Shown piece by piece: positions 1 through 63,221 of a stretch of DNA of 63,221 bases. Position numbers and translations under genes: made by a program. Numbering within the stretch: the first letter of the stretch is position 1; the number at the start of each line of letters is the position of its first letter. Source of the stretch: Arenimonas sp. SCN 70-307 (GTDB taxonomy: Bacteria > Pseudomonadota > Gammaproteobacteria > Xanthomonadales > Xanthomonadaceae); assembly GCF_001724815.1 (NCBI RefSeq), contig NZ_MEDO01000013.1, positions 1-63,221 on the forward strand. The letters are read 5' to 3'. The notes below the pieces were generated by a model. The model was not told the DNA's origin and searched no databases. It saw nothing but the letters and a program-made list of their open reading frames with translations.

Positions 1-84
1 GTCTCGGTGAACTTCGACTTCTTCATGCAAACCTCCTGGCGGGAAAAAGATGCCAGAAAGTTCTACTTATCGGGTGTCTACTGA
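1..84 (+). CDS. C-terminal end of an unidentified protein
   Basis: An open frame enters from the left edge and ends at a TGA at 82-84. It encodes 27 residues rich in aromatic and basic amino acids, ending in SGVY. The start is outside the window and no family is recognised. The alternation of aromatic residues could fit a terminal beta-strand, but this is a guess. Nucleotides 85-314 hold no convincing gene; they separate this gene from the convergent ATPase gene and are clearly less GC-rich than what follows. Confidence 0.35.
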   Translation, partial: VSVNFDFFMQTSWREKDARKFYLSGVY

Positions 85-314
85 CCGGGGAAGCTTACGT
101 GATTACCGCGCCCGTGACGCCCGACCAGATTACGTCTGGTACTGAAGCAAGAGCTTTCCAGATTGCGTCAAGTGGATAAGTAATAGCTAACTTGATGTCA
201 GTCATTTCTACCCCTTTTCGGCGAGAGCTTCAGGTGCGAGCGTGTGATGCTTGAGACTGCTGTTGCACCCGCGTCCCCATGTGACTCCTGCCTTGAGAGT
301 ATCCCAGTCCGCGC

Positions 315-2798
315 TCAGGCCTGGCGGCCGAGCAGGCGCTGCACCCGGGGCAGGGGTTTGGCTAGTTCCAGCACCAGGCCGGCGGCCACGCCCAGGCCCA
401 CCGCCAGCAGGCCGTCGCGCCAGGCCGGCAGGCCGAAATCGAACAGCTCGCGCAGCGCCGGCACCCCGAGGCAGGCGGCCAGCACGGCGGCGGTGGCGAG
501 CGAGATCAGCCCATAGGCGCGATTGCTTGCGCGGCTCCAGGCGCCGCGGCGGCGCGAGAGGCTGAGCACCAGGGCCAGGTTGCCGGCCGTCAGCGCCAGC
601 ATCGCCAGGCTGCGCGCCTCCGGCACGGCCAGGCCGGCGCCGAGCCCGCCGAAGTAGAGCCACAGGCACACCGCCAGCAGCACGCTGCCCAGCGCGGCGC
701 CCAGCAGCAGCTGGCTCGCACCCACCAGCGGCTCGGCCAAGGGCCGCGGCGGCTGCTGCATCAGGTCGGGCTCGGGCGGCTGGCCTTCGAAGGCGATCGA
801 GCACATCGGGTCGATCACCATCTCGATCAGCACCACGTGCGCCGGCAGCAGCAGCGGCGGCAGGCCCAGCAGCAGCGGCAGCACCGCCAGGCCGGCGATG
901 GGCACGTGGATGGCGACGATGTAGAGCATCACCTTGCGCAGGTTGTCGAAGATGCGCCGGCCCTGGCGCACGGCCGAAACGATCAGGCCGAAGTCTTCCT
1001 CCACCAGCACCATCGGCGCGGCCTCGCGGGCCACGTCGGTGCCGCGCTGGCCCATGGCGATGCCTATGTGCGCCGCCTTGAGCGCCGGCGCGTCGTTGAC
1101 GCCGTCGCCGGTCATCGCCACCACCTCGCCGCGGGCCTTGAGCGCCTCGACCAGGCGCAGCTTCTGCTCGGGGCGCATGCGTGCGAAGACGGTGGTGCGT
1201 AGACAGGCGCGTTCGAACGCGGTGTCGTCCATCGCAGCCAGCTCGGCGCCATTGACCACGTCGCCGGCACCGTCGAGCCCGGCCTGGGTGGCGATGGCGC
1301 GCGCGGTGGGCGCGTAGTCGCCGGTGATCATCACCACGCGCAGGCCGGCGGCGCGGGCCTCGGCCACGGCGGCTGGTACCGAAGCGCGCAGCGGATCCTC
1401 GAAGCCGACCAGGCCGAGCCAGCGCAGCGACAGCGCGTGTGCATCGGCGGGCAGGGCGCCCTCGCAGTGGCCCTCGGCCACGCCGAGTACGCGCAGGCCC
1501 CGGGCCGCGGCGTCGGTGGCGAGTTCATGCACCCGGGCCAGCGCTTCGCCCTGCAGGCCACAGAGGGCGGCGACGGCCTCGGGCGCGCCCTTGGTGGCCA
1601 CGCGCAAGCCACCGCCGGGCAGGGCGTGGGCCACGGTCTGCGCCGGCAATCCGGGCGACACCGGCAGGTGGCCGGCCTCGGCCTGGGCCAGCGCGGCGGG
1701 CGCCAGCGCCTGCAGGGCGCGGTCCATGGGGTCCATCGAATGCGCTCGGCTGGCCAGCACCGCGGTCTCGAGCAGCGGCGCGAGGCCGGATGGAATGCCC
1801 GCGATGCCGTCCGGGTGCGCCTCGTCCCGGCCGTCGTGCAGCCAGGCCACGCGCATGCGGTTCTCGGTGAGCGTGCCGGTCTTGTCCACGCACAGCACCG
1901 TCGCCGCGCCCAGGGTCTCCACCACCGCCGCGCGCCGCACCAGCACGCCGGCGCGGGCCAGGCGCCAGGCGCCGAGCGCGAAGAACACCGCCAGCGCCAG
2001 CGGGAACTCCTCGGGCAGCATCGCCATCGCCACGGCGATCGCCGAGAGCAGGCCTTCGCTCCACTCGCCGCGCAGCGCGCCGTGCACTAGCAGCAGGGTC
2101 AGGCTCACGGCCAGCGCCAGCACGCCGAACAGCCGCACCAGCCGCTTGGTGTTGCGCTGAAGGCGCGTGGCCTCGATGTCGATGCCGGCCAGGGCCTGGC
2201 CGATCTGGCCGTTGCGCGTCGCGGCGCCGGTGCGCGTGACTTCCGCCAGCCCGGTGCCACCCACCACCAGGGTGCCGGCAAAGGTTTCGCCGCTCTCGTC
2301 CTGCGCCCCGGCCTGCTTGTCCACCGGCACGCTTTCGCCGGTGAGCAGCGATTCGTCCAGCGCCAACGATCGCGCCGAGAGCAGGCGGCCATCGGCGGGC
2401 ACGCGGGCGCCTTCCTCGAGCACCAGCACGTCGCCGGGCACCACGCCCGCGCCGGGAATTCGCCGGCTCTGGCCGTCGCGCAGCACCACCGCCTGCGGCG
2501 CGCCGAGTGCCCTCAAGGCCTCGATGGCGCGCTCGCTGCGGCGCTCCTGCACCACCACCAGGCCGATGGTGACCACGGCGAAGGTCGCCAGCAGCGCGCC
2601 TTCGGCCGGCTCGCCGAGCACGAGGTAGGCGCCGGCGGCCAGCGCCAGCAGCAGGAACATCGGTTCGGCCATCACCTGCAGGGCGATGCGGCCGAGGCCT
2701 CGCCGCGGGGGCGGCGGCAGCTCGTTGGGGCCGAAACGGGCGAGGCGGCTGGCCGCCTCGGCTTCGCTCAGCCCGCGCTGATCACTCGATCTGGGCAC
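315..2798 (-). CDS. Cation-translocating P-type ATPase (P2-like)
   Basis: Integral membrane P-type ATPase of about 827 residues, probably moving Ca2+, Mg2+ or another cation. Visible motifs are actuator TGES (about 153-156), PEEFP in the transport helix (262-266), phosphorylation site DKTGT (305-309), nucleotide-binding KGAPE (about 403) and TGDGVND (563-569), with three to four more helices after it. No heavy-metal CPC motif and no HMA domain, so it is not a copper or zinc exporter. The frame stays open further upstream, but that part overlaps the TPR gene out of frame and looks unlike a P-type N-terminus. The GTG at 2798 lies just before the cation-ATPase N-terminal region (RGLSEAEAASRLARFGPNEL), overlaps the TPR gene by 17 bases and is chosen as start. 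Transported ion unknown. Confidence 0.85.
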   Translation of the reverse strand: MPRSSDQRGLSEAEAASRLARFGPNELPPPPRRGLGRIALQVMAEPMFLLLALAAGAYLVLGEPAEGALLATFAVVTIGLVVVQERRSERAIEALRALGAPQAVVLRDGQSRRIPGAGVVPGDVLVLEEGARVPADGRLLSARSLALDESLLTGESVPVDKQAGAQDESGETFAGTLVVGGTGLAEVTRTGAATRNGQIGQALAGIDIEATRLQRNTKRLVRLFGVLALAVSLTLLLVHGALRGEWSEGLLSAIAVAMAMLPEEFPLALAVFFALGAWRLARAGVLVRRAAVVETLGAATVLCVDKTGTLTENRMRVAWLHDGRDEAHPDGIAGIPSGLAPLLETAVLASRAHSMDPMDRALQALAPAALAQAEAGHLPVSPGLPAQTVAHALPGGGLRVATKGAPEAVAALCGLQGEALARVHELATDAAARGLRVLGVAEGHCEGALPADAHALSLRWLGLVGFEDPLRASVPAAVAEARAAGLRVVMITGDYAPTARAIATQAGLDGAGDVVNGAELAAMDDTAFERACLRTTVFARMRPEQKLRLVEALKARGEVVAMTGDGVNDAPALKAAHIGIAMGQRGTDVAREAAPMVLVEEDFGLIVSAVRQGRRIFDNLRKVMLYIVAIHVPIAGLAVLPLLLGLPPLLLPAHVVLIEMVIDPMCSIAFEGQPPEPDLMQQPPRPLAEPLVGASQLLLGAALGSVLLAVCLWLYFGGLGAGLAVPEARSLAMLALTAGNLALVLSLSRRRGAWSRASNRAYGLISLATAAVLAACLGVPALRELFDFGLPAWRDGLLAVGLGVAAGLVLELAKPLPRVQRLLGRQA

Positions 2799-3639
2799 GG
2801 GCGAAGTCGGCGTCCAGGGCCTCCATCGCGTCGCGCGGCTTGAGCTTGGCGGCCTTCTCGAACGCGCCCGCGGCATCGTCCTCGCGCTTGTCGCCGTGCA
2901 GCAGGAGCAGCAGGTTGGCGTGCTCGACGTGGGCGATGGGCGAAGCGGGCGTGAGCTTGAGCGCGGTGGCGATGTGCTTTTCCGCCTCGGAAGCCTTGGC
3001 GCCATAGGTGAGGCCGCCGATCATCGAGCCCACCTTGTCGATGATCTCGGCGTGGTACAGGCCCAGCGCCGTGTGCGCCTCGGCGTGCTTGGGCGCGAGC
3101 TCGAGCGCCTGCTCGAGCGCCTTGCGAACCTTGGTGGCCAGGCCGAGCTTGAGCGCCTTGGCGATCGAGATGCCCTGGCTGTAGCGGCCCATGGCGTGGG
3201 CGAAGCGGTAGTGGCTGTTGGCCTCGCCGGGCAGGGCGGCGATGGCGGCCTCGGCGAGCTTGCCGGCCTGCTCGTAGCGCCTGAGCTGCTCGTCCTCGTC
3301 GTCCACGAGGTAGGACGCATGGATGGCCAAGGCCTTGCACGCCACCGAGGCGCCCACCGGGCCCAGGGCCTGGCCGGCCTCGAAGGCCTGCTGGAAGTCG
3401 CCGCGGTGGAAGTCGCGCCAGGCCTCCTGCAGGGCTTCGGCCAGGGCGGCGGCATCCACGCCCTTGGGCGCGGCCTTGCCGGCGGCCTTGATCAGGGCGG
3501 CGGCGCGCTTGTCGTCGGGGAAGGGCTCGGCGTCGCCGGCGTGCAGCGCCGCCCAGGCCTTGGCGAGCTTGTCGCCCGGGTAGTCGTAGGCCTTGGCGGC
3601 GTGGGGGAACTTGGCCCAGGCGGACTTCTTGGTGGCCAT
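2782..3639 (-). CDS. TPR-like helical repeat protein
   Basis: Protein of 285 residues beginning MATKKSAWAKFPHAAK. The ATG at 3639 has an AGGAG eight bases upstream, so longer upstream starts are rejected. The sequence is almost wholly alpha-helical and alanine-rich, with repeated A-x-A-H/L-G-x-Y and P-x-x-A-x-x-H patterns in residues 150-270 typical of tetratricopeptide arrays. There is no signal peptide. Its stop overlaps the GTG start of the downstream P-type ATPase, which suggests one mRNA with translational coupling. Function unknown; TPR proteins normally mediate protein contacts. Confidence 0.7.
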   Translation of the reverse strand: MATKKSAWAKFPHAAKAYDYPGDKLAKAWAALHAGDAEPFPDDKRAAALIKAAGKAAPKGVDAAALAEALQEAWRDFHRGDFQQAFEAGQALGPVGASVACKALAIHASYLVDDEDEQLRRYEQAGKLAEAAIAALPGEANSHYRFAHAMGRYSQGISIAKALKLGLATKVRKALEQALELAPKHAEAHTALGLYHAEIIDKVGSMIGGLTYGAKASEAEKHIATALKLTPASPIAHVEHANLLLLLHGDKREDDAAGAFEKAAKLKPRDAMEALDADFARAQIE

Positions 3640-3779
3640 CGTCAGGCTCCTGTCGGGATGCAGCCAGCATCGCCCGGCCACGCGCGACCCGCAAGACGGG
3701 ACTAGTGTGAAAGCTCTGGCCGCGCTGCACACACTGGTCCCCGAAAAGGGCCGTTCCGGCCCCGCCAGAGAGGCCTGCC

Positions 3780-4127
3780 ATGACCCGCAAGACCACCCCC
3801 CGTCGTCGCACCGCCACCCCCAAGGCCACCCCGGTCACCCCGCGCACCGTGCTGCTCGCCGGCCTCGGCGCCGTCGTGGTGACCCGCCGCGAAGCCCTGC
3901 GCAAGCTCGAGGCCGCCGCCGCCCGCGTCGAAACCCTGCGCGAGAGCGCCGATGCCGCCGCCATCGAGGCCGGCCGCCAGGTCGCCAGGCTGCGCGGCCA
4001 GGCCGAGGCCATCGCCGAGCGCGCCCAGGCCGAATTCGAGGCCCGCTTCATCAAGGCCAAGCCGGCCGGGCGCAAGCCGCGCCGCGCCGTGCGCCCGGCC
4101 GCCAAGCGTGCCCGCAAGCGCGCCTGA
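3780..4127 (+). CDS. Small basic phasin-like protein
   Basis: Encodes 115 residues. The N-terminus (about 1-25) and C-terminus (about 95-115) are Lys/Arg/Pro/Ala-rich and resemble histone H1-like tails. The middle (25-90) is a predicted amphipathic helix rich in Ala, Glu and Arg, as in phasin-family and PhaF/PhaI-like granule proteins. A role in coating polyhydroxyalkanoate granules or in binding the nucleoid is inferred from composition only. It stands alone and is followed 34 bases later by a strong terminator. No PHA synthase gene is in the window. Confidence 0.5.
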   Translation: MTRKTTPRRRTATPKATPVTPRTVLLAGLGAVVVTRREALRKLEAAAARVETLRESADAAAIEAGRQVARLRGQAEAIAERAQAEFEARFIKAKPAGRKPRRAVRPAAKRARKRA

Positions 4128-4161
4128 TCCGTCTCTCTCCTTCCCGTCAGTGGGAATTGCA

Positions 4162-4192
4162 CGCCCCGGCCTCGCGGCCGGGGCGTTTTTTT
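4162..4192 (+). terminator. Rho-independent terminator
   Basis: A perfect 10-bp GC-rich stem (4162-4171 with 4176-4185) closes a TCGC loop and is followed by seven T residues. It ends the phasin-like gene. The T tract overlaps the stop codon of the convergent DUF1244 gene. Confidence 0.9.
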
Positions 4193-4493
4193 ATGCGCCG
4201 TGGCGGCGCCGGCTGGCTTCGAAGGCGGCCAGCTGCTCCGGCGTGGCTTCGCGCTGGTGCCGGGCCTTCCAGTCCTCGAAGGGCATGCCGTACACGTGCT
4301 CGCGGGCCTGTGCGCGGTCCATCGGCAACCCGGCCTCGCCGGCGGCCTCCTGCAGCCAGTCGGCCAGGCAGTTGCGGCAAAAGCCCGCCAGGATCATCAG
4401 GTCGATGTTCTGCACGTCGCTGCGCTCGCGCAGGTGGGCCAGCAGTCGGCGGAAGGCGGCGGCCTCGAGGGCGGTGCGGTCGGTGTCGGTCAT
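4191..4493 (-). CDS. DUF1244 family protein
   Basis: A 100-residue soluble protein matching the DUF1244 family, recognised by its central [18 protein letters not shown] segment with two conserved cysteines and by the [11 protein letters not shown] motif near residue 75. The family is common in proteobacteria and has no defined function. The ATG at 4493 gives the length expected for the family. It is divergent from folD with 39 bases between the starts, and its 3' end meets the terminator of the phasin-like gene. Confidence 0.8.
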
Positions 4494-4532
4494 TTGTGGC
4501 GGGGCAGGTTGGGCTTCGGGGATAATCCTGCC

Positions 4533-5408
4533 ATGAGCGCCCGCATCCTCGACGGCAAGGGCATTGCCGACAACCTCCTCGACAACCTCGCCCTGCGCGT
4601 TCGCGCGCGCCTGGCCGCGGGCAAGCCGGCGCCAGGGCTGGCGGTGGTGCTGGTGGGCAACGACCCCGCCTCGGCGGTGTACGTGCGCAACAAGCGCCGC
4701 GCCGCGGCCAAGGTGGGCATCCGCGCCATCGACTACGACCTGCCGGCCGACACGCCCGACCACGAGCTGGCCGCACTGATCGACCGCCTCAATGCCGACC
4801 CGGCCATCCACGGCATCCTGGTGCAGCTGCCGCTGCCCGGCGGCCGCGACGGCAGCCAGCTCATCCACCGCATCGACCCGCGCAAGGACGTCGATGGCTT
4901 CCACCCGGAGAACGTCGGCCACCTGGCCCTGCGCCAGTTCGGCCTGCGCCCGTGCACGCCGCGCGGCATCACCACGCTGCTGGCCTATACCGACCGCCCC
5001 GTGCGCGGCCAGAACGCCACCATCGTCGGCGTCAGCAACCACGTCGGCCGGCCGATGGCGCTCGAGCTGCTCATCGCCGGCTGCACCACCACCTGCTGCC
5101 ACAAGTTCACCCCGCGCGACGTGCTGCAGCGGCACGTGTCCGAGGCCGACATCCTGGTGGTGGCGGTGGGCCGGCCGGGCATCGTGCCGGGCGAGTGGGT
5201 CAAGCCCGGCGCGGTGGTGATCGACGTGGGCATCAACCGGCTCGAGGACGGCCGACTGGTGGGCGACGTGGGCTTCGAGGCGGCCGCGCAGCGGGCCTCG
5301 TGGATCACCCCGGTGCCCGGCGGCGTCGGCCCGATGACGGTGGCCACGCTGATGCAGAACACGCTCGAGGCCGCCGACGCGCTCGACGCCACGCCGGCGT
5401 CACGTTGA
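4533..5408 (+). CDS. folD: Methylenetetrahydrofolate dehydrogenase/cyclohydrolase
   Basis: Bifunctional cytosolic enzyme of one-carbon metabolism that interconverts 5,10-methylene-THF, 5,10-methenyl-THF and 10-formyl-THF with NADP. The 291 residues fit the family length. Catalytic Tyr50 and Lys54 lie in YVRNK, the substrate motif GILVQLPLP is near residue 95, the Rossmann motif [10 protein letters not shown] near 168, and [10 protein letters not shown] near the C-terminus. A GATAAT hexamer ends only seven bases before the ATG, so transcription may start very close to the start codon. It supplies formyl groups for the purine synthesis served by guaB-guaA downstream. Confidence 0.97.
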
Positions 5409-5431
5409 ACCGGCACACTGGGGCCCGAACC

Positions 5432-6316
5432 ATGAGCACGCGCCTCGCCCGTTTCCAAGCCCTCCTCGCCGGCCTGTTGCTGGCGCTGCTGCTTCCGGGC
5501 TGCGCGGCGGTCGTCGGCCGCGCCGGCGACCAGTTCGCCGGCCAGCTGCGCAGCGCCGTCTACGACAGCAACGACCCGGCGACGGTACGCGACGGCCTGC
5601 CGGCCTACCTGCTGCTGGTGGACGCGATGATCCAGGGCCAGACGCCCGGCAAGGCGCGCAATGCCCCGCTGCTGTTTTCGGCCGCCGGCCTCAATGGCGC
5701 CTACGCCGGCAGCTTCACCGGCGACGACGCCGAGCGCGCCCGCCGCCTGGCCGCCAAGGCCATGGACTACGCGCGCCGCGGCACCTGCCTGCAGGACGCC
5801 GCGCTGTGCGCCGCGCTCGACGGCCCGGTCGAGCCGTTCGAGCAGGCCGTGGCCGCGGCCCCGGCCGGGCACGTCGCCGGCCTGTACGCGCTGGGTTCGA
5901 CCTGGGCCACGCAGATCCAGGCCAACCGCGACGACTGGGGCGCCATCGCCGACCTGCCCAAGGTGCAGGCCCTGCTCGAGCGCGTGGTGGCGATCGAGCC
6001 CACGCATGACCGCGGCATGGCCCGCGTCTACCTGGGCGTGCTCGATTCGCTGCGCCCCGAATCCGTCGGCGGCCAGCCCGAACGCGGCCGCGGCCACTTC
6101 GAGGCCGCCATCGCCGCCAGCAACGACCGCAACCTCTACGCCAAGACCCTGTTCGCCGAAACCTATGCACGCCTGGTCTTCGACCAGGCCCTGCACGACC
6201 GCCTGCTCGCCGAAGTGCTTGCGGCCGACCCGCGCGAGCCCGGCTTTACGTTGATGAACGTGCTGGCCCAGGAGCGCGCCAAGGCGCTCGTGGAAAGCGG
6301 CCGCGACTACTTCTGA
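5432..6316 (+). CDS. TRAP transporter TatT component lipoprotein
   Basis: Protein of 294 residues with a lipoprotein signal peptide; the lipobox LLLPGC places the acylated Cys near residue 24. The mature part is helical with TPR-like repeats (for example ALYALGSTWATQ and ARVYLGVLDSL) and matches the TatT family, periplasmic lipoproteins found beside TRAP solute-binding proteins and first studied in Treponema. It starts the operon tatT-dctP-dctQ-dctM, with only 12 bases to dctP, and probably delivers or docks ligand with the DctP protein. Confidence 0.8.
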   Translation: MSTRLARFQALLAGLLLALLLPGCAAVVGRAGDQFAGQLRSAVYDSNDPATVRDGLPAYLLLVDAMIQGQTPGKARNAPLLFSAAGLNGAYAGSFTGDDAERARRLAAKAMDYARRGTCLQDAALCAALDGPVEPFEQAVAAAPAGHVAGLYALGSTWATQIQANRDDWGAIADLPKVQALLERVVAIEPTHDRGMARVYLGVLDSLRPESVGGQPERGRGHFEAAIAASNDRNLYAKTLFAETYARLVFDQALHDRLLAEVLAADPREPGFTLMNVLAQERAKALVESGRDYF

Positions 6317-6328
6317 CCCGGAGATCCC

Positions 6329-7315
6329 ATGTCCCGCCTGTTGATGCTGTTGCTCCTGTCGCTGCTGGCCCCGCTGGCCGCCGCGCAGTCGCTCAAGATC
6401 GCGACGCTCGCGCCCGACGGCTCGGCCTGGATGCGCGAACTGCGCGCCGCCGCCGCGGAAGTGAAGCAGGGCACCGAAGGCCGGGTGGAAGTGAAGTTCT
6501 ATCCCGGCGGCGTGATGGGCAACGATGCGGTGGTGATGCGCAAGATGCGCCTGGGCCAGCTGCAGGGCGGTGTGCTGACCTCCAGCGAGCTTTCGCTGGT
6601 CTACCCCGACGCCCAGGCCTACAGCCTGCCGTTCCTGTTTTCGTCCTGGGACGAGGTGGCCCGCGCCCGCGCCGTGGCCGACCCGATGCTGGCCCGAGGC
6701 TTCGAGGAGCGCGGCCTGCGCATGCTGGGCGTCTCGGGCGTGGGCTTCGCCTACCTGATGGGCGACAAGCCGCTGCGCACCCGCGCCGACGCCGCCGGCA
6801 TCAAGCTCTGGGTGCCGGCCAACGACACCGTCGCCATCCGCACCTTCCAGGCGGCTGGCGTCAGCCCGATCCCGCTGCCGATCGGCGATGTGTTCACCAG
6901 CCTGCAGACCGGCATGGTCGACACCGTGGCCAACACGCCCAGCGGCGCCGTGGCGCTGCAGTGGCACGGCAAGATCCGGCACATGGCCGACCTGCCGCTG
7001 ACCTTCGTGGTGGGTTACCTGGTGCTCGACGACAAGGCCTGGAAGAAGCTCTCGCCGGCCGACCAGGCGGTGGTGGCCCGGGCCTTCGACGCCGCCGGCC
7101 GGCGCATGGACGCCACCGTGCAGCGCGACAACGAAGGCGCGCTGGCCGCGATGAAGAAGCAGGGCATGTCGGTGAACGCGCTGGACCCGGCCGAGGCCGC
7201 GCGCTGGCGCGCCGCCGGCGAGCAGGTGATCTCGCGCATGAGCGCCAGCGGCGAAATCTCGCCGGCCCTGCTGGCGGCGATCCGCCAGGCCGTGGCCGCT
7301 CCCAAGGCGAACTGA
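6329..7315 (+). CDS. dctP: TRAP transporter periplasmic solute-binding protein
   Basis: A 328-residue DctP-type protein with a cleavable signal peptide ending near AAAQS (about residue 20). The family signatures are present: KIATLAPDGSAW near the mature N-terminus, the central Arg-containing strand region, and QTGMVDTVANTPS around residue 195. It binds the substrate in the periplasm and hands it to DctQM. The ligand cannot be read from sequence; dicarboxylates and other organic acids are common for the family, but the TatT-linked branch is poorly characterised. Confidence 0.9.
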   Translation: MSRLLMLLLLSLLAPLAAAQSLKIATLAPDGSAWMRELRAAAAEVKQGTEGRVEVKFYPGGVMGNDAVVMRKMRLGQLQGGVLTSSELSLVYPDAQAYSLPFLFSSWDEVARARAVADPMLARGFEERGLRMLGVSGVGFAYLMGDKPLRTRADAAGIKLWVPANDTVAIRTFQAAGVSPIPLPIGDVFTSLQTGMVDTVANTPSGAVALQWHGKIRHMADLPLTFVVGYLVLDDKAWKKLSPADQAVVARAFDAAGRRMDATVQRDNEGALAAMKKQGMSVNALDPAEAARWRAAGEQVISRMSASGEISPALLAAIRQAVAAPKAN

Positions 7316-7803
7316 GTGGGCGTCGCCGCCCGCTGGCTGGCCCGCCTGCACCGGGCCGAGGACGGCCTGCTGGCGGGGCTGCTCGGCGCGCTGCTGCTGC
7401 TTTCGCTGGCGCAGATCGGGCTGCGCGTGTTCTTCGACACCGGCCTGGCCTGGGCCGAACCGCTCTCGCGCGCCGGCGTGCTCTGGCTGGCCCTGCTCGG
7501 CGCCCTCGGCGCCACCCGCGGCCACCGGCACATCGCCATCGACGCGCTGCCGCGGCTGCTGCCGCCGCCCGCGCGGCGCGTGGCCTGGGCCATCGCCCAC
7601 CTCGGCGCGGCCGCGTGCTGCGCCTACCTGGCCTGGCTGGGTAGCGGCCTGGTGGGCATCGAACGCGAGGCGCCCGTGCCCTTCGTCGGTGCCATCCCGA
7701 GCTGGGTGCCGATGCTGGCGCTGCCGGCGGGCTTCGGCCTGATGGCGCTGCGCTTCGCGCTGTCGGCCGTGGCCGAGCCACCGCCGGCCGCGGAGGGCGG
7801 GGC

Positions 7804-7807
<4 letters not shown>
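7316..7807 (+). CDS. dctQ: TRAP transporter small permease subunit
   Basis: A 163-residue membrane protein with four hydrophobic segments and the DctQ-type motif WAEPLSRAGVLWLALLGA around residue 50. It starts at GTG immediately after the dctP stop codon and overlaps dctM by an ATGA, so translation of the three genes is coupled. It forms the membrane complex with DctM. Confidence 0.9.
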
Positions 7808-10579
<2,772 letters not shown>

Positions 10580-10588
10580 GCCCGCCCC

Positions 10589-12153
<1,565 letters not shown>

Positions 12154-12157
<4 letters not shown>

Positions 12158-12639
12158 AGAAGGCCGACTTCAGCGCCGATGACACGCGCTGGATGCGCCA
12201 CGCCCTCGCGCTGGCCGAGCGGGCCGAGCAGGAGGGCGAGGTGCCGGTGGGCGCGGTGCTGGTCGGCCCCGACGGCCAGCTCGTGGCCGAGGGCTGGAAC
12301 CGCAACATCACCGAGAACGACCCCACGGCCCACGCCGAGATCGTCGCCCTGCGCCGTGCCGGCCAGGCCCTGGGCAACTACCGACTCACGGGCTGCACCC
12401 TGTACGTGACGCTCGAGCCCTGCGCCATGTGCTCGATGGCCATGGTGCACGCCCGCCTCGCGCGCGTGGTCTACGGCGCCAGCGACCCCAAGACCGGCGC
12501 CGCCGGCAGCGTGTTCAACCTGCTCACCGATTCGCGCCACAACCACCGCCTGCAGGCCGAGGGCGGGCTGCTGGGCGAGGAGGCGGGGCAGCGCCTGACC
12601 GAGTATTTCCGGCGCAAGCGCGCCAAGCCCGGGCTTTAG
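12154..12639 (+). CDS. tadA: tRNA adenosine-34 deaminase
   Basis: Deaminates A34 of tRNA-Arg(ACG) to inosine. The 161-residue protein has the zinc deaminase signature: HAE with His60 and catalytic Glu62, and PCAMC with Cys90 and Cys93. The chosen ATG at 12154 overlaps the guaA TGA as ATGA; an in-frame GTG two codons upstream is less likely. Length and motif spacing are normal for TadA. Confidence 0.95.
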
Positions 12640-13104
12640 TCAGCCGCCGCCGCGGCGGCTCATCTCCAGGTCCAGCTCGGCGTCGAAGTTGCGCACCGCC
12701 ATCACCACTTCCAGGCCCAGGAACAGGCTGGCCAGCAGCATGCTCAGCACCCCGGCCACGGCCAGCAGGGTCGGCGCCAGGCCCAGGGCGAAGCCGCTGA
12801 AGGCGTCCACCGCGAGCGCCAGGCTGGTGCCTACGAAGCAGCCCAGCGAGGCATAGAGCAGCACGCAGGCGCGCAGCACGTGGGTGGCCCGGGCCCGGTG
12901 CCGGCGGATCTGCACTTCCAGCACCGTCCGCTGCGGCGCCGGCAGCGCTTCCCACTGGCCCAGCAGCGAGCGCAGGCGGTCCACCACGCGCGCCAGGCGG
13001 TTGTTGGCCGAGATCAGCAGCGAGCCGGTGGCCGCCATCAGCAGGGCGGGGGCGAGCATCGAGCCGAGGATGCGGTAGTGGTCGAGCGGTCCGTCCGGAA
13101 ACAT
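12640..13104 (-). CDS. DUF2721 family membrane protein
   Basis: A 154-residue protein with three hydrophobic helices (about 14-34, 82-104 and 108-135) separated by a basic, helical cytoplasmic stretch containing NNRLARVVDRLR. This arrangement matches DUF2721 membrane proteins, whose function is unknown. It is convergent with tadA, the two stop codons abutting, and divergent from orn. Confidence 0.7.
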   Translation of the reverse strand: MFPDGPLDHYRILGSMLAPALLMAATGSLLISANNRLARVVDRLRSLLGQWEALPAPQRTVLEVQIRRHRARATHVLRACVLLYASLGCFVGTSLALAVDAFSGFALGLAPTLLAVAGVLSMLLASLFLGLEVVMAVRNFDAELDLEMSRRGGG

Positions 13105-13169
13105 GGCTGCCTTGGCGCGTGGGGTGGCGGTTATGATGCCGTCAAACCCGCCCTGGTGCCGCCCGCCGC

Positions 13170-13739
13170 ATGCCTGCCAACGAAAGCAACCTGATCTGGA
13201 TCGACCTGGAGATGACCGGCCTGGACCCGGACGCCGATTCGGTGCTCGAGATCGCCACGCTGGTGACCGACAGCCAGCTCAACGTGCTGGCCGAAGGGCC
13301 GGAGCTGGCCATCCACCATCCGCTCGAGCGCCTGCAGGCCATGGACGAATGGAACCGCGGCACCCACACCCGCTCGGGCCTGTGGCAGCGCGTGCTCGAC
13401 AGCCAGGTCACGATGGCCCAGGCCGAGGCCCTGACCGTGGCCTTCCTCGCCGACTGGGTGCCGGCCGGCAAGTCGCCGATCTGCGGCAACTCGATCTGCC
13501 AGGACCGGCGCTTCCTGGTGCGGCACATGCCGCGGCTCGAGCGCTACTTCCACTACCGCAACCTCGACGTCTCCACGCTCAAGGAACTGGCGCGGCGCTG
13601 GTCGCCGGAGGTGCTGGCGGGCGTGACCAAGGTTGGTGCACACACCGCGCTCAGCGACATCCGCGAGTCGGTCAGGGAACTGGCGCATTACCGCGCCCAC
13701 ATGGGCCGGCTCGGTGGTTCGCCCGATGCGCCGCGCTGA
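13170..13739 (+). CDS. orn: Oligoribonuclease
   Basis: 3'-5' exoribonuclease that removes the last di- and oligoribonucleotides of RNA decay and also degrades pGpG from cyclic di-GMP. The 189-residue length and DEDDh motifs are typical: IDLEMTGLD with Asp12 and Glu14, [12 protein letters not shown], and [10 protein letters not shown] near residue 160. It overlaps the next gene, a diguanylate cyclase, by 14 bases; the pairing is functionally apt because Orn clears the pGpG end product of that signal. Confidence 0.96.
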
Positions 13740-16644
13740 GCATTTTGCCGGCGCGCTGCTCGCCTTCCTGGCCGCGCTGCCGGCGGCACCGGCATTCGCG
13801 CTCGACGCCAAGCCGCTCGACAGCTACGCCCGCGAAGTCTGGACCACCCGCGACGGCCTGCCGCACAACCAGGTCAACGCCATCGCCCAGACGCCCGAGG
13901 GCTACCTGTGGTTCGCCACCTGGGAAGGCGTGGTGCGCTACAACGGCCAGGAGTTCCGCAGCTTCGGCCGCAACAACGTCGAAGCGCTGCGCGACAGCGG
14001 CATCCGCGCGGTCAGCGTCGGCCCCAGCGGCTCGCTGGTGGTGGCCACCTCGCGCGGCGGCGTGAGCGTGATGCGCGAGACCGGCTGGGTCACCTACACC
14101 CAGGCCGAGGGCCTGGCCCAGGACGAAACCTTCGCCGCCATCGAGGACCGCGCCGGCCGCCTGTGGGTCGGCACCGAAAGCCGCGGCGTCACCCGCATCG
14201 AAGGCGACCGCGCCACCAGCTTCACCGCCACGCAGGGCCTGCCGTCCGAGGTGACCTACGCCCTGCTCGAGGATGGTGGCGGCGCGGTCTGGGTCGGTAC
14301 GGGGCAGGGTATCGCCCGCATCGAAGGCGACCGCGTACAGGCCTTCGGCACCGACGCCGGCCTGCCGCGTGGCGCGGTCTTCAGCCTGGCGCTGGCGCCG
14401 GACGGGCGCCTCTATGCCGGCACCGAAGAAGGCCTGTACGTGGGGCAGGGCGGGCGCTTCGCGCTGGCCCACCCGGACGTCCCGCCCGTGGCCATCGCCA
14501 GCCTCGAGGTGGACGAGCAGGGCACGCTCTGGATCGGCACGGTCGACAGCGGCCTGATGCGCCTGGGCACCCGCGGCCTGGAACGCTACGGGGTCTCCGA
14601 CGGCCTGCCCAACAGCCGCGTCGCCTCGGTGTTCAATGACCGCGAAGGCAACCTCTGGGTCGGCACCAACGCCGGCCTGATGCGCTTTGCCGACACGCCC
14701 TTCGTCACCATCGACAGCCACAACGGCCTGTCGGACGACTACGTGCGCGCCCTGCTTGAGGGCCCGGACGGCGAAGTGCTGGTGGGCACCAGCCGTGGCC
14801 TCGACCGCTGGCAGGACGAGCGCGCCGAGCCGCTGGCGGGCCTCGAGCGCGACTCGGTGCTGAGCCTGGCGCGGGCGCGCAATGGCGACCTGTGGGTGGG
14901 CACGTACTCCACCGGTCTGGCGCGCTGGCGCGACGGCGCGGTGCGCGAGCGCCTGCTGGCAGGCTCGGGCCTGCCCTCGAACCAGGTGCGCGCGGTGGTC
15001 GAGGATGCCCAGGGGCAGCTCTGGATCGGCACCTCGCGCGGCCTGCTGCGCCGCGGCGGGCCCGGCGGCGACCGCGTGCTGGGCGAGCGCGACGGCCTGC
15101 CGCGCGATTTCGTGCTCAGCCTGTTCGCGGCTTCCGACGGGGCGGTCTGGGTGGGCACGTCCAACGGCGCGGCGCGCATCCTGGGTGACGACATCACCCG
15201 GCTCGACATTTCCGGCATGGACGAGGCGCAGGACGTATTCGGCATGCACGAGGACGCCGATGGCACGCTCTGGCTGGCCACCGACCGCGGCGTGCTGCGC
15301 TACCGCGGCCAGCGCCTGGACATCGTCGGCGGCAGCCAGGGCCTGCCGGTGGACGCGGTGTTCCAGGTGGTGGTCGACAGCTACGGCAACTTCTGGCTCA
15401 CCTCCAACGCCGGCGTGATCTATGTGCGCCGCGAAGACATGGAAGCCAGCGCCGACGGCCGCGCCAACCGCCTCGAGTACCAGCAGTTCGCCGAGGCCGA
15501 CGGCATGGGCAGCGCCCAGTGCAACGGCGGCGCCGGCCCGGCCGCGCTGCGCCTGGCCGACGGCAGCATCTGGGTGGCCACGGCCAAGGGCGTGGCGGTG
15601 GTGCAGCCCGACGAACTGCCGCGTTACCAGCTGGCCCCGCCGCCGGTGGTGATCGAAGGCCTGCGCGTGGACGACCGCAGCACCAATGCCGAGGGCGAGC
15701 TGGTGCTGCCGCCGGGCACGCGCAAGCTCGAGCTCGACTACGTGAGCCTGAGCTACCGAACGCCCGAGCAGATCCGCTACCGCTACCGACTCGAGGGCTT
15801 CGACAACGGCTGGGTCGAGCGGAACCAGCACCGCAACGCCCAGTACACCAACCTGCCGCCGGGCAAGTACCGCTTCCAGGTCAGCGCCGCCCAGCGCGGC
15901 AGCGGCTGGAGCCCGGAAACGGCCTCGGTGAGCTTCGAGATCGAGCCGCGCTTCTGGCAGCGGCCCTGGTTCCTGCCGGCGGCCGGCAGCCTGATGGCGC
16001 TCGTGCTGTTCGGGCTGTACCGCGCCCGCGTCGGCCAGCTCAAGGCCAGGGAGAGCCAGCTCAGTCGCCTGGTCGACGAACGCACGCGCGCCCTGAGCGA
16101 AAAGAACACCGAGCTCGAGCAGAAGAACGAAACCATCCGCAAGCAAAGCGAGGTCTTCGAGCAGCTCTCGCGCACCGACGGCCTCACCGGCCTGCCGAAC
16201 CGGCGCAGCATGGAGGAGTCGCTGGCTTCGGCCTGGCGGCGCGCGGTCACGGGTGGCGGGCCGGTGAGTTTTGGCCTGCTCGACATCGACCACTTCAAGC
16301 GCATCAACGACGGCTTTTCGCACGACGCCGGCGACGCCGTGCTCAGGCGCGTGGCGGCGGTGCTGCGCACCCGGCCGCAGGTGCAGGTGGCGCGCTGGGG
16401 TGGCGAGGAGTTCGCGCTGCTGTTCCCGGCCACGGGCCTGGCGCAGGCGCGGGCGCTGTCGGAGGAACTGCGCGCAGCCATCGAAGCCATCGACTGCAGC
16501 GACATCGCCCCGGGCCTGACGGTGACCGCCAGCATCGGCCTGGCCGACCGCGGCGCTCTCGCGCACCAGGAGAAGATGGTGTCGCTGGCCGACCAGCGCC
16601 TCTACGAAGCCAAGAACGCCGGCCGCAATCGCGTGGCCGGCTGA
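13726..16644 (+). CDS. Sensor diguanylate cyclase with two-component propeller
   Basis: Predicted 972-residue inner-membrane sensor. A signal sequence (about 1-25) is followed by a long periplasmic Reg_prop beta-propeller with many copies of the motif LWVGT/LWIGT (roughly 30-640), a Y_Y_Y domain (about 680-745), one transmembrane helix (about 752-772), a coiled coil, and a GGDEF domain at the C-terminus. The active-site motif is GGEEF at 892-896, an active variant. The inhibitory I-site RxxD is absent in front of it, so product inhibition may be weak. It makes cyclic di-GMP in response to an unknown periplasmic ligand. The ATG at 13726 lies inside the end of orn. Confidence 0.9.
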
Positions 16645-16660
16645 GGCGGGGCAGGGCGGC

Positions 16661-17614
16661 TCAGCCGCCCTTGCGTGGCGCCGCTTCCGATTCCGCCAGC
16701 GCCACCACCTGGGTGATCGGCAGGGTCTTGCCCTCGCCGTCGTGGTGGTAGATGTGCAGGTCGCGCTGCGGGAAGGGGATGGAGATGCCGCTCTCGTTGA
16801 AGCTGCGGTGCACGGCCTCGGTGAGGTCGCTGCGGGTGGCGACGAAGTCGGGCGTCTGCACCCAGGCGCGCAGCACCAGGTTCACGCTCGACTCGGCCAG
16901 GGCCGTCACCAGCACCTCCGGCGCGGGATCGCGCAGCACCTTGTCGTGCGCCGCGGCCAGGCCCAGCAGCACCTCGCGGGCCTTGCGGATGTCGTCCTCG
17001 TAGCCGATGCCCACCGGCAGGTCGATGCGGCGCTGCGGGCGCGAGGTGAAATTGACGATCGGCTGGGTGGTGATCTGGCTGTTGGGCAGGATGATGTCGT
17101 GGTTCTGGTAGGCGCGCAGCAGGGTCTGGAAGATGTTGACCCGCTCGACCACGCCCTCCTTGCCGGCGATCTCGACGGCGTCGCCGGCGCGGAAGGGGCG
17201 CAGCACGATCAGCATCACGCCCGAGGCGATGTTCGAGAGCGAATCCTTCAGCGCCAGGCCGATGGCCAGGCCCGCGGCGCCCAGCACCGCCAGCAGCGAG
17301 GTGGTGGGCACGCCAACCGCATCGAGCACGGCCACCAGCACCACCACCAGGCCCAGCACGCGGGCGAAATTGCGCAGGAAGTCGCGCAGGATCTGCTCCA
17401 TGCCGGCCCGCACCAGCACGCGGTCGAGGCCGCGGGTGAGCAGCTTCACCACCCACCAGCCGGCCAGGCCGACGGCCACCGCCAGCGCGGCGCGCACCAG
17501 CCAGGGGTTGGCGCCCAGCGACTCGACCAGGGTGGTTTCCAGACCCCCGAGCGGCGAGACCACCTCGGCGGCGGCTTCGCTGGCGTCGGAAGCGGGCGGG
17601 GTCGGCTGGGTCAT
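16661..17614 (-). CDS. Small-conductance mechanosensitive channel (MscS family)
   Basis: A 317-residue MscS-type channel. After a hydrophilic N-terminus come three membrane helices; the pore helix TM3 reads LLAVLGAAGLAIGLALKDSL near residue 120. It is followed by the beta-domain signature FRAGDAVEIAGKEGVVERV and a C-terminal alpha/beta vestibule. The ATG at 17614 is preferred over an upstream start because the extra residues do not fit the family. It lies 13 bases after ppsA on the same strand, so it may be co-transcribed. Confidence 0.92.
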   Translation of the reverse strand: MTQPTPPASDASEAAAEVVSPLGGLETTLVESLGANPWLVRAALAVAVGLAGWWVVKLLTRGLDRVLVRAGMEQILRDFLRNFARVLGLVVVLVAVLDAVGVPTTSLLAVLGAAGLAIGLALKDSLSNIASGVMLIVLRPFRAGDAVEIAGKEGVVERVNIFQTLLRAYQNHDIILPNSQITTQPIVNFTSRPQRRIDLPVGIGYEDDIRKAREVLLGLAAAHDKVLRDPAPEVLVTALAESSVNLVLRAWVQTPDFVATRSDLTEAVHRSFNESGISIPFPQRDLHIYHHDGEGKTLPITQVVALAESEAAPRKGG

Positions 17615-17627
17615 CCCTGTGGCGTAC

Positions 17628-20000
17628 TCAGCTGGCCTTGAGCTTGGCCAGGCGCAGCCAGGTGTCAATCACGGTGTCGGGGTTGAGCGACACCGACTCG
17701 ATGCCCTGCTGCATCAGCCACTCGGCCAGGTCGGGGTGGTCGGACGGGCCCTGGCCGCAGATGCCGATGTACTTGCCCTTGGCGCGGGCGGCGCCGATGG
17801 CCATCGACAGCAGCTTCTTCACCGCCGGGTCGCGCTCGTCGAACAGGTTGGCGACGATGCCCGAGTCGCGGTCCAGGCCCAGGCTGAGCTGGGTGAGGTC
17901 GTTCGAACCGATCGAGAAGCCGTCGAAGATCTCGAGGAACTCGTCGGCCAGCAGGGCGTTCGAGGGCACCTCGCACATCATGATCACCTTCAGGCCGTTC
18001 TCGCCGCGCCTGAGGCCATTGGCCTCGAGCGCCGCGATCACGGCGCGGCCCTCGTCGAGGGTGCGTACGAACGGGATCATGATCCAGCAGTTCGTGAGGC
18101 CCATCTCGTCGCGCACCTTGCGCACGGCGCGGCACTCGAGCGCGAAGCAGTCGCGGAAGTCCGGGTGCACGTAGCGCGAGGCGCCACGGAAGCCGATCAT
18201 CGGGTTCTCTTCGTGCGGCTCGTAGGCCTTGCCGCCGACCAGGTTGGCGTACTCGTTGGACTTGAAGTCCGACAGGCGCACGATCACCGCGTTGGGCGCG
18301 AACGCCGCCGTCAGCGTGGCGATGCCCTCGGCCAGGCGCTCGACGTAGAAGCTCACCGGGTCGGCATAACCGGCGGTGATCTGGTCGATCTGCTTCTTGA
18401 GCTCGGCCGGCTGCTTGTCGTACTCGAGCAGGGCGCGCGGGTGCACGCCGATCTGGCGGGCGATGATGAACTCCAGGCGCGCCAGGCCGATGCCCTGGTT
18501 GGGCAACTGGGCGAAGTCGAAGGCGCGCTCGGGGTTGCCGACGTTCATCATGATCTTCAGCGGTGCCGGCGGCATGTTGCCCAGGTCGGTGGTCGTGACC
18601 TCGAAGCCGAGCTTGCCCGCGTAGATGTAGCCGGTGTCGCCCTCGGCGCAGCTGACGGTGACTTCGGCGCCGTCGGGGATGGTCTGCATCGCATCGCCCG
18701 TGCCCACCACGGCCGGCACGCCCAGCTCGCGGGCGATGATGGCCGCGTGGCAGGTGCGGCCGCCGCGGTTGGTGACGATGGCGGCGGCGCGCTTCATGAT
18801 CGGCTCCCAGTCGGGGTCGGTCATGTCGGCCACCAGCACGTCGCCGGGCTGGAACTTGCTCATCTCGGCCAGGTTGCGCACGATCCGCGCCGTGCCGGCG
18901 CCGATCTTGTGGCCGATGGCGCGGCCTTCCGACAGCACTTCGCCGCGGCGCTCGAGGTGGAAACGCTCGATCTGGGTGGCATGGGCGCGCGAGCGCACCG
19001 TCTCCGGGCGGGCCTGCAGGATGTAGAGCTTGCCGGTGTGGCCGTCCTTGCCCCATTCGATGTCCATCGGGCGGCCGTAGTGCTGCTCGATGGTGAGCGC
19101 CTGGCGCGAGAGTTCCTCGACGTCGGCGTCGGTGATCGAGAAGCGGCTGCGCAATTCGGCCGGCACCGGCTCGGTGCGCACGCGCTCGCCCGGGACGTCG
19201 GAATAGACCATGCGGATCTGCTTGCTGCCGAGGTTGCGGCGCAGCACCGCCGGCTTGCCCTCGCGCAGCGTGGGCTTGTAGACGTAGAACTCGTCGGGGT
19301 TGACCGCGCCCTGCACGACCATCTCGCCCAGGCCGTAGCTGGCGGTGACGAAGACCACGTCGCGGAAGCCCGACTCGGTGTCGAGCGTGAACAGCACGCC
19401 CGAGGCGCCGACGTCGGAGCGCACCATCAGCTGCACGCCGGCCGAGAGGAACACGTCTTCGTGCTTGAAGCCGTGGTGCACGCGGTAGGCGATGGCGCGG
19501 TCGTTGTAGAGGCTGGCGAAGACTTCCTTCACCTTGTGGACGACGTCGTCCTCGCCGGTGACGTTGAGGAAGGTCTCCTGCTGGCCGGCGAAGCTGGCGT
19601 CGGGCAGGTCCTCGGCGGTGGCGGAGGAGCGCACGGCCACGGCCAGGGCCGGGTCGCCGGCCTCGGCGCAGAGCTGGCGGTAGGCCTGGCGGATGGACTG
19701 GTCGAGCTGCGGCTGCAGCGGGGCGTCAATCACCCAGCCGCGGATCTCGGCGCCGGCGGCGACCAGCGCGTCCACGTCCTCGACGTCGAGCGCGCCCAGG
19801 CGGTCGTAGATGCGCTGGTGCAGGTCGTTGAAGGCGATGAATTCACGGAAGGCGTCGGCCGTGGTGGCGAAGCCGCCGGGCACCGAGACGCCCAGGTGGG
19901 CCAGCTGGCCGATCATCTCGCCGAGCGAGGAGTTCTTGCCGCCGACCTGGGCCAGGTCGGAAAGGCGGAGTTCGTGCAGCCAGAGGACGTCGGCGTTCAA
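17628..20000 (-). CDS. ppsA: Phosphoenolpyruvate synthase
   Basis: Converts pyruvate, ATP and water to PEP, AMP and phosphate during gluconeogenesis. The 790 residues hold an N-terminal ATP-grasp domain, the swivelling phosphohistidine domain with [15 protein letters not shown] and catalytic His418, and a C-terminal PEP/pyruvate TIM barrel with GSNDLTQ and [12 protein letters not shown]. It is divergent from ppsR, its regulator, with 159 bases between the genes. Confidence 0.97.
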
Positions 20001-20159
20001 GGAGGGCTCCGTGCGCTCGGGGCCGGGCGACCGGAGGGGGACGCCCCGCGTACGATGGAATCAAGCTGCGTATGATGCGACCCACGGGCGCGTCATACAA
20101 GCTTGAATTGTCTAGGGAATCATGCCGAGGCGGGGCTTTCGGCGGGAGGAAACAGCGGC

Positions 20160-20981
20160 ATGGAAGGGGTTCGCCACGTCTTTTACGTCTCCGACGGCAC
20201 CGGCATCACCGCCGAGACTATCGGCCACAGCCTGCTGACCCAGTTCAACGGCATCGAATTCGCCACCCGGCGCATCGCCTTCGTCGACAGCGTCGAAAAG
20301 GCCGAGGCCGCCGTGGCCCAGATCAGGACGGCCGAGCTGGCCAGCGGCCTGCGCCCGGTGGTGGTGAACACCGTGGTCGACCCCGAACTCAATGGCCTGC
20401 TGGCCGCCAGCGGGGCGCTGATGCTCGACGTGTTCGCGCCCTTCATCAGCCCGCTCGAACAGGAGCTGTCGCAAAAGCGCCAGCCGCGCGTGGGCCACGC
20501 CCACGGCCTGGTGGACTTCGCCGCCTACGAGCAGCGCATCAACGCCACCAACTACGCGCTCACCCACGACGACGGCATGGACGTGCACTACGACGACGCC
20601 GACGTGATCCTGGTGGGCGTGTCGCGTTCGGGCAAGACGCCCACGTGCCTGTACCTGGCGCTGCACTACGGCGTGAAGGCCGCGAACTATCCGCTCACCA
20701 TCGAGGACCTCGAGGGGCGCGAGCTGCCTCGGCGCCTGCGCAAGCACCGCAGCAAGCTCTTCGGCCTGACCATCGACCCCATCCGCCTGCAGCAGATCCG
20801 CCAGGAGCGCCGGCCGAACTCGCGCTACGCCACGCTCGACACCTGCCGCTCCGAAGTCATTGCCGCCGAGGCGATGTTCCGCCAGGAGAACATTCCGGTG
20901 CTGTCCACCACGCACACCTCGATCGAGGAAATCTCGGGCAAGGTGCTGGCGCAACTGGGCATCCACCGGCACATGTTCTGA
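20160..20981 (+). CDS. ppsR: PEP synthase regulatory kinase/pyrophosphorylase
   Basis: Bifunctional DUF299 protein that inactivates PpsA by ADP-dependent threonine phosphorylation and reactivates it by phosphate-dependent dephosphorylation. The 273 residues begin [19 protein letters not shown] and have the P-loop GVSRSGKT at 153-160. The ATG at 20160 follows a GGGAGGA ribosome site; an upstream in-frame ATG at 20103 lacks one. Divergent orientation to ppsA supports the assignment. Confidence 0.94.
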
Positions 20982-21019
20982 GCCGCGGACGCCGCCGGGA
21001 CGCGTGCTAGCATCGGGCC

Positions 21020-21520
21020 ATGCACGCCCCGGCGCCCAAGCATCCGCACCTGCCGCGACTGAGCCGCTTCCAGTGGCTGATGGGCCTTTACGGCGAGAAT
21101 TTCCAGCGCCTGACGCGCATGTTCCAGCCGCAGGTGCTGGCGCCGGGCCGCTATGTTTCCCGCGTCGAGGGCGGACTGGACCTGCACCTGGAGGTGCTGG
21201 CGCTGCATGCGTACACGGTGGAACTGCGGCTGAGCTACGCCATGCTCGACCCGGCCACCGGCCAGCCCGACCCTTCGGCCTACGTGCGCCTGTACCGCGA
21301 CGCCCGCCAGGCCGAGGCCACGCACTGCTACATCGGCCGCCGCTGGCAGGACGTCCTGGGCCTGCGCCCGAACGTGCAGGTGATGGTGGGCCACCGCCTG
21401 CGAATGAACGGCTTCCTCAACAAGTGGCTCGACTATCTTGAAGGGCAGGGGCACGGCCCCCACACCCTGGCCGAGGCGGGTCCGGCGCCGGCCGACGAAA
21501 AAAATGCAGCCTGTGCTTGA
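21020..21520 (+). CDS. DUF1249 family protein
   Basis: Protein of 166 residues matching DUF1249, recognised by the LMGLYGENFQRL motif near residue 27, YTVELRLSYAM near 75 and NGFLNKWLDYL near 140. The family is widespread in gammaproteobacteria and uncharacterised. It is soluble with no signal peptide. The tRNA promoter begins inside its last codons. Confidence 0.75.
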   Translation: MHAPAPKHPHLPRLSRFQWLMGLYGENFQRLTRMFQPQVLAPGRYVSRVEGGLDLHLEVLALHAYTVELRLSYAMLDPATGQPDPSAYVRLYRDARQAEATHCYIGRRWQDVLGLRPNVQVMVGHRLRMNGFLNKWLDYLEGQGHGPHTLAEAGPAPADEKNAACA

Positions 21521-21545
21521 CGAGCCTGTCGCGCCTGACTAAACT
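21517..21545 (+). promoter_or_regulatory. Promoter of the tRNA-Ala/tRNA-Glu operon
   Basis: A TTGACG hexamer (21517-21522) and TAAACT (21540-21545) are separated by exactly 17 bases, a good sigma-70 promoter. The expected start site lies about ten bases before the first tRNA. Confidence 0.75.
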
Positions 21546-21563
21546 TTCGCTTCTTCCTTCGGT

Positions 21564-21639
<76 letters not shown>

Positions 21640-21648
21640 CCGATTTAA

Positions 21649-21724
21649 GTCCCCATCGTCTAGAGGCCTAGGACATTACCCTTTCACGGTAGCGACCGGG
21701 GTTCGAATCCCCGTGGGGACGCCA
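21649..21724 (+). tRNA. tRNA-Glu (anticodon TTC)
   Basis: A 76-base cloverleaf with acceptor GTCCCCA pairing TGGGGAC, anticodon loop CTTTCAC (anticodon TTC), T-loop GGTTCGAATCC and encoded CCA. It lies nine bases after tRNA-Ala and shares its transcript. Confidence 0.97.
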
Positions 21725-21738
21725 AGAGTGAAGCCTCG

Positions 21739-21770
21739 AAAGCCCGGTCCGAAAGACCGGGCTTTTTCTT
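21739..21770 (+). terminator. Rho-independent terminator of the tRNA operon
   Basis: An 11-bp stem (AAAGCCCGGTC with GACCGGGCTTT) closes a CGAAA loop and is followed by a T-rich run. It ends the two-tRNA transcript. Confidence 0.88.
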
Positions 21771-21798
21771 TGCGCGATTGCCGGGGACACTCCAGGAC

Positions 21799-22461
21799 AT
21801 GGCCCACGCGAACTCCAAACACCAGATCCTCCTCGCCGTGTTGCCGCTGGCCGAGGCCGCGGGCCAGCCGGCCTGGCTCGACGCCGGCGAGCAGGCGCGC
21901 CTCGACGGCATGGCCTCGCCGCTGCGGCGGCGGCAGTTCCTGGCCGGGCATGGCCTGGCGCGGCGCCTGGCCGAATCGCTGGCCGGCCGGCCCGCCGGCG
22001 AATGGCGCTGGTCGGTCGACGACGGACAGCGGCGCCGGCTGGTGCACGTTGACGGCGAGGCGCTCTTCGTTTCCGTCAGCCATTCCGGCGACCACGTGGC
22101 CGCCGCCGTGGGCCGCAAGGCGCTGGGGTTGGACCTGGAATGCGACCCGCGCGAACGCGACTGGGCCGGACTGGCCCGCAGCCTGTTCGAGCCGTCGCTG
22201 GTCGATGGCGTCGGCGCCGACCCGGCCGCGTTCCGCCGCGCCTGGGCCCTGGCCGAGGCCGAGGCCAAGCGTTCTGGCGATGGCATCCAGCGTGCCTGGC
22301 TGCGCCGCCTGCTCATGGAACCCGCGAACCGTCCTGACGCCGAGGCCTGGACCTGGCCCCTGGCGGGGCAGGGCACGCTGGCTCTCGCGGCCTGGCCGGG
22401 CGCGACCGTCGAGGGTGGGCCGGGCGTGCCGCAGGCCTGGCGCTACCGCCTGGCCGGCTGA
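21799..22461 (+). CDS. 4'-phosphopantetheinyl transferase family protein
   Basis: A 220-residue Sfp-like enzyme that would transfer phosphopantetheine from CoA to a carrier protein. Visible motifs are SVSHSGDHVAAAVG, GLDLECDPRERDW with the Mg2+-binding Asp and Glu, and RAWALAEAEAK in place of the usual W-x-x-KEA-x-x-K. The shift in the last motif may mark a divergent subgroup. The ATG at 21799 has only a close-spaced AGGA; a TTG seven codons upstream is also open. The 3' end overlaps cueR by 19 bases in convergent orientation. No carrier protein gene is in the window. Confidence 0.75.
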   Translation: MAHANSKHQILLAVLPLAEAAGQPAWLDAGEQARLDGMASPLRRRQFLAGHGLARRLAESLAGRPAGEWRWSVDDGQRRRLVHVDGEALFVSVSHSGDHVAAAVGRKALGLDLECDPRERDWAGLARSLFEPSLVDGVGADPAAFRRAWALAEAEAKRSGDGIQRAWLRRLLMEPANRPDAEAWTWPLAGQGTLALAAWPGATVEGGPGVPQAWRYRLAG

Positions 22462-22910
22462 GGCGCTTCGCCGCCGGCGAGGTCGTCGAGGATCGGGCAG
22501 TCGGGCCGCTCGTCGCCGTGGCAGTGCCGGGCCAGCGACTGCAGCGTGCGCTGCATGGCCTGCATCTCGCCGATGCGCGCTTCGAGGTCGGCGGCGTGCG
22601 CCAATGCCAGCTGCTTGACCTCGGCGCTGCTGCGGCCCGGGTCGGACCACAGGCCCAGCAGCTGGGCGATCTGGGCCATCGAGAACCCCAGCGTGCGTGC
22701 CCGCCGGATGAAACGCAGGCGGTGCAGGTCGGCCTCGCTGTAGAGCCGGTAGTTGGCGAACGTGCGGTTGGCCGGCGGGATCAGGCCGGTGGCCTCGTAG
22801 TGCCGGATCATCTTGGCCGAAACGCCCGACAGCGCCGAGGCCTCGCCGATGTTGTGCAGGCCCCGGGCCTTGGCGTCGCCGAGCTCGGGCCGGATCGTTC
22901 GCTTGGACAT
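22443..22910 (-). CDS. cueR: Copper-responsive MerR-family regulator CueR
   Basis: A 155-residue MerR-type activator. The winged helix-turn-helix is near residues 18-60 (NIGEASALSGVSAKMIRHYE), followed by the long dimerisation helix. The metal loop has Cys130 and Cys138 seven residues apart, the CueR spacing for Cu(I). It lies ten bases downstream of copA on the same strand, so it is probably co-transcribed and autoregulated from the promoter at 25153-25183. The N-terminal extension of about 15 residues is longer than in E. coli CueR. Confidence 0.9.
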   Translation of the reverse strand: MSKRTIRPELGDAKARGLHNIGEASALSGVSAKMIRHYEATGLIPPANRTFANYRLYSEADLHRLRFIRRARTLGFSMAQIAQLLGLWSDPGRSSAEVKQLALAHAADLEARIGEMQAMQRTLQSLARHCHGDERPDCPILDDLAGGEAPQPARR

Positions 22911-22920
22911 GGCGTTCTCC

Positions 22921-25122
22921 TCAGTGCCGGGCGCGCGGCGTCCAGCGCCGCAAGAGCAGGGTATTGGACACGACGCTCACGCTCGAGAGCGCCATCGCCG
23001 CGCCGGCCACCACGGGGTTGAGCAGGCCAGCGGCGGCCAGCGGGATGCCGACGACGTTGTAGATGAAGGCCCAGAACAGGTTCTGGTGGATCTTGCGCGT
23101 GGTGCGGCGCGAGACGTCGATGGCGTCGGCCACCAGGCGCGGGTCGCCGCGCATCAGGGTGACGCCGGCCGCATGCATGGCCACGTCGGTGCCGCCGCCC
23201 ATCGCGAAGCCGACGTGGGCCGCCGCCAGCGCCGGCGCGTCGTTGACGCCGTCGCCGACCATGGCCACGTGTCCCTGGCGCGCCAGTTCGCGCACGACCT
23301 CGGCCTTGTCGGCCGGCAGCACGTCGGCGCGCACGTCGTCGTCGGGAATACCCAGCGCACGGGCCACCGACAGGGCGGCGCCGCGGTTGTCGCCGGACAC
23401 CATCACCGTGCGCAGGCCCTGCGACCGCAGCGCGGCGATGGCCTCCCTGGCCTCGGGCCGCGGCGGGTCGCCGAAGGCCAGCAAGCCCTCCAGTTGCCAA
23501 CCGCCGTCGCGCTCCGACGCCAGCCAGGAGACCGAGCGTCCCTTGCCGGCCTCGGCTTCGCCGTCGGTGGCGAGGGCGCCCAGTGCGACGCCCCGCTCCT
23601 GCATCAGGCGGCTGCTGCCCAACACCAGGCGCTGGCCCTCGATTCGGCCTTCGAGGCCGCGACCCTGCAGCGCGGTGATGCCCTGCGCCGGCGCGGGCAG
23701 CGCGCCCGCGGCCGTGGCGGCGCTGACCACGGCCCGCGCCAGCGGATGTTCGCTGCCGAGCTGGAGCGCGGCGGCGCGCTGCAGCAGGCGGGTGTGGTTG
23801 CCGTCGGTCGCGCGCAGCGCCACCAGTTCGGGCTTGCCCGCGGTAAGCGTGCCGGTCTTGTCGAAGGCGACGATGCGCAGGGTGCGCGTGGTTTCCAGCG
23901 CCTCGGCATCCTTGATCAGGATGCCGGCCTGGGCCGCGACGCCGGTGCCGGCCATGATGGCCGTGGGCGTGGCCAGGCCCAGCGCGCAGGGGCACGCGAT
24001 GACCAGCACGGCCACCGCGTTGAGCGTGGCCTGGGTCCAGTCGCCGGACGCAAACCCCCAGCCGAGCAGCGTCGCGAGCGCGATCACGACGACGACCGGC
24101 ACGAACACGGCGCTGACGCGATCGACGATGCGCTGGATCGGCGCCTTCTTCGCCTGCGCGTCCTCCACCAGCCGGATGATGCGCGCCAGCGCCGACTCGG
24201 CGCCCACGGCGGTGGTGCGCAGCACCAGCCGGCCTTCGGCGTTCACGGCGCCGCCGGTGACGTGGTCGCCGGGCTCCTTGGCCACCGGCAGGGATTCGCC
24301 GCTGAGCAGCGACTCGTCGGCATGGCTGCGGCCCTCGAGCACCTCGCCATCGACCGGGAAACGTTCGCCGGGCAGCACCACCACGAGGTCGCCCGTGCGC
24401 ACGGTGGCGACCGGCACCTCGGCCTCGCGGCCATTGCGGTGGCGCAGGCGCGCGGTCGCCGGGCGCAGCGCCTGCAGGGCGCGGATGGCCTCGGTGGTCT
24501 GGCGCTTGGCGCGGGCCTCGAGCCACTTGCCCATCAGGATGAGCGTGATGATGACCGCCGAGGCCTCGAAATAAAGCGGCGGCTCGCCGTGGTGCGGCTG
24601 GGAGAACAGCAGGTGGTAGACGCTGAGGCCGTAGCCGGCGCTGGTGCCGATGGCCACCAGCAGGTCCATGTTGCCGCTGCGCGCCTTCAGCGCCTTCCAG
24701 CCGGCGCGGTAGAAGCGCGCACCGAGCCAGAACTGCACCGGCGTGGCCAGGGCGAACTGCCACCAGCCCGGCAGCGCCCAGTGCCCGCCGAAGGGCATGG
24801 CCAGCATCGGCAGCACCAGCGGCAGCGAGAGCAGCGCCGCCAGCGCCAGGTGCCGTCGCTCGCGCGCTGCGGCATCGCTGGCGGGCGGCGGGGCGCTGTC
24901 GCCATCGAGCGGCAGCGCTTCGTAACCAGCCTGCTTCACGGCTTCGACCAGTGGCTCCGGTCCGACGCTGCCGTCGGTGGCCACCGACGCGGTGTCGGTG
25001 GCCAGGTTCACGCTGGCGGCGCTGACGCCGGGCACCTGCGCCAGCGCCTTCTCCACCCGGCCTGCGCAGGAGGCGCAGGTCATTCCACGGACGGCGAATC
25101 TCAGTTCAGCGGGGGAGGGCAT
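22921..25122 (-). CDS. copA: Copper-exporting P1B-1 ATPase CopA
   Basis: A 733-residue inner-membrane Cu(I) exporter. A single N-terminal HMA domain has GMTCASC (13-19). Further motifs are SGES (274-277), the transport motif CPC (377-379), phosphorylation site DKTGT (421-425) and GDGVNDAP near residue 640. It is preceded by its own CueR-type promoter and followed by cueR. Confidence 0.96.
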
Positions 25123-25152
25123 GGCGGCGGACCTTGTCGGGGAGGGAGCCCC

Positions 25153-25183
25153 AGCTTCGGCCTTCCCATCATGGGAGGGTCAA
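25153..25183 (-). promoter_or_regulatory. CueR-type promoter of copA
   Basis: Read on the minus strand: TTGACC (25183-25178), a 19-base spacer containing the dyad CTCCCATGATGGGAAGG, then GAAGCT as -10 (25158-25153). The overlong 19-base spacer with a centred dyad is the hallmark of MerR-family activation, and the dyad resembles known CueR boxes of copA genes. The expected leader before the copA ATG is about 24 bases. Confidence 0.8.
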
Positions 25184-25193
25184 GCCCGGGTGC

Positions 25194-25673
25194 TCACTCG
25201 CCGTGGCGCGCGAAGGGCTCGGCCTTGCCGTCGGGCGTGATCAACTCGACGGTGTAGGGCTGCACGCGGCCATCGGGTGCTTCCATGCCCGGCGAACCGA
25301 TCGGCATGCCCGGCACGGTGAGGCCGCGGGCCTTGGGGCGCTCGGCGAGCAGGCGCTTGACGTCCCGGGCGGGCACGTGGCCCTCGACGAAATAGCCATC
25401 GACCTCGGCCGTGTGGCACGAGCCCTTGGCCGGCGGAATGCCGACGCGGGCCTTCACCGGACCCATGTCCTCGGTCTCGACCACCTTCACTTCGAAGCCT
25501 TCGGCCCGCATGTGCTCGACCCAGAGCTTGCAGCAGCCGCAGTAGGGGCTCTTGTGCACGGTGACCAGCGGCAGGCTGTTGTCGACCGGGCTGGCGTTGG
25601 CCGGCGCCTGCGCGAACGCCGGCGCGACCAGCAGCAGGGCGGCCAGCGCGAAAAGATGTCGCATCGTCTTCAT
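25194..25673 (-). CDS. DUF411 periplasmic metal-binding protein
   Basis: A 159-residue protein with signal peptide (cleavage near AFAQA, residue 22). The family signature is present: VHKSPYCGCCKLWVEHM with a CxCC-type motif, GSCHTA, and [11 protein letters not shown] near the C-terminus. DUF411 proteins are found in copper and silver resistance clusters and are thought to bind metal in the periplasm. It is the last gene of the copL-tolC-MCO-DUF411 operon, 17 bases after the oxidase. Confidence 0.85.
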   Translation of the reverse strand: MKTMRHLFALAALLLVAPAFAQAPANASPVDNSLPLVTVHKSPYCGCCKLWVEHMRAEGFEVKVVETEDMGPVKARVGIPPAKGSCHTAEVDGYFVEGHVPARDVKRLLAERPKARGLTVPGMPIGSPGMEAPDGRVQPYTVELITPDGKAEPFARHGE

Positions 25674-25690
25674 GGTCTTGCTCCTTGGTT

Positions 25691-26998
25691 TCAAGCCTTG
25701 CCGCGGCGCACGGGCGCGCCGAAGGCGGGATCGGTGCTCACGCGCCGGGCCACGGTGCCGGGCGGGTTGCGGTACCAGCCCGGGTCGCTGAAATCGCCAG
25801 GGGCGATGTCGTCGCGCACCTTGAGCACGGTGAACATGCCGCCCATCTCGATGTTCCCGAACGGGCCCTTGCCGGCCATCATCGCCAGCGTATTCTCCGG
25901 GCCCTTCATGTGGCCGCTGTCGGTGTGTTCCTGATGTTCGGACATGCCGTGCTGGCCCATGGCCATGTAGCCCGGCAGCATCCGGCGGATCTTCTGCTCC
26001 ACGCCCGCCTGGTCGACGCCCAGCGTGTTCGGGATTTCGTGGCCCATCGGACCCATGGTGTGGTGCGACATGTGGCAGTGGAAGGCCCAGTCTCCGGGCA
26101 CGGCGGTGAATTCGATGTCGCGCATCTGGCCGACGCCGACGATCTCGGTCACTTCCTTGCGCCACTGCGACCGGGGCCAGCGGCCGCCGTCGCCACCGGT
26201 CACGTCGAACTGCACGCCGTGCAGGTGGATCGGGTGGTTCCACATGCTCAGGTTGCCCACGCGGATGCGCACGCGCTCGCCGGTGCGCGCCACCATCGGC
26301 TCGATGGCCGGATAGACCTTGGAATTGAAGGTCCACAGGTCGAAGTCCTGCATCACCGACGGATCCGGCCGGTACGTGCCCGGGTGCAGGGCGAAGTGGT
26401 GCAGCAGCAGGGCATAGTCGCGGTCCACGTGGTCGCCGCCCTTGGGATGGATGACGAACAGGCCCATCATGCCCATCGCCAGCTGCACCATCTCGTCGGC
26501 ATGCGGGTGGTACATGTGGCTGCCGTGCTGCACCAGGTCGAACTCGTAGGCGAAGGTTTCGCCGGGCTGGATTTGCGGCTGGCTCAGGCCGCCCACGCCG
26601 TCCATGCCGCTGGGCAGGATCAGGCCGTGCCAGTGGATGGTGGTGGCTTCCTTGAGGCGGTTGGTGACGAAGATGCGCACGCGGTCGCCTTCGGTGGCCT
26701 CGATGGTCGGGCCCGGCGTGGAACCGTTGTAGCCCCAGCAGGTGGCCTTCGAGCCGGGCGCGAACTCGTGCTCGATTTCCTCGGCGACGAGGTGGAATTC
26801 CTTGACGCCGTTGTTCATGCGGTGCGGCAGCGACCAGCCGTTGAGCGTGCGCACCTTGCCGCGGGCGCGGCGCGCCGGCGGCGCGCTGTCGGTGTCCACG
26901 CGTTCGGCGGGCGCGGTCTGGGCGAGCACCGGCAGCGCGGCGGCGCCCGCCAGGCCGGCACCGGCGCCGATCAGCAGCTTGCGTCGGGAAAGGCTCAT
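25691..26998 (-). CDS. Copper resistance multicopper oxidase
   Basis: A 435-residue periplasmic oxidase exported by Tat (SRRKLLIG near the start, then a hydrophobic segment to about residue 26). All copper-site motifs are visible: HWHG (122-125), HPHAD (164-168), HPIHLH (255-260) and HCHMSHH (307-313). It is shorter than classical CopA/PcoA oxidases and lacks their long Met-rich insert. It likely oxidises Cu(I) to the less toxic Cu(II). Its ATG overlaps the TolC stop codon. A close homologue lies at 49094-50425. Confidence 0.92.
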
Positions 26999-28624
26999 GG
27001 CGTGGCTCCGTGATGGTGGTGGTGGTCGTGCTCGTCTTCGGTTTCTTCCGCCTTCGGGGCGGGCTTTTCCTCCGCCTTGGGCGACATGTCGTGGCCCGAA
27101 TGGTCCATGCCTTGGTGCTTGGAGTGGTCCATGCCTTGGTGCTTGGAGTGGTCCATGCCCTGGTGCTTGGAGTGGTCCATGCCGCCGTGCTGAGAGTGAT
27201 CCATCGCCGGCGCTTCGGCCGGGCCGAGGATGTCGTCGAGCGAGGGCGTGCGCGCGGCGATGCCCGCGTCGCTGGGCAGGCGGTGGCCGACCACGCGGGC
27301 CAGCTCGACACGGGCCAGCCAGTAGTCGCGCACGGCCTCGAGGTAGGACTGGTAGGCGTCGTACTCGGCCACCTTGGCCTGGATCAGCTCGAACACGCCG
27401 ATGAGCATGAAGTTCTGGCGCTCCTGCTGCCGCGCCACGATGGCTTCTCGCTGCGGCACCAGCGCGAGGCGGTGGGTGTCGACCACCTCGCGCATCGCCG
27501 CCACCGCTTCGGCGCCGGTGAGCACGCCGTTCTCCGCGGCCAGCTCCGCCTGCTGCATGCGGGCCATCGCTTCGGCCAGGCGCGCCTGGGCCTTGGCCAG
27601 CTTGGCCTGGCCCTGGTTGAACACCGGCAGTTCGAGCGCGATTTCCGGACCCCGCAGCACGCTGCCGTCGCCTTCCTTATTCGCGCTCGTAGCCGATCTC
27701 GCTGCCGCCGAGCCAGCGCAGGGTGCGGGTCAGGCCCAGCGCATCGGCCAGCACCTCGGCCTCGGCGCGTGCGGCCAGCAGTTCGAGGTTGCCCTCGCTC
27801 GCCAGCGCGACCAGCGCGGCCGGCTCGTCCTCGCTCGGGACGGGCAGGGGCAGGGTGTCGCTGGCCTCCCACCGGGCCTCTTCGCCGCGCAGGCCCAGCA
27901 GCGTCACCAGCTCAAGGCGATGGCGCGACGCATCGGCCTTCGCCTGCAGCGCCTCGATGCGTGCCTGGCTGGCCGCCGCCTGTTCCTGCGCCAGCTGCAG
28001 CGCGCTGATGTTGCCGGCGGCGTGGAAGCGCCCGGCCAGCTCGGCGCTGGCGGCCGTGCCTTCCGCCACGGCCTCGCGCATGCCCGCCACCTGGCGCGCG
28101 GTGACGTAGGTATACCAAGCGGCCTCGACATCGGCGACGGTGTCGAGCACCGCACCGGCGACTTCGAACCGCGCACGGTCGTAGTCCTTGTTCGCCAGTC
28201 GGGCCTTGGCCGGCATCAGCAGCAGGTCGAACAACGGCAGCGACAGTCCCGTGGTGCGGATGTGGCCGCCGCCCTCGATCGACAGGCGCTGGAACGACAG
28301 CCGCGGATTCTCGATCTCGACCGCTTCGAGCACCTCGGCGCGGGCCAGGCCCAGGCGCGCGTAGTGCTCGCGCAGGCGCGGGCTGCGCAGCATGGCCACG
28401 CGGGTGGCGGCCTCGAGCGTCATCGGCGCGTCCAGCCACTGCTGGATGCGCGCCTGCTCAGCCGGCGGCGCGGACAGCGCCGACCAGTCCACGGCCGGGC
28501 CGCCGCGTTCGGACAGCAGCTGGGTGATGTCGGCGTGGCGCGGTTGCGGCGCCAGCGAGGCGCAGCCGGCGAGGCTGGCGCCCAGGGCCAGCGCCAGGAC
28601 GGCGCGGGCGGGAATGCGATTCAT
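26995..28624 (-). pseudogene. TolC-family copper efflux outer membrane protein, frameshifted
   Basis: Two consecutive frames together encode one TolC-like lipoprotein of about 540 residues. The upstream part (28624 to 27677) has a lipobox LAGCASL and ends in EIGYERE then a TAA. The downstream frame resumes with [17 protein letters not shown]. Omitting one base, the A at 27679 (T on the coding strand), restores an unbroken reading (ERE-KEGDGS) that aligns with the intact homologue at 50422-52161. It would form an outer membrane efflux duct. The C-terminal tail is His/Met/Asp-rich. Either a real frameshift or a one-base sequencing error. Confidence 0.85.
27105..27200 (-). repeat. In-frame 24-base tandem repeat (MDHSKHQG)
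   Basis: Three nearly identical 24-base units (27105-27176) and a degenerate fourth encode repeats of MDHSKHQG in the C-terminal tail of the TolC-like protein. The Met/His/Asp content suggests copper binding. The near identity of the DNA units points to recent expansion. Confidence 0.85.
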
Positions 28625-28699
28625 GGTGGGTCTCCGGTCAACAGGCCCGCGCGAAGCGGGCAGGGCGAGGCGCGGAACCGAGGGTTCCGCCGGGCTCGC

Positions 28700-29041
28700 T
28701 CAGCCGATCGGAGGTCGGGTGTCGGGCAGGGCCGGGCTTCGGGGCAGGGTGCCAGCAAGCGGAACGGCCTCGAGCGAAGCCGGCAATGGATGCAGGCTGC
28801 GCACCAGCCGCAGCGGCGCCGCCGCCGCGTGGTGCAGGCAGTCGCAGCCGCAATAGCCGGATTCTCCGGCACAACAATCGGTCTCGCCGCCATCCGTGGC
28901 CGGCGCGGGCCCGTCGAGATCGTGGCAAGGCGCCGCCGACGCGGGCATCTGCGCCGGTTCGGCCGCGAACGCCGCCAGCGGCCCGCCGGCCACGAGGGCC
29001 AGGACCAGCAGCAGGTTCATCAGCAGGCGCAGGAACGACAT
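28700..29041 (-). CDS. copL: CopL-family metal-binding regulatory protein
   Basis: A 113-residue secreted protein with signal peptide (cleavage near AAFAAE, residue 25) and a Cys/His-rich centre containing TDCCAGESGYCGCDCLHH. It ends in a conserved RPPI-type tail. CopL heads copper operons in xanthomonads and is needed for their copper-induced expression. It is the first gene after the CueR-type promoter at 29076-29106, with tolC 75 bases downstream. Confidence 0.82.
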   Translation of the reverse strand: MSFLRLLMNLLLVLALVAGGPLAAFAAEPAQMPASAAPCHDLDGPAPATDGGETDCCAGESGYCGCDCLHHAAAAPLRLVRSLHPLPASLEAVPLAGTLPRSPALPDTRPPIG

Positions 29042-29075
29042 GGCGGCAAGTTTAGCGCGCTTGGGGCAGGGCGGC

Positions 29076-29106
29076 AGTCTGGGGCTTGCCCCCGTGGCAA
29101 GGTCAA
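29076..29106 (-). promoter_or_regulatory. CueR-type promoter of the copL operon
   Basis: On the minus strand: TTGACC (29106-29101), exactly 19 bases with the dyad CTTGCCACGGGGGCAAG, then CAGACT (29081-29076). Geometry and dyad match the copA promoter at 25153-25183 and known CueR sites, so CueR probably controls both. It lies between copL and the divergent ndh gene. Confidence 0.7.
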
Positions 29107-29154
29107 GGCCTCCGTCATTGACAGTGCCGTCGCCGGCGGGTCCTACTGGCCACC

Positions 29155-30459
29155 ATGGCGACGGCATCGGGAAAGCAGCCGCACGTGGTGGTGGTGGGCG
29201 GCGGATTCGCCGGCCTCTGGGCCGTGCGGGCGCTGGCGCGGGCGCCGGTGCGCATCACACTGGTGGACCGCTGCAACCACCATCTGTTCCAGCCGCTGCT
29301 TTACCAGGTGGCCACGGCCGGGCTGTCGGCACCGGACATCGCGGCGCCGCTGCGGCACATCCTGCGCCGCCAGGCCAATGTCGAGGTGCGCCTGGCCGCG
29401 GTGGCGGGCGTTGACGCCGATGCCAAGTGCATCCGGCTCGAAGGCGGCGACGCGATCGCGTTCGACTATCTGCTCCTGGCCAGCGGGGCCACCCACGCCT
29501 ATTTCGGCCACGATGAGTGGGAAGCGCATGCGCCGGGCCTGAAGACCCTGGACGACGCCTTGCACCTGCGTCGGCGCCTGCTGCTGGCCTTCGAACACGC
29601 CGAGGCCGAGCCCGACCCGCAGCGGCGCAAGGCCTGGCTCGAGTTCGCCATCATCGGCGGCGGGCCGACGGGCGTGGAGTTGGCGGGCACGCTGGCCGAG
29701 ATCGCCCGGCACACGCTGCGCCGTGAATTCCGGCGGATCGACCCGGCGCAGGCGCGGGTGCGGCTGGTGGAGGCGGGTCCGCGGGTGCTGCCGTCGTTCC
29801 CGGAAACCCTTTCCGCCAAGGCCCGCCGCCAGCTCGAGCGCCTGGGCGTGGAGGTCGTCACCGGCACCCCGGTGACCCGGATTACGGGCGAGGGTTATTG
29901 GCTGGGCGAGCAGTTCGTGCCGGCCGGCACCGTGGTCTGGGCGGCGGGCGTTGCGGCCTCGCCGCTGGCGCGCAGCCTGGGCGTACCGCTGGACCGGGCG
30001 GGCCGGGTGCGGGTGGCGCCGGATCTTTCCGTGCCGGGCCATCCGGACATCTTCGTCGCGGGCGACCTGGCGGCCGTGAGCCAGGGCAAGCGGGCCGTGC
30101 CGGGCGTGGCGCCCGCCGCGAAGCAGATGGGGCGCCATGTTGCCAAGGCGATCGCGGCGCGACTGCGGGGCGCCGAGGCGCCCGCGTTCCGCTACCGTGA
30201 TTTCGGAAACCTCGCCACGATCGGCCGGATGGCCGCGGTGGTGGATTTCGGGACGCTGCGGTTCTCGGGGCTGCCGGCCTGGTGGTTCTGGCTCGGCGCC
30301 CACGTGTTCTTCCTGATCGGTTTCCGCAACCGCCTGGTGGTGCTGCTTAACTGGTTCTGGGCCTACTGGAGCTACCAGCGGGTGTCACAGTCCGCCAAAC
30401 CGCGGCGCACCGTGACAGCCCCTGGGCAAGTTGCGGAAAGATATAGACATTTCTTCTAA
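29155..30459 (+). CDS. ndh: Type II NADH dehydrogenase
   Basis: A 434-residue FAD-dependent, non-proton-pumping NADH:quinone oxidoreductase. The first Rossmann motif VVVVGGGFAG is at 11-20, the NADH-binding motif IIGGGPTGVELAG near 165-177, and the FAD-ribityl segment IFVAGDLAAV near 300. The C-terminus has hydrophobic, Trp-rich segments (PAWWFWLGAHVFFLIGF and LNWFWAYWSYQR) that anchor it to the membrane. Last evident core gene before the mobile region. Confidence 0.92.
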   Translation: MATASGKQPHVVVVGGGFAGLWAVRALARAPVRITLVDRCNHHLFQPLLYQVATAGLSAPDIAAPLRHILRRQANVEVRLAAVAGVDADAKCIRLEGGDAIAFDYLLLASGATHAYFGHDEWEAHAPGLKTLDDALHLRRRLLLAFEHAEAEPDPQRRKAWLEFAIIGGGPTGVELAGTLAEIARHTLRREFRRIDPAQARVRLVEAGPRVLPSFPETLSAKARRQLERLGVEVVTGTPVTRITGEGYWLGEQFVPAGTVVWAAGVAASPLARSLGVPLDRAGRVRVAPDLSVPGHPDIFVAGDLAAVSQGKRAVPGVAPAAKQMGRHVAKAIAARLRGAEAPAFRYRDFGNLATIGRMAAVVDFGTLRFSGLPAWWFWLGAHVFFLIGFRNRLVVLLNWFWAYWSYQRVSQSAKPRRTVTAPGQVAERYRHFF

Positions 30460-30933
30460 CCTTGTCCTCCGGGAACCGGGGGTTGCGGATGGCGTGCGAC
30501 AGCATTACGGAGCATGCTGGCATCTAACGTCACGGTAAAGCGGATACCGGCCAGCGAACAGCCGGTTGCGCAAGCGGCCTCCACCCGGCGACGCCCGGGG
30601 CCGCCAGCGAGCGCGAAACCCCTGCGTGGCGCGGGGTAAACACATTTCGGCAGAACCTCGTCTAACTTTCGCGGGCGAGAAACACCGCTAGCGTCCCTTT
30701 ACTCACCTCCGCCAGCGCGCCTCGAGCCGCCGGCACGGACGATGCGTCGCCATCCCCGATGGAGCGTGAGCAGCTCAAGGCAGAGCGTCCTTGTGGGACA
30801 TCCACAGTCTCCAAGCTCCTTGGCATGGAAGCCTCTCATTCAAGGGAGGGCACCCCATGGGCATCTGTTGACCACAAGCCAAATCGTCGCTCCGACCCAT
30901 GTCGGGGCCGCTCTGTGCCTTGGAGAAATTCCT
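30460..30933. other. Gene-free region between ndh and tnsA; candidate transposon end
   Basis: No convincing gene. The sequence TCTAAC recurs three times (about 30456, 30523 and 30661) and ACATTTC twice (about 30448 and 30642). A 6-bp inverted repeat ACCGGC/GCCGGT lies at 30546-30566, and CTTGTGG/CCACAAG are found at about 30790 and 30872. In Tn7-like elements one end with clustered TnsB sites lies beside tnsA, so these may be transposase sites, but no clean terminal repeat or target duplication could be fixed by eye. Confidence 0.35.
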
Positions 30934-31404
30934 ATGAAAGCAATGCATCAACCCCCGCCGTCCAGAATGGACGGCGCCATTCGATGGTCCGCTCGAGAAA
31001 TTCCGCTCTCCCATGGGAGACACGTCTGCGGTCGCGTTGCTTGGACGCCACCCACCCAGTCCGTGCCCGTAGAGAGCGATCTCGAGGCGCATGCCATTGC
31101 GTTCTTCTCGCGACACGCCGGCCTGGTGGCTATCCACGCCCAGCCGTTCACTCTCCGCTACGCGGATGACCAGGGCGTCCACCGGTACACACCTGACTTC
31201 CTGGTGGTCTACGACCGGGTCACCCGCGCCATTGTCCGGTTGGGATTTCGACGGTGGACGGTCGTCGAAATCAAGTCGAAGTCCATGTTGGACCGTGATC
31301 CTGACGCTGTGAGCCGCCGCCTGGCGGCTGTTCGCCGGTTGCTCGGCTTCGCCACGGTCGTGCTCACCGAATGTCAGCTTCGGACGGGGAGGGCGCGGCC
31401 ATGA
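30934..31404 (+). CDS. TnsA-like transposon endonuclease
   Basis: A 156-residue protein with a TnsA N-terminal type nuclease fold. Probable catalytic residues are Glu51 (ESDLEAHA), Asp88 (YTPDF) and the EIK triad Glu112-Lys114 (VVEIKSK). TnsA cuts the 5' strands at the transposon ends while TnsB cuts the 3' strands, which gives cut-and-paste transposition. The ATG at 30934 follows a GGAGA ribosome site. It overlaps the next gene by ATGA, and no C-terminal TnsC-binding domain of Tn7 TnsA length is present. Confidence 0.8.
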   Translation: MKAMHQPPPSRMDGAIRWSAREIPLSHGRHVCGRVAWTPPTQSVPVESDLEAHAIAFFSRHAGLVAIHAQPFTLRYADDQGVHRYTPDFLVVYDRVTRAIVRLGFRRWTVVEIKSKSMLDRDPDAVSRRLAAVRRLLGFATVVLTECQLRTGRARP

Positions 31405-33194
31405 CGCTCGAACTCACCCCAGGCACGACCTGCGTCGCCAATGGCCGGGTCATCCAGATCGACGGGGCCGACTCGCTCACCCACATGCGCGTGCGTGATG
31501 TGGCCACGGGGGCGGTCAGTTCCGTCGCGATCGCCCGGATCGAGGCGCTGCCCAAGACTGCGGCTGCCTCGTCCTTCGAAGGAATCCCTGCCGCGGAATG
31601 GAAGCGTTGCTGTGACCTCGCCAAGGACCTGACGCCCCTGAACAGCCGGACCACCGTCGCCCGCAGCGAGCTCGAAAAGCTCGCCAAGCGTCACGGCATC
31701 AGCGTCAGGCAGCTTCAGAGGGCCCGTGCGACCTTCAGGAAGGACCCACGCGCCAGCGCCTTGGCCCGAAGCCCGGGAGGTCGGCCGCTCGGACTAAATC
31801 AGCTGGATCCGGAGGTCGATGCGCTGATCAAGCACGTCATTGCCAAGCACTACCTGCGCCGGGAACGACCGTCCAAGGAATACGTGGTTGTCCGTGCCCG
31901 CTCCCTGGCTCGGCGACTCAAGCTCAAGCCGCCGTCCCGATCCGCGGTGCTGACCCGAATCGCCCGTGAAGACGGCTACCAGGCGGACCGCGCCCGGCTG
32001 GGTTGCAAGGCGGCCAAGCAACGCTGGGAGGCCCGCACCGGCAAGTTGGAGGCGGAACGGCCCCTGGATCTTCTGGAAATTGACCACACCCCGGCCGACG
32101 TCCTCGTCCTGAGCGATGACCGCCTAACCGTGATCGGACGTCCGTGGGTCACCGTGGCCATCGACGTGGCGACCCGCTGCGTCATGGGCATGTACATCTC
32201 CATGGATCCCCCTTCCGCGGTTTCTGTCTCCCTGTGCGTGGAGCACACGGTGCTGCCCAAGCCCGAGAACGAGGGCGATCCCGGCATCTGGCCCATGTAC
32301 GGCAAGCCCAAGAAGATCCTGGTCGACAACGGCAAGGACTTCCGCAGCATGGCGCTGCAGCGTGGCTGCCAGGACCATGGGATCGACCTGGCCTGGCGGC
32401 CGGTGCGGACGCCGCACTACGGGGCCCACATCGAGCGCCTGATCGGCACGCTGATGCAGATCGCCCACCTACTGCCGGGCACCACCTTCAGCAACATCCG
32501 TGACAAGGGCGACTACGACAGCGCCGGAAAGGCTCGCCTCACCCTGGATGAGTTCCGCCAGTGGATGACGCAGAAAGTCTGCCGGACCTACCACACGCGC
32601 AGGCATTCCAGCCTCGGAGTTCCGCCACTGGTGGCCTGGGAGCGGGGCCTGCAGGACGAACAGGGCCAGATGGTCCCGCCGGCGCTGCCGGCGGCCCCGC
32701 TGAAGTTCCGGATGGATTTCCTGCCGTACGTGATGCGGCCGGTTCGGCGCACCGGCATCACCTTCGGCGCCAGTCGCTACTGGCACCCGGACCTCAGCCC
32801 CCTCATCCGCCAGGACGAGGTCATGGTTCGGTACGACCCCCGCAGCCCCGGTGCCGTTTGGGTCCGTCGTCCCGACGGCATGCTCGTGACGGCGCCGGCG
32901 ATCGCCGGGCGGGCGGTGGGCGAACCGGGCAGCCGACGTGCCCTCGATGCCGAGGCCCAGGCCCGGATGGACGCGATGACGGACGAGGGCTTCGAGAAGA
33001 CCGACCAGATTGAAGCGGCCGCCCAGGCGCAGACCCGTCAGGCCCGTCATCCGTCGCGTCGCCCGCGGACCCAACGCTCCTCGCCGCGATCTGCGGCCGC
33101 CAGTGCGGCTGCCGTGAACCCCACCGATCTCAGCGCCCTGCCGGCGAAAACCCCGTCGGCCCGTGCGCCCATCCCTGTTGAAGAATGGACCTAA
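31401..33194 (+). CDS. tniA: TniA/TnsB-type DDE transposase (Mu C-terminal family)
   Basis: A 597-residue transposase with N-terminal DNA-binding helices (about 85-200), an RNase H-like catalytic core with Asp228 (EIDHT), Asp309 (LVDNGKDF) and Glu345 (HYGAHIERL), D to E spacing 36, and a Mu-type beta-barrel C-terminal domain (about 440-530). A basic, Ala/Arg-rich tail follows, probably the TnsC contact. The ATG at 31401 overlaps the tnsA stop and has GGGGAGG upstream. Confidence 0.92.
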   Translation: MTLELTPGTTCVANGRVIQIDGADSLTHMRVRDVATGAVSSVAIARIEALPKTAAASSFEGIPAAEWKRCCDLAKDLTPLNSRTTVARSELEKLAKRHGISVRQLQRARATFRKDPRASALARSPGGRPLGLNQLDPEVDALIKHVIAKHYLRRERPSKEYVVVRARSLARRLKLKPPSRSAVLTRIAREDGYQADRARLGCKAAKQRWEARTGKLEAERPLDLLEIDHTPADVLVLSDDRLTVIGRPWVTVAIDVATRCVMGMYISMDPPSAVSVSLCVEHTVLPKPENEGDPGIWPMYGKPKKILVDNGKDFRSMALQRGCQDHGIDLAWRPVRTPHYGAHIERLIGTLMQIAHLLPGTTFSNIRDKGDYDSAGKARLTLDEFRQWMTQKVCRTYHTRRHSSLGVPPLVAWERGLQDEQGQMVPPALPAAPLKFRMDFLPYVMRPVRRTGITFGASRYWHPDLSPLIRQDEVMVRYDPRSPGAVWVRRPDGMLVTAPAIAGRAVGEPGSRRALDAEAQARMDAMTDEGFEKTDQIEAAAQAQTRQARHPSRRPRTQRSSPRSAAASAAAVNPTDLSALPAKTPSARAPIPVEEWT

Positions 33195-33204
33195 GGAGCT
33201 TGTC

Positions 33205-34122
33205 ATGACCGACTATTCCCACCTCGACCCCAAGACCCAGGCCTGGCTCGAACTGCCGGATCTGGAGCGTGCCAACCGGATGCTCATCGACCGCTTCATC
33301 ACCCACGAACGGCTGCAGCCGATCATGGATCACATCGATTTCCTTCGCTTCAGTCCGCCCAAGTCCCGGGCCAGCGGACTGGTGGTCTCGGGACTTCCCG
33401 GCTCGGGCAAGACCATGATCGCCCGTGCCATCGAACGCAGGTACCCGCCGATTGCCGCCGAAGGAAGCAAGGCGGCCAGCCTGCCGGTCCTGACGATCGA
33501 AATGACGGGTGCCCGTGAGGCCCGGGCGCTCTACGACCGGATCCTGACCGAACTGGGGGTGCCTGATCCGAAGCGCTACGTGGGCAGCGACCGCGAACGC
33601 ATGGTCCTCAAGCTGTGCCGGGCGGCCAATCTGCGCTTGCTTGTGGTCGACGAAATTCAGGACATCCTGACCTCGACGGCGCGGCAGCAGCGCATTGCCC
33701 TGGATACGATCAAGTTCCTGATGAACCAGCTGTCGATGCCGGTGTTGGCGCTGGGAACGGCCCAAGCACCGGACGCGATGCAGGTCGACGAGCATCTCAA
33801 TGCCCGCTTCACCTACCGCAGCCTGCCGGTCTGGAAGCAGGACACTTACCTGGTGAACTTCCTAGATGCTCTGGAGCGCGTGCTGCCCCTCAAGCAGCCC
33901 TCGCAGCTCTCGTCGCTGCCGATCACGACCGCGCTGCTTCGGCTGTCTGACGGCGTCCTCGATCCCATGATGCGACTGATTACCTATGCGGCAGCCCATG
34001 CGGTCGAGTCTGGGACGGAGCAGATCACGCCCCAGCTGCTGGAGCGGGCGAGGGTGGAAATGCCCACGGCCGCTGTCAGGCTAGCGCGGGAACGCGCGAA
34101 CGAACCGGCCAAGGCCGCGTGA
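33205..34122 (+). CDS. tniB: TniB/TnsC-type transposition AAA+ ATPase
   Basis: A 305-residue AAA+ regulator that links target selector and transposase. Walker A is GLPGSGKT (63-70) and Walker B LLVVDE (145-150), followed by sensor and helical lid regions. The ATG at 33205 has AAGGAG upstream and lies ten bases after tniA. The size matches TniB rather than the longer Tn7 TnsC. Confidence 0.9.
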   Translation: MTDYSHLDPKTQAWLELPDLERANRMLIDRFITHERLQPIMDHIDFLRFSPPKSRASGLVVSGLPGSGKTMIARAIERRYPPIAAEGSKAASLPVLTIEMTGAREARALYDRILTELGVPDPKRYVGSDRERMVLKLCRAANLRLLVVDEIQDILTSTARQQRIALDTIKFLMNQLSMPVLALGTAQAPDAMQVDEHLNARFTYRSLPVWKQDTYLVNFLDALERVLPLKQPSQLSSLPITTALLRLSDGVLDPMMRLITYAAAHAVESGTEQITPQLLERARVEMPTAAVRLARERANEPAKAA

Positions 34123-34967
34123 GCATGGAACAAGCCACTCCCCGCTGGTGGGTCTCACCGCCCGGGCCCGACGAGTCACTGCGCTCGTGCCTGGCCCGGG
34201 CGGCCACCCTGTACGAGAGTGAGCCCGGCGAACTGTGGTCGCAGCTCCATGCCGGTGCCCAGCAACCGGCGGGGACCGTGGATGACCCATCGTGTCCCGC
34301 GCTGCAGCGCCTGGGGCTGGCCCTCGGGGTGCCAGCCCCTTCGCTGCGGCCGCATCGGTTGCCGGATTCGCCAGCGCTCTTGGCACCCCAAGCTCGAATG
34401 GCGATTTGCCCGGCTTGCTGGGCTGAGGACGACGCCGCGGGCCGGCCTCGCGGCTACCGTCGCAGCTGGTCGCATGTCCTTCGCACCATCTGCCCGGTTC
34501 ACCACGCCCCCTTGATTCTCCCGCGGGACCGGCTCAATCCTGACCTGGCATCTGCACTGGGAGTGCAGGCGGCTCTCGATGACCATGATCGTGAAATTCT
34601 GGAGCTGATCGAGCGGTTTGGTGCAGCGCTCGAGGCCAGCCTGTTTGAGAGCACCCTCTGGCCGGCAGACTGGCAGGGGAGCCCGCGGTCCGCGCGTGAA
34701 TGGCTCACCCGTGTGACTTTCGACCCCGGTGCCACCAGGGGGCCGCCGCTCATCGCCAACGTATCGGCACCCCCAGCCTTGGCGGGATTCATCCGAGGCC
34801 CCCGTCATTACCGGGAGTTGAGAGGCGCGGACGGTTGGGAGGCCTTCCGGCACCTGGTGGACCCCTGTGAACGTCGCGCCGCAATATGGCTCGTGGCCTG
34901 GCAAATGATGCCGGCGGTCCCCGTCAGCTACTCACCCGGCTGGATCGACATCCCCGGACTACTTTGA
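34119..34967 (+). CDS. tniQ: TniQ-family target-site selector
   Basis: A 282-residue TniQ-domain protein with a zinc-binding motif formed by Cys97, Cys100, Cys125 and His128 (CPAC and CPVH). TniQ/TnsD proteins recognise the insertion target and recruit TniB/TnsC. The GTG at 34119 overlaps the tniB stop as GTGA; an ATG two codons later is equally possible. No Cas genes accompany it, so targeting should be by TniQ itself. Confidence 0.85.
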   Translation: MSMEQATPRWWVSPPGPDESLRSCLARAATLYESEPGELWSQLHAGAQQPAGTVDDPSCPALQRLGLALGVPAPSLRPHRLPDSPALLAPQARMAICPACWAEDDAAGRPRGYRRSWSHVLRTICPVHHAPLILPRDRLNPDLASALGVQAALDDHDREILELIERFGAALEASLFESTLWPADWQGSPRSAREWLTRVTFDPGATRGPPLIANVSAPPALAGFIRGPRHYRELRGADGWEAFRHLVDPCERRAAIWLVAWQMMPAVPVSYSPGWIDIPGLL

Positions 34968-35336
34968 ACGGATATCCAGGTTCTAGTGCAGGTTCAAAGC
35001 CACACACATTGAGCTGGAAACTCGCCGCTTTGTGGGATCGAACGCGGACGGGATCGGAAAATGGAGGGCAGGTAAGGTCGATCTTACGCCGAACCCTAAA
35101 TGACCCCGCTACTCAAAGAGGGGGACGTCGATGGATTATGGCCTCTGGGCTGTCTAGGAAAGTCTGGGCGGTCCACCTTGCTGCTGACCTACAGTCAGGC
35201 GACCCTGGCCGCCCGAAGCAAGGCGAGAAAGGCGCTCGGCCTCAAGTAGGGGAAGCGCTGCGACCAGGCATTAGGGATTTGAGGACATCAGCGATTTTGC
35301 CGCGTGTCGCCTACCGGCTTCGGTAATGCAAACGGG
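34968..35336. other. Gene-free region downstream of tniQ
   Basis: 369 bases with no frame that has convincing codon use and no tRNA cloverleaf. Its base composition is less GC-rich than the flanks. It could hold regulatory RNA, transposase sites or remnants of an older insertion; nothing specific is recognised. Confidence 0.4.
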
Positions 35337-36206
35337 TCAGTCGGTGTCCGACTCCCAGGGGGGCCAAACACGCAGGTGGCGCGGCAGGATGAGCAGGGAC
35401 ATCACGCTATCGTACTGGTCGGCCGTGATCTTGAGCTCTCGCAGGGAGGACCCCGCCTCCGCATGTGCAAACCAAGTGCGGGCATCTACCGTACGCCCGG
35501 CACGATCCACCGCTACTTGATCATCGGACGCTAGCGCTCCGGGGGGTACTTCGACTGGGCGGCCGCGTGTGCGGAAAAATGCGCCGGCACGCATCGCCAA
35601 TTTGCTGGCATGCGACCAACGCATGAACCCGTCGCGCGACACGACCAGGACGGCGTTTTCATCGGTGAAATCCAGCCACTTCAACGTCGTTGCCGTCAGG
35701 GACGTGCCATAGCGATCTGCGCACGCGCCCAGCAAGGCGAAGTCCACTTTGGCGTTGACCTGCTGGCGGAAGTCGTCCAGCGGCATCAACAACGTCGACG
35801 CGAAAAGGTCCGCCTGAGCCTCGATATTCTTCTCGTCATCCGACCAGTCGAGCATGTCCTGCTCGGTGCACTCAAAGGATGCCCGGCCGCGGCGGTGCAA
35901 CAGGTAGTGCCCCAGTTCATGGGCTTGGGTAAACCGAATCCGCCCGGGCGAGGTCAGCCGATCGTTGAACAGCAGATACCACTCGCGACGATCGTCGCCG
36001 GGATACAGGGCCCCCTCAAAGCGGGGGATGTTTGCCGCGTGGACCTGGGTGATGGGGTCGTCCCAGTGAAAGATCGAGGCGGCCTCCCGGGCCAGCTCCG
36101 GCACCGCCACCGGAAAACGATCCAAGCCATGCGCAGCGGCGAACGCGTTGACGACCTTCGTGAGGCGATACGCGGCCTTGGACGGCGTCCAGATCTCCGG
36201 TGTCAC
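35337..36206 (-). CDS. ImmA/IrrE-type metallopeptidase
   Basis: A 289-residue protein with the zinc peptidase motif HELGH near residue 96, followed by EAQADLFASTLLMP, the classical ImmA/IrrE layout. Such peptidases cleave or antagonise a partner XRE repressor and derepress mobile or stress genes. It starts at GTG 36206, overlapping the XRE gene stop by four bases, so the two are co-translated. The C-terminal 130 residues have no recognised motif and may sense a signal. Confidence 0.85.
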   Translation of the reverse strand: MTPEIWTPSKAAYRLTKVVNAFAAAHGLDRFPVAVPELAREAASIFHWDDPITQVHAANIPRFEGALYPGDDRREWYLLFNDRLTSPGRIRFTQAHELGHYLLHRRGRASFECTEQDMLDWSDDEKNIEAQADLFASTLLMPLDDFRQQVNAKVDFALLGACADRYGTSLTATTLKWLDFTDENAVLVVSRDGFMRWSHASKLAMRAGAFFRTRGRPVEVPPGALASDDQVAVDRAGRTVDARTWFAHAEAGSSLRELKITADQYDSVMSLLILPRHLRVWPPWESDTD

Positions 36207-36529
36207 GCGTCTTTCCGGAAGGACTCGACGATGCGCCGGATGGTTTCTTTGTCTTCCGGCTGCAGGTTGGAATAGCTTCGGAAGAACGCATCTTCGACGT
36301 GCCGCTGCTCGGGCTCGTCGACCGTGTCATCGAGCAGGAAGTCGGTGGTGACGCCAAGAATCGACGCCAGCGCCGCGAGCTTCTCCGCCGAGGGGCGCGG
36401 GGAGTCCCGGTTTTCCAGCTCCCACAAGTAGCTCTTGCTCATGCCCGCCGTCGCCGCGAGCTTGTCCAGGGTCATGCTGCCGTTCTTCTTGCGCAGCGCT
36501 CTGAGCTTGTCGCCTAGCTTTGTCGCCAT
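36203..36529 (-). CDS. XRE-family transcriptional repressor
   Basis: A 108-residue protein with an N-terminal helix-turn-helix of the Cro/C1 type (about 5-60: LDKLAATAGMSKSYLWELE) and a short C-terminal helical extension. The ATG at 36529 (MATKLGDKLR) gives the usual XRE N-terminus. It is the likely substrate or partner of the coupled ImmA/IrrE peptidase and divergent from the Ubl operon, which suggests it controls that operon. Confidence 0.85.
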   Translation of the reverse strand: MATKLGDKLRALRKKNGSMTLDKLAATAGMSKSYLWELENRDSPRPSAEKLAALASILGVTTDFLLDDTVDEPEQRHVEDAFFRSYSNLQPEDKETIRRIVESFRKDA

Positions 36530-36705
36530 AACAGGATGTGGCCTTTGTGTCAAGTAACATCAGCTACCACTATACCGAACAAAATGTTTGACATGCACGC
36601 AAATCCTGTTCAAGCTGGGCGCAAGTTCGGTACAGCGAACGATATATGCTGGCAAAGACGCATTCTGCCGCCAGTGGTTTCGGTCCGAGATCCAAGGAGT
36701 TCCCC
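36530..36705. promoter_or_regulatory. Divergent control region between XRE and the Ubl operon
   Basis: It contains a dyad GTTCGGTACAGCGAAC (36625-36640) and a related half-site CCGAAC at 36575-36580, plus a TTGACA at 36588-36593 and an AT-rich GATATATG at 36641-36648. The repeated CGAAC half-sites are candidate XRE operators. No single -35/-10 pair with correct spacing could be fixed, so promoter positions remain open. Confidence 0.4.
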
Positions 36706-36972
36706 ATGAACAAGCCCCAAGATCCCCCCGGCCAGGGTCCCGGCCACCAGCACGGCGAACCGGTCACCATCAGCGTAGACGGCGTCGACCGCACCATCGC
36801 CGATGGCGTCTACAAGGTCAGCGCGCTCAAGCACCAGTTTGGCATCCCGCTGGACTACGAGCTCGACCAGGTCGTGGATGGCGTGTTCACGGCCCTCAAC
36901 GACGCCCGGTCCCTGCACATCCGCGGCGGCGAGGTGCTGGTGAGCCATGTCCGCCAGGGCGGCTCCTCGTGA
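36706..36972 (+). CDS. Ubiquitin-like modifier (Multi_ubiq type, single domain)
   Basis: An 88-residue protein. A flexible Pro/Gly/His-rich N-terminus (1-18) precedes one beta-grasp domain of the multiubiquitin family (about 19-84), recognised by VTISVDGVDRTIADGVYKVS and GIPLDYEL. The C-terminus is HVRQGGSS, so a Gly85-Gly86 pair is followed by a two-residue tail. By family logic the JAB protease would trim the tail and the E1 would adenylate the diglycine. The ATG at 36706 has AAGGAG upstream. It is the first gene of a five-gene operon and overlaps the E2 gene. Confidence 0.82.
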   Translation: MNKPQDPPGQGPGHQHGEPVTISVDGVDRTIADGVYKVSALKHQFGIPLDYELDQVVDGVFTALNDARSLHIRGGEVLVSHVRQGGSS

Positions 36973-37319
36973 GCGCGGACGAGGACTTGCTGGCCAGCGC
37001 CCGGCGCATCAACCCGGGCGCCCAGCTCGTGAAGGAAGGCGGGCACCGCTTTGTGTACCTGCCCGCCCAGCCGGTGGACACCGGCGAGCGGCGGCGCGTG
37101 CTGGACGCCCTGCTGTGTCCGGGCCCGCATTCGGGGTACGCGACCCGGTTGTTTCTCGCCGAGCCGATCCCCGAGCGTGATCGCATCCAAGGCCAGGCTG
37201 CCAATTGGACCGTGCACTCGATCCTGGGCCGGGCTTGGCACTCGTGGTCCTGGCAGAACGTCCAGGCCAGCCTTCCGCTGCACCAGATGCTGCTCGCCCA
37301 CCTGCACGCGCTGCGATGA
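36969..37319 (+). CDS. E2-like ubiquitin-conjugating protein (Prok-E2_E type)
   Basis: A 116-residue protein starting at GTG 36969, overlapping the Ubl stop as GTGA. It resembles the prokaryotic E2 family E linked to multiubiquitin operons, recognised by the closing block NWTVHSILGRAWHSWSWQN (about 79-97). It has a single cysteine, Cys50 (LLCPGPHSGY), the only candidate thioester residue; a conserved His91 follows in the Trp-rich block. It would accept the Ubl from the E1 and pass it to a target. Family assignment is from memory of the pattern, not a search. Confidence 0.7.
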   Translation: MSADEDLLASARRINPGAQLVKEGGHRFVYLPAQPVDTGERRRVLDALLCPGPHSGYATRLFLAEPIPERDRIQGQAANWTVHSILGRAWHSWSWQNVQASLPLHQMLLAHLHALR

Positions 37320-37825
37320 ACTACCAGTTTCGGATCGCCGAAGGTCTTCTGGCGGCCGTACACGCCGACCTGTCCCGCCCCCACGCCCATGCCTATGAGC
37401 GTGTGGGCTTCATCCATTGCCGCTTCGGCGCCGGCCCGCACCGCAGCGTAATCCTCGCCCAGGACTACGCGTCGGTGGCGGATGCCGACTACCTTGAAAG
37501 CGAGGAGATGGGCGCCGTCATGGGCCCGACGGCCATCCGACTGGCGCTGCAGGCCGTCTATCGGCACCAGGGGCCGGTGTTCCACGTGCACCGCCACGAC
37601 CATGACGGCATTCCCGGCTTCAGTCGGGTGGACCTGCGTGAGAGCGCCAAGTTCGTTCCCGACTTTTGGAAGGTCGCGCCGAAGATGCCGCACGGCACGC
37701 TGGTGCTGAGCCACGACGCGGCGACCGGGCGGGTGTGGTGTCCCCGTGACCGCGAAGCACGGCCGCTGACCTCCATCGTGTCGGTCGGCACCCGACTGAC
37801 CCGCCTAGGAGCGGCCCATGACTGA
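37316..37825 (+). CDS. JAB/MPN-domain isopeptidase
   Basis: A 169-residue metalloprotease of the prokaryotic JAB group. Glu28 (YERVGF) and a His-rich cluster HVHRHDH (90-96) followed by Ser103 and Asp106 (GFSRVD) form a JAMM-like zinc site, though the spacing from the histidines to the Asp is not canonical. It should process the Ubl C-terminus to expose Gly-Gly and may remove Ubl from targets. The ATG overlaps the E2 stop as ATGA. Confidence 0.78.
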   Translation: MNYQFRIAEGLLAAVHADLSRPHAHAYERVGFIHCRFGAGPHRSVILAQDYASVADADYLESEEMGAVMGPTAIRLALQAVYRHQGPVFHVHRHDHDGIPGFSRVDLRESAKFVPDFWKVAPKMPHGTLVLSHDAATGRVWCPRDREARPLTSIVSVGTRLTRLGAAHD

Positions 37826-38648
37826 GCGCCACGTCCGCCAGAGCTTTCTCGGCCCGCATTCCGAAGAAATCTTGGCCCACACCGAGGTCACGATCGTGGG
37901 GCTATGCGGTGGCGGCTCGCATCTGGCCCAACAGCTGGCTCATATCGGCGTCGGCCGCTTCAATTTGGTGGATTTTGATCGGGCTGATGTCAGCAACAGC
38001 AATCGGATGGTCGGCCTCGATGCCGCGGCGGCTGCGCGCAAGGACCGCAAGGTCGACGTGATCCGCGAGCGCATCCTCGCGATCCAGCCGGGCGCACAGG
38101 TGGCGATCTTCGCCGCCCCTTGGCAGGAGGTGAGCGACGCGTTGAAGTTCAGCGACGTGATCTTTGGCGCCGTCGACAGTTACCGCGCCCGCGACGAGCT
38201 CGAACGTTTTGCTCGTCGCTACCTGATTCCCTACCTCGACCTGGGCATGGATGTGCACGGCGACCAAGCGCCCTACACGATCACGGGCCAAGTAATTTTG
38301 TCCGTACCCGAGGGTCCCTGCCTGCGTTGCTTCGGCTTTATCACCGAGCACCGCCTGACCGAAGAAGCGCAGCGCTATGGCGCCGCCGGCGGTCGACCCC
38401 AAGTCATCTGGCCCAACGGCACCTTGGCATCGACGGCCGTCGCAAAGTTCATGCAACTTGTCACGCCGTGGTCGCTCGATCGACCGGCGTTCTATACCGA
38501 GTACGACGGCAACCGATTGACCCTGATGCCCAGCCGCAAGCTACAAGCACTTCAGGGGCACCGCTGCCCTCACTTCGATGGTCCCCTCGCGCTGGGCGAT
38601 GTCGTCTGGGGCCAGGCCGATCGTCCCGTACCCGCGTCCACGCCTTGA
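37818..38648 (+). CDS. E1-like ThiF-family activating enzyme
   Basis: A 276-residue adenylating enzyme with the ThiF/MoeB/E1 fold: glycine loop GLCGGGSH (28-35), VDFDRADVSNSNR with Mg2+-binding Asp52/Asp54 (51-63), Lys78, and FGAVDS (116-121). A CxxC at 168-171 may bind zinc or contribute the thiol, but the second CxxC pair usual in ThiF is not seen. It would activate the Ubl C-terminal glycine with ATP. It overlaps the JAB gene by eight bases. Confidence 0.85.
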   Translation: MTERHVRQSFLGPHSEEILAHTEVTIVGLCGGGSHLAQQLAHIGVGRFNLVDFDRADVSNSNRMVGLDAAAAARKDRKVDVIRERILAIQPGAQVAIFAAPWQEVSDALKFSDVIFGAVDSYRARDELERFARRYLIPYLDLGMDVHGDQAPYTITGQVILSVPEGPCLRCFGFITEHRLTEEAQRYGAAGGRPQVIWPNGTLASTAVAKFMQLVTPWSLDRPAFYTEYDGNRLTLMPSRKLQALQGHRCPHFDGPLALGDVVWGQADRPVPASTP

Positions 38649-38677
38649 TCCTCTCACTGCAGCCAGGAGCTGATGCC

Positions 38678-38959
38678 ATGCCACGCTTCACCGTTCGTGT
38701 CGAACTTCACGGCGCCGATACTTGGGCGCACTACGAAAAGCTGTACGAGTACATGGCGCACCAAGGATTCACCGATACCCTCGTGACCGAGCAGGGGCGA
38801 GTCAAAATGCCGCCCGCCGAATACAACTACGAAGGCACCGCGACGCGTGCCGAGGTGCTGGCCAAGGCGCAGGTGGCCGCGGGCCGCGTGGTCACGTCCT
38901 ACGCGGTGCTGGTCACCGAGTCTGCGGGGCGCACGTGGTCTGGGCTCGAGAAAGCGTAG
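38678..38959 (+). CDS. GhoS/DUF2622-like small protein
   Basis: A 93-residue protein beginning MPRFTVRVELHGADTWAHYE. It resembles DUF2622 proteins, which include GhoS, a Cas2-like ferredoxin-fold endoribonuclease antitoxin. It has its own AGGAGC ribosome site and lies 29 bases after the E1 gene, so it is probably the fifth gene of the Ubl operon. A role as effector, antitoxin or unrelated passenger cannot be decided. The DUF2622 call is moderate; the N-terminal pattern is the main evidence. Confidence 0.55.
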   Translation: MPRFTVRVELHGADTWAHYEKLYEYMAHQGFTDTLVTEQGRVKMPPAEYNYEGTATRAEVLAKAQVAAGRVVTSYAVLVTESAGRTWSGLEKA

Positions 38960-39065
38960 CGCTGCCCATTGGGCCTACGTCTGCCGAGCTTACAAGTAGC
39001 CGGTCCCGCCCGGCGCCAGACGGCGGCTGGTTTGCCGTTCGCCGATCTGGGGCCGCTGGGGCGCG

Positions 39066-39308
39066 CTAGCGCTTTCCCTTCTGCGTCAGGACGCTGCCCG
39101 CCAGAGATTTCGTCGTCTTGCTGGTGCGTCCATCGGTGAGCGCCTTGGCGGCCTTGGTCGCTGTCGCCGGCGAACTTTGCTTGCTGGTCTTGGCCTGGGC
39201 CAGCGCGCTACCGGCCAACGATTTGGCGGTCGGACTGGCGGCGGGACTGCCCAGCACCTTGGCCGCGGTTTTGGTGACCTTGGGGCCTGACTGTTCCTTC
39301 TTGGACAT
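39066..39308 (-). CDS. Small Lys/Thr/Ala-rich two-repeat protein
   Basis: An 80-residue protein starting MSKKEQSGPK at ATG 39308, with AAGGAA upstream. It contains two copies of a motif TAKSLAGSALAQ/TTKSLAGSVLTQ (about residues 27-38 and 63-74), each preceded by an AAKVL/AAKAL helix. No signal peptide, no known domain. Convergent with the Ubl operon. Function unknown; composition suggests a disordered, basic, perhaps nucleic-acid-associated protein. Confidence 0.6.
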   Translation of the reverse strand: MSKKEQSGPKVTKTAAKVLGSPAASPTAKSLAGSALAQAKTSKQSSPATATKAAKALTDGRTSKTTKSLAGSVLTQKGKR

Positions 39309-39411
39309 GAGCGTGGTTCCTTCGGCTGGCCCAAGGAGACGCTCCGCACTGGAGGGGCCAGGCGCCGGTGCGGAGGCATTGCCGTCCATCAAGACTAGCG
39401 CAGTCGGGGCA

Positions 39412-39897
39412 TCACCGCGCCAGCGGCGTCCCCATCTCAACTTCCAGCGCAAATCCGGCGTCCAGCGCCTGGCGCTGCACACCGGTCGCTGCCGCAGGCA
39501 CGGTGGCGTGCAAGGTCACGGCCTCGTTGGACTGCGCCGTCAGGGGCGTGCAGCCGCGGGCATCGGCGGCGCCCTGGCCAGTCTGCACGGCGTGTTGCAC
39601 CAGATGGACCTGGACGCCCGCGGGATCGCGTTGCACTTGCACGTGCCAACCGGCGAACAGGCTCACCGAAGTCAGCGTTTGTTGGGTCGCCGTGCACGTG
39701 CGCACCGGGTAGCCGTTGTCTGTGCCGACGCGCAGGTGGGCGGGAGCCTCGGTGACGTACAGGGTTTCGGCCAGGATCACCTCGTCGTTCTGGGTCAACA
39801 CAAGGCGCATCGGCGTCATGTCGCCGATGTCATCCGCGGCAAGGGCAGGGTTGGTCAGGCTCAGGACGCCCAAAAGGGCGAGGGTGCGCAATGGCAT
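39412..39897 (-). CDS. Hypothetical periplasmic protein
   Basis: A 161-residue protein with a clear signal peptide (cleavage after NPALA, about residue 20) and a mature part rich in beta-forming residues. It has two cysteines (TCTATQ and RGCTPL) that could form a disulfide. No family recognised. It follows the desaturase-like gene on the same strand by 32 bases and may be co-transcribed with it. Confidence 0.6.
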   Translation of the reverse strand: MPLRTLALLGVLSLTNPALAADDIGDMTPMRLVLTQNDEVILAETLYVTEAPAHLRVGTDNGYPVRTCTATQQTLTSVSLFAGWHVQVQRDPAGVQVHLVQHAVQTGQGAADARGCTPLTAQSNEAVTLHATVPAAATGVQRQALDAGFALEVEMGTPLAR

Positions 39898-39929
39898 GGG
39901 ATCACCTCTGTCGTAGGGACTGTCAGGGC

Positions 39930-40799
39930 TCAGGATGAGCCACGTGTCGCGGTCGGCGCCGAGGCCGGCCGTTCAAAAGGCCAACGCAGTTGCGCGCCAT
40001 AAGCGGTCGGGAAGGTCCGGTCCCGCAGGCCGACTTCGCCGGCGACCACCCCGTTGGGTCGATCGTGGAACGTGCGACCCAGATGGTCCCACAGCATCCA
40101 GAACTCCCCGAAGTTGACCTGCGCGTCTTCGTACTCGCGCTTGTGGTGCCAACGATGGATCTCGGCCACCCCCAGCACGTAACGCAAAGGTCCCATGCGG
40201 TAGTCGAGGTTGGCGTGCTGGAATGCCAGGTGCACGGCGAGCAGCGTGAGCCAGGCGCTGACGATGACCGGGGGCGCGCCCAAGGCGACGACCACCAGCA
40301 GGCCGGGGCTGGCCAGCAGCATGGCGCTCAGGGGATGACGCCGCTCGCCGTTGAGCCAGTACAGCCGTTCAGAGCTGTGGTGTGGGGCGTGCAGGCGCCA
40401 CAGCCACCCGACGTGGTGACTCGCCCGATGCATCAGGTACAGCCCCAGGTCCATGACCGCGCCGGCGAGCAGCACCTGCGCCCACGCCGGCCACGCGTCC
40501 GGCCAGACCGAGGGCAGGTCCACGCGCAGCGCATTGAGCGCGAACGCGGTGCCGGCCAGCACGGCCAGATTCACGAGCGCATGGGCGATGTCGGTGGCGA
40601 GATCGTCGTGGTCCTCCAGCCAGGCGCGCTGGTAGGGGATCACCCACTCCAGGGCGGCCACGACCGTCATTGCCACCAGGGCGACGGCCGCCAGCCCGGG
40701 CCATTGCCAGGCCGGGCGCGCCACGATCTCCAGCACCGCCCAAAAACTCAGCCCAAACACGACCGGATAGGCCGTCACGCGTAGCAGGGACCGGATCAT
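39930..40799 (-). CDS. Sterol desaturase/fatty acid hydroxylase family protein
   Basis: A 289-residue di-iron membrane enzyme. Histidine motifs of the superfamily are visible: HRASHH, HAPHHSSERLYW, HLAFQHANLDY and HRWHHKREYED. There are about five hydrophobic segments. The ATG at 40799 has AAAGGAG upstream. It would hydroxylate or desaturate a lipid at the membrane; the substrate is unknown. Neighbouring methyltransferase and AraC genes suggest a small lipid-modification cluster. Confidence 0.85.
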   Translation of the reverse strand: MIRSLLRVTAYPVVFGLSFWAVLEIVARPAWQWPGLAAVALVAMTVVAALEWVIPYQRAWLEDHDDLATDIAHALVNLAVLAGTAFALNALRVDLPSVWPDAWPAWAQVLLAGAVMDLGLYLMHRASHHVGWLWRLHAPHHSSERLYWLNGERRHPLSAMLLASPGLLVVVALGAPPVIVSAWLTLLAVHLAFQHANLDYRMGPLRYVLGVAEIHRWHHKREYEDAQVNFGEFWMLWDHLGRTFHDRPNGVVAGEVGLRDRTFPTAYGAQLRWPFERPASAPTATRGSS

Positions 40800-40880
40800 T
40801 GTTGCTCCTTTCACAAAAGTCCTGCGCCCAGCGGGGGGAACCACCGGGTGCCCGGCTTGAACAATTCGGCAGTCGCCGCG

Positions 40881-41537
40881 TCAGGCACGGGGTGGTCGGG
40901 TGGCCACCAGGAAATCGATACTGCCCAGCGGCACCGGCAGCGGGGACAGCGACTGCACATCGACGAAGCCGCCATCGACCAGGAAGGAAGTCAGCGTGCC
41001 GGCGGCGTGGTCACGCGTATTGGAGTAGCCATCGAGCAGGCGGACGAGATGGAACATCCCACGGCGCCAGCCCGCTTTGGCGCGCCCGAAATCCGCGATC
41101 ACCAGGCGCCCGCCCGGGCGCAGGACTCGTCGTAGTTCCTGCACCGCGCGGTGCTTGGCGTGAGGCTGAAGGTGATGGAAGAACAGCGTGGACACCGCGA
41201 GGTCGAAACGGGCGTCGGGCAGCGGCAAGGCATCGCTCCACCCGGGCAGCAGCCGGGCCTGGGCACCCGCGGCCTCGATTTTGGCCGCGGCCAACGCCAG
41301 GATCGCCGGGTCGGCGTCGATGCCGGTGAGCGTGGCCGCCGGCGCTGCGTTGGCCAGGGCCAGCAGCAAGGTGCCGGTGCCGCAGCCCAGGTCGAGCACG
41401 CGCTCGCCGGGGCGAGGCGCCGCCAGTGCGACGACGCGGTCCTTCATGTCCGCCTCGCGAGTACTCCAGGCGACCGTGCGGTCGTACCACGGGGTCAGCG
41501 CGGCAAAGCGCAACGCCGGAATGAAGTCAGTGGCCAT
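40881..41537 (-). CDS. Class I SAM-dependent methyltransferase
   Basis: A 218-residue enzyme with the SAM-binding motif VLDLGCGTGTLLLALA (about 47-62), the acidic loop GIDADPAIL and post-motif RRVLRPGGRLVIADFG. The N-terminus (LTPWYDRTVAWSTRE) resembles UbiE-like and phospholipid methyltransferases. The start overlaps the small membrane protein gene upstream by 11 bases, so the two are likely co-translated. Confidence 0.85.
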   Translation of the reverse strand: MATDFIPALRFAALTPWYDRTVAWSTREADMKDRVVALAAPRPGERVLDLGCGTGTLLLALANAAPAATLTGIDADPAILALAAAKIEAAGAQARLLPGWSDALPLPDARFDLAVSTLFFHHLQPHAKHRAVQELRRVLRPGGRLVIADFGRAKAGWRRGMFHLVRLLDGYSNTRDHAAGTLTSFLVDGGFVDVQSLSPLPVPLGSIDFLVATRPPRA

Positions 41538-41751
41538 CGGACGCTCCCGGCGGGTCGGGGGTCTCGGTCAGGATCAGTCCAGCGAGCAGCGCCATCAGCA
41601 GGAGCGGGTGCAGCAGCAGCAAATGAAGCAGGCTGCGCTCGATCAGGAACCCATCGATCAGCAAGACGAGGGCCGCCACGGCCAGCAGACCGCGCACGGG
41701 GCGACGCTGGCGGTGGATGAAGCGAGTCAGGGTGCGGGCCCAGGCCGCCAT
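41527..41751 (-). CDS. Small membrane protein
   Basis: A 74-residue protein with a basic N-terminus and two adjacent hydrophobic helices (about 22-38 and 42-58, with an HLLLLHPLLLM core). The ATG at 41751 follows a GGAG; a start nine codons further up is possible. Overlaps the methyltransferase gene. No family recognised. Confidence 0.55.
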   Translation of the reverse strand: MAAWARTLTRFIHRQRRPVRGLLAVAALVLLIDGFLIERSLLHLLLLHPLLLMALLAGLILTETPDPPGASDGH

Positions 41752-41847
41752 GAGGTTCTCCAGGAAGGGGCGTCCCATGCGCCCATGACCGACATCATCG
41801 ACGTGGCGCAGTCGGGCGGCTTGAACAAACCGGCTGACCTGGGGGCT

Positions 41848-42558
41848 TCAGCCACCTTGCCGCAGCGCGTGGATCACATCGCTCGGGGCCACCCCGAAGT
41901 GCCGCTGCATGGTCCGGGTCAGATGGGCGGCATCGGCGAATCCGGCGTCCTGGGCCGCTCGCGTCAGGCTCTCGCCCCTGGCCGCCAGCGTCAGGGCCTG
42001 CCGCAGGCGGAGCCAGCGCAGATAGGGCCGCAGCGGCATGCCAATCAGTTCCCGCACGCGATGTCGGAAGCGGCTGGGGGAGATAGCGGCCTCCGCGGCC
42101 AAGCTCGTCAACGTGCCCTCCCATGTCGTCCGGGTAACCAAGGAGTCCAGCACGCGCTGGACGCGGTCATCGGAGCCCTCCGCGGGGGGAACCGCCGGTA
42201 GGTCCTGACCCAAGGCCGCCAGCACGGGCCCCAAGGCCAGACGGGAAGGATGCGGCCAGGCGTCGAGCACCGCGTGTCGTTCTGCCGAGGTCAAGCCCCG
42301 GGCGCCGGCCACGCAGGTGGGTGACAACAGGCGGCCAGCCTGCGATTCCCGGTCCAAATACAGCAACCGCGCCGGTCCGGGGTGGAGTCGATGCACGACG
42401 TCCGCGTCGAGCAGCACCGCGGGTGCCTGGACCTCGCCCCGGCCACGGATCCAGACAACGACGTCTGCGGCCTCGCCGACCACCAACTGAAGCGCGTGGT
42501 GGGCATGGTCCCGGTTGTCGCCCACGGCGCCGGCGAACGTTGCCCAACCTGCGCCCAT
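41848..42558 (-). CDS. AraC-family transcriptional regulator
   Basis: A 236-residue regulator. The C-terminal 100 residues hold the double helix-turn-helix of AraC/XylS proteins (LTSLAAEAAISPSRFRHRV and LTRAAQDAGFADAAHLTRT), ending in FGVAPSDVIHALR. The N-terminal part resembles a small cupin-like sensing domain. It probably controls the methyltransferase/desaturase genes downstream on the same strand. The ATG at 42558 is chosen since upstream in-frame residues overlap the next gene. Confidence 0.85.
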   Translation of the reverse strand: MGAGWATFAGAVGDNRDHAHHALQLVVGEAADVVVWIRGRGEVQAPAVLLDADVVHRLHPGPARLLYLDRESQAGRLLSPTCVAGARGLTSAERHAVLDAWPHPSRLALGPVLAALGQDLPAVPPAEGSDDRVQRVLDSLVTRTTWEGTLTSLAAEAAISPSRFRHRVRELIGMPLRPYLRWLRLRQALTLAARGESLTRAAQDAGFADAAHLTRTMQRHFGVAPSDVIHALRQGG

Positions 42559-42620
42559 CAAGGCGCCGCCACGCCAGGGGGTGCGCGGCCGCCGGCGATC
42601 CAACGGGGTCAGGTCCGCGC

Positions 42621-43883
42621 TCAACCCGGACCCCGCAATGGGCGGGCGAGGGCATCGAGCGGGCGCAGTCCTTGCCCGAACCGCGCCATGGATTCGCGGT
42701 GCTCGGCCAGATCGCTGTAGGCGAGAAAGCGCAGGTCCAGGTCCAGCACGCGCTGGAACGCGGGCCGGGCGAACTGCGCCCGGGCATCGGCCTCGCGCCG
42801 GTCTGGCGCCACCAGGAAGTAGCGCCCGGCCAGGCCATCGGTCGCGCCCAGGGCGAGATCGAGCATGCGCACGATGCCCGAGTACAGACTGGTGCTGTGC
42901 TCGACCTCGAACGCGGCGGCCACCCGCCCCTCGGGCTCGATCCACAACACATCGATCAGCCGGATCGTGTCCACGGCCAAGGAGGCCTCCAGTGCCGCCG
43001 GCAGGCTCTCGAGGCACCCCTCGGCCAACCGGCCGCCGTTGTAGGCGCGCCCGCGATCATTGCTGGCGACCCACACCTGATAGCCCAGGGCCCGACCCAG
43101 GTCCCGCAGCCACCCCTGGACCTGGGTATGCGAGCGATCCTCGGCCGCCTCGGCGGCACGGCGCCGCTCGGCCGCGGCATCGCTGCGGACACGGGCCAGA
43201 TCGGCTGCCCACGCCGCCGCGTTGACCTCGGCGGTCGGCAGCGGCAGCCGGCCCGAGCCCACGTCAAACAGGAACCCGGCAATCGCGCCCAGATCATTCG
43301 ACAGCCGCGTCCGGTAGCGCTGGTTCAGTGCGAGCACGCCGCGGCGCATGGCGAGGTACTCGTCCCAGCGGCCCAGCTTGACCCGCGCCCCGGTCACGGC
43401 GTTGTAGCCCTTGACGATCGCGGTGTTGAACGGGGTGACCAAGGTCGGGTGCAGGAAGTAGAGCAGGTTGGCGGCCGCCGGGCCCAGACCCTTGATTCGG
43501 CAATCGTCCAGCGCCTGGATCGCCCACAGCACGCCGGCCTCGTCGTCGCAGCAATCGCAGGCGTGCAGGAAACGACCGAACGTGCGCTGGTTGTCGGGAC
43601 TCTCGTAGATGTCGGGGATCCGCAGCTTGGGCTTCCATAAGAAGGCGTGATCGGCGCCCTTGAAGATCTGACGCTGCTCGGCGACGGCCGAGACCACGGT
43701 CTCCAACGTGGAGCCGCGGTAGGCGGTGCCGAACGTACCGGCCTCGATCTCCTGCACGACCGCCTGCAGGCCCCGCCGGATCGAGCGGAAGTTTTTGATC
43801 CGCTCCTCCCACAGAAACCAGGTGCGATAGGTCCCGCCCGGATCCTGGCGCCAATGCTCCAGGGCCAAGGTCAGGTCGGGCAT
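42621..43883 (-). CDS. Predicted HhH plus restriction-nuclease-like protein
   Basis: A 420-residue protein not firmly identified. Residues about 120-165 contain a helix-hairpin-helix-like block (RIKGLGPAAANLLYFLHPTL). The C-terminal part has IDVLWIEPEGRVAAAFEVEH followed by TSLYSGIVRMLDL and FLVAPDRRE, a pattern seen in restriction-endonuclease-like proteins. A lone nuclease with a defence role is therefore suspected. No methyltransferase of the DNA type lies beside it. The ATG at 43883 is chosen; an upstream GTG at 43916 would overlap the next gene. Confidence 0.6.
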   Translation of the reverse strand: MPDLTLALEHWRQDPGGTYRTWFLWEERIKNFRSIRRGLQAVVQEIEAGTFGTAYRGSTLETVVSAVAEQRQIFKGADHAFLWKPKLRIPDIYESPDNQRTFGRFLHACDCCDDEAGVLWAIQALDDCRIKGLGPAAANLLYFLHPTLVTPFNTAIVKGYNAVTGARVKLGRWDEYLAMRRGVLALNQRYRTRLSNDLGAIAGFLFDVGSGRLPLPTAEVNAAAWAADLARVRSDAAAERRRAAEAAEDRSHTQVQGWLRDLGRALGYQVWVASNDRGRAYNGGRLAEGCLESLPAALEASLAVDTIRLIDVLWIEPEGRVAAAFEVEHSTSLYSGIVRMLDLALGATDGLAGRYFLVAPDRREADARAQFARPAFQRVLDLDLRFLAYSDLAEHRESMARFGQGLRPLDALARPLRGPG

Positions 43884-43908
43884 CACCAGGGCCTGCGTCA
43901 CGGACGCC

Positions 43909-44385
43909 TCATGGCGCCGCGGGCTTTGGCGCACGCGAGGAGCTGTGCATCGCGCGGATCTTCCAGGCTCCCTCCCGCCGCTCGAGCACCGTCGTGGCCA
44001 CGCCCTGACGCACCATGGGGTCTGCGCGATCGGGCAGCACGATCGTGTAGCGGTAGGTCTCCGTGGCCCAGGCGATGTCGCCGGCCTGCTCGACCGTCAC
44101 GGCATAGTCGTCGAAGGTGAAACGTTGGATATGGCCCAGTTCCGGGCCAATGTGATGCGTGACGTAATCGGCATAGGAGCCTTCGACCTTGCCCGATTCA
44201 ATCACTTCGTTGCGCTCGGCAAACAGGGCGTCCACCCCCGTCAGGTCTCGGCGCTCGAGCGCCGTCTTGTAAGTCGCCAGCACCGCCTTGATCGCGGCGG
44301 TGTCGTCCGAGGCTGCGGCGGCGGGGGCCGCCATCGTCGCACCGGCCAGCAGCAGGGCCGCCAGGCCCGTCCAGAATCGTGTCAT
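43909..44385 (-). CDS. Secreted NTF2-like (SnoaL/DUF4440) protein
   Basis: A 158-residue protein with signal peptide (cleavage near AAAAS, residue 25) and a single NTF2-like cone fold, recognised by the N-terminal helix AIKAVLATYKTALERRDL and the ending TTVLERREGAWKIRAMHSSS. It resembles the protein at 47758-48294 in the same island, so the two may be paralogues that bind copper or a small ligand in the periplasm. Last gene of the metal island on this side. Confidence 0.7.
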   Translation of the reverse strand: MTRFWTGLAALLLAGATMAAPAAAASDDTAAIKAVLATYKTALERRDLTGVDALFAERNEVIESGKVEGSYADYVTHHIGPELGHIQRFTFDDYAVTVEQAGDIAWATETYRYTIVLPDRADPMVRQGVATTVLERREGAWKIRAMHSSSRAPKPAAP

Positions 44386-44440
44386 TGCGCTCTCCTTGCC
44401 TCCAGTGGCCGGGGCGGCCAAGGCCGCCCCGGGCGAAACC

Positions 44441-44731
44441 TCACATGCCGTTGCCTTTGGCGAACTCGGCGGCCGAGAGGGTGCCGTTCTTGTCGGTGTC
44501 GAGCATGTCGAAGTGCGCAGCGAGCTTGTGTTCCTTGGGCAGTTCCGTGCGGCTGAGCTGACCATTCTTGTCGGCGTCGAGCTTGGCGAACTCTTCCGCG
44601 GACATGGCGGCCATGTCGTGCGGCTGGGGCCGGCCGTTCTTGGCGGCCATGTGGTCGTGACCCTTGTCGTCGGCCCAAGCGAGCGGAGCGGCGATGAGCA
44701 GGGCGACAGCGAGCGGAAGCAGACGTTTCAT
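44441..44731 (-). CDS. Periplasmic EF-hand protein
   Basis: A 96-residue protein with signal peptide (cleavage near PLAWA, residue 20) and two EF-hand loops, DADKNGQLSRTE and DTDKNGTLSAAE. A His/Met/Asp-rich linker (KGHDHMAAKN) precedes them. Calcium binding is expected from the loops; the linker and location suggest a copper-related role. Confidence 0.8.
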   Translation of the reverse strand: MKRLLPLAVALLIAAPLAWADDKGHDHMAAKNGRPQPHDMAAMSAEEFAKLDADKNGQLSRTELPKEHKLAAHFDMLDTDKNGTLSAAEFAKGNGM

Positions 44732-44833
44732 GGGGAAATCTCTTTGGGGGGACAAAAGAAGCGAACCGGTGGTTGTCCCAACCCCCACCGGTCCGGGATG
44801 CCTGCGCCGCCGCAGCAGCCAGGCAAAAAGTCG

Positions 44834-47176
44834 TCACGGCTCGTTCGTGCGCAGACGCAGCGCGTTGATCACCACCGAGACCGAGCTCAGGCTCATGGCC
44901 AAGGCCGCGATCATCGGGCTGAGCAGCAGGCCGAACATCGGATAGAGCACGCCGGCCGCAATCGGCACGCCCAGCGCGTTGTAGAGGAAGGCAAAGCCCA
45001 GGTTTTGCTTCATGTTGGCCACCGTGGCCTCGGAGATCTGCCGGGCCCGGACGATGCCGCGCAGGTCGCCCTTGACCAGGGTCACCTGGCCACTGTTCAT
45101 CGCCACGTCCGTGCCCGTGCCCATCGCGATACCGACATCGGCCAGGGCCAGCGCCGGGGCATCGTTGATGCCATCGCCCGCCATCGCCACGCGTCGGCCT
45201 TGGGCTTTGAGATTCGCCACCAGGTCGGCCTTGTCTTGAGGCCGCACTTCGCCATGCACCTCGGTGATGCCCAGGGCCTGGGCCACCGCTTGGGCCGTCG
45301 TTTCGCCATCGCCCGTGGCCATGATCAGCCGCAGACCGGCGGCGCGCAGTTGGGCGAGCGCCTCGGGCGTGGATTCCTTGATGGGATCGGACACCGCCAG
45401 CAGGCCGGCGATGCGGCCATCAACCGCCAAGAACATCACACTGGCGCCCTCGGCCCGCAGCCGCTCGGCGGCGCCCTGCAGGACGGTCACCTCCACCCCT
45501 TCTTCGGCCATCAGGGTCCGGTTGCCCAGCGCCAGCGCCCGGCCATCGACGCGGCCGCGCACGCCAATGCCGCTGGCCGACTCGAACGCGTCCGGAACCG
45601 ACAGCGCCAAGCCGCGGTCGCGGGCTTCGGTCACGATGGCCGCGGCGAGGGGATGCTCGCTGCCCTGGTCGAGGCTGGCGGCCAATCGCAGGACTTCGGC
45701 GGGACTGAAACCCGGCAAGGCGGCCGTGTCCCGATAGCGCGGCCGTCCTTCGGTCAGGGTGCCGGTCTTGTCGACGATCAGGGTATCGATCTTGCGCAGG
45801 TTCTCGATCGCCTCGGCATCACGGAACAAGACGCCGCCGCTGGCAGCGCGTCCCGTGGCCACCATGATCGACATCGGTGTCGCCAGGCCCAAGGCGCAGG
45901 GGCAGGCGATGATCAGCACCGCCACGGCATTGAGCACGCCATACACCCACGACGGCTCGGGGCCGAACAAGCCCCAGACCAGCAGGGTCGCCAAGGCGAT
46001 CGCCAACACCGCCAGCACGAACCAGAACGACACCGTGTCGGCCATGCGCTGCATGGGCGCCCGCGAGCGCTGGGCGTTGGCGACCAATTGCACGATCTGG
46101 CTGAGCACCGTGTCGGCGCCGACCTTGTCGGCCACGATCACCAGGCTGCCGGTCGTGTTCTGGGTCGCGCCGATGACCCGGTCGCCCGGGTTCTTGCCCA
46201 CCGGCATGGGTTCACCCGTGAGCATGGACTCGTCCACGCTCGAGCGTCCCGCCACCACCTCGCCGTCGGTCGGCACGGTCTCACCCGGGCGCACCCGCAG
46301 GCGGTCCCCGACGTGAACGTGGCTCAGGGGAATGTCTTCCTCGCCGCCGTCGGCGTTGATGCGACGGGCGGTCTTGGGCGCCAGCCGCAGCAGCGCCTTG
46401 ATGGCCGCCGAGGTCTGCGAACGTGCCTTGAGCTCGAGCAGCTGGCCCAGCAAAGTCAGGGACACGATGACCGCCGCCGCTTCGAAGTAGACCCCGACGC
46501 GACCGTGCTCCTGGAACGAGGCGGGGAACCAGCCCGGCACGATGGTGGCCGCGACGCTGTAGCCGTACGCGGCCGCCACGCCGGTCCCGATCAGCGTCCA
46601 CATGTTCAGGTTCCGGGTGCGGACGGAAGCGAGCCCGCGCACGAAGAACGGCCAGCCGGCCCACAACACCACCGGCGTCGCGAGCGCCAACTCAAGCCAG
46701 CTGCGCGTGGTCGCGTCCATGCCATCCCATTGGTGGCCGAACATGGCGAGGGTCAGCACCATGAGTGTGGCGGGCAAGGTGCTCCAGAAGCGGCGGGTGA
46801 AGTCAGCCAGCTCCGGGTTCTCGTCTTCCTCTAACGAGGGCAGCATCGGCTCGAGCGCCATGCCGCACTTGGGGCAGGTGCCCGGTCCGTCCTGGACGAT
46901 CTCCGGGTGCATCGGGCAGGTGTAGCGAGCGCCCGGCACGGCCGCGACCGGCGAGACCGGCGTTGGCGTCATCCCTTCTTTCGGCGCATCGGGCGCCAGA
47001 TAGCGTGCCGGGTCGGCCAGGAACTTCTGGCGACAGCGCTCCGAGCAAAAGTGGTAGCGGGTGTCCGCGTGCAGCACGAACAGCGGGCCGGCGACGAACA
47101 TGCCGCAAACCGGATCGCGGGGCTGCTCGGTAGGCGTCGTTGCCGACGGCGGGGGATGGCTGGCGTGGGTGGTCAT
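44834..47176 (-). CDS. Copper P1B-1 ATPase with YHS and HMBD modules
   Basis: A 780-residue exporter. The N-terminus has a YHS-like metal-binding segment (DPVCGM near 21-26, YHFCSERC near 41-48) and a heavy-metal-binding domain (YTCPMHPEI and [10 protein letters not shown], 85-110) instead of HMA domains. The core has the transport motif CPC (425-427), DKTGT (469-473) and GDGINDAP. This form is typical of Cu/Ag exporters in mobile metal islands. The ATG at 47176 has GGAG upstream; the DUF411 stop lies 14 bases before it. Confidence 0.93.
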
Positions 47177-47190
47177 GAGGGCGACTCCGG

Positions 47191-47748
47191 TCAATGACCG
47201 TGTTGGCTAAAGGGCGTGCTGCTGCCGTCTTTGCCAATCAGGTACACGGTGTAGGGGCGCGGCGGACCCGGCATGCCGGGGGAGCCGATCGGCATGCCCG
47301 GGGCGGACAGGCCGCGGGCGTCGGGACGCTCGGCCAGCAGTCGGTGGATGTCCTCGGCCGGCACATGGCCTTCGATGAAGTAACCGGCCACCTGCGCCGT
47401 ATGGCAGGAGCCCTTGCCCGCAGGAACGCCCACCGTCCGCTTGATGGCGTCCATGTCGCGATTCACGACCACGCTCACCGGGAAGCCGGCGCCCTCGACA
47501 TGCCGGGCCCACAAGCTGCAGCACTCACAGTAGGGGTCCTTGTGCATCGTGATCGGCGGCAACGCCGTGGGGCGCTCGGCGACATGGGGCGCGGAGGTGT
47601 CATCCGCCCGCATTGGCGTCACGCTCGCAGCCGGAGTCGCCACCACGTGGGGGCCGAAGGCTTCCGGCGGCGGGTCCTTGCGGCCCTCGCACGAGGCGAG
47701 GGCCAGCGGCAGCGCCACGGTGGTCAAGATCGAAGTAAACCGGCGCAT
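47191..47748 (-). CDS. DUF411 metal-binding lipoprotein
   Basis: A 185-residue homologue of the protein at 25194-25673, here with a lipoprotein signal (ALASC) and a longer linker before the DUF411 domain. Signatures [22 protein letters not shown] and [10 protein letters not shown] are intact. Strong GGAGG upstream of the ATG. It probably binds copper at the periplasmic face beside the ATPase encoded next. Confidence 0.85.
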
Positions 47749-47757
47749 GGCGACCTC

Positions 47758-48294
47758 CTAGTGATGATCGCCTGGCGCTTTCGTGCGCGAGGACCAGTGG
47801 ATGTGGACGATCTTCCAGCCCGCGTCCGAGCGCTGGACGAGCATGGTTTCGGTGCTGAGCACCGTGACCGGCTGGCCGTCCTTGCTCAGGTGCAGTTCGC
47901 TCTCGCTGGCCACCCAGGCCAGATCGCCGCTGACCTGCGCGGTGCGACGCAGTAACTGGATATGGGCGGTCTTGAGGAAGGCCGCGTCGCCCTTGGCATG
48001 GCCGCCCAGGTACTCGGCGGCCGAGCGTTCGGCGCCGCCGCTCTCCAGGATCAGCACGTTCGGGTCGAGCTCGGCGCCGGCGGCGTCGAGCTGGCCCGCG
48101 ACCAGCGCGGTGGAGAACCGTTCGACGGCGGCGACGGCGGGCTGCGCCTGCGCCGGAATGTTCAGCACCGGACCGGCGGGAGCCTGGGTGGTGGACGTGT
48201 CGTGGGCGTGGGGCGGGGTGGCCGGGCCATCGGCAAAGGCGGGGCTACCGGCGGCGGCGAGGGAAAAGACAGCAAGGGTGGCAATACGCTTCAT
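47758..48294 (-). CDS. Periplasmic NTF2-like (DUF4440) protein
   Basis: A 178-residue protein with signal peptide (cleavage near PAFAD, residue 22), a short His/Pro-rich linker, and an NTF2-like domain ending KIVHIHWSSRTKAPGDHH. The His-rich tail hints at metal binding. It is in the copper operon between cytochrome c and DUF411. Function unknown. Confidence 0.7.
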   Translation of the reverse strand: MKRIATLAVFSLAAAGSPAFADGPATPPHAHDTSTTQAPAGPVLNIPAQAQPAVAAVERFSTALVAGQLDAAGAELDPNVLILESGGAERSAAEYLGGHAKGDAAFLKTAHIQLLRRTAQVSGDLAWVASESELHLSKDGQPVTVLSTETMLVQRSDAGWKIVHIHWSSRTKAPGDHH

Positions 48295-48319
48295 GGTGGT
48301 GGGTCCTGTCAGAGAGGGG

Positions 48320-49078
48320 TCAGTGGTCATGCGGCGGCGAGCCGGCATCGTCGTGCGGCGGCGCGGGCGTGTCGTGGTCGTGGGGCGGCGCACCGGCATC
48401 GTCGTGCGGTGCGGGCGCGGGCGCCGGGGCATCGTGAGCGTGGGGCGCCGAGCCGGTGTCGTCGTGCGCCGCCGGGGCCGCCTCGCCGTGATGGTCGCCG
48501 CTGCCGCTGTTCATGCCTTCCATCGCCGGCATCGTGTCGTCGTGCGGCATGCTCTCGCCGCCGCCATGGTCATGGCCGCCACTGCTGGCCACCAGGGCCT
48601 GGTATTGCTCGGGCGACATCGTCGGCATCCGTTGCAGGAAGGCGACCATGTTCCAGATGTACTCGTCCGACATGCTCTTGCCCCAGGCAGGCATGCCCGA
48701 GGCCTTGATGCCGTGCTTGATGACCCAGAACGCGCGGGCGGGATCGGGCGCCCCCAGCTGGGTCAGGTTTGGCGGCGCGGGATACAGGCCTTGGCTGAGC
48801 TCGGTGGGGGCCATGCCCGGCGCGAGGTGGCAGGTGGTGCACATGGCGGCGTAGTTGCCCGCACCGGATTTGAGCTGGGCCGCCTCCCCCAGTGCGGGCA
48901 CGGTGACGTCGTGGGCGCGTACGGCGATGGCGCGGTCCCGCGCCGTTTCGATCAGCTTGAAGACGACCGCCGAGTGCGGTTCATCGGCGCCGGGGTGCAC
49001 GGCGCCAAAGTAGATGCCGCCGGCCACAGCCGCAGCACCGAAACCCACGAGAATCAAACCACTCTTGATAAGGGACAT
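48320..49078 (-). CDS. Monohaem cytochrome c with His/Asp-rich tail
   Basis: A 252-residue membrane-anchored protein: N-terminal helix (about 5-25), a class I cytochrome c domain with CTTCH (Cys80, Cys83, His84) and a likely Met ligand in SGMPAWG, then from about residue 167 a long low-complexity tail rich in His, Asp, Ala and Pro with repeats of PHDDAG/PHDHD. It directly follows the multicopper oxidase gene (15 bases), so it may pass electrons to or from the oxidase; the tail probably binds copper. Confidence 0.85.
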   Translation of the reverse strand: MSLIKSGLILVGFGAAAVAGGIYFGAVHPGADEPHSAVVFKLIETARDRAIAVRAHDVTVPALGEAAQLKSGAGNYAAMCTTCHLAPGMAPTELSQGLYPAPPNLTQLGAPDPARAFWVIKHGIKASGMPAWGKSMSDEYIWNMVAFLQRMPTMSPEQYQALVASSGGHDHGGGESMPHDDTMPAMEGMNSGSGDHHGEAAPAAHDDTGSAPHAHDAPAPAPAPHDDAGAPPHDHDTPAPPHDDAGSPPHDH

Positions 49079-49093
49079 TTGCGGATCTCCTGG

Positions 49094-50425
49094 TTAGCGG
49101 GGGCGACGGGGCGGGTTGCCGAACGCGGGATCGTTGCTGACGCGCCGGGCGACGGAGCCGGCAGGATTGCGGTACCAGCCCGGGTCGCTGAAATCGCCCG
49201 GCGCCAGGTCATCGCGCACCTTGACCACGGTGAACATGCCGCCCATCTCGATGTTTCCGAACGGGCCCTTGCCGGCCATCATCGCCAACGTGTTTGGGGG
49301 GCCGGCCATGCCGCCATCGGTATGGTCCTGGTGCTCGCCCATGCCGTCTTCGCCCATGGCCATGTAGCCCGGGAGCATCTGGCGGATCTTCGCCTCCACG
49401 CCGCGCTGGTCCACCCCGATGGTGTTCGGGATGTCATGTCCCATCGGTCCCATCGTGTGGTGCGACATATGGCAGTGGAACGCCCAGTCGCCCGGCACCG
49501 CGGTGAACTCGATATCGCGCATCTGGCCAACCCCGACGATTTCGGTGACCTCCGTGCGCCATTGCGAGCGCGGCAAGCGGCCACCGTCGCCGCCCGTAAT
49601 GTGGAACTGCACGCCGTGCAGGTGGATCGGATGGTTCCACATGCTCAGGTTGCCGATACGAATGCGCACCCGCTCACCGGTGCGCGCTACGATTGGCTCA
49701 ATCGCTGGAAAGACCTTGGAGTTAAACGTCCACAAGTCGAAGTCCTGCATGATCGCCGGGTCCGGGCGACGGGTGCCCGGGTGCAGCGCGAAGTTGTGCA
49801 GCAGGAAGGCGTAGTCGCGATCGATCGGCACCGTCTCGCCGCGCTTGGGGTGGATGATCAACAGGCCCATCATGCCCATCGCCATCTGCACCATTTCGTC
49901 GGCATGCGGGTGGTACATGTGGGTGCCGTGCTGCTGGAGCGTGAACTCGTAGGCGAAGGTCTCGCCAGGCTTGATCTGCGGCTGGTTCAGGCCGCCCACG
50001 CCGTCCATGCCGCTGGGCAGGATCAGGCCATGCCAATGGATGGTGGTGGCTTCGCGCAAGCGGTTGGTCACGAAGATGCGGATCCGGTCCCCTTCGGTCG
50101 CCTCGATGGTCGGCCCCGGCGTGGAGCCGTTGTAGCCCCAGCAGATCGCCTTGGAACCGGGCGCGAACTCGTGCTCGAACTCCTCGGCGACCAGGTGGAA
50201 CTCCTTGACGCCGCCGTTCATGCGGTAGGGCAGGGTCCAGCCGTTGAGCGTGCGTACCTTGCCGGCTCGCGGGCGGGAGACGGGCGGCGCCTCCGCCGGC
50301 GCAGCGGGCTCTTTCATCTGGCTCATGTCGTGGCCCTGGCTCTGGGCGCGGGCCATGCCGGTCGCGGCCGTCGTGACCAGACCGGCCCCGGCGCCCAGCA
50401 GGATGTCGCGTCGTGTGATCTTCAT
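49094..50425 (-). CDS. Copper resistance multicopper oxidase (second copy)
   Basis: A 443-residue Tat-exported oxidase (TRRDILLGAGAG at the N-terminus), strongly similar to that at 25691-26998 through the catalytic region. The motifs HWHG, HPHAD, HPIHLH and HCHMSHH are all intact. The linker after the signal is longer and includes GHDMSQM. It overlaps the tolC stop by four bases, the same junction as in the resident copy. Confidence 0.92.
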   Translation of the reverse strand: MKITRRDILLGAGAGLVTTAATGMARAQSQGHDMSQMKEPAAPAEAPPVSRPRAGKVRTLNGWTLPYRMNGGVKEFHLVAEEFEHEFAPGSKAICWGYNGSTPGPTIEATEGDRIRIFVTNRLREATTIHWHGLILPSGMDGVGGLNQPQIKPGETFAYEFTLQQHGTHMYHPHADEMVQMAMGMMGLLIIHPKRGETVPIDRDYAFLLHNFALHPGTRRPDPAIMQDFDLWTFNSKVFPAIEPIVARTGERVRIRIGNLSMWNHPIHLHGVQFHITGGDGGRLPRSQWRTEVTEIVGVGQMRDIEFTAVPGDWAFHCHMSHHTMGPMGHDIPNTIGVDQRGVEAKIRQMLPGYMAMGEDGMGEHQDHTDGGMAGPPNTLAMMAGKGPFGNIEMGGMFTVVKVRDDLAPGDFSDPGWYRNPAGSVARRVSNDPAFGNPPRRPR

Positions 50426-52161
50426 GGGGTGTCTCCGTGGGCGCTGTGGTCGGGTGGGGTGTCGTCCTCGGTTTCCTTCTCATCGTCGGTCGGCGATGCG
50501 GGGGACGCCGGCGGCGCACCGTGTTGGGAGTGATCCACCGGTGTCGGCGTCGCCGCGGGCGGTGTTGCGGGCATGTCCATGCCGCCGTGGTCCATGCCGT
50601 CCATCGCGTCGGCGGGGGCCGCCGGCGCATCCGGCGTCGCTGGCATGTCCATACCGCTGTGGTCCATACCCTCCATCGCACCGGCAGGCGCAGCGGGCAT
50701 CGACGACATGTCGTGGCCGCTATGGTCCATGCCCGGCATCGCCTCCTCGGCGGACGGCGTCAGGATGTCCTGCACGCTGGGGGTGCGCTCCCCGATGGCG
50801 GCATCGCTAGGCAGGCGCTGGCCCACGGCCCGCATCAACTCCACACGCGCCAACCAGTAATCGCGCACGGCCTCGAGGTAGCTCTCGTAGGCGTTGTATT
50901 CCTGCACCTTGGCCTGGATCAGCTCGAACACGCCGATGAGCATGAAGTTCTGCTCCTGCTGGCTGCGCTCGACCACCTTTTCGCGCTGCGGAATCAGGGC
51001 GTCGCGGTGGATCGCCACCACTTGGCTCAGTTCGCGAACCTGTTCGGCTCCCAGGCGCACCGCGTTGTCGACGCCGAGCTCTGCCGTGGCCACCCGGGCA
51101 CGGGCCCGGGCCAGCAGGGCTTCGGCCCGCGCCAGCTTGGCTTGGCCCTGGTTGAAAATGGGGAGTTCCAGGTCCAGCGTCGGGCCGCGAAGGCGCGAGC
51201 CGTCGGCATCGCGTTCGCGCTCGTAGCCGATCTCGCTGCCGCCCAGCCAGCGCAGCTTGCGCGTAACGCCCAGCGCATCGACCAGGATATCGGCCTGCTG
51301 GCGGGCCGCGAGCAATTCCAGGCTGGACGTGCGCGCCAGTTCCGCCAACTGCTGGGGGTCGTCTTCGGCGCTCACCGGCATGGGCAAGCGATCGCTGGTC
51401 GCCCAGGCCGCATCTTCGCCGCTGAGGCCCAGCAGGGTGTTGAGGGCGAGACGGGCCCGGCCGGCATCGGCACGGGCCCGGGCAGCGATGATGCGCGCCT
51501 CGCTGGCGGCGGCCTGTTCCTGCTTGAGCTGCAGCTCGCTGATATTGCCAGCATCAAAGAAGCGTTGCGCCAGCTCGGCCGCGGCATCGGCGCCGCCGGC
51601 CACCGCGGTGCGCATATCCGCGACTTGCTGGGCACCCACATAGGTGTACCAGGCGGCTTCCACGTCGGCCGCCACGTTCAGGACCGCGCCGGCGATCTCG
51701 AGCTTGGCGCGCTCGTACTCGGCGCGGGCCAGGCGGGTGCGCACCGGCAACACCAGCAGGTCGGCCAGCGGTAGGGTCAGCCCCGCCAGGCGGTTGTAGC
51801 CGCTGCCCGGGTCCAGATAGGACCGGGAGAGCGAGAGGGTGGGGTTGGCCACCTGCACGGCCTCGAGCACGTCGGCCCGGGCCAGGCCCAGCCGCGCATA
51901 TTCTTGCTGGAGGCGGGGACTGCGCAGCATGGCAACCCGCACCGCCGCCTCCGCGGTCATCGGCGCACCGAGCCACTGGTCGATGGCCTGGCGTTCTGGG
52001 GGCGGTTGGCCCACCGCGGACCACTCGACCTGCGGGCCACGTCGTTCGGCCAGCAGGGCATTGATGTCGGTGTCACCGGGGCGCGAGGCCAGAGAAGCAC
52101 AGCCGGTCAGGGCCACGCTCAGAGCCACGGTCAGCGCGGCCGGGCGGAAACGTACAGTCAT
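50422..52161 (-). CDS. TolC-family copper efflux outer membrane lipoprotein
   Basis: An intact 579-residue homologue of the frameshifted gene at 26995-28624. A lipobox (ALTGCAS) follows the signal; the body has the long helices of TolC-type ducts, with [15 protein letters not shown] and [19 protein letters not shown] conserved. From about residue 480 the tail is rich in Met, His and Asp ([26 protein letters not shown]), likely copper-binding. The ATG at 52161 has GGAGG upstream. Confidence 0.88.
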   Translation of the reverse strand: MTVRFRPAALTVALSVALTGCASLASRPGDTDINALLAERRGPQVEWSAVGQPPPERQAIDQWLGAPMTAEAAVRVAMLRSPRLQQEYARLGLARADVLEAVQVANPTLSLSRSYLDPGSGYNRLAGLTLPLADLLVLPVRTRLARAEYERAKLEIAGAVLNVAADVEAAWYTYVGAQQVADMRTAVAGGADAAAELAQRFFDAGNISELQLKQEQAAASEARIIAARARADAGRARLALNTLLGLSGEDAAWATSDRLPMPVSAEDDPQQLAELARTSSLELLAARQQADILVDALGVTRKLRWLGGSEIGYERERDADGSRLRGPTLDLELPIFNQGQAKLARAEALLARARARVATAELGVDNAVRLGAEQVRELSQVVAIHRDALIPQREKVVERSQQEQNFMLIGVFELIQAKVQEYNAYESYLEAVRDYWLARVELMRAVGQRLPSDAAIGERTPSVQDILTPSAEEAMPGMDHSGHDMSSMPAAPAGAMEGMDHSGMDMPATPDAPAAPADAMDGMDHGGMDMPATPPAATPTPVDHSQHGAPPASPASPTDDEKETEDDTPPDHSAHGDTP

Positions 52162-52259
52162 GGGAAACCCTCCAAGGCACCCGCGGCGACAGGCCACGGG
52201 CAACACGACCCGGATGCCGGGTCGAGCGAATGGGGCGGATCAAGATCCGCCGGGAGGGC

Positions 52260-52658
52260 TTAGGCGATCGGAGGTCGGATGGCCGGCGCCGAGGGCGCGG
52301 CCGGGACCGACGCCAGGCGGCCCAATTGGGCCACCCAGCGATAGGGGGAAACCGCCCACGGGGCGTCGGTGATCACGACGACCGGCGCATGATGCAGGCA
52401 GCTGCAGGTCCAGGTCCCGCCGTCACAACAATCCAGCGGCGAGTCAGGGCTGGGCACGACGGGCGTCACGGCGGCCTCGTCATGGCACGACGCCATGTCG
52501 CCGTCGGCCATCGAATGCCCCGCCGCCGCCATGTCCTGGTCCACCTCCGCGCTCTGGTGCGCGGCATGATCGACCGCGGACGCGACCGACGGCAGCCCGG
52601 CGTTGGCGATCAACGCCAAAGCGAGCAGCAGGTGGCCGACGGTGCGCAGCAGGGACAT
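52260..52658 (-). CDS. CopL-family protein (second copy)
   Basis: A 132-residue secreted protein with the CopL start MSLLRTVGHLLLALALIANA, a His/Met-rich linker, a Cys cluster (LDCCDGGTWTCSCLHH) and the conserved RPPI tail. It heads the island copper module copL-tolC-MCO-cytochrome, in the same order as the resident module. Confidence 0.78.
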   Translation of the reverse strand: MSLLRTVGHLLLALALIANAGLPSVASAVDHAAHQSAEVDQDMAAAGHSMADGDMASCHDEAAVTPVVPSPDSPLDCCDGGTWTCSCLHHAPVVVITDAPWAVSPYRWVAQLGRLASVPAAPSAPAIRPPIA

Positions 52659-52696
52659 GGCCGGAGTCTACACCCAGAAAAAAGCGATGGGATACA

Positions 52697-52729
52697 CCCC
52701 AGAACTGGGGAAGATGCGGTCTAGACCGC
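52697..52729. promoter_or_regulatory. Two adjacent palindromes upstream of the island copL
   Basis: CCCCAGAACTGGGG (52697-52710) has 6-bp inverted arms, and GCGGTCTAGACCGC (52716-52729) is a perfect 14-bp palindrome. They lie about 40-70 bases before the copL ATG, where an operator would sit. No MerR-type 19-base promoter like those of the resident copper genes is seen here. Confidence 0.45.
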
Positions 52730-52843
52730 CATTGGAGCCAAAAAGTTCCCCGGGCGGAGCGGTTCGCCGATGTTCCCCGGCCCGCGTGGGGCCGAAGGAA
52801 CGGGTTACCCGGCTTGGGAAGTTTTACCGCGCAGGGACGTCGT

Positions 52844-53182
52844 TCAGGGCGACGCCGCCATCGCCTCGCAGGCTTGTGCGCACTCCCGGCAGGCGCGCAC
52901 GCACGCCTCCATGCCGTCCAGACCGTCGCAGCTGGCAGCACAATCGCGGCAGATCTGCGCGCACACACGGCAGAACTCGGCGTGATACGGCGAGTGGTTG
53001 ATCATCAGTGCGGCAGCGGCCCGACACGCCTCGGCGCAGTCGATCATCAGGCGGAAATGGTCCGGCGCCACGTGCTCACCACCTTTCTCCAAGCAGGTGG
53101 TCAGGGCGGTGTGCTGGCAGTGCTGATAGCAGTCCAGGCAGCTGCGGATACAGGCCTGCATTTCGGAGGATACGTGTTGCAT
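52844..53182 (-). CDS. Four-helix bundle copper storage protein (Csp-like)
   Basis: A 112-residue cysteine-rich protein with 16 Cys residues spaced as in helical C-x-x-C and C-x-x-x-C pairs (ACIRSCLDCYQHC, EFCRVCAQICRDCAASC, ACVRACRECAQAC). This is the Csp/DUF326 layout that lines a four-helix bundle with thiols to store many Cu(I) ions. No signal peptide, so it is of the cytosolic Csp3-like type. Confidence 0.9.
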   Translation of the reverse strand: MQHVSSEMQACIRSCLDCYQHCQHTALTTCLEKGGEHVAPDHFRLMIDCAEACRAAAALMINHSPYHAEFCRVCAQICRDCAASCDGLDGMEACVRACRECAQACEAMAASP

Positions 53183-53526
53183 GGGGGGGGCTCCTTAACG
53201 ATGGGTCAGGGGGACGGGTCCTGGATCAGACGACCCGTATTGCAGATCAAGCAAGTTCAGTGCCAAGCCCGGCCCCTTGCGAGAAGGCACTGTATTGGCA
53301 TTCTGTGGGGTCACGCCGTGCAGATTGCCCACCCCGCGCCGCGATGACCGCGCAAGTTGCCCGCTCCATCGGCCCTACACACAGTTCGCATTTCAGGCGA
53401 GAGCGTGTCGGCGAGGAAAACGCCGCCCACGCCTGCATCGAAGGGGGATATCGCAAAGCAGGGCGCGGCACGGGACAGGAAAATCACCAACCGAGGGCGC
53501 ACCTGTTGCCAACCGAGGGCGGCCCT
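53183..53526. other. Gene-free region upstream of csp
   Basis: 344 bases with no convincing gene; it should hold the promoter of the Csp gene. It contains a 13-base direct repeat CCAACCGAGGGCG at 53487-53499 and 53509-53521 (22-base period). A GGGACAGGA copy lies at about 53472 and again at about 53530 inside the end of the next gene. Confidence 0.45.
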
Positions 53527-55527
53527 TCATGGGACAGGATCACGGTAGGCAAGCAGACGCAACGCATTCGCTACTACGAGGAGAGTCGACCCTTCGTGGA
53601 AGAGGACAGCGACGCCCATCTTCATGCCCAAAATGGTCGCCGGAATCAGGATAGCCACCATGCCGAGGCTGGCCCACAAGTTCTGACGGATGATGCGCCG
53701 GGTTTGCCGGCTCAGCCCGACAACAAATGGCAAGTGCTCCAGTTTGTCGCCCATCAGCGCGACGTCCGCCGTCTCCAGCGCGACGTCGGAGCCCGCGGCA
53801 CCCATCGCGATGCCGACCGACGCGCTGGCCAGGGCGGGGGCATCGTTGACCCCATCCCCCACCATGGCGACCTCGCCTTCGGCGCGCAGCGCCTGGATCG
53901 CCTTGACCTTGTCCTCGGGCATGAGGTCGCCATAGGCCCGGTCGATGCCCACGCTGGCGGCGATCGCATCGGCGACGCGTTGGTTGTCGCCGGAGAGCAT
54001 CACCAGTCGGGTCATGCCGAGCTCACGCAGTCGGGCCATCACCGCCTTGGCAGCTTCTCGCGGCGTGTCCATCAAGCCGACCGCGCCCAGATACCGGTTT
54101 CCCTGTCGTACGACGAACACCGTCCGGCCTTGATGCTCCATGTCCAGCACCCGGGTTTTGAGGACGGCGGGTACCGCTGCACCGCCGACTTCATCGAACA
54201 GGCTCTTCTTGCCCAGATGTACGGTCTCGCCGGCGACGATCGCCTTCAGGCCGCGGCCGGTGAGACTTTCGAGATCGGTCGCCACCGGGACCGGATGCGC
54301 GCCTAGTCGAACCAGGCCATCGCGCACCACGGCGGCGGCCAAGGGATGGTCACTCAGGCGCTCCACGGCAATTGCGACGCTCAACAGTTCTTGCGTCGTT
54401 ACGCCATCCGCCGGGACAACGCCCGTCACCTGTGGCCGGCCTTCGGTCAACGTGCCGGTCTTGTCGAACGCCAGGGCGTGCAGGACGCCCAGCCGCTCCA
54501 GCGGTCCGCCGCCCTTGATCAGCACGCCGCCCCGCGCCGCCCGCGCCACGCCGCTGAGCACGGCGCTGGGCGTGGAAATGGCCAAGGCACAGGGACTGGC
54601 CGCGACCAGCACCGCCATCGCGCGATACAAGGTCGCGCTGAACGGCTCGTCTACCACCAATCCAGCAAACAGGAGCAGTCCCACCAGCACCAGCACCGCC
54701 GGAACGAAGACCTTCTGGAACCGATCCGTGAACAGCTGCGTGGGTGATTTCTGGTTTTCCGCCGAGCGCACCAGCTCGACGACTCGGGCCAGCGTGCTCT
54801 GGCTGGCAAGACGGGTCACTTCGATCTCGAGGACCTTGCCTTGATTGATCGTGCCGGCGAAGACGCGATGCTCGGGGCCGACCGCGTCAGGGTGTTGCCT
54901 GGCCTTGGCCACGTCCGCGACTGGCCGCTTATCTGCCGGCACGCTCTCACCCGTGATGGCGGCCTGATCGATGCTGCTCTCGCCGAGGACGACGAACCCG
55001 TCCGCCGCTACCCGCTCATCGGGTTTGACCACCACGACGTCGCCAATGACCAGGCTGTCCACGGCCACTGGGACGAGTTTCTCGCCGCGGCGCACCAGCG
55101 CCGTTTCCGGCCGCAGTTCCGCCAGGGCCTCGATCGCGCGACGGGCCCGGCCCATCGCGTAGTTCTCAAGCGCGTGCCCCAAGCTAAAGAGGAACAGCAG
55201 CAGCGCCCCCTCGGCCCATTGGCCCAGCACCGCCGCGCCGGCGGCTGCGACGATCATCAGGGAATCGATCTTCAGCTCACGGTGCTGCAAATTGTCGATC
55301 GCTTCACGGACCGTGAAGAATCCGCCGGCCGCATACGCCAGCAAGAAAAGGATGAATGGGCCCGTGGCGCCGTCGCCCTGTGTTCGACCCCAGGCCCAGC
55401 CGGCCAGTAGGAAGGCGCCGGAGGCCAGGGAGAACATGATTTCGGCGCGGCCGGCCCAGGGCCCTCCGCCGCCATGGTCGTGGATGTGTCCAGCTCTTGC
55501 GGCTGGGGGTGGCGTCGTATCGCTCAT
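53527..55527 (-). CDS. P1B-4-type heavy-metal ATPase
   Basis: A 666-residue exporter with a short N-terminus holding HIHDHGGGG instead of an HMA domain. The transport motif is SPC (311-313), with DKTGT (355-359), GDGVNDAP, and HEGST in the last helix. SPC plus HEG(G/S)T defines the P1B-4 group, which moves Co2+, Zn2+, Cd2+ or Fe2+ rather than Cu+. Exact ion unknown. The ATG at 55527 has GAGGAA upstream. Confidence 0.9.
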   Translation of the reverse strand: MSDTTPPPAARAGHIHDHGGGGPWAGRAEIMFSLASGAFLLAGWAWGRTQGDGATGPFILFLLAYAAGGFFTVREAIDNLQHRELKIDSLMIVAAAGAAVLGQWAEGALLLFLFSLGHALENYAMGRARRAIEALAELRPETALVRRGEKLVPVAVDSLVIGDVVVVKPDERVAADGFVVLGESSIDQAAITGESVPADKRPVADVAKARQHPDAVGPEHRVFAGTINQGKVLEIEVTRLASQSTLARVVELVRSAENQKSPTQLFTDRFQKVFVPAVLVLVGLLLFAGLVVDEPFSATLYRAMAVLVAASPCALAISTPSAVLSGVARAARGGVLIKGGGPLERLGVLHALAFDKTGTLTEGRPQVTGVVPADGVTTQELLSVAIAVERLSDHPLAAAVVRDGLVRLGAHPVPVATDLESLTGRGLKAIVAGETVHLGKKSLFDEVGGAAVPAVLKTRVLDMEHQGRTVFVVRQGNRYLGAVGLMDTPREAAKAVMARLRELGMTRLVMLSGDNQRVADAIAASVGIDRAYGDLMPEDKVKAIQALRAEGEVAMVGDGVNDAPALASASVGIAMGAAGSDVALETADVALMGDKLEHLPFVVGLSRQTRRIIRQNLWASLGMVAILIPATILGMKMGVAVLFHEGSTLLVVANALRLLAYRDPVP

Positions 55528-55603
55528 GCGGCATTCCTCAATGGGGAGCCTGCCGGCGCGCCCCGATGGAGCGCGCCGGCCCGGTTGCCTTCGGTATGCT
55601 CTT

Positions 55604-55933
55604 CTAGCCCGGCACATCCGCCCGGTCGATCAGCAGCACATCGTCGATGGGACTGGTGAAGATCCACCCGGCGTTGAGCTGCCCGGTGCGACCGTGCTGC
55701 CGGATCAACGCAATGATGGCGTCGACTCGCTCGTCCTCGCAGAACACATCGAGCTGGATCTCCTGGGTGACCCGTTCTCCCAACTCCACGGAATAATCCT
55801 GTTCGCGGGCGCTGGAGGCCCGCAGCAGGCCGCGGGCCTGGACCACGCTCAGCCGTCGCTCACCGGCGGCCTCCAAGGCATGCACGATGTCGCTCATCCG
55901 ATGGGCGTGCAGCAGGGCGGTGATGCGCTTCAT
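55604..55933 (-). CDS. PII-like signalling protein linked to RND efflux
   Basis: A 109-residue protein with the ferredoxin-like fold pattern of PII proteins: KRITALLHAHRMSDIVHALE at the start, a variable T-loop region, then QLDVFCEDERVDAIIALIRQ and GWIFTSPIDDVLLIDR. It overlaps the czcA/cusA stop codon by ATGA, so it is made together with the pump and may regulate it. The usual uridylylation tyrosine context is not obvious. Confidence 0.75.
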   Translation of the reverse strand: MKRITALLHAHRMSDIVHALEAAGERRLSVVQARGLLRASSAREQDYSVELGERVTQEIQLDVFCEDERVDAIIALIRQHGRTGQLNAGWIFTSPIDDVLLIDRADVPG

Positions 55934-58900
55934 GGGGTTACCTCCGGGTTCTTGCGTTCGGCGCGGGTTTCCAGCCACTCGTAGAGCACGGGCAGCAGGA
56001 ACAGGGTCAGCAGGGTGGCGCTGAGCAGGCCGCCCACCACCACGGTGGCCAGCGGGCGCTGGGTCTCGGCACCCACGCCGCTGGAGATCAGCATGGGGAC
56101 CAGGCCAAGGATCGCCACGCTGGCGGTCATCAGCACCGGGCGCAGGCGCAGGGCGGTGCCTTGCAGGACCGCCTCACGCACCGAGATCCCCCGTTCGCGC
56201 TGCTCGTTGAGGAAGCTCACGAGCACGATGCCATTGAGCATGGCCACGCCGAACACCGCGATAAACCCGATGGCCGAGGGCACCGACAGGTACTGGCCGG
56301 TCAGGAACAGGGCCAGCAGGCCGCCAATGGTCGCGAACGGCACGTTGGCCAGGATCAGGGCCGCGAATTTGATCGAGTTGAACGCGGTGTAGAGCAGCAC
56401 GAAGATGAAGAAGATCGTGATCGGCACGATCAGGCTCAGCATGGCCAACGCCCGCTGCTGGTTCTCGAACGCGCCGCCCCACTCGATCCAATAGCCCGGC
56501 GGCAGGTCCACCTGCGCCTTGATCGCCGCGGTGGCGTCAGCCACGAAGCCGTCGACGTCCCGACCCCGTACGTCCATCTGGATCACAGCGTAGCGTTGAA
56601 GCTGCTCACGTCGGACGAACGAATAGCCCTCGGCCACGGACACGGTGGCCACCTCGGACAGGGGGACCAGCGCGCCCGAAGCGGCTTTGAGCGGGATCCG
56701 TCGCAGCGCTTCGACCGAACTGCGCGTGCTGTCATCGAGCCGCACGGAGATGTCGAACCGCCGCACGCCGTCCAGCAGGACGCTGACCGGCTCGCCGCCC
56801 AGACCATTGCGCACGATGGTCAGCACCTCCTCGGCGTTCATGCCGTGCCGAGCCAGTTCCGCTCGGTCGACTTCGATGCGGATTTGCGGCTTGCCGACGT
56901 TAGCCTCGAGCGCGAGGTCTGCGACGCCATCGATACCCGCCAGCACCGTCTTGAGCTGTCCGCTGAGTCGATCTAGCTCAGCCAGGTCTTCTCCGTAGAG
57001 CTTGAGTGCCAGAGTGGCACGCACACCCGAGATCAACTCCTCCACGCGCATCTGGATCGGCTGGGTGTAGCCGGGCACCACATTGGGCACGACTTCCTCC
57101 AGCGTCTCCTGCATGGCCTCCTCAAGCTGCTTGATCGAGCGCCCGGTGGTCCAGTCCTCTTCGGGCGTCAGTGCGGTGTAGATCTCCATGTAGTTGACGT
57201 CGGCGGTCTCGCCTTTTTCCGCGCGACCGATCATGGCCAGTGTCGTTTCGACCTCGGGGAACTTCTTGAAGGCCTCGGCGATGACGTTGCTGGTGCGAAT
57301 CGACTCATCCAGGGACGTCGAGGGAATGCCCGTCACCCGCCACATGATCGAGCCTTCCTGCAGCTGGGGCATGAACTCCTTGCCCAGGAACGGGAACAGC
57401 CCCAGGGCCAGCACGAGCGCCACCGAGGCCGTGATCACCACGGCGCGCTTGGCGGATAGGGCGCGCTCGAGCAGCGGGCGGTAGCGCCGCTTGAGAAAGG
57501 CGACCAGGCGCGTGTCCTTCTCTTCCTTGGGCTTGAGGATCATCGCCGCCAGCACTGGGATCAGCGTCAGGCTGAGCAACATCGAGCCGGCCATCGCGAA
57601 CGCGATGGTGAAGGCCATGGGCTTGAACAGCTTGCCCTCAAGGCCCTCGAGGTTGAACAGCGGCAGGAACACCACGATAATGATCAGGATGGCGAATGAG
57701 ATGGGGTTGGCCACTTCCTTGGCCGCCGCCAGCACTGCCGAGGTCCGATCTACCTTCTCGCCGTGAGCGTGGCGCTCGGCCATGATGCGATAGGCGTTCT
57801 CCACCATTACGACGGCGCCGTCCACCATCATGCCGATGCCAATCGCCAGGCCGGCCAGGGACATGAGGTTGGCCGATAGCCCGAACTGGCCCATGCCGAT
57901 AAAGGCCATCAGCATCGCCAGCGGCAGGGTCACGATCACCACCAGCGCCGAGCGCAACTCGCCCAGGAACAGGAACAACACGATGGCCACGAGGATCGAG
58001 CCTTCGATCAGGGCACGGGTTGCGGTGCCCACTGCCTTGTTGACCAGGTCAGTGCGCTCGTAGATCGGACGCACCACCATGCCCTCGGGCAAAGCGTCCT
58101 GGACGGTCGCGAGCTTGGCCTTGACGGCCTCCACCACGTCCTTGGCGTTCTCGCCGATGCGAGCCAGGGCCATGCCCAGCACGACTTCCTCGCCATCACG
58201 GGTCACCGCGCCAAATCGCGGCGCCGGCGACTCGATGATCCGGGCGACGTCGCGCAGGTACACCGGCACGCCGTCCTCGGACTTGAGCACGATCGCGCCG
58301 ATGTCCTCGGTCGAGGACAGCAGGCCCAGGCCGCGCACCAGGTATTGCTCGCGACCCACGTCCATCACGTTGCCGCCGACCTGGCCATTGTTGGCGGGCA
58401 GGGCCGCAATCACATCGCCGAAGCCCAAGCCCCGGGCATAGAGCCGCTGCGGATCGATCCGGACCTGGTACTCGCGCTCGCCGCCGCCCCAGGAACTGAC
58501 GTCGTCCACGCCCGGCGCCGTACGCAGGATCAGGCGGACCGTCCACTCCTGCCAAGTGCGCAGGTCCATGTCGGTGACCTGGTCCTTGCTCACCCCGGGG
58601 GCGCGCTCGACGGTGTACCAGAACACTTGGCCCAAGCCCGAGCTGTTCGGGCCCATGCTGGGCTTTCCGTAACCCTCCGGCAGGCGGTCGCCGATCTCCT
58701 GCAATCGCTCATTGACCAGCTGGCGAGCGAAGTAGATCTCCATGTCGTCCTCGAAGTAGACCGACACGTAGGACAGACCAAACAGGCTCACCGAACGGAT
58801 TTCCTGCACCTTGGGCAGACCCGCCAACGCCGACTCCACGGGCGTGGTGAGCAGCAACTCGACGTCCTCGGCCGCCAGGCCCGGCGATTCGGTGTAGATG

Positions 58901-59043
58901 TTCACCTGGGCCGGGGTCACGTCCGGGAACGCGTCGATGGGCACATCGCGCACGGCACGCAGGCCCAGGAAGGCCACGACGGCAAAGATGATCAGAACCA
59001 GGAACTTGTAGCGCAGGGAGAGCTCCACCAGGCGGTTCAGCAT
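55930..59043 (-). CDS. CzcA/CusA-family heavy-metal RND efflux pump
   Basis: A 1037-residue inner-membrane proton-driven pump of the HME-RND family with 12 transmembrane helices and two large periplasmic loops. Signatures are DVPIDAFPDVTPAQVNIYT at the N-terminus, IGIGMMVDGAVVMVENAYR in TM4 and PSAIGFIAVFGVAMLNGIVL near the C-terminus. Whether it exports Cu/Ag or Zn/Co/Cd cannot be settled from this. Its adaptor partner upstream is truncated; no RND-type outer membrane gene is adjacent, though the TolC homologue at 50422-52161 is in the island. Confidence 0.95.
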   Translation of the reverse strand: MLNRLVELSLRYKFLVLIIFAVVAFLGLRAVRDVPIDAFPDVTPAQVNIYTESPGLAAEDVELLLTTPVESALAGLPKVQEIRSVSLFGLSYVSVYFEDDMEIYFARQLVNERLQEIGDRLPEGYGKPSMGPNSSGLGQVFWYTVERAPGVSKDQVTDMDLRTWQEWTVRLILRTAPGVDDVSSWGGGEREYQVRIDPQRLYARGLGFGDVIAALPANNGQVGGNVMDVGREQYLVRGLGLLSSTEDIGAIVLKSEDGVPVYLRDVARIIESPAPRFGAVTRDGEEVVLGMALARIGENAKDVVEAVKAKLATVQDALPEGMVVRPIYERTDLVNKAVGTATRALIEGSILVAIVLFLFLGELRSALVVIVTLPLAMLMAFIGMGQFGLSANLMSLAGLAIGIGMMVDGAVVMVENAYRIMAERHAHGEKVDRTSAVLAAAKEVANPISFAILIIIVVFLPLFNLEGLEGKLFKPMAFTIAFAMAGSMLLSLTLIPVLAAMILKPKEEKDTRLVAFLKRRYRPLLERALSAKRAVVITASVALVLALGLFPFLGKEFMPQLQEGSIMWRVTGIPSTSLDESIRTSNVIAEAFKKFPEVETTLAMIGRAEKGETADVNYMEIYTALTPEEDWTTGRSIKQLEEAMQETLEEVVPNVVPGYTQPIQMRVEELISGVRATLALKLYGEDLAELDRLSGQLKTVLAGIDGVADLALEANVGKPQIRIEVDRAELARHGMNAEEVLTIVRNGLGGEPVSVLLDGVRRFDISVRLDDSTRSSVEALRRIPLKAASGALVPLSEVATVSVAEGYSFVRREQLQRYAVIQMDVRGRDVDGFVADATAAIKAQVDLPPGYWIEWGGAFENQQRALAMLSLIVPITIFFIFVLLYTAFNSIKFAALILANVPFATIGGLLALFLTGQYLSVPSAIGFIAVFGVAMLNGIVLVSFLNEQRERGISVREAVLQGTALRLRPVLMTASVAILGLVPMLISSGVGAETQRPLATVVVGGLLSATLLTLFLLPVLYEWLETRAERKNPEVTP

Positions 59044-59073
59044 GGCGCACCTCCGCCGTCTACGACGCGGGCG

Positions 59074-59544
59074 TCAATGACCATGACCTTCTCCCAGTTG
59101 CGCCTTGAGCATCTGCGCCTTGAGCACATACGCGCCCTCCACGACTACCCGATCGCCCACGGACAAGCCATCGGCGATGACGGTGTGGTCGCCGATGACC
59201 GGACCGGGTCGGACCGCCACTGGCGCCAAAGCGCCGTCGGTCTCCTTGAAGACCACCTTCTCGCCCTCCAACTGCACCAGCGCGGGGGTCGGCACCGCCA
59301 GTTGCGGGTCGCTGCCACCGCCGGCGTCGAGGTAGACCTCGACGTAGTCCCCGCCGTGCAGGCGATCGCCCTCATTCGCAACCTCAATCCGAACCAGCGC
59401 GGTGCGGGTGTTCTCGGAGGTGCGGTGGGCGCGCTGCACCACTTTGCCAGGCAGTCGCACCTGGCCCAGCACCACCTGCGCGGTGCTGTCGATGGCGATA
59501 CGCCGGGCCTGCTCGGCCGGCAGCGTGGCATCGACCCACACGAC
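59074..59544 (-). pseudogene. RND periplasmic adaptor, N-terminally truncated
   Basis: Only the C-terminal 155 or so residues of a CusB/CzcB-type adaptor remain: the beta-barrel (VVLGQVRLPGKVVQR, TSENTRTALVRIEV) and membrane-proximal domains (AVPTPALVQLEGEKVVF), ending in a His-rich GEGHGH. The signal peptide, lipoyl and helical hairpin parts are missing. The break coincides with the GGGG terminus of a probable Tn3-type inverted repeat at 59545. The protein is not expected to work. Confidence 0.85.
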
Positions 59545-59577
59545 GGGGTTCAGCCGAGATACGCGTAAAAATGCCCC
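59545..59577 (+). repeat. Probable Tn3-family terminal inverted repeat
   Basis: The sequence begins GGGGTTCAGCCGAGATACGC and continues into an A-rich stretch ending GCCCC. A GGGG terminus followed by a GAGATA-containing segment is typical of some Tn3-family ends, and it sits exactly where the adaptor gene is cut. The partner repeat would lie beyond the right edge, so it cannot be confirmed here. Confidence 0.5.
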
Positions 59578-59610
59578 ACAGAACTCAAATAATTCTTTCG
59601 GTGCAATGAC

Positions 59611-60033
59611 TTAGCCGATATTTATCTTCTCGGCCGGTTGCGCCAGAAGATCGAGCGTCGGGCACGGTGCGCCTGTCACCACGTGGCGACACTCCTCCAC
59701 CAAATGCTCAAGGTCGACTTCCAATTGTCGTAGCTCATCCAGACGCCGCCGTACCTCGGCCAATTTCTGTTCGGTCAGCCGCCGAGTCTGCTCGCAAGCG
59801 CGTTGGCCTTTGACCTCCAACAGCCCCGCTATCTCGTCGAGACTGAATCCCATCGCCTGTGCTCTGCGAATGAACTGAAGTCGGCCGACTTCGTTGAGGC
59901 TGTACCGGCGGACGCTGCCCATTGGGCGCTCAGGCTCCGGCAGCAGGCCTCGCCGCTGGTAATAACGGACCGTTTCGACGTGCACGCCAGCGGCCGCGGC
60001 CAGCCGGCTGATCGTCATTGCGCTAGCAGCCAT
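59611..60033 (-). CDS. merR: Mercury-responsive MerR regulator
   Basis: A 140-residue MerR protein. Helix-turn-helix near residues 6-50 (TISRLAAAAGVHVETVRYYQ) and the three mercury-binding cysteines Cys80, Cys115 and Cys124, with eight residues between the last two as in Tn501/Tn21 MerR. It represses and activates the divergent merTP promoter. The ATG at 60033 is used; an in-frame ATG at 60018 gives a start nearer that of classical MerR. Confidence 0.92.
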   Translation of the reverse strand: MAASAMTISRLAAAAGVHVETVRYYQRRGLLPEPERPMGSVRRYSLNEVGRLQFIRRAQAMGFSLDEIAGLLEVKGQRACEQTRRLTEQKLAEVRRRLDELRQLEVDLEHLVEECRHVVTGAPCPTLDLLAQPAEKINIG

Positions 60034-60037
60034 CGAC

Positions 60038-60068
60038 TTGACTCCGTACTTAGGTACGGAGATTACCA
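60038..60068 (+). promoter_or_regulatory. mer operator-promoter
   Basis: TTGACT (60038-60043), a 19-base spacer that contains the dyad CCGTACTTAGGTACGG, then TTACCA (60063-60068). This is the classical MerR site geometry, placed between merR and merT. Confidence 0.9.
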
Positions 60069-60075
60069 TGCGGTC

Positions 60076-60432
60076 ATGGCACAACGTCCTGCCCAGTCCT
60101 CGTTGCCCGCCCTCTTGGGCGCCGCCGTCGCGGCCATTGGCGCGTCCGTGTGTTGTGTCGTGCCCCTGGTGCTGGTCCTGTTGGGCATCAGCGGTGCCTG
60201 GATCGCCAATCTCACTGCCCTGGACGCGTGGCGTCCGTGGTTCAGCGCGGCCACGTTGGTGTGCCTGGGCTGGGCGTTCTGGATGCTCTATGGCCCGGCC
60301 TCGCGCTGTCGCATTGACGGCGCCTGCGTCGATCCCTCGCGATTGCGACGCCGCCGGCGCGGGCTATGGATCGCCACCGGCCTGATCGCTCTGCTGCTGC
60401 TCTTTCCTTACTACATCGGCTGGTTCCTGTAG
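60076..60432 (+). CDS. merT: Mercuric ion transporter MerT
   Basis: A 118-residue inner-membrane protein with three hydrophobic helices. The Cys pair Cys26-Cys27 in TM1 (ASVCCVVPL) and Cys78/Cys84 in the cytoplasmic loop (SRCRIDGAC) relay Hg(II) inward. The ATG at 60076 lies just after the mer promoter, giving a very short leader. Confidence 0.93.
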   Translation: MAQRPAQSSLPALLGAAVAAIGASVCCVVPLVLVLLGISGAWIANLTALDAWRPWFSAATLVCLGWAFWMLYGPASRCRIDGACVDPSRLRRRRRGLWIATGLIALLLLFPYYIGWFL

Positions 60433-60441
60433 GAGTCCCAC

Positions 60442-60735
60442 ATGCGCAAGATTCTTCTCAGTTTGGTATTCACGGCATGGATGGGCCTGGCTTGGGCGGC
60501 TACTCCAAAGCGGGTCGTCCTGCAGGTGGAAAACATGACCTGCCCGGCGTGCAGCATCACGATCGAAAAGGCATTGGATACAGTGCCGGGCGTGACGGCG
60601 AAGCGTATTGACACCCGAGCCGCCACCGTGACGGTGGCATTCGATGCCGAGCGCACCAACGCGGCCGCCATCGCGAAGGCCATCACCGACGCCGGTTTTC
60701 CAGCCACTGCAAAGGCGAAAGCGAACGGTGGCTGA
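60442..60735 (+). CDS. merP: Periplasmic mercury-binding protein MerP
   Basis: A 97-residue protein with signal peptide (cleavage near LAWAA, residue 20) and an HMA fold with NMTCPAC (Cys34, Cys37). It binds Hg(II) in the periplasm and passes it to MerT. Nine bases after merT. Confidence 0.94.
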   Translation: MRKILLSLVFTAWMGLAWAATPKRVVLQVENMTCPACSITIEKALDTVPGVTAKRIDTRAATVTVAFDAERTNAAAIAKAITDAGFPATAKAKANGG

Positions 60736-60949
60736 GGTGCAGTTGCAAAGCACGCTCACGTGCCCGACATGCGGGCACCAGGCGACCGAAACCATGCCCA
60801 CTACGGCGTGCCAATTCTTTTACGAGTGCTCGGCCTGCCACACGCTCCTGCGCCCGAAAACAGGCGATTGCTGCGTGTTCTGTTCCTACGGCACGGTACC
60901 GTGCCCGCCCATCCAGCAACATAGTCCCTGCTGTGGCAGTACCGGTTGA
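60728..60949 (+). CDS. GDCCVxC-type small cysteine-rich protein
   Basis: A 73-residue protein starting at GTG 60728, overlapping merP by eight bases. It has zinc-ribbon-like pairs CPTC and CSAC and the signature GDCCVFCSYGTVPCPP, known from small proteins linked to mercury operons (some homologues are selenoproteins). It ends six bases before the convergent tnpA stop. Role unknown; probably cytosolic thiol handling of mercury. Confidence 0.8.
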   Translation: MAEVQLQSTLTCPTCGHQATETMPTTACQFFYECSACHTLLRPKTGDCCVFCSYGTVPCPPIQQHSPCCGSTG

Positions 60950-60955
60950 CCCACG

Positions 60956-63221
60956 CTACGCCGCCAGGGCCAGCTCGATTTCGTACGGTTCCGGAAGCGC
61001 GTCCACGTCGATCAGGTAATCGCCGAACCGCTTCACGTGGCTGGTCACGTAGGGACTGAGCGCCGCCACGTCCTCCGGGGTGATCTTCCAACCCGCTCGC
61101 ATCAGCGTCTTGATGATGCGGGTCTGTTCGACCACGTTATGAAAGATGACGGCGTTGGCGACCAGGTCGTTGTACTTGACCGCCTTCTCCTGTTCGAGCG
61201 GGTCGTTATCGGCGATCACACCCTCTCCGCCGAAGAAGAAATACTTCGAAAACCCATTATAGGCTTCGACCTTGTTGGTGGAGGCCGTGATCTGTTCGCG
61301 TAGCTCGCGATCGGAAATGTATTGCAGCAGGAACAACGTGCGCACCGCAGCACCGAGTGCCCGGAAGGCCTGGTACAGGCGGTTCTTGCGGCTGTAGTTG
61401 CCCAGCTTGCGCAGCAGCGTCGAGGCCGCGATCTTGCCGGACTTGATCGATAGCACGACCTGCATCAGATCCTTCCAGTGGGTCTCGATCAGGTCCCAGT
61501 CCACATCTTCCCGGAACAGCGCATCGATGTGCTCGTAGCGGCTGTCCTCGTCCGGACGGAAGAACCGGTAGTCGCGCCAGTTGCGGATGCGCGGCATCAG
61601 CTGGATGCCCAGCAAGTGCGACAGCCCGAATACCGGCAGCGACTGACCCTGGGTATCGGCATGGACGGTGTCGGGTTGGATGTCGGAGGTGTTCTTCAGC
61701 AGCCCGTCGATGATGTACACCGCTTCCCAGACGCCGCACGGGATGAAGTGACTGAAGAGCGCCACGTAGGTGTCGGACACATGGTGATAGGCAATGCCGC
61801 CGTAGCCGCCATAACGGATGTGGTACGACGCCAGCAGGTTCTGGTCGTACAGGTCGTACTTGGTGCCGTCGGCCGCGGCGCGCTTGCCATCGCCCCAGAA
61901 TTTGGGAAGCTGCAGGCCGGCGTAACTGTTGATGATGTCGCGGCAGGCCGCTGCCAGCTTGTTCGCATCCACGTGACGGCGATTGACGAACGACAGCATG
62001 TGCGCCGACGCAGCGCCTCGCAGATGCCGTGCGGCCTGGGCCGGGCCGAGGTTGCAACCATAGGTAAACGCCGTCAGCACGTAGCGTTCGGTGGGCTGGT
62101 CGATCTTGGTGTCGGACCCGGACAGCGGTCCGAAATGCCGCGGCCAGCGGGTCCAGTGCGCCACGTCACAGAGGATCTCGATGACACTGCGCTCGCGCAG
62201 GCGGTCGAGGATCGCGGTCTCCAGGGCGCGAGCGCCGCTGCTCATGTCCTTGGCCTTGTGGCGCTTGAGCACCGGAAACCCGTCGTCGCCGATGATCACC
62301 TGGCCGTTCTCCAGGTAACCCTGATCCGTCAGGTCCGCGACTTGCATCAGCTTGGACTGCAAGGCATTGACGAATCCCACCGCGGAGGCCGGTAAACCCA
62401 CTTGGCGACAGTAGTCGTCCAGCAACGGCTCGCACTGCTCCCAGGGCAGCAACTGCTCGCGGTAATCGGCGTAGGTTTCCGAACCGCGCACGGCCACGTC
62501 GCCGGATTTCAGTTCGTTGGCCAGTGAGGAGAACACGCACACCTCGAACAGGCGGCGGTGGATGCGTTCCTCGCCCTGCTCGGTGCGGTGGGTGATGGTC
62601 TTTCGCCAGAGCTGGGTCGTGAACGCCAGATCGACCGGTTCGTCCAGCCAGTCGCCGCGGGCACGCTCCTGCGACAGGATCAGCTCGATCGCGTCGATCA
62701 ACGAACGGTCTTCGGTGGTGGATTCCAGGTCCAGCATGCGCACCATGCGCAGGATGGTGGCGCGGTGGCTCTTGTAGAACGGCCACAGCAGCGGCAGGTG
62801 GTTGTCGCCGCTGTGGGCGGCGATGGCATCGCAGTCAGCCTGCAGGGTCTGGACGCCCCCGCGCGTGCTGACCAGGCGGCGAATCTCCCGTCCTGCGTCG
62901 GTGTCGCCCGGGTGACGGTCGAGCACCTGGATCACATCCGACATCGTGGCGACGATGGCCTCGGTCTTCTCGCGGTAGCGCGCACGCAGCCGCTCCAGTT
63001 CCTCCTTGCCGCGGTTGTGGAGATTGCCCATGCGTTTGATGAACATCTCAGCTAGGTCGTCGCGGGTCTGCACCCGGGCGCGATGGATCAGGCACAGCAG
63101 CAGCGCGTGTCGTTTGGCCGGGCCGAAATCGCGCAACTCGGCAGCGTCCAGTACCCGGGCTTCGGCGGCGAAGTGCTTGCGCTTGAGTTCCGGCACGTCC
63201 GCCAGGTGCCGTTCGCTGCCG
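60956..63221 (-). CDS. tnpA: Tn3-family transposase, N-terminus outside window
   Basis: The visible 755 or so residues are the middle and C-terminal parts of a Tn3-type TnpA (usually about 1000 residues); the frame is open to the right edge. Catalytic residues appear in KFWGDGKRAAADGTKYD (first Asp), DTVHADTQGQS (second Asp) and STNKVEAYNGFSKYFFFGG (Glu), followed by the conserved NAVIFHN block. No frameshift is seen, so it may be active. Confidence 0.93.
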   Translation of the reverse strand, partial: GSERHLADVPELKRKHFAAEARVLDAAELRDFGPAKRHALLLCLIHRARVQTRDDLAEMFIKRMGNLHNRGKEELERLRARYREKTEAIVATMSDVIQVLDRHPGDTDAGREIRRLVSTRGGVQTLQADCDAIAAHSGDNHLPLLWPFYKSHRATILRMVRMLDLESTTEDRSLIDAIELILSQERARGDWLDEPVDLAFTTQLWRKTITHRTEQGEERIHRRLFEVCVFSSLANELKSGDVAVRGSETYADYREQLLPWEQCEPLLDDYCRQVGLPASAVGFVNALQSKLMQVADLTDQGYLENGQVIIGDDGFPVLKRHKAKDMSSGARALETAILDRLRERSVIEILCDVAHWTRWPRHFGPLSGSDTKIDQPTERYVLTAFTYGCNLGPAQAARHLRGAASAHMLSFVNRRHVDANKLAAACRDIINSYAGLQLPKFWGDGKRAAADGTKYDLYDQNLLASYHIRYGGYGGIAYHHVSDTYVALFSHFIPCGVWEAVYIIDGLLKNTSDIQPDTVHADTQGQSLPVFGLSHLLGIQLMPRIRNWRDYRFFRPDEDSRYEHIDALFREDVDWDLIETHWKDLMQVVLSIKSGKIAASTLLRKLGNYSRKNRLYQAFRALGAAVRTLFLLQYISDRELREQITASTNKVEAYNGFSKYFFFGGEGVIADNDPLEQEKAVKYNDLVANAVIFHNVVEQTRIIKTLMRAGWKITPEDVAALSPYVTSHVKRFGDYLIDVDALPEPYEIELALAA

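What the first reader, a model, noticed from the sequence alone, without database searches (positions are those of the whole stretch)
36706..38959. Compact ubiquitin-like conjugation operon (Ubl-E2-JAB-E1 plus a GhoS-like gene) beside Tn7-like transposition genes
Seen: four genes overlapping by 4-8 bases encode a Multi_ubiq-type Ubl, an E2-like protein, a JAB protease and a ThiF E1, followed 29 bases later by a DUF2622-like gene. Known: bacterial operons with E1, E2, Ubl and JAB exist and some (Bil-type) protect from phage by modifying virion proteins. Inference: this is a mobile protein-conjugation system, possibly defensive, with a fifth gene that is not part of the characterised sets I know of.
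Basis: partly seen in the sequence, partly recalled or inferred. Interest (0 to 1): 0.88.

Follow-up and report, generated by a model that had tools for sequence, protein, structure and literature searches.

The report
Mobile bacterial ubiquitin-like conjugation operon
A transposon-borne bacterial gene cluster resembles the recently described Bub protein-tagging pathways, sits beside a predicted DNA-damage switch, and appears to work without the cysteines that ubiquitin enzymes normally need.

The parts
36706..36972 (+). Ubl (BubA-like), single ubiquitin-like domain, 88 aa, C-terminal tail RQGGSS
   Evidence: beta-grasp model; best PDB matches are bacterial multi-ubiquitin/BubA chains; 11 of 11 loci end G-x-S-S
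36969..37319 (+). E2-like protein (BubB-like), 116 aa, GTG start, no conserved cysteine, invariant W80, W90, S94, H111
37316..37825 (+). JAB/JAMM metalloprotease (BubC-like), 169 aa; E28, H92, H94, S103, D106 invariant in 11 of 11
   Evidence: HHalign 98.48% to classic Bub JABs
37818..38648 (+). E1-like adenylating enzyme (BubD-like), 276 aa; R63, K78, D120 invariant; conserved Cys only C168, C171, C250 with H252
   Evidence: ThiF 4.1e-28; best PDB relative Citrobacter BubCD
38678..38959 (+). Fifth gene, 93 aa, phage YmfI/GhoS-like family; probable passenger
36203..36553 (-). CapH-like HTH repressor, divergent from the operon
   Evidence: PADLOC capH 1.9e-31
35337..36206 (-). CapP-like (ImmA/IrrE, M78) protease
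   Evidence: PADLOC capP 3.2e-76; Peptidase_M78 4.9e-16; HELGH motif in the translation
36554..36705 (.). Intergenic control region with inverted repeat 36570-36580 / 36625-36635 (CTATACCGAAC / GTTCGGTACAG), candidate CapH operator (weak)
30383..30412 (.). Left end of the Tn7-like element (TGTCACAG...)
   Evidence: same end in 4 sister genomes with different left flanks
30742..31404 (+). TnsA-like endonuclease
   Evidence: PF08722 5.3e-6, 27.3 bits against cut-off 26.5; no PADLOC match
31371..33194 (+). TnsB transposase
33163..34122 (+). TnsC/TniB AAA+ ATPase
   Evidence: TniB 9.7e-42
34119..34967 (+). TniQ/TnsD-like
   Evidence: TniQ 2e-14

Best explanation
It is a Bub-type ubiquitin-like conjugation operon carried as cargo by a Tn7-like transposon. 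DNA damage or phage attack would activate CapP, which cleaves the repressor CapH and switches on the divergent operon (inferred from the reported CapHP mechanism). The JAB protease would trim the Ubl tail (G-x-S-S) to the invariant Gly85; the E1 adenylates that C-terminus; the Ubl passes through non-cysteine (probably hydroxyl/oxyester) sites on E1 and E2 to targets; JAB can reverse the tag. Shown here: gene order and conservation, predicted folds, intact adenylation and JAMM residues, lack of conserved catalytic cysteines, CapHP neighbours, mobility. Inferred: regulation, tail trimming, oxyester transfer, targets, and defence as the purpose.
Against: E2 to classic Bub E2 fails by sequence (HHalign 0.19%), so that link rests on the predicted fold and gene position, and Foldseek E 0.023 is modest. 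No DUF6527 gene in the own genome nor in 9 of the 10 other genomes or plasmid records of this subfamily; the tenth has one about 28 kb away. CapHP-like pairs stand beside 6 of the 11 loci, not all. Defence is unproven: PMC13373217 states that Bub operons have not been shown to protect against phage. The key Bub mechanism paper could not be read, so the oxyester mechanism is recalled.
Confidence: 0.72

Rival explanations
1. It is a Bil (bacterial ISG15-like) operon: same gene order (Ubl, E2, JAB, E1), using cysteine thioesters to tag phage virion proteins.
For: Same four-gene order and component types (my knowledge of Bil).
Against: No conserved Cys in the E2 (3 of 11 have none) and only zinc-like Cys conserved in the E1; nearest structures are Bub.
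Confidence: 0.06
2. It is a sulfur-carrier / cofactor-biosynthesis operon (ThiS-ThiF/MoaD-MoeB like) with a JAB that matures the carrier.
For: The E1 matches ThiF/MoeB models weakly, keeps a ThiF/MoeB-like zinc motif and has no conserved catalytic Cys; the Ubl ends near Gly.
Against: Linked E2 of UBC fold, CapHP neighbours, patchy distribution (JAB in 1 of 61 relatives), carriage on a transposon and plasmids; the E1 is nearest BubD.
Confidence: 0.05
3. A true five-gene system: the GhoS/YmfI-like fifth protein is an effector, adaptor or antidote of the conjugation pathway.
For: 29-base gap, same strand; kept intact (93 of 93 aa) next to an E1 remnant in G387.
Against: Not found around the 10 other loci of this subfamily; relatives lie in viral contigs in which I saw no Bub genes in the DNA held; in G387 it persists although Ubl, E2 and JAB are gone from that locus. 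The G387 element is nearly identical DNA, so retention there says little either way.
Confidence: 0.12
4. A Bub-type conjugation system serving a general DNA-damage stress response of the host rather than phage defence.
For: CapHP is a DNA-damage switch; PMC13373217 raises this possibility for Bub operons (passages).
Against: Mobile, patchy carriage with other conflict-type genes in the same cargo region or next to a related locus (REase_II-like in the window, PD-Lambda-2_B next to L058) favours conflict functions.
Confidence: 0.3

Closest known systems
Bub (bacterial ubiquitination-like) pathway, Citrobacter BubA-BubB-BubC-BubD with DUF6527
   Same: Order Ubl-E2-JAB-E1, homologous E1 and JAB, E2 model closest to BubB, multi-ubiquitin-like Ubl fold, no cysteine set for a thioester relay, DNA-damage regulators upstream
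   Different: One Ubl domain, Ubl and E2 not fused, JAB and E1 not fused, E2 and JAB missed by Prok-E2_E and Prok-JAB profiles, E1 with a CxxC...CxH motif, Ubl tail G-x-S-S, no DUF6527, CapHP in place of CapKS
Alphaproteobacterial plasmid 'multiubiquitin' operons (Rhizobium, Methylocystis, Bradyrhizobium, Bosea, Sphingobium, Methylovirgula)
   Same: Same subfamily: four genes in order, G-x-S-S tail, no conserved Cys in the E2, CapHP-like pair upstream in 4 of the 6 aligned
   Different: 234-237-aa Ubl proteins (three Multi_ubiq stretches in the one scanned, L012); fifth gene not found
Bil (BilA-D)
   Same: Same component set
CapH-CapP switch (CBASS, Bub and others)
   Same: PADLOC capH 1.9e-31, capP 3.2e-76, divergent from the operon
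   Different: Stands beside a Bub-type operon of a diverged branch here

Membership tests
Bub pathway | Linked Ubl, E2, JAB and E1 genes | tested here: met
   11 loci in the same order
Bub pathway | E1 and JAB homologous to BubD and BubC | tested here: met
Bub pathway | E2 related to BubB (Prok-E2_E) | tested here: inconclusive
   Predicted fold: BubB best; sequence profile: no signal
Bub pathway | Ubl of the multi-ubiquitin type | tested here: met
   by predicted fold; Multi_ubiq profile hits only for the multi-domain homologues L012 and L008, not for the window Ubl or L005
Bub pathway | No catalytic Cys in E1/E2, oxyester intermediates (recalled; paper not read) | tested here: inconclusive
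   Absence of conserved catalytic Cys shown; the oxyester itself cannot be tested by sequence
Bub pathway | DUF6527 protease gene in the operon (recalled; may not be universal) | tested here: not met
   None in the own genome; among 10 other genomes or records of this subfamily only W03 has one, about 28 kb from its locus; the Citrobacter plasmid rings as control; also present in L060
Bub pathway | CapW, CapHP or CapKS regulator upstream (common, not universal) | tested here: met
Bil | Catalytic Cys in E1 and E2 (recalled) | tested here: not met
Bil / anti-phage defence | Protects from phage | not testable with these tools
   Needs experiment
GhoS (PF11080/DUF2622), fifth gene | Score above the Pfam gathering cut-off | tested here: not met
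   13.4 against 21 bits
Tn7-like transposon | TnsA, TnsB, TnsC and TniQ genes | tested here: met
   (TnsA only just over its Pfam cut-off)
Tn7-like transposon | Two defined ends | tested here: inconclusive
   Left end fixed; right end not found in the window

The most novel reading that the evidence does not exclude
A distinct, minimal branch of Bub: single-Ubl, four-gene, DUF6527-free, whose E2 carries the Ubl on an invariant serine (S94, in W-x-x-W-S-W in the window) and whose Ubl has an invariant G-x-S-S tail that JAB cuts, giving a complete Cys-free conjugation and deconjugation cascade moved between strains by Tn7-like elements.
Probability: 0.3. Interest if true: 0.65.

Novelty: new variant of a known kind. 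Interest (0 to 1): 0.5.

Why it matters
Bub pathways are a newly described family whose targets and purpose are, as far as I could read, unknown. A four-gene branch with separate small enzymes, a single Ubl and a CapHP switch, related to 10 further loci, offers a simple set for testing whether ubiquitin-like transfer can run without any conserved cysteine, and whether the tag serves phage defence. It also shows how profile libraries miss such systems: three of the four core proteins match nothing in Pfam, PADLOC or NCBIfam.

Tried and rejected
Pfam, PADLOC and NCBIfam on the five proteins: only the E1 matched convincingly. JAB in viral contigs: 36 pattern matches, 0 relatives; JAB in phage records: no match. 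Right end of the transposon: no inverted TGTCAC end in the window; a shared block stops at 59544-59547 in several sister genomes, not proven to be the end. Promoter scan of 36400-39100: 0 sites; 4 terminator-like sites against 1.3 expected. HHalign for the E2: failed. PADLOC and Pfam on the two genes inserted in G387: no match. Literature: the two core Bub papers are not held; of 3 held papers with DUF6527, Bub operon or multi-ubiquitin domain terms, only PMC13373217 and a review sentence in PMC12687455 concern this system. Rows dropped from the 11-locus counts: L019 (near-copy of L012), L018 (Spirosoma, JAB gene interrupted beside a Tn3 transposase), plasmid hits H2 and H8 (not fetched), and the more distant JAB hits L009-L011 and L055-L057; L011 looks like a chance hit (E 7.7e-4, one stop inside).

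Full report
What is there. Five + strand ORFs fill 36706-38959: 88, 116, 169, 276 and 93 aa, with overlaps of 4, 4 and 8 bases and a 29-base gap.

Related loci. One JAB pattern scan of genome contigs gave 2 relatives, L004 (Nitrosospira) and L005 (Paraburkholderia); 10 plasmid records matched; 6 of 369 genomes of the class including the own one, two strong (G057, G170) and three weak; 1 of 61 relatives, the own genome only; 4 of 398 in the phylum including the own one. The same 10 plasmid records encode E2 homologues, adjacent to JAB in 9 of 10; in Spirosoma the two lie far apart. The system is sparse in these samples, which fits horizontal movement.

Residues (11 loci). E1: the MoeB residues Arg73, Lys86 and Asp130 (named in PMC12355090, passages) correspond by position to invariant R63, K78 and D120; the mapping is mine. 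Invariant cysteines are C168, C171 and C250, with H252: a zinc-like set. E2: no invariant Cys; L005, L014 and L017 have no Cys at all; L31, P32, D46, L49, G56, Y57, R60, L61, W80, W90, S94, L108 and H111 are invariant. JAB: E28, H92, H94, S103 and D106 invariant, a complete JAMM set. Ubl: 11 of 11 end G-x-S-S. The Citrobacter E2 domain has one Cys (residue 355) near its C-terminus. A thioester relay is therefore unlikely. That Bub uses oxyester intermediates is recalled from the abstract of Ye et al. (NSMB 2026), which I could not open.

Tail processing. In Citrobacter one 362-aa ORF encodes BubA and BubB; deposited BubA chains end at Gly229 and BubB chains begin at about residue 228-230. These are construct boundaries, not a measured cut. 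By analogy I expect JAB to cut the window Ubl after the invariant Gly85, removing G-S-S. This is inference.

Regulation. PMC13373217 (passages only) reports that 219 of 544 Bub operons are beside CapW or CapH+CapP and 59 beside CapK+CapS, that CapP is activated by ssDNA and cleaves CapH, and that Bub operons have not been shown to protect from phage. Of my 11 loci, 6 have CapH- and CapP-like pairs (window, L005, L012, L013, L014, L017; in L005, L014 and L017 another HTH model scores better than capH); L004 has CapK/CapS-like genes (BLASTP 3e-14 and 3e-7 to the Citrobacter pair); L015 has an annotated Xre/RES pair; L007 lies beside a PD-Lambda-2_B protein (1.4e-85); L008 and L016 are unclear.

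DUF6527. The Citrobacter operon carries this gene. It is absent from the own genome. Of the 10 other genomes or plasmid records of this subfamily searched whole, 9 have none; the Bradyrhizobium plasmid (W03) has one about 28 kb from its locus, beside another ThiF gene. The Citrobacter record rang in the same search. So the branch runs without a linked DUF6527.

Fifth gene. Its relatives are four viral contigs (48-59% identity), with phage integrase-, terminase- and lysozyme-like genes nearby by my reading of the translations, phrog_8894 (4e-14), and 11 plasmid records and 1 phage record at 29-38%. tblastn against all 65 fetched loci found it only in copies of the window, in G387 and in the four viral contigs; downstream of E1 the related loci hold 4.0-7.1 kb, except G057 with 560 bases before the contig ends. 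In the class it occurs in 2 of 369 genomes, own and one weak, the latter without JAB. In the genus it is in 2 of 27: own and G387. It is most simply a phage-derived passenger, perhaps transcribed with the operon.

Mobility. The transposition genes are TnsA-like, TnsB, TnsC/TniB and TniQ. The left end is fixed at 30383 because G387, G389, G391 and G394 share 91-98% DNA identity from there on with different left flanks; NADH-dehydrogenase homologues stop at 30380/30381. In G389 and G391 the homology jumps from 34963 to 43916, so the cargo between is absent. In G387 the element lacks 35176-37867 (CapP, CapH, Ubl, E2, JAB and the first 50 bases of E1) but keeps the E1 remnant and an identical fifth protein, and carries an unrelated insert with a 1253-aa protein (phrog_18693, 3.9e-127) just upstream. 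Because the G387 E1 has lost its start, I take G387 as the derived state. JAB was found in none of the other 60 relatives, E1 at E<=1e-20 only in the own genome and G387 among 27 genus genomes.

Verdict. A mobile, CapHP-linked Bub-type conjugation operon of a diverged branch, with an extra phage-type gene. The kind is known; the branch differs in domain layout and lacks a linked DUF6527. Whether this branch is already within the published 544 operons I could not check.

Noticed in passing
L047 (G387) 6357-11775: Sister element has lost the front of the Bub operon (window 35176-37867) and carries a 1253-aa phrog_18693 protein and a 338-aa protein just upstream of the junction: a cargo change at the same site.
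   Followed up: partly
window 29155-30459: The transposon left end (30383) lies at the 3' end of an NADH-dehydrogenase-like gene; homologues stop at 30380/30381, so the last codons of this ORF come from the element.
   Followed up: partly
L014 / CP092842.1 near 221873-224528: The Bradyrhizobium plasmid carries, about 28 kb from its window-type operon, a second ThiF gene with a DUF6527 gene nearby: possibly two Bub branches on one plasmid.
   Followed up: no
window 42621-43934 (-): Type II restriction-enzyme-like protein (PADLOC REase_II 6e-13, no Pfam match) in the same cargo region.
   Followed up: no
L058 5835-7464: PD-Lambda-2_B defence protein (1.4e-85) with a gene that reads as an acetyltransferase (my reading) directly beside a related Bub operon.
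   Followed up: no
L043 2011-2292 and 2940-3302: A viral contig carries two diverged copies of the fifth-gene family.
   Followed up: no
window 36570-36635: Inverted repeat CTATACCGAAC / GTTCGGTACAG between capH and the Ubl gene, a possible operator.
   Followed up: no
window 53540-59547: A block shared by several sister genomes at 87-91% stops at 59544-59547; possibly an element boundary.
   Followed up: partly
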